The notes beneath the pieces were generated by a model. The model saw only the letters and a list, made by a program, of their open reading frames with translations. It made no database searches and was not told where the DNA came from. Shown here piece by piece: positions 1 to 35,276 of a stretch of DNA of 35,276 nucleotides. Position numbers and translations under genes: made by a program. Source of the DNA: BD1-7 clade bacterium (lineage in GTDB: Bacteria > Pseudomonadota > Gammaproteobacteria > Pseudomonadales > DT-91); the NCBI GenBank assembly GCA_902705835.1, contig CACSIN010000008.1, forward strand, positions 42,508 through 77,783. The letters run 5' to 3'. Each line of letters begins with the position of its first letter. Position 1 is the stretch's first letter.

Positions 1-673
1 CGCGGCGTCGATGGCTGTAGCCAAACACTGCATGTGAACACCAAGTGCATTTGTAGGGGCAGCCCCGCGCGGTAATCATACTGACGCTCGATTTTCCGTG
101 ATGCGTCCGCCATGCGTGGAAATAACGCTTAAGATCGATCGCATCGCGATCTGGCCAAGGGTATTGATCAATATCCTTTGGAAGACTGCGTGGCGCATTC
201 TGTATCAAATTGTTCTGCTGATCGAGATAGGCGATGCCGTCAATATCGTACGGATGATCCTCTCCCGTTAATGCCTCTACCAATGCTTGTAAGGTTTGCT
301 CACCTTCGCCGATGACGACGAAGTCGGCACCTGCCTGTAAGTACTCTTCGGGATAATTGGCTGATTCGGGACCACCCAAGATAACGGTCCAGCCTTGAAT
401 CTTGGCTTCTCGTGTGATGTCGATAATAGATGGTCGTGTCATCAGATTGGTATAAATGCCGAGTATTTTACTTCGCCCTGCTAGGGATAAACGATCGTAA
501 AGGTCCTGACGAAATGCAAACGTTGAATCAAACAATTCAACCGTAATCCCCTGCTGTTTTAAATAGGCAGAAAGATACATCAACCCCAGTGGCGCGTAGG
601 GTTTCATTATTTGTTGTTCTTTGGGGTCTTCTGCTAAGAAGTAGCCGTGAGTCAGTAAAATATCAGGTTTCAT
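1..673 (-). CDS. B12-binding-domain radical SAM protein, N-terminal part (cut by window edge)
   Basis: Open reading frame reading leftwards off position 1, so only the first 224 residues are visible. Residues 1-140 form a cobalamin-binding-like Rossmann domain (MKPDILLTHGYF start; YAPLGLMYLSAYL, then VVIGEGEQT near 120), followed by the radical SAM cluster motif CPYKCTWC (Cys205, 209, 212) that ligates the 4Fe-4S cluster. The canonical DxHxxG cobalamin-ligating motif is not apparent, as is common in this family. The ATG at 671-673 lies 10 bp after the stop of the paralogous gene upstream, so the two are probably co-transcribed. Reaction and substrate cannot be read from the sequence; members of the family catalyse methylations and C-C bond chemistry in natural-product and lipid pathways. 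Confidence 0.85.
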   Translation of the reverse strand, partial: MKPDILLTHGYFLAEDPKEQQIMKPYAPLGLMYLSAYLKQQGITVELFDSTFAFRQDLYDRLSLAGRSKILGIYTNLMTRPSIIDITREAKIQGWTVILGGPESANYPEEYLQAGADFVVIGEGEQTLQALVEALTGEDHPYDIDGIAYLDQQNNLIQNAPRSLPKDIDQYPWPDRDAIDLKRYFHAWRTHHGKSSVSMITARGCPYKCTWCSHAVFGYSHRRR

Positions 674-683
674 TATCAGGGCT

Positions 684-2105
684 TCAGGTGATCGAGGCGA
701 TAGTGATTTGAGATTCAGTGCGATATTGGTCGGCGCCTGCCATAAGTGCCTGCCATTGGTTTTGCCAAGCCTGTGTACATTGGTTGTTTAATGTCGCTTG
801 CAATTCCCCATGCAGGTGATGCCGGATTTTTCGGTAAAAATCGGCACTAAAAGTCGAATTAAAAACAGCATCGAGATCGTTACTTTCTTTCCAGTGCGTT
901 TTTACAGACATTTCACGTTTAACGTTATCGTAAAATGATGTGCCGGGTAGGGGATAGCTGACGCTGACACCAATGTTATCCGGTAAAACTTCCAGTATCA
1001 GGTTGCGAGTTTTTATTATCTCTGGCAAGTCTTCACCCAGGTAACCCAGTTGTATAAAGAATCCGATTTTTATGCCGTGCAAACGAAGCGAGGCGGTCGC
1101 TTTTAGAGCGTCAGCGATATCGATATCTTTATCCATCGCGTTCAGTATTGCTTGGCTGCCAGATTCAACACCCATCCAAACTTCCTTGCAGCCTGCAATG
1201 GCCAAATTCGACGCTACATCATCATCGATCAAATCTGCACGAGATTGAATCGTAAAGGGAATTTCGATCTTGCGTTCATCCATTGCAGCAGCGAACTGTT
1301 TAACCCATAGTTTTTTTAAACCAAAGATGTCATCAGCAAACCAGATATGGTCAGGGGCCGCGTGTTTATGCAGATAGGCAATTTGATCAGCAACAAAATC
1401 CGGGCTGTGTGTTGAATATTGCTGCCCCCATATGGGCTTAGCACACCAATTGCAACGATAAGGGCACCCGCGCGTAGAAACGAGGTTGAGACTGAAATAA
1501 CCGTGTCTACTGATCCATGATTGGCGGTAATTTTCGAAGTTCACCAGATCCCAAGCGGGCGGTTTTAGCTTATCGATATTCCTTTGTGGCGAGCGTTTGG
1601 GACAATGTATGATCTGTTCTTTTTCACGGTAGATAACGCCATTGGGTAGCGTATCCGCCCGAGGCATTGATAAGGTATTGACCAATTCAACCAGTACTTC
1701 ATCTGCCTCGCCAGCGATTACGTAGTCTGCATCATTTTCTAGATAAACATCGGGTTGGTCTGAGGCGTCCGAGCTATGCACTATCACAGTTGCATGTGAT
1801 TTTTTGGCAACGCGAATCATCTCAAGCGTTGCATCTCTGACATGAGACAAGCACATTTTTGTTAGAAAGTTGAAATCGTCTTCGTAGATGACCAGAACTT
1901 CAGGCGACACAGTGCTAAATGTTTGGCGAAAATCATCCATGCCGCTGGATAGTGAAGCATCAAATAATGAGACATCATTACCACAGGCTCGAAGTTGGCT
2001 AGCTGCATAGAGCGTTGCCAATGGCGGGTATGGTTTAAACTTCTCTCGAATTTGTTTTTCATCGTTGTTGAGAAAAAACGCGTGAGCCAGCAGTATTTTG
2101 TGCAT
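684..2105 (-). CDS. B12-binding-domain radical SAM protein (473 aa)
   Basis: Complete family member with an N-terminal B12-binding-like domain (residues ~1-150), then CPYRCNWC (Cys204, 208, 211) heading the radical SAM barrel and a helical C-terminus. I chose the ATG at 2103-2105 (MHKILLAHAFF) rather than the in-frame TTG at 2132, because its first residues align with the start of the paralogue to its left (ILLTHGYF against ILLAHAFF). No good Shine-Dalgarno precedes either start. The close similarity of the N-termini (both have a K-P-Y-x-P-L stretch near residue 24) suggests an old tandem duplication. It probably acts in the same pathway as its paralogue. The substrate is unknown. Confidence 0.85.
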   Translation of the reverse strand: MHKILLAHAFFLNNDEKQIREKFKPYPPLATLYAASQLRACGNDVSLFDASLSSGMDDFRQTFSTVSPEVLVIYEDDFNFLTKMCLSHVRDATLEMIRVAKKSHATVIVHSSDASDQPDVYLENDADYVIAGEADEVLVELVNTLSMPRADTLPNGVIYREKEQIIHCPKRSPQRNIDKLKPPAWDLVNFENYRQSWISRHGYFSLNLVSTRGCPYRCNWCAKPIWGQQYSTHSPDFVADQIAYLHKHAAPDHIWFADDIFGLKKLWVKQFAAAMDERKIEIPFTIQSRADLIDDDVASNLAIAGCKEVWMGVESGSQAILNAMDKDIDIADALKATASLRLHGIKIGFFIQLGYLGEDLPEIIKTRNLILEVLPDNIGVSVSYPLPGTSFYDNVKREMSVKTHWKESNDLDAVFNSTFSADFYRKIRHHLHGELQATLNNQCTQAWQNQWQALMAGADQYRTESQITIASIT

Positions 2106-2125
2106 GGTTATTATTATGTCTGATG

Positions 2126-2139
2126 ATGCCAAGAGGCAT
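2126..2139. other. Small palindromic hairpin upstream of the radical SAM gene
   Basis: A five-base-pair inverted repeat (ATGCC, loop AAGA, GGCAT) lies 20 bp upstream of the preferred ATG at 2105. It could sit in the 5' leader of the leftward operon. No function can be assigned and it may be chance. Confidence 0.2.
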
Positions 2140-2386
2140 ATAATTCAGCGCTACCTAAGCGGCACAATATTATTTTGCCTCTATCCATTAGAGGCTAGAA
2201 ACATATTCTATTGGTTGGCACTGTTATGCAAGAACTATCAGTTTGGCTCCTTCTGAATAATGACTTCCTATTTGATTTGATTTGATGTCTCATGAAGGAA
2301 ATAAATTCGGCTCATTGATTGGTCCCAAGCTTTTATCTTGTTGGGGCAGCTGATCTAACACAGTGTGTAGAAATATAAAAATTAGG

Positions 2387-2584
2387 ATGAATAAGAAAAA
2401 GGTCATTCTTTATAGCCCTGACTCTGATTACTTCACAATGCCGCTTGCATTGGTTGCACTAGCATCAAGTGTTGACCGGCGATCATTTGATGTTGAGATC
2501 GTTGATGCAAGGGTAATGCCAGACGCTCATAAATACGTGCTTAGCCAATTGAATCCCTGTCTGTCGATTTCACTAACGATATGA
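2387..2584 (+). pseudogene. Truncated B12-binding/radical SAM protein N-terminus (65 aa remnant)
   Basis: Starts ATGAATAAG with AGG just upstream. The 65 residues resemble only the first part of a B12-binding domain (KKVILYSPDSDYF, a conserved LALVALASSV helix, VEIVDAR), ending at CLSISLTI, which corresponds to the third beta strand of that domain. The rest of the B12 domain and the whole radical SAM domain, about 400 residues, are missing. Its TGA overlaps the ATG of the HprK-like gene (ATGA at 2581-2584), so it may still be translated and couple initiation of that gene. I read it as a deletion remnant. The alternative is a genuine small stand-alone domain. Confidence 0.55.
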
Positions 2585-3522
2585 ATAAGTCATATTACTT
2601 TGGTGCGAGCATATTCGGTCTAAATTTTCGCTTTGAAGTGAATGATCCTGCTATTGAAGGTTTGTTTTTTCTAGCATTTCCCTCAGCTCGAAAGTTATCA
2701 GTTGTTGATGAATGCGAGCAACCCGCATTTGCTGTTTGTATTAACATCCAAGAATCCGAGATCAGCTATACACGTGAGGTATTTCGCTATCAGTTTTCCG
2801 GTGATACCTATGTTGCTGAAAATCGGTACGGTGCAGTGGTTGTTGGTTTACAAACAAATTGCGCCGAGGCCCATATTTCGCGCCTAATGCTGGATGATAC
2901 CGATTACTTTATCAGCCAAGTTCTGCATTTCATTGGTTTTCTGTTTTTGTGTTGGAATCAGCGTATTCCGGTGCATGCGGCGGCTGTTAATAGAGAGGGG
3001 AATACGCTTTTGCTGATTGGGCAAAGTGGTGTAGGAAAATCGTCATTAACGTACGCCTGTTGGAAACAAGGTTGGAACATCCTCAGCGAAGATACGACCT
3101 TTCTGCATCTGGCTGATGGCATGCAAATCTGGGGTAATCCGCTGGCGATTCATTTGCTGCCTGAGAGCCAAGAATTGTTCCCTGAGTTAGCAAATACTCC
3201 TGTAGTTGATCTACCTAACGGAAAATCAAAGCGTCGTATACCCTTGGTGCAACAAAAAGACTTTGCATCAAAAAAGATAAGCCTGTGTTTTCTCGAAGCT
3301 AAAAGAGAGTCTACAGACAGTGTTGTTGAAACTGTTAAGTCACATCAAGTCATTCAGTACCTGCAGAATAATACAGACAGTGGGTTTGATTTACCGTTTC
3401 CGGGAAAGGCCGATGTAATGGACTCTCTAGGCAAACTTTCAGCCTTTCGAGTATCTATCGGTAGTGATATTGATCTGGCTGTTCAGACGTTATCTGAATT
3501 GGTCGAATACCCGTCAAAGTAA
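2581..3522 (+). CDS. HprK-like serine kinase family protein (HprK-related kinase A type)
   Basis: 313 residues. A beta-rich N-terminal ~115 residues precede a P-loop kinase domain with Walker A GQSGVGKSS at residues 147-155 and the acidic pair SED at 169-171 in the position of the HprK catalytic/Walker B region. This is the fold of HPr kinase/phosphorylase and PckA, but the N-terminal half is not that of true HprK. Relatives ('HprK-related kinase A') occur beside nucleotidyltransferases and PqqD-like proteins in exopolysaccharide loci, and a cousin phosphorylates a lasso peptide precursor. It is coupled by ATGA overlap to the truncated gene before it and followed after 9 bp by the nucleotidyltransferase. 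No HPr or PqqD-like partner is visible here. Family assignment is firm; the substrate is unknown. Confidence 0.82.
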   Translation: MNKSYYFGASIFGLNFRFEVNDPAIEGLFFLAFPSARKLSVVDECEQPAFAVCINIQESEISYTREVFRYQFSGDTYVAENRYGAVVVGLQTNCAEAHISRLMLDDTDYFISQVLHFIGFLFLCWNQRIPVHAAAVNREGNTLLLIGQSGVGKSSLTYACWKQGWNILSEDTTFLHLADGMQIWGNPLAIHLLPESQELFPELANTPVVDLPNGKSKRRIPLVQQKDFASKKISLCFLEAKRESTDSVVETVKSHQVIQYLQNNTDSGFDLPFPGKADVMDSLGKLSAFRVSIGSDIDLAVQTLSELVEYPSK

Positions 3523-3531
3523 GGCGTAATT

Positions 3532-4815
3532 GTGCCACAGCGATCTCCTAACCATTCCATTGAATACATCACTAAAGCGGTACTTTCTTGGTTCCGTATG
3601 ACGGATGCCAGCACGATAGTGCGCGAAGTTTCTGACTGGAATAATGATAGTTGGGAGGCAGCAATGTTGATTTGCTATACCCATGGGGTGAGTCCTTTAT
3701 TAGCACAGCGAATAGCGGAAAAAGGCTGGGCCGATTGCTTCTCCAGTGCGTTTGTCGATTATCTCAATAACCAGTTTGATGAGAATACATCGCGACTTAA
3801 CCGTATGGAAAAGCTGATTAAAAAACTCGAGCAGCGCACGCCAGAGGGCGTTTCTCTGTTGTTATTAAAAGGCAGTTTTCTCATTCGTCATGTATATAGC
3901 CACCCTGGGCTTCGTCCTATGGCCGACATTGATATGTTGATTGATGCAGAAGCAAAAGAATGGCTTTTGCGTGCTGCAGATGAATGCGGCTTTATGCTTT
4001 ATGCCCAAACCGATGAAGGTATGACCCTGATCGAAAAACGGTATGCTCCGAGTATGCCAGCACCACAAGATGGTAACTATTTTTCACCGGCTGTAGGTAT
4101 ACCTGGTGAGCGTGCGGACGCACCGATTTCTATTGACGCGCATTTTCGTATTAAACGGACGTTACGCTATACGGTATATGACATTACGTCGCTATACCAA
4201 TCGCAGGTTAACGCTGATTATACAGGCACGAGTAAACGCTTGTTAATGGCGCATCTTTTATTGCATGCGGCGCAGAATTACTTGAGTCGTTGTATACGTG
4301 CGATCCAAATCTACGATATTGCACTGTTGAGTCAACAGCTTACTCAAAGTGATTGGCAGTTTCTTCATGACTACATGAATCGGCATAATTATGGCCATTT
4401 TTGTTATGCCGCACTCTTTCATGCATCGAAAACGTTTACCTGCGGGATTCGCGATGAAGATATCGAGGGTTTCGCCTGCAAAAGACACTTTAAGCGACAG
4501 TTGAGGCAACAAAATCTGTTTACGCTATCCAGTTGCAACCCTAGGCCTTTGTCCATCGGCGATTTTCTTCGATGGACACAAACGCCGTTGGATATCTGGC
4601 ATTTGGTGATCAAACAATTGGCAGATGATCGAAAGCAGTTAGTTGTTTTCGATACCAGTAAACATCAAGCAATGGTCAGACCAGCAAGGCTGGTTAGATT
4701 GGTAGGGTATCTTGCTGAGCGTCTTAAATTGTGTTTCGCTTCACCACAACCACGAGAATCCTTTATTTGCTTTAGGCAGGCCGGTTTTACCAATGAGCAT
4801 GTGTTTGATCGATAA
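3532..4815 (+). CDS. Nucleotidyltransferase family protein (PF14907-like)
   Basis: 427 residues from a GTG start preceded by AAGG within the tail of the kinase gene. Residues 108-138 carry the family signature: LLLKGSFLIRHVY, then GLRPMADIDMLID, where the two aspartates in DID are the expected metal-binding pair of a minimal nucleotidyltransferase fold. The remaining ~280 residues are largely helical, as in relatives. Proteins of this family are found next to HprK-like kinases in polysaccharide and RiPP clusters, and the arrangement here is the same. The transferred nucleotide and the acceptor are unknown. An in-frame start further downstream is possible, but would remove part of the helical N-terminus. 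Confidence 0.8.
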   Translation: MPQRSPNHSIEYITKAVLSWFRMTDASTIVREVSDWNNDSWEAAMLICYTHGVSPLLAQRIAEKGWADCFSSAFVDYLNNQFDENTSRLNRMEKLIKKLEQRTPEGVSLLLLKGSFLIRHVYSHPGLRPMADIDMLIDAEAKEWLLRAADECGFMLYAQTDEGMTLIEKRYAPSMPAPQDGNYFSPAVGIPGERADAPISIDAHFRIKRTLRYTVYDITSLYQSQVNADYTGTSKRLLMAHLLLHAAQNYLSRCIRAIQIYDIALLSQQLTQSDWQFLHDYMNRHNYGHFCYAALFHASKTFTCGIRDEDIEGFACKRHFKRQLRQQNLFTLSSCNPRPLSIGDFLRWTQTPLDIWHLVIKQLADDRKQLVVFDTSKHQAMVRPARLVRLVGYLAERLKLCFASPQPRESFICFRQAGFTNEHVFDR

Positions 4816-5505
4816 ATGGGAATGCGGGAGTATCCTGTGCGAGTAATCCTAAAGACGCTTCTAGGTGCAACGCTCAAGCCGTGGTTAGAGCACTATTATT
4901 TGAAGTCCTCCCGAACCAGTCATTTTAAGGGGATTGTGATGCAGGTCACCCCCGGTGTTTTTCACCCTGGTTTGTTTTTCAGCTCACGATTTCTGGCGCA
5001 ATACTTAGAGCAGATACCGCTTGCGGGTAGGCATTTTTTGGATGTGGGGTGTGGTGCCGGTTTGTTGCCTTTGGTTGCGGCTAAGCACGGCGCGATTGTC
5101 GAAGCGATTGATATTAATTCCGCAGCCGTAGCTGCGACAAAGAACAATGCGGTAGACAACGGGTTGTCTGTTCGAGTGATAGAGTCGGATTTGTTTGATG
5201 CACTACCAACTAGGGCGTTCGACATAATTACCGTCAATCCTCCTTTCTATCCGAAGAACCCTTCAAACGCAGCGGATCACGCCTGGTATTGCGGTGATGA
5301 TTTCCAGTATTTTATACGCCTATTTGGGAGCTTGGGCGACTATATACATACTCAAACTGAGATATTAATGGTTTTATCCAGTGACTGCGATTTAGAACGT
5401 ATAGCGTCAATTGCCACAGATAACGGTTATCAGATGAACGTTATCGCAGAAAAAGATTTTTGGATTGAAACAGATATAATTTATCGTATTGAATGTGCTT
5501 GTTAG
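4816..5505 (+). CDS. Class I SAM methyltransferase, HemK/RsmC (MTS) type
   Basis: 229 residues starting immediately after the TAA of the nucleotidyltransferase gene, so translation is probably coupled. SAM-binding motif I is LDVGCGAGLLP (residues 75-85), the acidic ribose-binding residue lies in IDIN (~99), and NPPFYP (141-146) is the N-P-P-F/Y signature of methyltransferases acting on a planar amide or exocyclic nitrogen (PrmC, RsmC, TrmN6). It is shorter than RsmC and lacks a duplicated N-terminal domain. Being third in the kinase-nucleotidyltransferase operon, it probably modifies the operon's product or substrate rather than the ribosome; that is inference. Confidence 0.82.
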   Translation: MGMREYPVRVILKTLLGATLKPWLEHYYLKSSRTSHFKGIVMQVTPGVFHPGLFFSSRFLAQYLEQIPLAGRHFLDVGCGAGLLPLVAAKHGAIVEAIDINSAAVAATKNNAVDNGLSVRVIESDLFDALPTRAFDIITVNPPFYPKNPSNAADHAWYCGDDFQYFIRLFGSLGDYIHTQTEILMVLSSDCDLERIASIATDNGYQMNVIAEKDFWIETDIIYRIECAC

Positions 5506-5518
5506 ATATCCCGTTTAC

Positions 5519-5896
5519 CTAAGAACACTTCTTAGCTGAAAAAATAATGCCCTTTATCAATGTTTTTTTATTTGGGAAAGCCTTCATTGCTTTACGGTAT
5601 TTTTTCCGTTCAGCGAACAACGATAGACGACACATTGATGGTGCAGACATGACGACAGAAAAAAACCAAGATTGACGGATAATGCGATGTTTCATGGTAG
5701 TTGACGGATGGGCGATCGCCAATTCATCAACGTCAAACGATGACTGTATTTGAAACCCTTGTTGGGTCAGAAGGTTCTGCCATTTTTGAAAATACCCGTA
5801 CGTCTCATTTGCTCGAATCTCAAGTTCTGTTAGCAAAAATTGGGGCGAAAGCGTCCCACCTGTGTGCAAACCTTCTTCATATGTACTTGCAAGTGT
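5519..5896 (-). pseudogene. C-terminal fragment of a methyltransferase-like protein
   Basis: The open frame begins right after an in-frame TAA (5897-5899) with no ATG start; the first available start is TTG at 5869. The ~125 residues look like the C-terminal, substrate-facing part of a class I methyltransferase: a GGTLSPQFLLTELE segment, a YFQKWQNLLTQQGF helix, and a terminal KAFPNKKTLIKGIIFSAKK strand pair. Nothing of the SAM-binding half remains upstream, where the GT4 gene ends 27 bp away. I interpret it as a 5'-truncated remnant. The family call is tentative. Confidence 0.45.
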
Positions 5897-5923
5897 TTAA
5901 GTATATTCATGCGATATATATCG

Positions 5924-7063
5924 TTATTGCTGCTTTTTTGTATGACGACGATACGCCATAAGAAACTGCTCGGCTGTATTTTGGCTATTATGCTTGCGAA
6001 GCCAGCCTTGGATTGTAGAAACACGCTTTTGAGCCTGCTCGGGGTTTTCTATCAGATTTACAATGTCATCACATATTTTCGATGCAAGCTCTTGTTTGCT
6101 TTGATTAGCTTCGCGTGGAACACCAATAAGCATATCAGCAAGCCAACCTACTTGAGTTCCTACAGGGATTAACCCTTGAGTGACTGCTTCTGCGACAGCA
6201 ACGCCTTGAGATTCAAACCATGAGGTTTGTATTATCATATCATTTTGGGCGATGGTCTTTCGTGTGTCTTGTTGATTCAAAAGTCCATGAAAACTGATCT
6301 TGTCACTGACCTCTGCTGTTTTTGCCAGCAGCTGTATTTGACCATTGAGTGTATCAAAACCAAGCTGTGACATAGTAAAGGTAACCGAACGCACTGTTAA
6401 TTGAGTGGCGATTACAATGAGAAGCTCAAGATCTTTGACGGTATTAATGGAGCCGATATGTAGGATGCGGATAGAGCGGCTTTGTCGATTTTTCAGATCG
6501 ATTGGAGGATTAAGTGACCAGAAGTTCGAATCCAATCCAAGAGGAATGATGGAAGGCGATTTATCTTCTGGGAGTTGAATTTGATTTTTCAGGTACTCTG
6601 ATCCAACTGATAGGCTGTCCGCTGAAGCTAGACTGATTCGATTGAGAAAACGACCTCGCAGGTGAATAGATCCACCGTAGTTAATGTGTTTTATATCGAC
6701 CAATTCACCGCCGCAGATACTGGCAAGCAATGGAGTTTGGTAGCGGGTTGAAATGAGTTTGCCCAGAATCGTCGGATACCCAAGCCAGAAGCTGTGTACG
6801 ATATCGGGGCTGAACTTTAATCGTCGTATAACATTTATAACGTATTTGATCGAAGAAAATAACGAGAAGAGCTCTACGCCGTTTAGCGTAATTACGTCAC
6901 AGTTGGCAAGTCGATAGTGACGGCAGACATCATATTGCTGCAACGCAATAATGACGACCCGATGATGTTTTCCAAGCTGCTCAAATAAACTGATTAATAC
7001 CGGGATTTGTTTGTTTGTATCGATTTCGTCGACACCGCCAGGCACAACGACAAGAATGTTCAT
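5924..7063 (-). CDS. Glycosyltransferase family 4 protein
   Basis: 379 residues, full length for GT4. The N-terminal Rossmann domain starts MNILVVVPGGVDE; the C-terminal domain begins near SIRILHIGSINTVKDLELL (~208), and the donor-binding E-x7-E motif is present as ESQGVAVAE (Glu284 and Glu292). It is a retaining, GT-B-fold sugar transferase expected to act at the cytoplasmic face of the membrane. Its ATG overlaps the stop of the upstream methyltransferase gene (ATGA at 7060-7063), placing it as the last intact gene of the GT9-methyltransferase-GT4 operon. Sugar and acceptor are unknown. Confidence 0.9.
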   Translation of the reverse strand: MNILVVVPGGVDEIDTNKQIPVLISLFEQLGKHHRVVIIALQQYDVCRHYRLANCDVITLNGVELFSLFSSIKYVINVIRRLKFSPDIVHSFWLGYPTILGKLISTRYQTPLLASICGGELVDIKHINYGGSIHLRGRFLNRISLASADSLSVGSEYLKNQIQLPEDKSPSIIPLGLDSNFWSLNPPIDLKNRQSRSIRILHIGSINTVKDLELLIVIATQLTVRSVTFTMSQLGFDTLNGQIQLLAKTAEVSDKISFHGLLNQQDTRKTIAQNDMIIQTSWFESQGVAVAEAVTQGLIPVGTQVGWLADMLIGVPREANQSKQELASKICDDIVNLIENPEQAQKRVSTIQGWLRKHNSQNTAEQFLMAYRRHTKKQQ

Positions 7064-7980
7064 AATTCCGGAGACGTTTTCGCCATTGTTTTTGTAATAC
7101 GGGCAAGACCCAATAAACGTAAACGAATATCCAAGAAAGGAAAAAACTTACTCGCGACTAGTTTCAACATTGAACGTGTTTCCCGATAGGGTGAAAGTCG
7201 AAGACCAAGGGATTGTAGTTCTCTGACGCCCTGGCGAGATAGATAGCCTTTTGTCTGATTAACAATATTCATTTCTACGCCATTGTTCTGGAAGAAACGT
7301 GCAAGGCGTGCTTGAAACTGTTTATTGACCTTTTTAAAAGACGATGAGTAGGAAACGCCTAATGCGATTACTATTCCGTTATTTTTAGTCAGTTCGCGTA
7401 CACGCTGAAAAGTCTGAGGTGGATTTCTAAAGAACGGCAAACCATTGTTAAAGATAACCACATCAAACGTGTTTTCTGAGAATATCCGTAGATCGTCTAT
7501 GTCAGTTTGGATCGACAGCCATTCTTCCCGGTACCGAGTTGAGTTTTTTAATCCATTAACCTCGTCAATAAAGTAGTCGATAGCCACTACATCGTGACCC
7601 CATTTAACAAGGTGATGCGTAAGCCAACTGTTCCATGGGCCAATCTCTAGAATACGCTTTCTGGGGGCGTTTTTGAGAAGGCGCGCGATGGCTCGAAAAT
7701 CATCTTGTCTAGGACGCCATTCTTTTTGTTCGGCTGTACCCTCACGGATAAACGGTAGGCTGTCATAATGAGAAATTCGCATCTCTGGTCTATCAAGCTT
7801 TTGATCCTGCTGAAGCAGCAGCGAAATAGTTTTAACTTGTTCTTCTTTGGCTTTTTCTAAGAGAATCAGAACGCCTTGTTCTTCGTAAAACTGCTGTAAA
7901 CATCTACTGCACTGACGCTTTGGTGACAAAATTCTTTGACAACAAGGGCTGTATAATTCCATAGCGCTGTTAGCCACCAT
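7060..7980 (-). CDS. Class I SAM methyltransferase with N-terminal zinc-ribbon-like segment
   Basis: 306 residues. The N-terminus carries CC at 13-14 and C-x2-C at 24-27, a Trm112-like mini zinc ribbon common in methyltransferases of glycan clusters. SAM motif I is ILEIGPWNSWLTHHL (~110-124), unusual in having G-P-W-N-S instead of G-x-G-x-G, followed by VVAIDYF. A KEWRPRQ segment ahead of motif I resembles KEWQVRQ in the methyltransferase encoded at 10087-10884. The frame overlaps the GT9 gene by 11 bp; the ATG at 7962 (MELYSPCC) is an equally good start and fits the usual beginning of such zinc ribbons. It probably methylates a glycan or lipid-linked intermediate. Confidence 0.78.
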   Translation of the reverse strand: MVANSAMELYSPCCQRILSPKRQCSRCLQQFYEEQGVLILLEKAKEEQVKTISLLLQQDQKLDRPEMRISHYDSLPFIREGTAEQKEWRPRQDDFRAIARLLKNAPRKRILEIGPWNSWLTHHLVKWGHDVVAIDYFIDEVNGLKNSTRYREEWLSIQTDIDDLRIFSENTFDVVIFNNGLPFFRNPPQTFQRVRELTKNNGIVIALGVSYSSSFKKVNKQFQARLARFFQNNGVEMNIVNQTKGYLSRQGVRELQSLGLRLSPYRETRSMLKLVASKFFPFLDIRLRLLGLARITKTMAKTSPEL

Positions 7981-9031
7981 TTGTTTGCGCGGCTGTTAGC
8001 GCAGTGTACTTTGCCAATACCATTGGCGGAGTAATTCGAGTCATACAATAGTTATCGCCGCGTTCGCATGTGGGTTGCATGCAATCCCCGCAAGAGAGAT
8101 CCGATGATGAGAAAAAATCGACCTGCTTGCCCAATGGCTGTGTCCAGTCGGCACGCGTAGATCCGAGCATTGCGATGGTTTTTACCCCAGTAGTCCAAGC
8201 CATGTGCATCAAGCCTGAATCTTCTGATAGCATGAATTCTGCTTTTCGTACTATCTCGAAAGCTTCAGTTTCTGAGGTCATATCCAATAGATTAATAACG
8301 CTATTGGGGAGTGCTTGCTGCACAATGTTGACCGCGTTGCCAATGCGCTCACTGTGACCCAGAAACACAAACTGAGTAGCGTCGTTGATGTTTTTTAGCC
8401 ATAGCTTGGCAAATGCAATGTAGTTCTCCGCAGGCCAGTTTCTGTTTTCATAAGCGCCTGCTGGATTCAGGATGACGTACTTTTCGCCCCGCCAACCATG
8501 AGCCGTGAGTAGATCATTGCAGTTTCCTAGGAAGCGAGCCTGGTAATCGGTATTCAGTTCAACTGGAGTGATACCCACTGCGTTGATGGTTTTTCGGTAC
8601 CTTTCGCCAGCGGGTAACGGGCTGTATTTGTCGAATTCTGTATACGGTTTTTTTCCTAATAGGTAACGAGTAATACGGCTGATTTTATTATTTTGTAGAT
8701 CTAATACTACGTCGTAATTTCGAAGTAGTAGATAGGGAATTTTTGCTAGTGAAAATACAAATCGTTTTTTGGTGTTAAAGCCGCCGCCAAGTTTAATGAC
8801 ATTGTCAAACAAGCCGATATGTTCAGCCAAGTGGCTGTAGATATCGCACACGACAAGATCAATCTCGACATCGCTGCCTAGCTGAGCCCTAAGACTGTTA
8901 ATATAGGGGAAGGTAGCAATAAGGTCGCCAAAGCAGTTATGTCGCATAACGAGAATGCGTTTGGGCTGGTCATTGATCTGAGAGGGTGCCCATGGGCTGC
9001 ACGCTATCGCAGCCTGCATATTCTTGGTCAT
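7970..9031 (-). CDS. Glycosyltransferase family 9 (heptosyltransferase-like)
   Basis: 353 residues with the GT9 layout: an N-terminal RILVMRHNCFGDLIATFP nucleotide-fold start (~24), VILNPAGAYENRNWP heading the second Rossmann domain, the conserved DSGLMHMAW donor-site motif (~272), and a Cys-containing tail (CGDCMQPTC, CMTRITP) typical of WaaF/WaaC relatives. It is an inverting GT-B enzyme of the ADP-heptose:LPS heptosyltransferase superfamily, though neighbours do not show a core-LPS locus, so the donor may differ. First gene of a three-gene overlapping operon; a 114 bp gap separates it from the GNAT gene upstream, so it may have its own promoter. Confidence 0.88.
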   Translation of the reverse strand: MTKNMQAAIACSPWAPSQINDQPKRILVMRHNCFGDLIATFPYINSLRAQLGSDVEIDLVVCDIYSHLAEHIGLFDNVIKLGGGFNTKKRFVFSLAKIPYLLLRNYDVVLDLQNNKISRITRYLLGKKPYTEFDKYSPLPAGERYRKTINAVGITPVELNTDYQARFLGNCNDLLTAHGWRGEKYVILNPAGAYENRNWPAENYIAFAKLWLKNINDATQFVFLGHSERIGNAVNIVQQALPNSVINLLDMTSETEAFEIVRKAEFMLSEDSGLMHMAWTTGVKTIAMLGSTRADWTQPLGKQVDFFSSSDLSCGDCMQPTCERGDNYCMTRITPPMVLAKYTALTAAQTNGG

Positions 9032-9126
9032 TTTTTGAACCTGCGTAAAGGTTGGGCTTTGTTTACTTTTATCAACTTGAAATATTGTAATAGGATTGTA
9101 TCAAGTCAAAACCTCGCTTGAATATC

Positions 9127-9156
9127 ATACATTCTTAATTTCGTATCAGAATGTAT
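9127..9156 (-). terminator. Hairpin spanning the stop codon of the GNAT gene
   Basis: Nine-base-pair perfect inverted repeat (ATACATTCT and AGAATGTAT) with a 12 nt loop, overlapping the TGA at 9146-9148. No U-run follows, so this is a weak terminator or a processing/stability hairpin between the GNAT gene and the GT9 operon. Confidence 0.35.
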
Positions 9157-10090
9157 CCAAGTCACCATAGGTGAATTGCATTTTTTCTAATGGAATAATG
9201 TCAGTGAAGTTCTTGCCACCGGTTTCCCACGAGTCATGAGAAACATAGTGTCTTGAAAATATTTTATCGAGAAAGCAATCGGGGCTGCACTGAAAACGGA
9301 TTTCTTGTATGCCAAGTAAACGACACAAGCGTTGCAAAGCCTTGAGTAGCTTTAGGATATTCGCTTCAGAGTTACGTTCTATATCACCGATCAGTAGGGC
9401 ACCGTCGATTTTCATCCAAATTTTGCAACCTGCAATTTGGTAAATATCACTGCCGAGTGCTCTTTTGTAGCGAAAGAAATCCTTGTTGCGATGCAGGCCC
9501 CCGTGCTCATCGTCTATGACTGAGCTGGCAAATACATTGGATGTTTGGCGGAATCGATTGAGAATCAAACGTTGATAGAGCGTGTAGGCATTGGCAGTTA
9601 AGGCAGAAATCTTTGAGGCGTGGCTCAGTGGCAATGTTGATACATGTATATGGTATCGCCTCATCGTCCCTGTTTTGGTCCACTTCAATTTTCGAAAATA
9701 GCACAAGCTGGATTTTTGGTTCGGCCACCCATAAACCATTGAGATACCTTGTTGTTTTATAAGCTCTTCCGTTTTCTTCCCAAGGTAGACGAACAAACCA
9801 CGGCCATTATGTTTTGGATGAGTCATGGCATCACACCCTTGAACAGCAAGTTGTGTCGTACCTTGTAACTCCAGAAGGAAAGGTATCGCACCATGATAAC
9901 CAATCGGGTAGTCATCGTTGTAGGCAAGGTATCCGATATATTTCACACCAAGATAATCTGTCGCGTATTTCTTTCTAAGAAACGTTTCATCAGCATTTGG
10001 ATTAAATACATCGCGAAACACGGTTACCACGTCATGAAAGTTCTTCTCAGTGACCCTTTCTATGCGATACGGACAGTTTTCATCATTCAT
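9146..10090 (-). CDS. GNAT family N-acetyltransferase
   Basis: 314 residues. The N-terminal ~150 residues form a GNAT domain: YRIERVTEKNFHDVVTVF, then strand beta 4 and the acetyl-CoA loop region around GCDAMTHPKHNGRGLFVYLG (H-x-G-R-G-L in place of Q/R-x-x-G-x-G/A), followed by VYGWPNQKS. This resembles the Acetyltransf_9/Eis-like subgroup, often seen in glycan clusters, where it acylates amino sugars. The C-terminal half is a second, diverged domain. The start overlaps the stop of the upstream methyltransferase gene by 4 bp (ATGA), showing tight coupling. The acyl donor and the amine acceptor are not determinable. Confidence 0.8.
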   Translation of the reverse strand: MNDENCPYRIERVTEKNFHDVVTVFRDVFNPNADETFLRKKYATDYLGVKYIGYLAYNDDYPIGYHGAIPFLLELQGTTQLAVQGCDAMTHPKHNGRGLFVYLGKKTEELIKQQGISMVYGWPNQKSSLCYFRKLKWTKTGTMRRYHIHVSTLPLSHASKISALTANAYTLYQRLILNRFRQTSNVFASSVIDDEHGGLHRNKDFFRYKRALGSDIYQIAGCKIWMKIDGALLIGDIERNSEANILKLLKALQRLCRLLGIQEIRFQCSPDCFLDKIFSRHYVSHDSWETGGKNFTDIIPLEKMQFTYGDLDTF

Positions 10091-10884
10091 GGTTTAGGTT
10101 CGATTTTTTGGATTTTTACCCATATGAACGGAGATGGAGGTAAATTGCAGGGTTGCTGGTCACCCTGTTTGGGATCGTAAAGATAATCTGGCTGATAACG
10201 TGCTAATGCTTCGAGGCTATGGTGAAAATAATGGTCTGACATTGCCTCACAGTCGATGGATTTATAGTAGCTCTCGCTGCGCTGCTGAGCGCCAGCCAGT
10301 GAATTTTCAGGATAAAACGGCGAATCAATGATATGAATTTCCCCGTTTTCAGCTAATAAATCGAGGCAGACCTGCATGATTTCATCGAAATCGGGAAAGT
10401 ACTGAACCATGCAGTTCATCACGATAACGTCAAAGCTGCCAGACAGGCATGGCTTATCCAGCAGATTGGCAAAACAAAAGTACAAATTTTGTTGATCGAA
10501 AATTCGTTTCGCCTGCATGAGCTCCAACATGTTGATGTCCATGGCGACTACACGAGCATTGGGTAAGGCGGCCAACTTTGCGCTAAACCAGCCGTTCCCA
10601 CAGCCAAGGTCCAAGATCACTTTGTGGTCTGTGAGCTGTGTGTTGGCATAATTCAGGAAGCGCTGGGTTGAGCCTTGCCGCACCTGCCATTCCTTAGCGT
10701 GCGGGCCATCTTTTGGATATTCGGGTAGTGCATGTACCTGTTTATCGCTCAAAATCCGCTTTTCGGATTGACGTGCAGACGTGTAGTGTTTTTCGAACAG
10801 ATTGGTTTCAATGTTTTGGTAGTAATCAACACCGGCTTTGTTGCCCGCAGGTTGCCGTTGAAAGTACTGAGTGAATGTTGTCAT
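10087..10884 (-). CDS. Class I SAM methyltransferase
   Basis: 265 residues. Motif I is LDLGCGNGWFSAKLA (~92-106), followed by VVAMDIN and, as motif IV region, IVMNCMVQYFPD, a combination typical of Methyltransf_11/25 enzymes acting on small molecules or sugars. A KEWQVRQ stretch before motif I recalls KEWRPRQ in the methyltransferase at 7060-7980, so the two may handle related substrates. It lies 3 bp after the radical SAM/SPASM gene and overlaps the GNAT gene, in the middle of the deacetylase-radical SAM-methyltransferase-GNAT operon. Confidence 0.85.
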   Translation of the reverse strand: MTTFTQYFQRQPAGNKAGVDYYQNIETNLFEKHYTSARQSEKRILSDKQVHALPEYPKDGPHAKEWQVRQGSTQRFLNYANTQLTDHKVILDLGCGNGWFSAKLAALPNARVVAMDINMLELMQAKRIFDQQNLYFCFANLLDKPCLSGSFDVIVMNCMVQYFPDFDEIMQVCLDLLAENGEIHIIDSPFYPENSLAGAQQRSESYYKSIDCEAMSDHYFHHSLEALARYQPDYLYDPKQGDQQPCNLPPSPFIWVKIQKIEPKP

Positions 10885-10887
10885 AGG

Positions 10888-11916
10888 TTAACTCAATGCG
10901 CTGCAGCAGCGTGAACATGCCGGCAGTAAGCCCCCGGCTTTTTGAATGTCGCTACGAAGCAGTCCAAATGCGTCGGAATTCCATATCTCAGATAGATTCT
11001 GCTCATTGAGATTGCCAACCTCAACGTTGTAGCAACGACCGTGGGCCGGTATTACTGATCCGTCAGACTTAATCATCATGGTGGAAAATATGTCACTGCA
11101 GGCACTGCCTATAAATTGTTCCGGTTGTTGATAGAAAGTTTGTAGCCGTTCAAAGGTCGATAGGTCAGGAGAAAACGAAATCCGGTCGGCATAGTCTGCC
11201 TTTTTTAGGGTGTTGATTTCTTGCCATAGATGCGACAAATTCATGCGTTTAATATCCAGCACTTCCATGTTCGATTCTGTCGCGAAATAGCGGTCTCCCC
11301 AGATGGTATTGTGGGTATCAGCGACCGATTGCGGGGTGAAGTTGGTATGCATAAACCCGAGTTGTTTTATCGGAAACTGTGCAAAGAAATCAGCAAATGA
11401 TTTTAGGTCACCAATATTCCATTCGGTGATGACGCAAAAAATGGAGACGTCGGGAGCATTTTTTTGACTGAACAATGCTTCCATGCCATCAATGGCCCTT
11501 TGAAATGAAAAACGATGACCTCGAATATCATTGTGAATGTCTTTTGTCCCATCGAGGGAAATAAAAACATCATCAACATTATTGTCACACAGTACTTGTG
11601 CTTTTTCCGGCAGTTTTAAACCATTCGTCGTCACCGCTGTGGATAAGTTGTATTGTTTTGCGAGTGCCAAAGATTCATCGAAATGGCGATATATCAGGGG
11701 CTCTGTGAAGGCGTAACCGAGTCGGGTATCTGGGTAGTATTTTGCCGTTTGTTCACAGATCCTTTGAAACAGATCCAGTGGCATGTCCAGGGGGCGGGTC
11801 CCTGTGAGGTTTTGAGCGAAATTCGTAGTCTTCGTTTTTGTTCCAACGTCACACATCTTGCAGTGCAGATTGCACGTATTGTTGACGCCTAGAACCAGCC
11901 ACTTTGGTGCATACAT
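10888..11916 (-). CDS. Radical SAM protein with SPASM-type C-terminus
   Basis: 342 residues from ATG at 11914-11916. The radical SAM cluster motif is CNLHCKMC (Cys15, 19, 22), with ISLDGTKDIHNDIRG as the conserved SAM-binding strand region. The C-terminal third holds further cysteines (CSDIF, GRCY, CSRCC) in a shortened SPASM/twitch pattern that would bind one or two auxiliary Fe-S clusters. Such enzymes modify peptides or act on sugars and lipid-linked glycans; within this operon either is possible. The frame stays open upstream with plausible coding (NQHYFPKHL before the Met), so a rare start between 11917 and the end of the deacetylase gene is conceivable. Confidence 0.85.
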   Translation of the reverse strand: MYAPKWLVLGVNNTCNLHCKMCDVGTKTKTTNFAQNLTGTRPLDMPLDLFQRICEQTAKYYPDTRLGYAFTEPLIYRHFDESLALAKQYNLSTAVTTNGLKLPEKAQVLCDNNVDDVFISLDGTKDIHNDIRGHRFSFQRAIDGMEALFSQKNAPDVSIFCVITEWNIGDLKSFADFFAQFPIKQLGFMHTNFTPQSVADTHNTIWGDRYFATESNMEVLDIKRMNLSHLWQEINTLKKADYADRISFSPDLSTFERLQTFYQQPEQFIGSACSDIFSTMMIKSDGSVIPAHGRCYNVEVGNLNEQNLSEIWNSDAFGLLRSDIQKAGGLLPACSRCCSALS

Positions 11917-11962
11917 AAGATGTTTGGGAAAGTAATGTTGGTTGAGAGATTTAGCGAGCCCG

Positions 11963-13042
11963 TTAATAGTAAGTCCCTTTCAAAATAGCGGCCATTTGTT
12001 CTGTAACGCCAATATAGGGGTTGATGCCTATGCGCTCGACCAAGTGAGGATTTAAATAATCATCATCAAAAAGGTAATCAACAGCAAGGAGTTTGTTATA
12101 CCCAAGCTGGTTGCACATTTTCAAAACCTCTCGGGTATACAAACCGCAAGGAAACGCCAAAGCACTAATTGAGGTGCCTGTTGCTGCTTCGAGAAATTGT
12201 CGCGTGTGTTCAAGCTCTTCCTCAGCGGAGGAAAGATCAATTGCATCTAGATTGTTGTGGTAGTAACCATGGGAGCCGATAGTAGCCCATGGTGAGGCAG
12301 ATAGCTCTCGGATCTCTGAGGTTGTCATCTGCAACCAATAATCCTGTGTCTGCTCCAGTATTGCGGGATCAATCGCCGCAAAGAGAGAGGGCATCATGTC
12401 ATGTTTGAAACGCCACCCTGAATCTTTACAGAATTGCTTGAGTGTTTTACCGGAACAACGATCAACAAAGCGGCCCTTTCTGTCTTTTACAAATATCAAG
12501 CCCGAAAATGCGAGCTCTTCGGAGCTATGGTGAGAGACAAGATCAACCAAATCCGCCCAAAGGATGTCATAGCCAGCATCACGAATACCGGTGATAAAGA
12601 AACTGGCTGGGCACTCGTATTTTTCTAGAAGAGGGAGTGCATGAGTTAGATTGTTTCTATAACCATCATCGAAGGTTATCGTTATCGTTAACTTTTCTGG
12701 GTGCGCCGGTGCGTCGAAGTATTCATCCAGAGATACTGTATGGAAGTGCTCTTTGAAGTAAGCAAGATGCTGTTCAAACATGCCCTTACTGATAACGCGT
12801 GTATTCAGCCGGTTGCCGCCAACGTCATCGATTCCGTGGTAGAGGAGCATTCGCTTTCCCGGACGGTTTTTAAGGAGCAACGGAGAAAGGCCAAGGCTGG
12901 TAGCTGAGCGGTTTATGGTTCTACGCAGTTGGTAACGAATGAGATTTCGAACGCTTGATAGACGTTGGAATGTTTTGTTTTGAACGTCCATGGAGTGATT
13001 CAATAAATTCGTCGTTCGATTGATGGCTTCTGCCGAAGCCAT
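11963..13042 (-). CDS. Polysaccharide deacetylase (NodB homology domain, CE4)
   Basis: 359 residues. The NodB signature is complete: TFDDGY at 123-128 (catalytic base and metal Asp), SHGYYH at 257-262 giving the H-x3-H metal ligands, and FPCG at 297-300 for motif 3. Expected reaction: metal-dependent removal of N- or O-acetyl groups from a polysaccharide. The first ~60 residues are basic without a clear signal peptide, so action may be cytoplasmic or at the inner membrane; ATG codon 18 (MDVQNKTF) is an alternative start. It heads the leftward operon through the GNAT gene; the radical SAM gene starts 46 bp downstream. Confidence 0.88.
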   Translation of the reverse strand: MASAEAINRTTNLLNHSMDVQNKTFQRLSSVRNLIRYQLRRTINRSATSLGLSPLLLKNRPGKRMLLYHGIDDVGGNRLNTRVISKGMFEQHLAYFKEHFHTVSLDEYFDAPAHPEKLTITITFDDGYRNNLTHALPLLEKYECPASFFITGIRDAGYDILWADLVDLVSHHSSEELAFSGLIFVKDRKGRFVDRCSGKTLKQFCKDSGWRFKHDMMPSLFAAIDPAILEQTQDYWLQMTTSEIRELSASPWATIGSHGYYHNNLDAIDLSSAEEELEHTRQFLEAATGTSISALAFPCGLYTREVLKMCNQLGYNKLLAVDYLFDDDYLNPHLVERIGINPYIGVTEQMAAILKGTYY

Positions 13043-13483
13043 GCGTCAGCAGGCAACAGTCAATGTCGATTAAATATACTATTTTTTGGATTTAGCGTGC
13101 CAGTGTTAATCAGGATATATCTATATCGTTATATAGAGTTTTTATTGAACCTAAACTCAATAAGCAACTGTGGTACTGCTATAAAATAAGAAATTCATCT
13201 GTTGATAATAAAGGTCGCCTCGATCTCGCCTGCGTCAGGAACGATAAAGAAAACGTATGAAGGCAATCTTAGTTAATTGCTGCGCTTAGTTTAAGCCTTT
13301 CAAAGGTCTTCTCGATTTAACAACACCTTTCTTCCGAGTTGTTTTGGTAAATTTTTTAGAATCAGGCTGCGTCGAAAATCGTGATATCAACGTTCGATTA
13401 CTCAGGGTGTATAAACCAATGGGTACTGAATATGATGAATGGTGCCGTTACCGGATCTCCGTTGGATCAGTAACGGCAGGCTG
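13043..13483. other. Intergenic region with a post-gene hairpin
   Basis: About 440 bp without a supportable gene, between the stop of the giant G8 lipoprotein gene and the start of the deacetylase operon, both on the minus strand. It should hold the deacetylase operon promoter, but I see no convincing -35/-10 pair. The only clear structure is a nine-base-pair inverted repeat at 13443-13478, listed separately. Confidence 0.5.
13443..13478 (-). terminator. Stem-loop after the G8 lipoprotein gene
   Basis: Perfect nine-base-pair stem (TGCCGTTAC and GTAACGGCA) with an 18 nt loop, beginning five bases after the TAG at 13484-13486 on the minus strand. No U-tract follows. It is placed where a terminator or 3'-stabilising hairpin is expected. 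Confidence 0.4.
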
Positions 13484-16400
13484 CTATTGATCAGCGCAGG
13501 CAAGCGGTGTCAGAGGATACTTGAAACCGCCGGCTGGAGGGTAAACACCTCTCGGATTCACGGGAGACGAAGGTGGTGTTGTTAAACAGGTATACGGAAA
13601 ATTTTCGGTAATCGAGACAGGGAGGCCGAGAATCGGTAAAAAGCGGTAGCTGATGACATTGTTGGTCTCTTGTGTCATTCCTTGAAGCGGTGAACCGTCC
13701 CTTGGCGGCGCATCGCTACCTGTCGGCATCGGCAGGCCATTCGCTTGCTGGGTTGGCGTGGCATAGACAAATTTATATTGATTCCAGTTTTTGTACTCTG
13801 CGCGTGTGATCGGTCGACTCGGTCTCGCATACCATTGACCGGATGCAGATACACCATTGCCTGTCGATCCATCTAACGAGAAACTCTTTTCAGAAATTTT
13901 GGTGACTACCCAAGTGCCATTGGCATTCGTATTGCCAGTGACCCCTGATATTGCAACGGAAGAACCTGTTGCAGGTGCTGTGCCGGATGTCTTGATGACA
14001 ATCGGCGATGTATTGGAGGCCGATGTGATGGCTGCATGTGCAGGTAGTGATGGTGTTTCAATGCCTGCTTTTGTCAGATCAACCAAGTACGCTGCACAGC
14101 CTTTGTCGCTACACGTCACTAGATCTGTAGCGGTTGGTACGCCGGCTTTGACGAGACACGCTGTATTTAGCGCATCCTCTACGCTGCCAGTGTCACTGAA
14201 GGTTTTCACATTCTTAATGCGTTTCACCTGACTCTTGAAGGTAGTATTGCTATCGCTGCATGTCCCATAAGGCGTATTTAACTGCATGATTGGCTTATCC
14301 TCAATCATGTAAAAATACAGCATGTTGTTTGCCTCATCGTAGTAATAGGTCTGCTGTTGAATAAAATCGGCAGTCGTTATGCTGCCTGCGAGTAGTTGTG
14401 TGTAGGGCTTTTCAAAATCGTCAAAACTCGAAGCCAGGCTGAGCATACTGCCGCCTGAATACGTTTGTGGTGCCCCTTTGTATGGTTGCGGCGGTGGTTT
14501 GTTCTGGCCACGAGCCACGCAGTCTTTCCAGCGTTGATCGGGTGCGTTTCCGTCTTGGTTAGAGAAGAAGGTGCTGTCACACGATGTGGCCACAGGCCCT
14601 GGCGGATTGAAGTTGGGTGGCCAGGCTCCGAGGTAAGGCTGCCCCCATTGACGTCGTATTCGATAAAGTTTGATCTCTTCAGGGTGCGATAGAGGCTGGG
14701 AAACGGCAATACGGTTAATAAAATACTCGCCCGTTTGTTTTACGGCAGGGTCTGTATAGCTAAATACCAGGCGCGGCATAAAGGGTTTCCCGTGTTGGCC
14801 AGCTGGTTTGTGTTCGACACCGTTAAGCCCCGTTATTGTGTAGCCCATACGGTCCATAACAAACGGTTCATAGATAGGCTTCTGGCCACGCCCATTGAGG
14901 AACAAAGAAGGGTATTCCGTATCGCCATATGCAGGCATATCACGGGTAATTCTCACTCTGAAATCTGCATCAGGATTTGTCGCGGATTCGATGTTAAGTG
15001 TTGCGTATTTGTGTGGGCTCATCAGTGACGATTGGCGGAAGTTATTTGGGCCACGCGCATGCGGTTCATCAACGGTATAGTCCGTTGCATAGTAATCAAT
15101 GCTATTGAGTGACACCGGAACATAATCCGGGCTGACCTGACCTTCATTTGCACCGTTAGCATGGATGACTTTCAGGCCTGACAAACGACTGTCTTTATCC
15201 AATATCACTGTGGTTTTATCACCATCATTAAAGGCGCCCATGTTGACGGCCTCTGTGTATACCAGATGTTTGAGATCGGTGTTATCCCAAATACTGTTCT
15301 TGATGTACTGTGTTGGGGGCACTGTTTGAGCGTTAGATTGAATCCAGCCGGTGGCGGAATCGCCGGGGTAGCCCGTGTAGGTATTGGGGCTAGGTGTGCC
15401 GTGTAATTGTCCTTGGGAAGCATAAGTGCTGATCAGGTCGATGTCTTTTTTGGTCAGAAGCCGTGCTTCAGGTGTACTTGGGTAGATACCGGTCGGATCA
15501 AAACGGAAGTTAACGAAACGATTCGATTCGATCCGTGCTGGCCCGTCATAGTAACTGTAGCCCTGAAGATTCATGACTGAACCTGCAAACGGATTGGGGT
15601 AGTTACCCCATCCACCTACGCTCTTTAACTCAACGTCAGTGCACTCGGCCTGCATCGAAAGGCTGTTGTATTGCGCCATTCCACCTTGGGTATAAGTACC
15701 GCTAGTTTTTCCGTTGGAATTTTCCAGGGTGAATGAAACAGTGCCATCCGCACTGGAGGTGATGCTGCTAACGTGCTGGGCACTGTTAGCTGCGGTATTG
15801 CCTTCTACACCGTTGACGGTTACTTTGGAGCCCGCTTCAGGGGCTGGCCCTTCAACTGTCAGTACGATGGGGTTGGTGTTGGTTGCATCTGTAACTCGTT
15901 GGATACAGCCTGTTGGGTAGCGCTCGACGTTGTTGCGAGTCATGCCTGCGAAGACATTACGATGGGCAAGATCCCAATAGCCGACGTAATTACCTTCTGG
16001 CCCACCTCCGCCCGCAAGTAATACACCATAGGGATTTGTCGCAAAACGGTTATTGTGCAGTACTAGGAAGATCGAACGCCCCCAGAATCCGCGGTTGCGT
16101 GACCGGGTAATCGTATTGTTATTCAAAATCAGTACCGGTGGTTGTGGCGTTGTTTGCCAGGTGCCACCGCGGGTATAGCTAGCGTTAGCAACCGAACCCT
16201 GAAGTGCAAACTTGTTCGAATCGCTTTCAAAACCAGGGGCAGGGTAAGTGATCTTCCATTGGCCATTTGTGTTGGTATTTCCCTCAACACCAGAGATGGT
16301 GATCACGTCATTGTCTGCCAGCGGATTAGCCGTAACCGCATCTGATGTGGTTGTGATGACAATAGGGTTGGATTGCATCGTTGCAATATCACCTTGCAGC

Positions 16401-18811
16401 TGCCACTGCCCAGTATCCGTGGTGAAAGCTGAAGCGCTGGATGATCCCTTAAGGGTGAAGCCGCTATTGCTTGAATCTATAACGGTCCAAGTGCCATCAG
16501 CAGCGGTTCCAGTCTTCGAAATAACCACACTAGCGTTATCAGACATCACGGGGATACCGTTAGGGATTTTAATCATAATCGGCTCCCCTGCCAGTTTGTT
16601 GACTTTCAGAATCGGCATGGTTTGCAAAGTCCATTTCGCATCGCTGGATTTGGAATAGTTGTTGGGTTTCGTTGCCGGATCAAAGGAGAAACTGTAGGGC
16701 GCGTTGCTGTTATTGACGATTTTCCCAGACCAGGGACCTGCGCCCACCGCGTCTGTTCCCGATATCGTGACTGAAAAAGGCTGCGGGAAATGACTCGGAA
16801 TTTTTACCGAACTGGTTATGGTGGTACCTGTGTCGGAAGCGTTACTTACTGGATAGGTCGTGTTATCAAAAATAGGGTAGGGGTTCGATGCGTTGTTGAT
16901 ACCATCCGGTGCGGTATCCAAACCGTTATAGCAGCCGTGGGCGCGATTACCGGTAAATTCCGGATACGCTGTGCTTGGCTGTGCGCCCTGCATCAATAGC
17001 CAATAACCGCGGCCTTGTGCCTGGCAACCTGCGACTGAGTTGTTAACGAAAGTGTTATTGATATTGGTGATCCAGAACCCGCCCGGATGATATGTATCTG
17101 GGCCTGGGTTACTACCAGCGGCGTTGGCACCGGATAACGACGTATCAGTAATGTTATTGATCGTGTACCAGCTTGCCGATGCCTGTGATGCTTGCAAATA
17201 GTCACCGTTCCAATAGGTATTGCCGCCGACGAGAGGATAGGTATAGGTTGATTGTGCTGCCATGGTTCCAGCAACATGATTTCGCATAAAAGCGTTACCG
17301 GTGATATTTACGCCGTCTTCGAGATACACGCCTTGGCCGACGGTTCTGACACACACATTGTTGTAGAATCTGCTTTCGCCTGTTTCATGCACCACAAAGC
17401 ACTTGTTGTAACTATGGTGTACAGAAACATCCTGAACCAAGACAGAATCGCCTGTGTCCTTCAAGTGATGAAGGTGTATGGGATAACGCCCGACAAAAGG
17501 TTGGCCGAACTTCTCAAACTCAACACCCACAAGATCGATAGTTGCAGCAGTATCTCCATGCATCACGACAAGATGGCCGCCCATAAAATCATCCGTGGCG
17601 ACTGAACTGAATTTGATATTGCGTGATAGCAAGGCAACTTCAGCGCGCTCATCAATGCCGAAATTGCGGGTGTGGTCATCGTAGAAGCTTTTTGCCTGAT
17701 TACTGACATCAATCGCGTTGCCACCGGTGACAACTGATTGACGGGTACCGGTACTGTAAAAGCCAGGCGTGGGTGCAAGGCCACCATAGTGATAGTGTTT
17801 TAGCGGCGTGGCTTGTGTTGACGTGCAGTTTTGCCCGCCGTTCAGTGTGATCTCACTGACTGTGGCTGGTGCACCGGGAAGCCCAGTTTCCGGATTGTCG
17901 ACCGTTTTTATACTGCAAATTTGGACGATTTCAGTCTGGTGTGAAGTAAAACTGGTTGTAGCGACTGAAATCCAATCCTTCGGTTGCCAGTCGACTGTTG
18001 TTGCCAGTGTGAGGGTTGTTTCAGAATTGGACGTGGGAACCGGCGAGCTGACATTCTCTGAATCATCGAAGCGAGACGGGCCGGCTGGTTTGGCAAGATA
18101 CGTCCAGCTTCGGGTGCCACTGAGAGTATTAATAAATGAGGGTTTACTTGCAGGGTCGTTCGCAGTGCCATCAGGTGTGGCAGACAACCCCTTAGCCCCA
18201 TACAATTTTAAGTTGCCCCCCGCCATTACCGTGATATCACGCGCATTTTGCTGTTCGTTCGACTGCGTAACAATGGGGCTGGAGCCATTTGCCGTAGGTG
18301 CTTTGGATGCTGAGATATCACCTGCCATTATGATATCTATCTGACCTTGAATAGGAGCGTCGACCGAACCACTTTGCAGGGTTCCCCCGTTTTTTATCAG
18401 AAAAGAAGAGGCATGCAAGCTCATCTGATTGCCCACGCCCGGATCAACTAATGTCAGTACACCGGAAGCCCCAATCACAACGGGTATCAGTGGTGCGTTT
18501 GGGGTGAGAGCTGCCGTGTCACTCGCCGATATTGTCACGTTACTGCACGGCGTGGATGCGTCGATAAAGAGTGCAGCAGGCACCTTTTTATTCGGCGAAG
18601 CCGCATCGATTTCTTTTAAACACGCCGAATTACCTAGTGCGTTAGTTAAGCTTGTAGAGGTGGCTGGCATCTCGAAATCGGCTGGAGCCTTCTCTTTCGT
18701 GCCTGTAACACTTTGACTGCATCCGTGCGATACCAGTAATGCACCAAGAAGCAGAATGACTCTGCCTCGATACGAATCGGGCTTTGCCGTGCGGTGGCTC
18801 GTAATACTCAT
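13484..18811 (-). CDS. Giant G8/CEMIP-like parallel-beta-helix lipoprotein with FCCH-like repeats
   Basis: 1775 residues. The start is fixed by a strong Shine-Dalgarno (AAGGAGG, ending five bases before ATG). The N-terminus has a basic region, a hydrophobic core (VILLLGALLVS) and Cys31 in SHGC, a loose lipobox. Residues ~75-170 match the end of a G8 domain (FLIKNGGTLQSGS, P-x-x-G-x-x-x-I). Residues ~190-500 follow the CEMIP/TMEM2 pattern: GGNLKLYG, SWTYLA, VDWQPKDWISVATTS, GRYPIHLHHL (441-450), SVHHSYNKCFVVH (463-475), YLEDG. Beta-sandwich repeats with a G-V-x-G-N-T-x-x-N-G-x-W pattern interrupt the rest (~658-730, 731-808, 813-887, 974-1048, 1597-1664). Vertebrate relatives bind or degrade hyaluronan. 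I infer a cell-surface polysaccharide-binding or -cleaving protein; catalysis is unproven. Confidence 0.75.
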   Translation of the reverse strand: MSITSHRTAKPDSYRGRVILLLGALLVSHGCSQSVTGTKEKAPADFEMPATSTSLTNALGNSACLKEIDAASPNKKVPAALFIDASTPCSNVTISASDTAALTPNAPLIPVVIGASGVLTLVDPGVGNQMSLHASSFLIKNGGTLQSGSVDAPIQGQIDIIMAGDISASKAPTANGSSPIVTQSNEQQNARDITVMAGGNLKLYGAKGLSATPDGTANDPASKPSFINTLSGTRSWTYLAKPAGPSRFDDSENVSSPVPTSNSETTLTLATTVDWQPKDWISVATTSFTSHQTEIVQICSIKTVDNPETGLPGAPATVSEITLNGGQNCTSTQATPLKHYHYGGLAPTPGFYSTGTRQSVVTGGNAIDVSNQAKSFYDDHTRNFGIDERAEVALLSRNIKFSSVATDDFMGGHLVVMHGDTAATIDLVGVEFEKFGQPFVGRYPIHLHHLKDTGDSVLVQDVSVHHSYNKCFVVHETGESRFYNNVCVRTVGQGVYLEDGVNITGNAFMRNHVAGTMAAQSTYTYPLVGGNTYWNGDYLQASQASASWYTINNITDTSLSGANAAGSNPGPDTYHPGGFWITNINNTFVNNSVAGCQAQGRGYWLLMQGAQPSTAYPEFTGNRAHGCYNGLDTAPDGINNASNPYPIFDNTTYPVSNASDTGTTITSSVKIPSHFPQPFSVTISGTDAVGAGPWSGKIVNNSNAPYSFSFDPATKPNNYSKSSDAKWTLQTMPILKVNKLAGEPIMIKIPNGIPVMSDNASVVISKTGTAADGTWTVIDSSNSGFTLKGSSSASAFTTDTGQWQLQGDIATMQSNPIVITTTSDAVTANPLADNDVITISGVEGNTNTNGQWKITYPAPGFESDSNKFALQGSVANASYTRGGTWQTTPQPPVLILNNNTITRSRNRGFWGRSIFLVLHNNRFATNPYGVLLAGGGGPEGNYVGYWDLAHRNVFAGMTRNNVERYPTGCIQRVTDATNTNPIVLTVEGPAPEAGSKVTVNGVEGNTAANSAQHVSSITSSADGTVSFTLENSNGKTSGTYTQGGMAQYNSLSMQAECTDVELKSVGGWGNYPNPFAGSVMNLQGYSYYDGPARIESNRFVNFRFDPTGIYPSTPEARLLTKKDIDLISTYASQGQLHGTPSPNTYTGYPGDSATGWIQSNAQTVPPTQYIKNSIWDNTDLKHLVYTEAVNMGAFNDGDKTTVILDKDSRLSGLKVIHANGANEGQVSPDYVPVSLNSIDYYATDYTVDEPHARGPNNFRQSSLMSPHKYATLNIESATNPDADFRVRITRDMPAYGDTEYPSLFLNGRGQKPIYEPFVMDRMGYTITGLNGVEHKPAGQHGKPFMPRLVFSYTDPAVKQTGEYFINRIAVSQPLSHPEEIKLYRIRRQWGQPYLGAWPPNFNPPGPVATSCDSTFFSNQDGNAPDQRWKDCVARGQNKPPPQPYKGAPQTYSGGSMLSLASSFDDFEKPYTQLLAGSITTADFIQQQTYYYDEANNMLYFYMIEDKPIMQLNTPYGTCSDSNTTFKSQVKRIKNVKTFSDTGSVEDALNTACLVKAGVPTATDLVTCSDKGCAAYLVDLTKAGIETPSLPAHAAITSASNTSPIVIKTSGTAPATGSSVAISGVTGNTNANGTWVVTKISEKSFSLDGSTGNGVSASGQWYARPSRPITRAEYKNWNQYKFVYATPTQQANGLPMPTGSDAPPRDGSPLQGMTQETNNVISYRFLPILGLPVSITENFPYTCLTTPPSSPVNPRGVYPPAGGFKYPLTPLACADQ

Positions 18812-19234
18812 AAATCACCTCCTTGTGTGATCTGAAATGCCACTAAGGCATACAGTTATTTTGCACAAAGAGTAATCAGCAATCCGAGTAAAATCTACAC
18901 AAGTAGTGCTTTTTTCTCGGATTGGTCTTATTCACTGATGAGGCTGGTCGTTCATTCGATAGCGCCCAATGATCTGGCGTTTGTGAATAATAGATTTCCT
19001 TGGCTCGACGTTACTCGTCAATACGTAATTCAAATCTATCTGATAGGAAAAGTTAAAATCGTTAGGTGCAGTTAAGGTTGAAGTCGGTATTCATAAAATA
19101 CACAATCCACGTTTTTGTGATGTGGCAGAAAACCCGTTGCACAGCGACTAACAGTTTGTCGTTACTCCCATTGTGGCAGCGCATAGCCGATAGTATGATT
19201 TCCAAAATGTTCACAACTGGAAAAGGAATTTCCG
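18812..19234. other. Divergent intergenic region between the G8 gene and the membrane-protein cassette
   Basis: About 420 bp. It must hold the promoters of the leftward G8 gene and the rightward 19235 gene. Seen: the Shine-Dalgarno of the G8 gene next to position 18820, an inverted repeat at 18880-18924 (listed separately), and AAGGAA seven bases before the ATG at 19235. No coding region is supported. Confidence 0.5.
18880..18924. promoter_or_regulatory. Nine-base-pair inverted repeat upstream of the G8 gene
   Basis: CAATCCGAG at 18880-18888 and CTCGGATTG at 18916-18924 form a perfect inverted repeat separated by 27 A/T-rich bases, about 70-110 bp upstream of the G8 lipoprotein start. It could be a regulator half-site pair or a leader hairpin. 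The function is inferred only from position. Confidence 0.35.
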
Positions 19235-19780
19235 ATGTCAGGCTACGATGTATCGTATTTGCCCTACAACTTACCCGCCAATTCTTCAGCACAGGCGCTG
19301 CGTCTAGCTGAGATTCTTCAAATTGAACCTGCTGTAGTTGCAGGTATATCAGAACACGATGTAACTGCCATATCTAGTGTCATCCTCTATCGGCATCTCG
19401 ATCGATTTCAAAAGATGGAGGTGATGTCGCAAATACATGCGATAGAGAATCGTCGTTTGGCAGGAAAATTACAGTCTAAAGTGGTCGATACCTTGGTGAA
19501 TCCTCAGTGGGGTATTTGGTCGCTGTCTAATGAGGAGTTGCTGGCTGACCAGGCTTTCCATACTGCAGTGGATGAATTAGCGAGCTTGTTAGGATTAAGC
19601 GCGTCAGCTCTCGGGGGCAAGGATCTTATCGAGGAGCTGTGGAAGCAGCGCAAAGCAGGAAAAGCCTCCATAGCCGTTATTGTTATTTGGGGAGCGGTTT
19701 ACTTTAACAAACGCGAGCTGATCAAGGCCAATACAGAGGTCAGTAACCGATCACAACTCCAATCCTCACCGCATTATTAA
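19235..19780 (+). CDS. Hypothetical protein with C-terminal membrane segment (181 aa)
   Basis: Not recognised. ATG preceded by AAAGGAA. The protein opens MSGYDVSYLPYNLP and is mainly predicted helical, with many short amphipathic stretches (residues ~18-130). A hydrophobic stretch, ASIAVIVIWGAVYF, near residues 143-156 could anchor it, leaving a short polar tail. It contains no cysteine and no catalytic motif that I can identify. It is the first gene of a three-gene plus-strand set: the 68-residue membrane protein starts 5 bp after its stop, and the secreted protein overlaps that one. Membership of one envelope-associated complex is plausible but inferred. Confidence 0.7.
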   Translation: MSGYDVSYLPYNLPANSSAQALRLAEILQIEPAVVAGISEHDVTAISSVILYRHLDRFQKMEVMSQIHAIENRRLAGKLQSKVVDTLVNPQWGIWSLSNEELLADQAFHTAVDELASLLGLSASALGGKDLIEELWKQRKAGKASIAVIVIWGAVYFNKRELIKANTEVSNRSQLQSSPHY

Positions 19781-19784
19781 TCAT

Positions 19785-19991
19785 ATGAACGTTAAAGCAC
19801 TTATTGTTTATGCAGTGATCTTTATCGCTGCATTCACGCAATGGCAGTCTTTAAGCGAGTCGACCAAAGATGTCGCGTTTTATCTAATCTTTGCATTGAT
19901 GGTGATGCAAGGTAATTGGTTGATGTGGCGGATTAGAAGGCTTGAGGAAAAACTCCAAACAAAAGACACCGATCAACATGCTCAGTGGTAG
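19785..19991 (+). CDS. Small two-helix inner-membrane protein (68 aa)
   Basis: Two hydrophobic segments, ALIVYAVIFIAAFTQW (~5-20) and VAFYLIFALMVMQGNWLMW (~30-48), followed by a basic, charged cytoplasmic-looking tail (RIRRLEEKLQ) with coiled-coil character. The size and layout resemble holin-like or accessory subunits, but no family is recognised. It begins 5 bp after the stop of the preceding gene and its 3' end overlaps the start of the next by 14 bp, so the three genes are very likely one operon. Confidence 0.65.
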   Translation: MNVKALIVYAVIFIAAFTQWQSLSESTKDVAFYLIFALMVMQGNWLMWRIRRLEEKLQTKDTDQHAQW

Positions 19992-20565
19992 AGTCCAGCG
20001 ATTCGCGCCGTTTGCATTCATCTTTTTACTGATTTGCTCGGCGAATGTTTCAGCCTCATGGCTCGCTTGTCCCCAGCAACTCACTCCCCCTTTTGTTGAA
20101 TTAGAAAAAACGTCGCTGTTAGATCCCGATCAGCAATTTTACGACTATAAAACCAAAAACTACGCCGGATCGATTGCTATCTTTCATGGAGGTGGCATGC
20201 GCGCAATGCCAATCCTTGAAGGTATCGAATTGCCGGTTACAGAAACATCAGATTTGAGAAAAATTGCTGATGCTTTTGAGGTTCGTGTTCTTCAGGATGC
20301 TATGTTTCAAAAAACAACGCGGTTACTTGAAGTGCAGGCGACTGGCGCGAAGGCATCAGGTTACGTATTTGAAGCGATGTTTGAACACGAAGGCGTTCGT
20401 CGATACAGCTATTACGGATTGTGGCTGGAGGTAAACCCAGCCGGGCTGAAGGTCATTCGACTTGCCATCGATAACCACGATGGGAAACAGCGTTCTATGA
20501 ATAAAAATGCTCTTGAACAACTGCTGTTAGCTTCTGCGCGATTATGCCAATTAAATGCAGATTAA
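19978..20565 (+). CDS. Secreted hypothetical protein with signal peptide (195 aa)
   Basis: Start taken at ATG 19978, because it gives a textbook Sec signal peptide: basic GRVQR, hydrophobic FAPFAFIFLLICSANV, and a cleavage site after SA-SA/SW (AxA-like) near residue 25. An in-frame start at 19942 would bury the signal behind 12 polar residues. The mature part (~168 residues, two cysteines, at LACPQQ and ARLCQLN, able to form a disulfide) is mixed alpha/beta and periplasmic or secreted. The family is not recognised. It ends the three-gene cassette. Confidence 0.72.
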   Translation: MLSGRVQRFAPFAFIFLLICSANVSASWLACPQQLTPPFVELEKTSLLDPDQQFYDYKTKNYAGSIAIFHGGGMRAMPILEGIELPVTETSDLRKIADAFEVRVLQDAMFQKTTRLLEVQATGAKASGYVFEAMFEHEGVRRYSYYGLWLEVNPAGLKVIRLAIDNHDGKQRSMNKNALEQLLLASARLCQLNAD

Positions 20566-20978
20566 GTCATCATTTGTTGGTGGGCAGTGGTTGTTGATTT
20601 ATTTGTTCTTCGTAATCTATAAACGAAAACCCTGCAGAGTCTTTGTTTAATTGGCTTTGAGGGTTCTCTTTGGTTCTAACAGGGCCTATATGTGGGTTGG
20701 TAAGAGTTGTCTTTTCAGTGTAACTGATTGAATAGTATGTACGTTAAAAAATATTTTGATCGCTGGTACTACTAAAATAAAAATCGCCTCAATTTCGACT
20801 CACTCGCGGTACAAAACGATTAACAAATAATGCCATTGGATACAGACGCGACTTTTACCGTGTCGTCGGAGTCATATGAGTGGCAGATATTACGTTGTGT
20901 TACGGCCTGCTTCACTTTATGGCTGCCTAAACGTAATATCGCTTGCAGGCTATCACCGTTGATAATGGAACTAATTCA
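20566..20978. other. Intergenic region before the integrase remnant
   Basis: About 410 bp with no gene I can support. The open frame at 20830-21036 has no coding character. The one visible structure is an 11 bp inverted repeat at 20886-20940, listed separately. Confidence 0.5.
20886..20940. repeat. Perfect 11 bp inverted repeat upstream of the integrase remnant
   Basis: GATATTACGTT at 20886-20896 is matched by AACGTAATATC at 20930-20940, with a 33 nt spacer. It lies ~40 bp before the first recognisable integrase codons, so it could be a leftover recombinase or excisionase site. It is not a convincing integron attC (no core-site pair). Confidence 0.4.
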
Positions 20979-21565
20979 ATGGCTAAAGTTACTCATCCCC
21001 GTGCATATACTGCCGAAGAATACGCTAATCCATTGAAGAGCATCAGGCCTATTAAGATTGCTCCAACAGAGTTGAGCCACCTAACGCCTTCTGAAATCAC
21101 TACGTTAATCAAACAAATTGAATCAACTGCAGAAAATCCCAACGATAACTAAAATCTGTTTGGCTACCGGTGCTAGATGGGGAGAGGCTGATGGGCTGCA
21201 CGAAAGGAATGCGCGCAACAATTCGGTGACGTTCACTGATACTAAAAGCGTTAAGAATAGAACTGTACCAATCAGTGAGGCAGGTCATCGAGCACGGCAA
21301 AGGCCAACTTTTCACGCCTTCAATTGCATCATTCAGGCGAGCCCTGGCAAAAACTGATATCGAATTGCCAAAAGGCCAAGCAACGCATGTGCTTAGGCAT
21401 TCGTTCGCGAGCCATTTTATTATGAATGGTGGGAATATTTTGACGCTTCAGAAGATTCTAGGACATTCATCGGTGCAGATAACGATGCGGTATGCGCATC
21501 TTGCACCGGATCATTTGCAGGATGCGGTTAGGTTTAATCCGTTGGAGCAGTCTGGGAAGGTGTGA
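20979..21565 (+). pseudogene. Degenerate P2-type phage integrase (tyrosine recombinase)
   Basis: The catalytic half of a P2-family integrase is spread over three frames, so at least two frameshifts are present (near 21140 and 21275). Frame 1 gives ELSHLTPSEITTLIKQIE; frame 2 KICLATGARWGEA (catalytic Arg) and NRTVPISE; frame 3 GQATHVLRHSFASHFIMNGG (HxxR), LGHSS and TMRYAH (Tyr nucleophile), AVRFNPL. The N-terminal arm-binding and core-binding domains, about 150 residues, are absent. All catalytic residues survive, so inactivation looks recent in sequence terms, but no single frame can yield an enzyme. It marks a former prophage or P2-like island next to the DUF3037/HipA pair. Confidence 0.85.
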
Positions 21566-21610
21566 CTCAAGGCTTCTTGAGTCTTCCAAATATTGTGTTG
21601 GCAGTGTTTG

Positions 21611-22453
21611 TCAATTTGGCCGTTCGTCAGCGGCAAAACTTTGAACCCTCTCATCAATATCGTCACAATCAAAGCCAATAAAATCTACATATTCGCTAAG
21701 CATCTCGCAGGTTTCGTGAAAAGCTTTAATGCGATTTTTGTCATTGCTGTCTAAATTAGGCCCTTTAACCGTAAACAGAATGTTTTTTTGGTTTGGCAGC
21801 AAATCTCCTCGCTGAAGTCGTCTTAAACGACCTTCCCAAGTAGATGCATGATCGTATATCCGGCCTGCTTCTTCGTGTCCCAAATAGAAGGGCTTGATGA
21901 CCTTATTTACCCGGCCATTAACTCTCTGTATGAAAGGAAAGGTAATCTTCTCACCGTCTCTTTCTATAGCGTCTTTGCGGAACGGATTTCTTAACTTTAT
22001 ACCGCTGACTAGAGTATTAACGCGCCGCTCCATTTCTAGCTCAAACTGAGGCTTGGCTACAAAATCATGCATTACGAAGTGCTGATACTTTTGGTTTAAG
22101 GTCTTTTTGGGAGATTCAACGAAGCAAGCTGCTGTATCACTGAAGGTTAAAATCGCCTCTCGAGGGAAACAAACAGACTTAAAGATATCTTCGACATCAA
22201 CGCCTTTATTCCGAGTAGATAAATCTCGTATCCGTTTCAACTCGGCTTCCAAACCTTTAATTGACCGCAGGTATGTATTTTTGTTGAGGTCAGTAAAAAA
22301 ATTCGTATAGCGCTTAGACTTGGTTAGCTGAAATTTAAAATCGAAATATCCTGTTGCAGGGCAGCAAAGGACTATACCTACATTTGCAAATTCACCTGCT
22401 TCTGGGTATGGAATAAAACGAACTACAGAATACATGCATGCATATCTAGTCAT
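21611..22453 (-). CDS. DUF3037 domain protein
   Basis: 280 residues opening with the DUF3037 pattern: YACMYSVVRFIPYPEAGEFANVGIVL, i.e. conserved V-R-x-x-P-x-x-x-E-x-x-N-V-G. The remaining ~220 residues are polar and without motifs I recognise. Its ATG overlaps the TGA/TAA region of the HipA_2 gene upstream by 4 bp, showing translational coupling. DUF3037 and HipA_2-type kinases are often adjacent in bacterial genomes, and a function as a partner or substrate of the kinase is inferred; the biochemical role is unknown. Confidence 0.8.
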   Translation of the reverse strand: MTRYACMYSVVRFIPYPEAGEFANVGIVLCCPATGYFDFKFQLTKSKRYTNFFTDLNKNTYLRSIKGLEAELKRIRDLSTRNKGVDVEDIFKSVCFPREAILTFSDTAACFVESPKKTLNQKYQHFVMHDFVAKPQFELEMERRVNTLVSGIKLRNPFRKDAIERDGEKITFPFIQRVNGRVNKVIKPFYLGHEEAGRIYDHASTWEGRLRRLQRGDLLPNQKNILFTVKGPNLDSNDKNRIKAFHETCEMLSEYVDFIGFDCDDIDERVQSFAADERPN

Positions 22454-23202
22454 TCATTCACCTCCCAAAAGCAATCTGATTCATATTCGCTAAGTATGGC
22501 TCTTATGTTATTAGGATCAAAGCCGATTAAATTTGTTTCTTCGAGGTCGGAGTACAACCAAGATTTAGGCATAAGGTCTAAAACCTTATCAAGTACTAAA
22601 AGTGCCTTTGAAAAGCGCTCACTATACCTTGCCTTCCGTTCAAGATCGAGAGCTATTGATGGCCACTCTTCACGAAAAACGTGTGTCGAAAAGAAGTAAT
22701 CATCGTTTAATTTGTTGTCAAATGCGTTGTTGTGATCAATGATAGACAAATTTTTTGTTACGGAATTCCATATTAAATTCGGATTATAGTCAGTTCGGTC
22801 ATTATTCTTAATCCAATGGTCGAACATCAGAATATCCCGTCGAATTTCAATATTAATCTCTGGTCTAGTACTGAGTTCCAACCAGCTAACCCCTTCGACT
22901 TTCTTAGAGCCCCAGCATATGCCCGGGCCTATTATCTGGAATTGTGTGGGAAGGTATCTATGAAATTCTGGGTCGACTTCGACAAGCCCATAAGGCGCGA
23001 TAGGTAAGCCTAGGGCGGAAGCCAAATGTGCGCAAATCCATTCATAGATTAGGCATTCTCGTGCAGTGTTACGCCCCTTAACAAAGTAAGTACTATTGTT
23101 AATCCCTGTACAAATAAATGGCTGAGTCACTCCTTGAATTGCTCGTCGGTGAATCGTCTCTATAAGAACTGGCATTAACCTTAAATACTCCATGGTTGCC
23201 AC
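22450..23202 (-). CDS. HipA-like kinase family protein (HipA_2 type)
   Basis: 250 residues, much shorter than classical HipA (~440), lacking the N-terminal subdomain. Kinase elements: YFVKG (39-43) with the putative ATP-binding Lys42, FDHWIKNNDRTDYNPNLI (127-144) as catalytic loop with Asp and Asn, and IIDHNNAF (154-161) as the metal-binding Asp. The start is GTG at 23202 or ATG at 23193 (MEYLRLMPVL); neither has a strong ribosome-binding site. It overlaps the DUF3037 gene by 4 bp. No HipB-like antitoxin is seen, so this is not a standard HipBA toxin-antitoxin pair. Confidence 0.8.
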   Translation of the reverse strand: MATMEYLRLMPVLIETIHRRAIQGVTQPFICTGINNSTYFVKGRNTARECLIYEWICAHLASALGLPIAPYGLVEVDPEFHRYLPTQFQIIGPGICWGSKKVEGVSWLELSTRPEINIEIRRDILMFDHWIKNNDRTDYNPNLIWNSVTKNLSIIDHNNAFDNKLNDDYFFSTHVFREEWPSIALDLERKARYSERFSKALLVLDKVLDLMPKSWLYSDLEETNLIGFDPNNIRAILSEYESDCFWEVNE

Positions 23203-23310
23203 GGTAAATGGAATTTCATCCTACTAAATTTGTTAGACCTAGTAAAACAACAAGCAAGGATCAAGAGGCTGCTTTTGTCGTAGCAGTAATATATGTGGAC
23301 GAATTGTGGA

Positions 23311-23339
23311 CAAAAAAAGGATTGCTTTCGCAACCCTTT
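23311..23339 (-). terminator. Rho-independent terminator with GAAA loop
   Basis: On the minus strand the RNA reads AAAGGGUUGC-GAAA-GCAAUCCUUU followed by a run of U. That is a ten-pair stem with one G-U wobble, a stable GNRA tetraloop and a U-tract. It lies 18 bp downstream of the tmRNA-like 3' end on the same strand and would terminate that transcript. The plus-strand sequence also has a T-rich tail. Confidence 0.75.
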
Positions 23340-23357
23340 GTTTTTGTTACTAAAAAA

Positions 23358-23372
23358 TGGTGGAGTCGGCGG
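23358..23372 (-). ncRNA. ssrA: tmRNA (ssrA) 3'-end remnant, candidate island attachment site
   Basis: On the minus strand the sequence ends CCGCCGACTCCACCA, matching the T-stem 3' strand, acceptor stem and CCA of gammaproteobacterial tmRNAs (E. coli ends CCGCCAGCTCCACCA). A strong terminator follows at the expected distance. No T-loop or rest of the tmRNA precedes it here, so only the 3' end is present, as expected for the duplicated end left when an island integrates into ssrA. The match is short and could also come from a tRNA with the same acceptor end. Confidence 0.5.
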
Positions 23373-23899
23373 AGGTATATGTGTTCTTTTAAGCTATTGA
23401 ATTAAAAGGTTTTTTGTAGATTTCTGAAAATCACTTACCCCTCCTGTTACCACTATAAAAACGTTACTTTTTCTAACCTATAAATTGAGTCGAATTGGGG
23501 ATGTAATTTAAATTATTAAAAAGTGTTAATACCTGCATTTGAGACAGTGAGACGTTTCGTTCTTGGATGAGGAACTGAACCCCCGTCCGCTATATTGTGA
23601 TTAGTTCGGAACGGTACTCAATGATTAAAAATCAACCACCATCGTGCAGAAAAACGGCCAAAATTGGCTAAAGCCATTCTCCCAAACGAATCCATTTGCA
23701 GTCTCTAAAACTAACTGCCTTCTAGAGCACGTAGCGCTTGCGTCTTTTCTGAATATTTGTGAGTTGCCCCTACCCACTACCTTGAAACGAATACCTTAAA
23801 TGCGCAGTTTTTGGCTGTAAATATCCATTTTTTACTACATAAGATATTGATAAATATACAAATATGTCCATTTTCATGCGCAGTTACTTTTTGGGGGTA

Positions 23900-23929
23900 T
23901 TGCAATATAGATAACTCCGGAGTTATAAA
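23900..23929 (+). promoter_or_regulatory. Promoter with embedded operator for the HicB-like operon
   Basis: TTGCAA (-35, 23900-23905) and TATAAA (-10, 23924-23929) are spaced by 18 bp. Between them, reaching into the -10, is a perfect 16 bp palindrome, ATAACTCCGGAGTTAT (23911-23926). The first gene encodes a ribbon-helix-helix domain, a fold that binds such palindromes, so autorepression is the natural reading. Promoter assignment is by eye. Confidence 0.6.
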
Positions 23930-23961
23930 TAGAGCCTTAAGACTTACTAGGAAAAATTGAC

Positions 23962-24372
23962 ATGCGTTACCCCATTATTGCGACAGTGCTTGATTTCGAT
24001 CACTATCAGATTCAGGTGCCCGATATGCCCGGTTGTCTTGGCGCAGGTATCTCGTTAGATGAGGCGATGGATAATATTCGAGTAGCTATGGATGACTACC
24101 TGCTTACCTTAGCAGAACGTGGAGAACGCCCGCCACACGCTACCTCGCTTGATGAAGTCGTAGGTGATCAGACTTATGAAGAGGGTATTCTCGGCTTCGT
24201 GGATATTGATACGGTGCCCTACATGGGGATGACCGAAAAGATCAATGTCACCCTGCCGACGTTACTCGTTAAAAAAATTGATCAAGCAGTCCGCCACGGA
24301 CACGGCAAAAACCGCTCAGCGTTTCTTGCCGAGGCAGCGTTGGAGCAAATACACAGGCTATTTCCCCGGTAG
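23962..24372 (+). CDS. HicB-family antitoxin-like protein with C-terminal ribbon-helix-helix domain
   Basis: 136 residues. The N-terminal HicB domain reads YPIIATVLDFDHYQIQVPDMPGCLGAG, then a helix beginning LDEAMDNIRVAMDDYL (1-55). The C-terminal KINVTLPTLLVKKIDQAV plus NRSAFLAEAALEQI (~93-131) is a ribbon-helix-helix DNA-binding domain, the standard architecture of HicB antitoxins that repress their own operon. No hicA precedes or follows: upstream is ~360 bp of non-coding DNA and downstream, after 6 bp, an unrelated 142-residue gene. It may therefore neutralise a different toxin, or serve purely as the operon repressor. Confidence 0.85.
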   Translation: MRYPIIATVLDFDHYQIQVPDMPGCLGAGISLDEAMDNIRVAMDDYLLTLAERGERPPHATSLDEVVGDQTYEEGILGFVDIDTVPYMGMTEKINVTLPTLLVKKIDQAVRHGHGKNRSAFLAEAALEQIHRLFPR

Positions 24373-24378
24373 GCGGGA

Positions 24379-24807
24379 ATGACCATGAAAATGCTGCAAT
24401 TCCCGAAGGAGGTCTTACTGAAAAAGCGCAAGAGAGCCTTATCTGAATTTGCCAGTGAAGCGGAGTGGAAAGACACGTTACTGACCAATCTAACGAAATT
24501 GCTAGAAAGGAACCCAAAAATGTATCGTTCCTACGGTCCATATTGGTGGGGTATAAAGCGATTGTTGTGCGAAGGTGGCTATGCCGGTTTTGAGAACGTT
24601 ATCGATCCTAATCAAGATTACATGATCGTGTACAGCACTCCAGCAGATATGATCACTGCTGCTGTGGTGTATTCAGAAGTTCGTGGTGGTTCTTTGGGAG
24701 CAACGACGATGCACGATTGGTATGCAAGAGATGGCAATGCGCTAGCTGCATTCACCTACCTACTGCGCGATTACGAACTTGAAGCACTAATTTACAAGGA
24801 CGCATAA
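24379..24807 (+). CDS. Unknown protein in HicB-led operon (142 aa)
   Basis: Not recognised. It starts 6 bp after the HicB-like gene with GGCGGG as a weak ribosome-binding site; Met4 is an alternative start. The sequence is compact and looks soluble: a basic N-terminus (LLKKRKRALSEFASEAEWKDTLL), an aromatic patch YGPYWWGIKRLL (~52-63), IVYSTPADMITAAVVYSEV, and MHDWYARDGNALAAFTYLL near the C-terminus. There is no signal peptide or membrane segment. Position directly after an orphan HicB-type regulator makes a toxin or effector role worth testing; nothing in the sequence proves it. Confidence 0.65.
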   Translation: MTMKMLQFPKEVLLKKRKRALSEFASEAEWKDTLLTNLTKLLERNPKMYRSYGPYWWGIKRLLCEGGYAGFENVIDPNQDYMIVYSTPADMITAAVVYSEVRGGSLGATTMHDWYARDGNALAAFTYLLRDYELEALIYKDA

Positions 24808-24808
24808 T

Positions 24809-25324
24809 ATGTTTTCAAACATTCAAATTGAGACAATCGATCACACTTGCAACGAAGCCGAGTGCTTACGAATGCAGCTAGCGGCTCAGCGTGTAAAAGA
24901 TACAAATACTGAACCTGTGCTTTCTGAGTTAACAGATATCAACGATGTTGAAGCACCAGCAGCCTCATATCATGATGACTTACCTGCTTTTGAAAATTCA
25001 GGTGTTAATCATTTCCGGGTCATGCTTGATGAAATAACAATAGGGGTTATTCATTCTAGCGCGCAGCAAACCTATGGCAGCATCAGCGATATCATATGGG
25101 AGAATTCACACACACCGACAACTGTGTGGAGAGCGTTAGGTCCGGCTCATCAGAATCGAAGTTGCAGAGCTGAAGAACGGGCAAGTATCTTCAACGTTTT
25201 ACATGCGCTTATCGAGCAGCTGGAATACTGCAACACTTGTGGCGGTCTAAATTGCAGCGGGCATATGCACGATGATGAAATGTGCCAAAGTTGTGCGACA
25301 CAACATTGCGGTATTGTGTATTAA
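24809..25324 (+). CDS. Unknown protein with Cys/His-rich C-terminus (171 aa)
   Basis: Not recognised. AAGGA within the end of the preceding gene serves as its ribosome-binding site and the genes are 1 bp apart. The N-terminal ~130 residues are acidic. The last ~35 residues are dense in potential zinc ligands: CNTCGGLNC, GHMHDDEMC, QSCATQHC, with C-x2-C, H-x-H and C-x2-C spacing, suggesting one or two structural zinc sites. It is the last gene of the HicB-led operon; ~105 bp separate it from yggL. The codon use looks ordinary. Confidence 0.65.
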   Translation: MFSNIQIETIDHTCNEAECLRMQLAAQRVKDTNTEPVLSELTDINDVEAPAASYHDDLPAFENSGVNHFRVMLDEITIGVIHSSAQQTYGSISDIIWENSHTPTTVWRALGPAHQNRSCRAEERASIFNVLHALIEQLEYCNTCGGLNCSGHMHDDEMCQSCATQHCGIVY

Positions 25325-25430
25325 ACTTTTCGATGGAATGCCGTTAAACTGTGTCGACCGAGCGCGATTTTAGCTTGTATTTTCCTGCCCATAACGCTGT
25401 TTACTCACTTAACCCTCAGAGAACGAATCG

Positions 25431-25766
25431 ATGACAGATATAAAGCGTAGCCGCCGCTTGCGGAAAAAATTATACCTCGACGAGTTTGCCGTGAAGGGAT
25501 TTGAAATTTCTGCGACTTATGAGCGCTTGAATCCAGCAGAGATGGATCAACTAATGGAGAAGCTAATAGACTTTGTAGAATCACATGACTTATGTATCGG
25601 TGGTGGCATGGGATCAAAAGAGATGGCGTATTTTGTCACGTCCAATTTACGATTTGATTCAGCAACGCAACAGAATCGCCTTGCATTTGAAGAGTGGTTC
25701 AAAGGCGTCACCATGTTAACCGATTTCTCGATCGGTGAGCTGGTTGACGCCAATGACCTAGGCTAG
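25431..25766 (+). CDS. yggL: YggL family protein (DUF469)
   Basis: 111 residues, the usual length for YggL. The signature RSRRLRKKLYLDEFAVKGFEIS at residues 6-27 matches the E. coli pattern R-S-R-R-L-R-K-K-x-x-x-D-E-F-x-x-x-G-F, and the C-terminal WF/GVTMLTDFSIGELVDAN resembles the family's conserved end. YggL has been described as binding the 50S ribosomal subunit. In E. coli it sits next to trmB; here it is among accessory genes. Its TAG (25764-25766) shares the palindrome CTAG with the stop of the convergent ankyrin gene. Confidence 0.85.
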   Translation: MTDIKRSRRLRKKLYLDEFAVKGFEISATYERLNPAEMDQLMEKLIDFVESHDLCIGGGMGSKEMAYFVTSNLRFDSATQQNRLAFEEWFKGVTMLTDFSIGELVDANDLG

Positions 25767-28042
25767 ATTGTGTAATCCATTCTCGGTATAAGCGCTAACG
25801 CTTGGCTGACCTTAGTCGCCCGTGTTAGCTCAGCATACTCCCATAGGTTTAATGTTCTTTTGTAATGCGGATCTAACCAAGTCTGGTACAAATCAGCACC
25901 GTGACTAAGCATAACGTTAACAATATCGGCTTCGTCTAAAGCAATCGCATACTGCAAGGGAGACATTAACCCCGCTCGATTTCCTCCCTGAATTGCGCAA
26001 GCATCTGCCCCACTCTCTATCAACAATTTGGCAATACCGCGGTGCTGATCAAGGTCTGTATGTGTCTGAAAATGTTCCGTCACAAGTTCCATTTCTGCTT
26101 TACTTAGATTGCGAAAAACGCCATCTTTTTCAAGATTATCCATATTCTGTTGAACAGCTTTGGCGTTGATTCCCAACATACCATTGGAATAACGTTTTAA
26201 CGTTTCTAAGGATGCCAATGATCCTTCATCTTTTGAAAGGTAATACGCCAAACAATCTGGGTTTTCAGACATCTCGATCAGTCGCATACAGTTGAACAAG
26301 GGCGTTATATCTGCAGTCGTTGCACGAAGGTTGATATCTGCCCCGAGTTCAATGACTTTGGTCACTACATCTAAACGTCCAGATTGAACGGCATAGTGAA
26401 TAGGGGCGAGCTTTCTTTTATCAGTAACACGATTGATCGTATCAGAGCTGTGTTGTTTGGCAGAAATTATTTGAAAGATACTGTCGTCGTAAGGTCTTAA
26501 ATCTTCCGTCAATAGGTCGAGCAAGCCCAACGCTGCAAGAATTGGAGTGTCCCCAGAATCACTTTCCACATTGACACTAGCGCCAGAGTCTAAGAGTTTT
26601 GCAACAATCTCAGGCTCTTTACACTCACTAAAATGGATGAGTTGATGAGTACGTTTAACTCTGTTAACTGCCTGGATATTGATACGCTTATTGGGCGTCT
26701 TGTAATCGGGGTCAAGGAGTGTATTGCGACCAGCTTCTCTATCAAACAAGTTGGCCTTTACATTGGCATTCATCTCTTTGTTTGGCGTTGGGTAGTTTAC
26801 TCCAGGAAAGAGACCTGCTTCAGGGAATGCGTGAGGTAAATCTCTAGCGATTCGTTCGATTTCCCAATCTTCTATGACATCTGCTGCTTTTGCTGATGCT
26901 TTGTCGACTCCAGGGGTGCGGGCTTCATAGCCTAGGGTTATTAGATGATTTTTAGCTTTTTTCATCAGCACTTTGTCTGGCTTTGTTTGATTTGCTGAAA
27001 TAACTATGGCTTCCATACAAATAGGTTTTTGCAGATCTCCGGCACGGAAACAACTCCATTCAAAAGCTGTTGTATAAAGTACTTTTGCATTCGCTAAATC
27101 ACCGTTAAACACGTGCCAGCGGGCGTCATGTAACGCAGTAAAAAGGATGACCAGATTGCCGTGCTTAGATTGCTCGGCAAACTGCCACAGTGTATCCAAT
27201 GCCTGCCTGCTATTTCGTTTTACCCGTGCATTTTTGGGTTGTTCTCTGAGTAGGTTTTGTTGGAGGTAGGAAATGGCTGGAAATAGATGTTGTGTCTCCC
27301 GCATAGCCTTTTCCTGGTATGGGAGAACATGTTCATGAAGCGAACCCTTCAGCCTGCCTTGCTTTAAAGCCAACACAACGCGTTGAAACAAATATGAATT
27401 TAGCTGCATTACTCGGTCAAGAGAGGACGCGATAAGTAACAGGCTACGCGTTCTAGCCATTCCTTTATCATTTGCGGCAATTTGATTGATAGAGCCGAAA
27501 CTTGGTATGTGTGTGGACGTAGCCCAGAGGTTTATTAAGTCTTGTTGCTGCTTATCTTGCTCGCTTACATAGTGTTTCCATTCGGTAGAGCCCGAATTTA
27601 ACCAATCGATTAAGTTTGCTGTGCATTTACCATCACCTGAAAAAAAGACCTCGAGCGGATCGATATTAAGATCATTACAGATGTTAGAGATCAAGTTCGA
27701 TATATTTTGAGGAAAGAATCCTCGGCATAAAACCTCCACTGCTTGTTGTCGATTGAGCGACTCGAAGGTTATTTCTCGTACCATAACTGCATACTGATCA
27801 AGCAAACTGAGAAGAGCGTTTGCAACCCGCTCACCAAGCTGGGGCATGATTCTATTGTTAAGGGGTATCTTGATTAGCTCTTCAATGAAGTAGCTGATGT
27901 ATAAATGGTTCGGCGATAGCTCTCTGGACTGATCATCCAATTTTTTGCCTAGCTCTCGGTCAATACCTTTAGTATCTAGCGCCGAAGCAACAGCACGAAT
28001 TATCTCTATAGAGCGGGGCAAAGGTGTTTCAATCATTTCCAT
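25763..28042 (-). CDS. Large alpha-helical protein with C-terminal ankyrin repeats (759 aa)
   Basis: The start is placed at ATG 28040-28042, overlapping the end of the HicA-like gene by 14 bp. An in-frame ATG at 28162 exists, but its extra 40 residues are read from DNA coding for the HicA-like protein. The first ~460 residues are helical without a recognised domain. The C-terminal ~300 contain at least three ankyrin-type units: EIVAKLLDSGASVNVES with DTPILAAL; LAPIHYAVQSGRLDVVTKVI with LGADINLR; SPLQYAIALDEADIVNVML with SHGADLY. Ankyrin repeats mediate protein-protein contacts, so this is likely an adaptor or a sensor/effector with a helical N-terminal domain. No signal peptide. Confidence 0.8.
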   Translation of the reverse strand: MEMIETPLPRSIEIIRAVASALDTKGIDRELGKKLDDQSRELSPNHLYISYFIEELIKIPLNNRIMPQLGERVANALLSLLDQYAVMVREITFESLNRQQAVEVLCRGFFPQNISNLISNICNDLNIDPLEVFFSGDGKCTANLIDWLNSGSTEWKHYVSEQDKQQQDLINLWATSTHIPSFGSINQIAANDKGMARTRSLLLIASSLDRVMQLNSYLFQRVVLALKQGRLKGSLHEHVLPYQEKAMRETQHLFPAISYLQQNLLREQPKNARVKRNSRQALDTLWQFAEQSKHGNLVILFTALHDARWHVFNGDLANAKVLYTTAFEWSCFRAGDLQKPICMEAIVISANQTKPDKVLMKKAKNHLITLGYEARTPGVDKASAKAADVIEDWEIERIARDLPHAFPEAGLFPGVNYPTPNKEMNANVKANLFDREAGRNTLLDPDYKTPNKRINIQAVNRVKRTHQLIHFSECKEPEIVAKLLDSGASVNVESDSGDTPILAALGLLDLLTEDLRPYDDSIFQIISAKQHSSDTINRVTDKRKLAPIHYAVQSGRLDVVTKVIELGADINLRATTADITPLFNCMRLIEMSENPDCLAYYLSKDEGSLASLETLKRYSNGMLGINAKAVQQNMDNLEKDGVFRNLSKAEMELVTEHFQTHTDLDQHRGIAKLLIESGADACAIQGGNRAGLMSPLQYAIALDEADIVNVMLSHGADLYQTWLDPHYKRTLNLWEYAELTRATKVSQALALIPRMDYTI

Positions 28043-28250
28043 AACGGGCTTCACTATTCTTGATTCGGTTGATTTCACTACGAAAGTTGGCATATGCATG
28101 GCAACAGCTAGGTGTCTTGGATACAGCGATGACTTTCCCATTAGGTGATATAAGCTTCGCATGCTTCTTACCGTTCTTATAGACCCATTGCACTTTCGTT
28201 AGCTTCCTGATTGTGACGTTAATGTCTTTGTTATTGCTATATCGTTTCAT
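28029..28250 (-). CDS. HicA-like small protein (73 aa)
   Basis: ATG at 28248-28250 with GAGGT eight bases upstream, a good ribosome-binding site. The segment IRKLTKVQWVYKNGKKHAKLISPNGKVIAVSKTPSCCHA (residues ~14-52) has the HicA/dsRBD-like layout: helix, then two strands around a conserved Lys-His (compare GSHH in HicA), P-N-G turn, V-S-x-T-P, helix. No HicB-type partner is adjacent; instead its stop overlaps the start of the ankyrin gene, indicating coupled translation. It may be an RNA-binding toxin-like protein or a co-opted RNA-binding subunit. Confidence 0.65.
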   Translation of the reverse strand: MKRYSNNKDINVTIRKLTKVQWVYKNGKKHAKLISPNGKVIAVSKTPSCCHAYANFRSEINRIKNSEARYGND

Positions 28251-28346
28251 GTTTACCTCAATGGATGTTTCAGTTCTTGAGGAAAATACAGAATTAGTTG
28301 TGTTGATTCTGCCAAGTGAGTGGCGGAAAAACTTGTTTTCTAATAG

Positions 28347-28365
28347 GCGGCAAAAAACTGCCGCC
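28347..28365 (-). terminator. GC-rich hairpin after the 46-residue peptide gene
   Basis: Seven-base-pair stem (GGCGGCA and TGCCGCC) with a five-base loop, 14 bp downstream of the peptide gene's stop on the minus strand. There is no proper U-run, so it may act as an attenuator between the peptide gene and the HicA-like gene. Confidence 0.45.
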
Positions 28366-28378
28366 CATGGTGAATCGC

Positions 28379-28519
28379 TTACTTTCCTTTTCCTTTGGTA
28401 GGGCCGTTTCCACGACCTCCGCCAGATGGTTTCCCTGAGCCGCTTGGCCAGTTACCGCCAGGGCCAGGGTGACTTGATGGTGGTTTGGCGAAATGTAATG
28501 GATTCAGTGTGTTTGACAT
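28379..28519 (-). CDS. Small Gly/Pro/Ser-rich peptide gene (46 aa)
   Basis: ATG at 28517-28519 is preceded by TGAGGAAATAATC, an excellent ribosome-binding site, and a GC-rich hairpin follows the TAA. The peptide opens MSNTLNPLHFAKPPSSHPG, continues with PGGNWPSGSGKPSGGGRGN, and ends in a lysine-rich GPTKGKGK. It has no cysteine and no membrane segment and is probably disordered and strongly basic. It lies on the same strand ~130 bp ahead of the HicA-like and ankyrin genes. Function unknown: possible RNA/DNA-binding peptide, antimicrobial or signalling peptide, or modified-peptide precursor. Confidence 0.55.
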   Translation of the reverse strand: MSNTLNPLHFAKPPSSHPGPGGNWPSGSGKPSGGGRGNGPTKGKGK

Positions 28520-28889
28520 GATTATTTCCTCAGTAGGGTGTCCAGGATTGGACGCCCCTTAAAGTATCTGAGGGCACTTTTGACGTCACGAAAGTCAGTG
28601 GCGGGAAAACCCAAATTTTATTTTTGTACTTATGAATCATTGAGTTGTTGTGATTTCTGGCTGAATGAATATGTTTACCCTATCTACTCTTTGCGAAGAG
28701 TTAAGTGGTGTTAATCTATAGGTTCGTTAGCGTGTTTGTGCGAATTAAAGGGCGTGTATAGCTCTGTCATAAGCCCTTGATCGTGATTTCGCAAATTGGT
28801 CTTCAACATCACCATGCGTAGTAATCAATCTGTAAAGCAAGCATTACCTACTCATAGTTATTTCAATAAGAACTACTGATAAATTACTT
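28520..28889. other. Intergenic region between the divergent peptide gene and DUF262 operon
   Basis: About 370 bp expected to hold two divergent promoters. The only structure I see is a perfect short hairpin at 28686-28701 (ACTCTT, loop TGCG, AAGAGT). The DUF262 gene start at 28890 has no recognisable Shine-Dalgarno. Confidence 0.45.
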
Positions 28890-30908
28890 ATGGAGAAAGT
28901 TATCAAATCAGAACTCCTGAATGAAATAGAAGCACTTCTTGGACAATATCGACCTTCTTTTGAAGAACAACCCGATATTCCGTTGAGTAATATGTTCTCA
29001 AAGCTGCAAAATATTGCAGCCAGTCAAAATGCTCTAACACTAAAGCCAATTGGAGATTTATTGGCGTTGAACTTCTTTGTCGATGATTATCAGCGGGGTT
29101 ACAAGTGGCTACCGCAACAAGTTGAAGCACTACTCAACGATATCCATGAATTTTCACCCGGCAAAAGCGGGTTCTATTGTCTGCAGCCCGTTGTCGTAAA
29201 ATATCATGAAGCATCTGACCGAAATAACCGTCAAGCATGCTGGGAATTGATCGACGGTCAGCAACGTATCACCACGCTAGGTATGATCATGCGTTACCTA
29301 GGGAGCCCCGTATATTCGATAGACTATAAAACGCGAACCTCTAGCACGACTTTTATCGAGCAATTTCTAGAGGGAACGTTAGATTATGAAGATTGGGATG
29401 CTTTTTTGTGCTCACAAGATCTAGAACATAATTACCGAAGTAGTGATCTAGACAACGTTGATAATTACCATTTTTTTCGAGCATATCGTGTCATTCATGA
29501 CTGGTTTAATTCTAGCGATCGTTTCGAAGATGAAAGTTCGCGCAGTGAGTGGTTAGACAAGTTATTGAACCATACTCGAGTCATTTGGTACGCTGCACGC
29601 AGTTTGAATGAGGCAGTAGGCAAGCAACAGTCCATTGATATTTTTATGCGCATTAACAGTGGAAAGATTCCATTGACCAATGCAGAGTTGTTGAAAGCTC
29701 TATTTATTCACCATATATCAAATACTCACGACCCATTACTTGCATCTATGCAGCAAGCGGAATTGAGTCAACAGTGGGATGATATAGAGCGCGGCCTGCA
29801 AGAAAACTCGTTTTGGGCTTTCTTACAAGATGCCACTAAAGCATCACCAGCCAATGCTACACGTATAGAATTGTTATTTGATTTAGTGAGCGGGCAATTT
29901 CAAGGTCGATCTAAAAAGGGTGGCGAACACATTGATCCATTCTTTTCATTCAATTTCTTCTCTCAACGCATTGGTCAATCTGATTCCGCGCCACGTCAAG
30001 AAGTACTCCATTATTGGCACCAGATTAAGCAGGGATATTATCGCTTAAGAGAATGGTATGAAAACGATGAGTTATACCATCTCACAGGTTTTCTAATATC
30101 TCGCAATATTCGTCCAATTGCAGAGTTATGGGCGCTCGCAGAGGAGAAGTCAAAATCGAATTTTGCTGATGAATTACGCCAGATAATCGGTAGTACTATC
30201 AGTGGCTACTTTCGTGTTTCAGGTTCAAAAGAGTTAGATTTCACTCAGGTCCAGTATGGAGGCAATGGTGATCGGCCCAAACTGATATCGCTATTAATAT
30301 TATTCAATATCGACCTTCATCGAAAGCAAGGTACCCGGCTGGCATTCAATACTTATAAACGGGTTCAATGGGATTTAGAGCATGTTCATGCCCAAAACTC
30401 GAAATCATTGACTGACGATAAAGAAAGGGAGGCATGGTATGCGGATCAGGAATCAATCATTGCGTCCGAAGATGTTCCGGAAGGACTCAAAAAGCAAATG
30501 TCTGACGCCTTAGGTAAGTGGCATAGCGCTCAACAAAGTAATGAGTTAGCCGATAGCCTTAATGACCTCAAGAGTCATTATCAAAAACTATTCGATACAG
30601 CTTTTGGAGCTTCTAAAGATAACGAGTCTGACTCACTTGATAACCTTTGTTTATTACCGTCGTCCGTGAATCGCGGCATTGGAAACCATATATTTTCTGT
30701 CAAACGGCAAATGATTATTGAGTATGAAAGAGAGTATGCAGGTGGTGGTGAATTTTTTATACCTGTGGCGACTCGATTGCTATTTTCAAAATATTTCAGC
30801 CCTTCGGTAACTCAGATGCATAAGTGGTCTCAGCCGGATCGTAAAGGGTATCGAGAAGCAATGATTAAGTGCTTTACATCCTACGGGCTCACCGGAGATT
30901 TAACATGA
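28890..30908 (+). CDS. DUF262-DUF1524 protein (GmrSD-like)
   Basis: 672 residues. The N-terminal DUF262 domain carries VDDYQRGYKW (64-73), ELIDGQQRITTL (119-130) and the F-x-R-I-N-x-G motif FMRINSGKIPLTNAELLKALF, the ParB/Srx-like nucleotide-binding fold found in GmrS and in SspE/BrxU-type effectors. The C-terminal DUF1524 HNH-type nuclease region has WDLEHVHAQNS (His498, His500) and SLDNLCLLPSSVNRGIGN with F-x-x-K-R downstream. In GmrSD-type systems NTP hydrolysis gates DNA cleavage, often of modified phage DNA. It is coupled through ATGA (30905-30908) to a second DUF262 protein, so the two likely act together. Modification specificity is unknown. Confidence 0.88.
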   Translation: MEKVIKSELLNEIEALLGQYRPSFEEQPDIPLSNMFSKLQNIAASQNALTLKPIGDLLALNFFVDDYQRGYKWLPQQVEALLNDIHEFSPGKSGFYCLQPVVVKYHEASDRNNRQACWELIDGQQRITTLGMIMRYLGSPVYSIDYKTRTSSTTFIEQFLEGTLDYEDWDAFLCSQDLEHNYRSSDLDNVDNYHFFRAYRVIHDWFNSSDRFEDESSRSEWLDKLLNHTRVIWYAARSLNEAVGKQQSIDIFMRINSGKIPLTNAELLKALFIHHISNTHDPLLASMQQAELSQQWDDIERGLQENSFWAFLQDATKASPANATRIELLFDLVSGQFQGRSKKGGEHIDPFFSFNFFSQRIGQSDSAPRQEVLHYWHQIKQGYYRLREWYENDELYHLTGFLISRNIRPIAELWALAEEKSKSNFADELRQIIGSTISGYFRVSGSKELDFTQVQYGGNGDRPKLISLLILFNIDLHRKQGTRLAFNTYKRVQWDLEHVHAQNSKSLTDDKEREAWYADQESIIASEDVPEGLKKQMSDALGKWHSAQQSNELADSLNDLKSHYQKLFDTAFGASKDNESDSLDNLCLLPSSVNRGIGNHIFSVKRQMIIEYEREYAGGGEFFIPVATRLLFSKYFSPSVTQMHKWSQPDRKGYREAMIKCFTSYGLTGDLT

Positions 30909-33190
30909 GTGCTCAGCAAACGTTTTGGCGTCTATTAGGTAACTACTCTATCGAAATACCTAAAGTTCAACGTGATTATGCGCAGGGACGTGAAGATTCT
31001 AAGACTGCGCAGATTCGTCAAAATTTTGTGAGTACGTTAGTTGAATTGGTTAGCGATCCCGATAAAAGCACAGATTTAGATTTTATATACGGCTCCGTAC
31101 GAGATGACACTCTGATTCTCCTTGATGGGCAACAGCGTTTAACGACATTGTTTTTATTGCATTGGTACCTTGCGCTCAGTGCTGAGAAGCTTCCTGAAGC
31201 TAGCGATAAGCTATCTCGTTTTCGTTACGAGACAAGAGTAGGTGCTCGTGAATTTATGCAAGCGCTTTTACATAATGGGGAAACGATAAAGCCCAATACA
31301 ATTCCAGGAAAAATTTCTGACGCTATCATGGATGCCCATTGGTTTTTTTCCATATGGAAAACTGACCCCACAGTCCAGTCGATGCTAGTCATGCTTGACG
31401 AAATTCATCAACAATTTAAGTCACAGGATCTCAATATGCCTAAGCTGTGGGCACAATTGATTTGCCATGATAAGCCACCGGTGACTTTCCACTTCTTGAA
31501 TATGGATGAATTCGCATTAACCGACGAACTCTATATAAAAATGAATGCCCGTGGACGAAGCTTGTCCCACTTTGAAAATTTTAAGGCGTGGTTGCAGTCT
31601 CAAACTGGTGAACTGGACATCAATAAGAAGGAACGCTTTTTTTCGAAGCTAGATAAAGAGTGGGCGGATGTATTCTGGCAACAGCGAGAAAGAGGCGTTT
31701 TTGAAACCGATAACTACATGCTCCGCTTCTTCAAAGCGGTGGTGATTTTTCGTTTAGGATCGCTAGTTAGTATAAAGGGTGAAAAGCTTAATGCTAAAGA
31801 TACATCGTTGCTCTCCACCTTGCTATCTTCTGTGGAAATGCCTCTTCAATCTCTTGGTGAGTATAGAATTTTTGATGCGCAAACATTCGAAGGTATCTCG
31901 GTATTTCTCGATTTCATCCACAGTCGAGGCTCATGTGAACCGGATGAACACGCAAAATCACTTATTGATGTATTCGTGCGGATTCTGCGTTCCAGTGACT
32001 ATCTCGATCTAACTCGATTTTTTGCATTGTATAGTGGTGTAAACAATGCATTCTCCGTAGCTTCTAATCCAGGCACGAGTAGTGAAAAGCTTGGATGTTG
32101 GTTCCACATTATCGAAAGGTTGATTAACAATACCTATATAGATTCTCAGCCGAATCTTCTGCGTGCTGCTAGAGCGATTCAGGAGTTCAAGATACTTGGC
32201 ACGATTGATGTGTATAGCGAGTTGGCGAAGCAAGATGCTAAGTTCATCGACTTTTTTAGTGAGAGGCAGCGACGCGAAGAAATCCTTAAAGCGCGATTAA
32301 TATGTGAAGATCGGGCTTGGCTAGATCTATTACGCACGTATGAAAATCACTCTTATTTTTACGGCCAGGTCGGCTTTCTTTTAGAATACACACGTTTGAA
32401 AAATGCTGGCGAATATTGTCAGAAGACTTTTTCAGCAGTGGCGGTGAAAGCCGCAGTCTTATTCTCTGATGACCTTATAGAAACACATGATTTTTTGCTA
32501 CAAAGAGCATTGTTGTCGATAGGTGATTATTTGGTGGCAAGTGGCGCAAACTATAATTTTTGTCGCCCAACTAAGAGTAACGCTCGTGAACGAAACGAAA
32601 ACTGGAGAGCCGTATTCAATGACAGTAAAAGGGCACCGTACCTGTTTGATTTGTTGGATAAGCTTAGTGTAGGGCTGGAGAAGGAGGGCCTACAAAAAGT
32701 AATCGAACGTGCACAGACGAAGGACTGGCGACAGCTCTTCATCCAATTCCCGGAAACGATTGGTTATTGCGGTAAACGCGAGGCTAGATTTGATTATTAT
32801 GACGTTGACGAGATCTATCTTTTACATGGCATTCGCATGTCAGGCCGGCATAAAGGATTAGTTAGTTCATGCCTCTATTTGGATATAAACAGTTCTAAAG
32901 ACCGTGACCTTGAGCCGTTAAAGTCTGTCATGGATAATAAAGTGGTAAGCGGCGATGATCACTATACCGGGCTTACGTTTTCACCGTTTCAGGGTGGTAC
33001 GCTGATTGTCGATTATGAAGATAACTTCCAGATATCACTCAGGGACGAAAACGACCTTGAACTGGTTTTGACAGAAGACGACTCAATTAAAGCGCTTCAT
33101 CGGGCAATTCAACGCATCATAGAAATGGCTGGCATGGAGCCCTATTGTAATCAACAGGATGTTGTAGAAGAAGCAATGGAAGCCGAATGA
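30905..33190 (+). CDS. Second DUF262 protein, without HNH domain
   Basis: 761 residues; start at the overlapping ATG (MSAQQTFWRLL), since the longer frame only adds residues translated from the end of the previous gene. DUF262 motifs: IPKVQRDYAQGR (18-29, the usual W after Y-A replaced by Q), LLDGQQRLTTL (72-82) and KMNARGRSLSHFENFKAWL (~216-234). The C-terminal ~500 residues are helical and then beta-rich, with no EHxxPQ-type HNH motif, so nuclease activity is presumably supplied by the first protein. A partner or NTP-driven regulatory subunit role is inferred. A paired DUF262 arrangement like this is typical of defence islands. Confidence 0.85.
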   Translation: MSAQQTFWRLLGNYSIEIPKVQRDYAQGREDSKTAQIRQNFVSTLVELVSDPDKSTDLDFIYGSVRDDTLILLDGQQRLTTLFLLHWYLALSAEKLPEASDKLSRFRYETRVGAREFMQALLHNGETIKPNTIPGKISDAIMDAHWFFSIWKTDPTVQSMLVMLDEIHQQFKSQDLNMPKLWAQLICHDKPPVTFHFLNMDEFALTDELYIKMNARGRSLSHFENFKAWLQSQTGELDINKKERFFSKLDKEWADVFWQQRERGVFETDNYMLRFFKAVVIFRLGSLVSIKGEKLNAKDTSLLSTLLSSVEMPLQSLGEYRIFDAQTFEGISVFLDFIHSRGSCEPDEHAKSLIDVFVRILRSSDYLDLTRFFALYSGVNNAFSVASNPGTSSEKLGCWFHIIERLINNTYIDSQPNLLRAARAIQEFKILGTIDVYSELAKQDAKFIDFFSERQRREEILKARLICEDRAWLDLLRTYENHSYFYGQVGFLLEYTRLKNAGEYCQKTFSAVAVKAAVLFSDDLIETHDFLLQRALLSIGDYLVASGANYNFCRPTKSNARERNENWRAVFNDSKRAPYLFDLLDKLSVGLEKEGLQKVIERAQTKDWRQLFIQFPETIGYCGKREARFDYYDVDEIYLLHGIRMSGRHKGLVSSCLYLDINSSKDRDLEPLKSVMDNKVVSGDDHYTGLTFSPFQGGTLIVDYEDNFQISLRDENDLELVLTEDDSIKALHRAIQRIIEMAGMEPYCNQQDVVEEAMEAE

Positions 33191-33534
33191 TCGAAGCTGA
33201 GCCCCCTAGAATAGGGGCTTGGCAGTATACCATTTCGTGCTGGTTTACTGCTGAAAACGAATAGCTACCCCGAACCAATGATAAAGGGACTTTTCCACTC
33301 AAGACTGATTTACAGCTCTGGGCAGCAAAGCGAAGTGAGAGCCGGAGTGCAGAAAATACAAAAATCATATTGAGAATTTTTCGAAACACTGCATCAACAG
33401 CATTTGATGCGGTGCATACATTTGTTCGTGCAATATCAAGTCAGTCAAAGCATATACAATTGAGCTCGACGGTAGGAAGTACCCTGCAAAATTGATACTG
33501 TAGAACCCAACCAATATCACCAAATGGAATAGTA
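33191..33534. other. Intergenic region between the DUF262 pair and hsdR
   Basis: About 340 bp. It begins with a stem-loop (33196-33223) and otherwise shows no gene; the minus-strand open frame 33117-33389 mostly overlaps the DUF262 gene or has no coding features. The hsdR promoter should lie here, but I cannot place it with confidence. Confidence 0.5.
33196..33223 (+). terminator. Stem-loop after the second DUF262 gene
   Basis: Ten-pair stem, including two G-U wobbles, around AGCCCC/GGGGCT with an eight-base loop, starting five bases after the TGA. It lacks a U-tract, so termination is plausible but unproven. Confidence 0.4.
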
Positions 33535-35276
33535 GTGGATACCAATTTTGCCTTCTTGGAGAAACATGACCCTCTATTACTTCAGTTAGCCAAAACGGCT
33601 GAAGGTGCTTTCGTACCAGATCCTAATACAACGCTGGTTAAAATGCGTCAGCTGGGTGAAGCTTTTGCACAAGATATTGCAGCGCGCATCGGCATCATTT
33701 CGGATGAAAAGGCCCGCCAAATCGATCTACTAAGAGAGATTGATTCCACCCTTAACCTCGATAAAAACGTCAATGAAGCTTTTCACCAGCTTCGTATCCT
33801 GGGCAACAAAGCGACGCATGACTTTTCTTCAAGTACACACAGAGACGCATTAAAGGCACTTCAAATCGCTTTTGCTCTGAGTGGCTGGTTCCACAAAACA
33901 TTTGGGGGGGATAAGGCCAAAGGCTTTAAGCTCGGCGCTTTTCAAAAACCACAAGACCCTTCGATCCACCTGCGTGAGCTAGAAGAGAAGCTGCGCATCA
34001 TTCAGGCAGAACAACAACGCACGACCGAACGACTGCAAGTGGCGGAACAGCTAAAGGCGCTCGAAGTCGAAAAAGCTAAAGCAGAAGCCAAACGTGCAGA
34101 TGACATGGCTGAAGAAAAAGCCATATGGGAAGAGTTAGCTCAAGAACAAGAATCAAAGGTTGTTCAACTAAGTAGACAGTTCGAAAAATCCAATGCTGAG
34201 CGCAAGGTAACCTTCACGCAGCTCGCGAAAGAGCAACAGACTGAATTTATTCAACAGATCGAGAAATCCAACCTAGAACTGTCAGAAGCTGAAACACGCG
34301 TATTAATCGATCAACAGCTTATTGAAGCCGACTGGGAAGCCGATACCGAAAACCTCAGGTATTCAAAAGGCTCAAGACCAGAGCCCAATAAGAATAAAGC
34401 CATTGCCGAATGGCCTACGGAAACAGGCCCAGCCGACTACGTATTGTTCATGGGGATGACTCCCGTGGCGGTCGTCGAAGCCAAAAAATCGTCAAAAAGT
34501 GTTTATGACGACATCAGTCAGGCAAAACGATATGCCCAAGGCCTCAGCACGAAGGGCGCGTTCACCATAGAAACTCAATGGGGTGATTATAAAGTCCCGC
34601 TAACCTTTGCGACGAATGGCCGCCCCTACTTAAAACAGCTAGAACGCGAAAGCGGCATTTGGTTTTTAGATGTTCGAGATAGCGCTAATCGCCGTAAAGC
34701 GCTCAAAGGCTGGTATTCGCCACACGAGATCAAAACCTACCTGAAGCAAACACCGCAGCAAGCGGAGAAAAAGCTCGATAATATGGGTTTTGATTTCAAT
34801 CTCAAATTGCGAGATTACCAAATCGAGGCGATCAAAGAAGTCGAAGCAGCGATTAAAACAGGTAAGACAAAAGCCTTGGTCGCCATGGCAACCGGAACCG
34901 GAAAAACCAAAACCAGTATCGCCTTAATCTACCGTTTATTAAAAGCCGAGCGTTTCAGGCGTATTCTATTTCTGGTTGACCGTTCCGCATTGGGTGCGCA
35001 GGCTACCGATGATTTTGGCGAAGTTCGTCTAGAAGGCCTTAACACCTTTGCCGACACATTTGATGTCATGGGCATGAAGCGGAATAAACCACCCGAAGTA
35101 CAACCGGAAGATGACACAAAAGTGCACGTGGCCACCGTTCAAGGATTAGTGAGTCGCATACTCTACACCGGGGATGATCAGTTAAAACCCGGCGTTGGCC
35201 AGTACGACTGTATCGTGGTGGATGAATGTCATCGTGGCTACTTGTTAGATCGAGAACTCAGTGAAACAGAAATCAC
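33535..35276 (+). CDS. hsdR: Type I restriction endonuclease R subunit, HsdR (5' part, cut by window edge)
   Basis: 580 residues are visible. The GTG start gives MDTNFAFLEKHDP, the usual beginning of EcoKI-type HsdR; GGA lies six bases upstream. Order: a DUF4145-like N-terminus ending LGNKATHDF (~90), a charged coiled coil (~145-255), the PD-ExK nuclease domain (LRYSKGSRPEPNKNKAIAEW, then ADYVLFMGMTPVAVVEAKK with catalytic Glu-x-Lys ~314-316), then SF2 helicase motif I ATGTGKTKTS (~451) and motif II VVDECHRGY (~561; DECH, not the usual DEAH). It would translocate and cut DNA with HsdM/HsdS, which must lie beyond the right edge, since none is in the window. A G7 run occurs at 33904-33910. Confidence 0.93.
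   Translation, partial: MDTNFAFLEKHDPLLLQLAKTAEGAFVPDPNTTLVKMRQLGEAFAQDIAARIGIISDEKARQIDLLREIDSTLNLDKNVNEAFHQLRILGNKATHDFSSSTHRDALKALQIAFALSGWFHKTFGGDKAKGFKLGAFQKPQDPSIHLRELEEKLRIIQAEQQRTTERLQVAEQLKALEVEKAKAEAKRADDMAEEKAIWEELAQEQESKVVQLSRQFEKSNAERKVTFTQLAKEQQTEFIQQIEKSNLELSEAETRVLIDQQLIEADWEADTENLRYSKGSRPEPNKNKAIAEWPTETGPADYVLFMGMTPVAVVEAKKSSKSVYDDISQAKRYAQGLSTKGAFTIETQWGDYKVPLTFATNGRPYLKQLERESGIWFLDVRDSANRRKALKGWYSPHEIKTYLKQTPQQAEKKLDNMGFDFNLKLRDYQIEAIKEVEAAIKTGKTKALVAMATGTGKTKTSIALIYRLLKAERFRRILFLVDRSALGAQATDDFGEVRLEGLNTFADTFDVMGMKRNKPPEVQPEDDTKVHVATVQGLVSRILYTGDDQLKPGVGQYDCIVVDECHRGYLLDRELSETEI

Follow-up and report, generated by a model that had tools for sequence, protein, structure and literature searches.

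A repeat-bearing bacterial member of the G8-CEMIP superfamily and the residue set that it has in common with human TMEM2

The presence of a G8 domain and a CEMIP beta-helix in a protein of a BD1-7 clade bacterium raises the question of what such a protein does and on which residues its function might depend. For the animal relative TMEM2, both the enzyme status and the place of the active site are openly disputed (PMC10206443 and the cited parts of PMC10276149 and PMC10474455). In one study, hyaluronidase activity could not be detected for the pure human TMEM2 ectodomain, hyaluronan binding was not seen in two formats, and the structure was published with no assigned active site (PMC10206443). 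In the parts of the sources cited here, human TMEM2 is described as inactive and mouse TMEM2 as active (PMC10276149), an intrinsic activity is reported (PMC10474455), the dispute over the enzyme status is stated (PMC12254123), and a 2026 review calls it unclear whether CEMIP itself cleaves hyaluronan (PMC13113925). Neither a function of bacterial G8-CEMIP proteins nor the residue set described below was found in the literature searched (titles and abstract starts).

The gene and its kinship with TMEM2

The window, that is the whole stretch of 35,276 nucleotides analysed here, contains, at exactly 13484..18811 on the minus strand, one intact ORF with an ATG start, in the place where the initial annotation had located a CEMIP-like lipoprotein; the strings quoted there are found at residues 441-450 (GRYPIHLHHL), 463-468 (SVHHSY) and 496-500 (YLEDG). 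The gene and its main parts are as follows:

13484..18811, minus strand: whole gene, 1775 aa, G8 / CEMIP beta-helix with FCCH-like inserts
18814..18824, minus strand: Shine-Dalgarno-like sequence AAGGAGGTGAT just 5' of the ATG, read from the sequence
18719..18811, minus strand: signal-peptide-like N-terminus with a probable but atypical lipobox ending in Cys31, by eye
18191..18547, minus strand: G8 domain, residues 89-207 (Pfam PF10162)
16985..17584, minus strand: CEMIP beta-helix core, residues 410-609 (Pfam PF24606, match to 8c6i, low-confidence model)
15893..16141, minus strand: beta-helix resumes, residues 891-973 (weak Pfam Beta_helix match at 895-937; aligns to the homologue L045)
13487..15472, minus strand: C-terminal region, residues 1114-1775, partly common to L045

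Chance or artefact is ruled out by the length and intactness of the ORF and by its conservation, at 92-93% identity from end to end, in a second genome, that of BD1-7 clade SB11_3 (Gammaproteobacteria, Cellvibrionales, Spongiibacteraceae). Within its own genome (5.06 Mb), the window protein matches itself alone and is the sole match for G8 and for CEMIP_beta-hel. No sigma-70-like promoter was found in 18500-19900. The 149-nt leader (18812-18960, minus strand) folds better than shuffled sequences (z -3.33); the idea of a structured leader was dropped, as its pairing is not conserved in SB11_3 (judged by eye) and Rfam gave zero matches within the window. The protein had also been described as a predicted outer-membrane lipoprotein. 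Cys31 follows a hydrophobic stretch, but by the lipobox rule the box V-S-H-G-C31, identical in the SB11_3 orthologue, is atypical, whereas L045, a relative that lacks the repeats, has the canonical lipobox LILAGC. To judge from its N-terminus, lipoprotein status is thus plausible, albeit not clean.

The proposed kinship with CEMIP and TMEM2 is supported by Pfam matches above the cut-offs for G8 (PF10162, 45.1 bits against 22.9, E 1.1e-11) and CEMIP_beta-hel (PF24606, 101.3 bits against 27.3, E 8.5e-29), and by a profile match to human TMEM2; the general Beta_helix family (PF13229) stays under its cut-off with 20.6 bits against 25.9. A phmmer search of the PDB with the window protein found human TMEM2 (8c6i) at 5.6e-13, and a 13-protein profile (built from the window protein, the orthologue in SB11_3, L045, two plasmid, four genome and four viral-contig proteins) found 8c6i with an E-value of 1.8e-121 as its sole match with E up to 1. 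The profile covers chain positions 47-168 and 336-922 of 8c6i, corresponding to G8 and beta-helix, and its alignment ends at 922, at the region of TMEM2 domain X and the C-terminal lectin-like domain. In TMEM2, G8 is a portion of the continuous beta-helix (PMC10206443). Further along the window protein, residues 891-960 align locally and weakly to 8c6i 686-755 (1.6 bits), and residues 1114-1775, searched alone, gave neither a Pfam match nor a PDB sequence match. Both TMEM2/CEMIP2 and the window protein would thus combine G8 with a right-handed parallel beta-helix core; the window protein differs in being bacterial, in carrying FCCH-like repeats in loops and in its unrecognised C-terminal region. 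CEMIP (KIAA1199/HYBID) itself lies outside our alignment, in which TMEM2 stands for the animal proteins.

A further difference concerns the lectin-like (GG) domain 1, which lies between G8 and the helix in animal CEMIP/TMEM2 and which the window protein lacks. Positions 169-335 of 8c6i have no counterpart in the 13-protein profile, and only about 67 residues separate the end of the G8 match (207) from W275 in the window protein. This domain contains R265, D273 and D286, which are reported to affect HA degradation (PMC10206443), as well as the H248/A303 pair (cited part of PMC10276149); with the domain, the counterparts of R265, D273 and D286 are missing as well. On sequence grounds, we assign the window protein to the G8-beta-helix superfamily (PF10162 plus PF24606), and because the lectin-like domain is missing, we do not count it as a strict orthologue of CEMIP/TMEM2.

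The expected beta-helix fold agrees with a beta-helix-like model and with the strong profile match to the solved 8c6i structure, but the protein's own model is of low confidence. The model of residues 340-655 has a mean pLDDT of 48.4 and a pTM of 0.54, with block means of 47-76 over model residues 81-180 and lower values elsewhere except 241-290; a model of residues 60-1200 (mean pLDDT 30.7) was unusable. These models were built with 8 and 9 alignment rows. Searched against the PDB with Foldseek, the 340-655 model had no match at E <= 0.001 (best 0.025). A VIA structure comparison gave 340 of 449 chains at Z >= 8, the best being the alginate lyase 6kfn, presumably a PL31 enzyme (Z 13.6, rmsd 4.0 over 193 residues), with which others within 1 Z are tied. 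The 50 matches listed comprise lyases, epimerases, hydrolases, fructotransferases, phage tailspikes, NosD and an adhesin, all of which we take to be beta-helix proteins. As 8c6i is not among the 50 matches listed by either Foldseek or VIA, it is the sequence that speaks for a fold related to that of TMEM2; the model appears to agree with a beta-helix and would add little to this.

The FCCH-like repeats and the distribution of the family

The second striking part of the protein is a set of FCCH-like repeats:

16616..16834, minus strand: repeat 1, residues 660-732 (repeat HMM)
16394..16606, minus strand: repeat 2, residues 736-806 (repeat HMM)
16148..16387, minus strand: repeat 3, residues 809-888, with a Pfam E1_FCCH stretch at 815-884
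15659..15892, minus strand: repeat 4, residues 974-1051 (repeat HMM)
13823..14026, minus strand: repeat 5, residues 1596-1663 (repeat HMM)

The name E1_FCCH (PF16190) stems from the ubiquitin E1, and one stretch of the window protein exceeds the curated cut-off in the protein search (32.6 bits against 29.5; 1 of the 5 repeats). In the genome search the family scored 22 bits, below the cut-off, and had no match in the SB11_3 genome (G004). The E-values of the repeat HMM are circular, as the HMM derives from these very repeats. Segments cut by eye were therefore also compared by pairwise BLAST (8 of the 10 possible pairs), which linked repeats 4 and 5 (3.7e-12), 3 and 5 (5.7e-9), 3 and 4 (1.2e-6), 2 and 5 (2.5e-6) and 1 and 2 (5.6e-4); the pairs 2/3 (0.15) and 1/3 (0.62) were non-significant and 1/5 gave no match. 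Repeat 1 is the weakest of the five. A hypothetical protein on the Planctopirus limnophila plasmid (NC_014149.1, 18263-18487) matches repeat 5 with 44-46%.

All five repeats that had been proposed to lie within the beta-helix were found, but four of them interrupt the helix region and the fifth is located in the C-terminal region. The idea of a beta-helix frame with inserted repeats is borne out by the comparison with L045 (genome G647, same class), a 1377-codon frame matching residues 136-497, 577-630, 895-965 and 1075-1276. L045 and the window protein share collinear stretches within 136-1276, and L045 is without the FCCH-like repeats. Because this homologue is otherwise collinear, the simplest reading is that the repeats were inserted into a beta-helix frame that was already there, the alternative being a loss in L045. 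In TMEM2 numbering (offset 82 from the chain length, supported because published loop borders fall between aligned strands), repeats 1-3 map to the interval from about 727 to about 768 and repeat 4 to that from about 839 to about 868, with anchors set by eye. Where such a helix usually has its active site, TMEM2 is obstructed by the loops 627-662 and 733-756 (PMC10206443), and the interval of repeats 1-3 spans loop 733-756.

When all frames of at least 150 aa in the family loci were collected, the repeat HMM matched 8 rows, consisting of the window protein, the SB11_3 orthologue and pieces of both; among the family proteins compared, the repeats are limited to these two, with no match in the Croceibacterium and Vitreoscilla plasmid proteins described below. 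A tree places the window protein, SB11_3 and L045 in one clade (support 96/94) with a long-branch warning, and the one animal fragment included has no settled position, with long branches. Full-length matches were found in 2 of the 56 relatives searched, the own genome counted, while PF24606 had matches in 11 genomes out of 390 from the order, 7 out of 369 from the class and 3 out of 398 from the phylum (own genome counted; these draws overlap and are not additive, and 1 of 14 control genomes matched each time). Between 3 and 6 CEMIP-like matches per genome were seen in G243 (6), G263 (5), G282 (3), G856 (3) and G879 (6), some of them pieces of one gene; some matches lie near each other on one contig, suggesting an expansion of the gene family in some lineages.

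Databases already name bacterial members as G8 domain-containing proteins. One of these, from a Croceibacterium atlanticum plasmid, has the same pair of G8 and CEMIP_beta-hel domains as the window protein, and both it and a Vitreoscilla filiformis plasmid protein (905 and 1029 aa, core identity 34% and 27%) carry the same invariant motif and are annotated by domain only. On the Croceibacterium plasmid (L058), two G8 domain genes flank a MarR regulator, with a TonB-dependent receptor and two small DUF6152 genes. CEMIP beta-helix proteins also occur on IMG/VR contigs classed as viral (L060-L064, L066 and L074), and among five ORFs of 905-1071 aa from this source, all five exceed the Pfam cut-off for CEMIP_beta-hel and four that for G8; L066 and L074 were detected through alignment only. 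The ORF preceding the gene on three of the contigs (464-630 aa) has no PHROG match. It is possible that these members are tail or depolymerase proteins, or that the contigs are misclassified bacterial ones. The five ORFs were not among the matches listed by phmmer with the full window protein; scans of IMG/VR returned few distant members plus re-finds, a genome-contig scan one relative and a phage collection scan zero relatives. Within the literature searched, the repeat-bearing form and the residue set in common with human TMEM2 both seem to be new.

An invariant histidine/glutamate set

Within the core, four polar residues and a fifth, less strictly conserved one stand out:

17573..17575, minus strand: H413, on the strand of the preceding coil, with a pLDDT of about 50 at most (32 of 35 rows)
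17468..17476, minus strand: HxH pair, H446 and H448, invariant in the alignment
17387..17389, minus strand: H475, invariant in the alignment
17318..17320, minus strand: E498, invariant in the alignment

In an alignment of 46 rows at up to 97% identity, several of them fragments, so that only rows reaching a column are counted, H446 (39/39), H448 (39/39), H475 (40/40) and E498 (41/41) never vary, nor do D387 (31/31), R397 (33/33) and Y443 (40/40), whereas R442 is found in 36 of 40 rows and H413 in 32 of 35 (Glu in two, Asn in one). At up to 70% identity (24 rows including human TMEM2, after rows with fewer than 60 filled columns were dropped), the counts are 23/23 for H446 and for H448, 24/24 for H475 and for E498, 16/16 for D387 and 18/18 for R397. 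A conserved polar set, as the initial annotation had expected for the cleft, is therefore borne out by 24 proteins no more than 70% identical. TMEM2 has the same invariant residues, namely H550, H552, H585, E608, D480 and R490 in its own numbering, and the HxH...H...E set is present in bacteria, on IMG/VR contigs and in human TMEM2. Two positions of the window protein deviate from the prevailing pattern: Q493, where most rows have His (by eye), and N502, where 37 of 41 have Glu. Because G436 (23/23), Y443 (23/23), G492 (24/24) and N506 (20/20) are equally invariant in the 70% set, invariance alone is no proof of catalysis; some of these conserved residues surely have a structural role, and going by the alignment, the His/Glu set could have one too.

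In the 340-655 model, strands 412-415, 445-448, 470-475 and 493-497 are spaced by 33, 25 and 23 residues, and E498 directly follows the last of them. This would fit the same strand of successive coils, with H446, H448, H475 and E498 as well as H413 on or beside it, a placement that we infer with low confidence because the models are poor (mean pLDDT 30.7 and 48.4). H446 and H448 alternate with hydrophobic residues and would therefore be expected to share one face, probably the outer one. PL31 hyaluronate lyases are parallel beta-helix enzymes with catalytic His/Tyr and Arg, according to the cited part of PMC12254123. Like the best, though tied, structural match 6kfn, PL31 lyases act on uronic polysaccharides. 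By analogy, H446/H448/H475, Y443 and R397 of the window protein would offer a His/Tyr plus Arg set of this type, although a PDB search with the window protein found no PL31 sequence match at E <= 10. Chondroitinase B (PL6), considered the most relevant example for TMEM2 (PMC10206443), is likewise a parallel beta-helix, but its own site consists of calcium and two Glu.

Based on the invariant His/Glu set, the TMEM2 kinship, the resemblance of the model to beta-helix enzymes and the position of repeats at the cleft loops, we propose with moderate confidence that the window protein is a glycan-acting surface protein of the G8-CEMIP superfamily with the His/Glu set as its centre. In this reading, the protein would be exported and probably lipid-anchored at the surface, and an extracellular polysaccharide chain would lie along the helix cleft. 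The functional centre would be the invariant His/Glu set, which together with H413 would be stacked over successive coils and would act as a metal site or an acid-base site to depolymerise the chain. The repeats, in loops bordering the cleft in TMEM2, might hold or position the substrate in lieu of the animal lectin-like domain.

The main rival to this reading, and in our estimation a somewhat unlikely one, is that the protein only binds, as an adhesin or glycan-binding scaffold without catalysis, in which a stiff beta-helix rod carries repeats that contact host or particle glycans. The several inserted repeats would suit such a role, the surface adhesin PfbA is among the structural matches of the model (Z 11.8), and the inactive human TMEM2 ectodomain also points this way; the same TMEM2 study, however, found no hyaluronan binding either (PMC10206443), and in our judgement, absolute conservation of a His/His/His/Glu set is seen more typically in catalytic or metal sites than in adhesins. 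Returning to a glycan-acting centre, we further put forward, tentatively and as a possibility more than an expectation, that the HxH...H...E set is the ancestral catalytic or metal centre of the whole CEMIP/TMEM2 family, with the lectin-like domain and the FCCH-like repeats as alternative substrate-holding modules added at different places round it and the TMEM2 cleft loops gating it.

Genomic context, substrate and implications

The initial annotation had noted a glycan locus alongside the gene, and this is indeed the case:

5924..13042, minus strand: co-directional downstream cluster coding for polysaccharide deacetylase, radical SAM-SPASM protein, methyltransferase, GNAT, GT9, methyltransferase and GT4

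Window positions 3906-19242 are syntenic with SB11_3 (L002) at about 92%, the deacetylase/GT9/GT4 cluster included; the left limit is the SB11_3 contig end, and right of 19242 short pieces alone match. To the left of the cluster, two B12-binding radical SAM proteins with methyltransferases around them are encoded (window 684-2132 and L068 16981-18516). On the other, variable side, positions 22450-33190 and L069 look like a defence and toxin-antitoxin island, which codes for a HipA-like kinase and a DUF3037 protein, a HicB-like antitoxin, two adjacent GmrSD-type proteins and, farther on, an N6 methylase.

As lyases of biofilm loci may do, the window protein might trim or release a polysaccharide of its own cell, namely the product of the adjacent cluster with its deacetylase and glycosyltransferases, which we consider improbable. 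The gene is the first of the syntenic co-directional cluster, no terminator-like site was found in the 441-bp gap between them (of little weight, as 0.4 would be expected by chance), and the own genome (G000) has no match for GH88, as would serve nutritional lyase pathways; SB11_3 and G647 gave none either, with GH88 present in 2 of the 5 genomes queried and in 3 of 14 controls. The length of the gap, however, argues against tight co-transcription, and it contains one promoter-like site (chance expectation 1.5); moreover, no flippase or polymerase family was found among the proteins scanned around the gene, and none of the three neighbour ORFs scanned at L045 (peptidase M23 and two release-factor-type proteins) is a glycan gene.

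A nutritional or invasive hyaluronidase or GAG depolymerase directed against the matrix of sponges or other animals, as a functional equivalent of CEMIP, appears very doubtful to us. Besides the CEMIP/TMEM2 kinship, it is favoured by the designation of SB11_3, which we take to be the same isolate as SB113, a BD1-7 clade member from the sponge Tethya among cholesterol-degrading isolates in the cited part of PMC5790920. The sponge origin is that of SB113, and both the missing lectin-like domain with its HA-related residues and the lack of a GH88 match in the own genome speak against a GAG depolymerase; a PL8 search found nothing but was uninformative, as the control failed too. Action on a host GAG and action on a self-made glycan are two answers to the question of the substrate, and both overlap with the glycan-acting reading. 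For the latter, the rhamnogalacturonan lyase gene near the family member L049, which also has PhoX as a neighbour, is a point in favour. Against it stand the dispute over the activity of TMEM2 itself, the location of the HA-degradation residues of animals in a domain that is missing here, the GH88 result, the lack of a reported activity for bacterial members in the literature searched and the non-carbohydrate neighbours of several members. In surveys covering few ORFs per member, these were acetyl-CoA synthetase and a beta-lactamase-family protein (L082), an MFS transporter, a TPS-domain protein and a metallo-lactamase-type protein (L083), MerR, TauD and a metal-dependent hydrolase (L051) and a PKD-domain protein (L052); the TonB-dependent receptor lies near the Croceibacterium plasmid member. 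Gene context does not fix the substrate. The likeliest candidate is an acidic or amino-sugar polysaccharide, whether it comes from an animal host, algae or the bacterium's own surface.

Taken together, the window protein is a real and correctly located feature that had largely been read correctly from the start. Its repeats in loops illustrate how a beta-helix protein may acquire new binding modules. The main value of the finding lies in a testable active-site nomination for animal CEMIP/TMEM2: diverse bacterial members without the lectin-like domain narrow the candidates to a handful of residues for mutation in mouse TMEM2 or human CEMIP, and the bacterial members themselves provide proteins for bench study.
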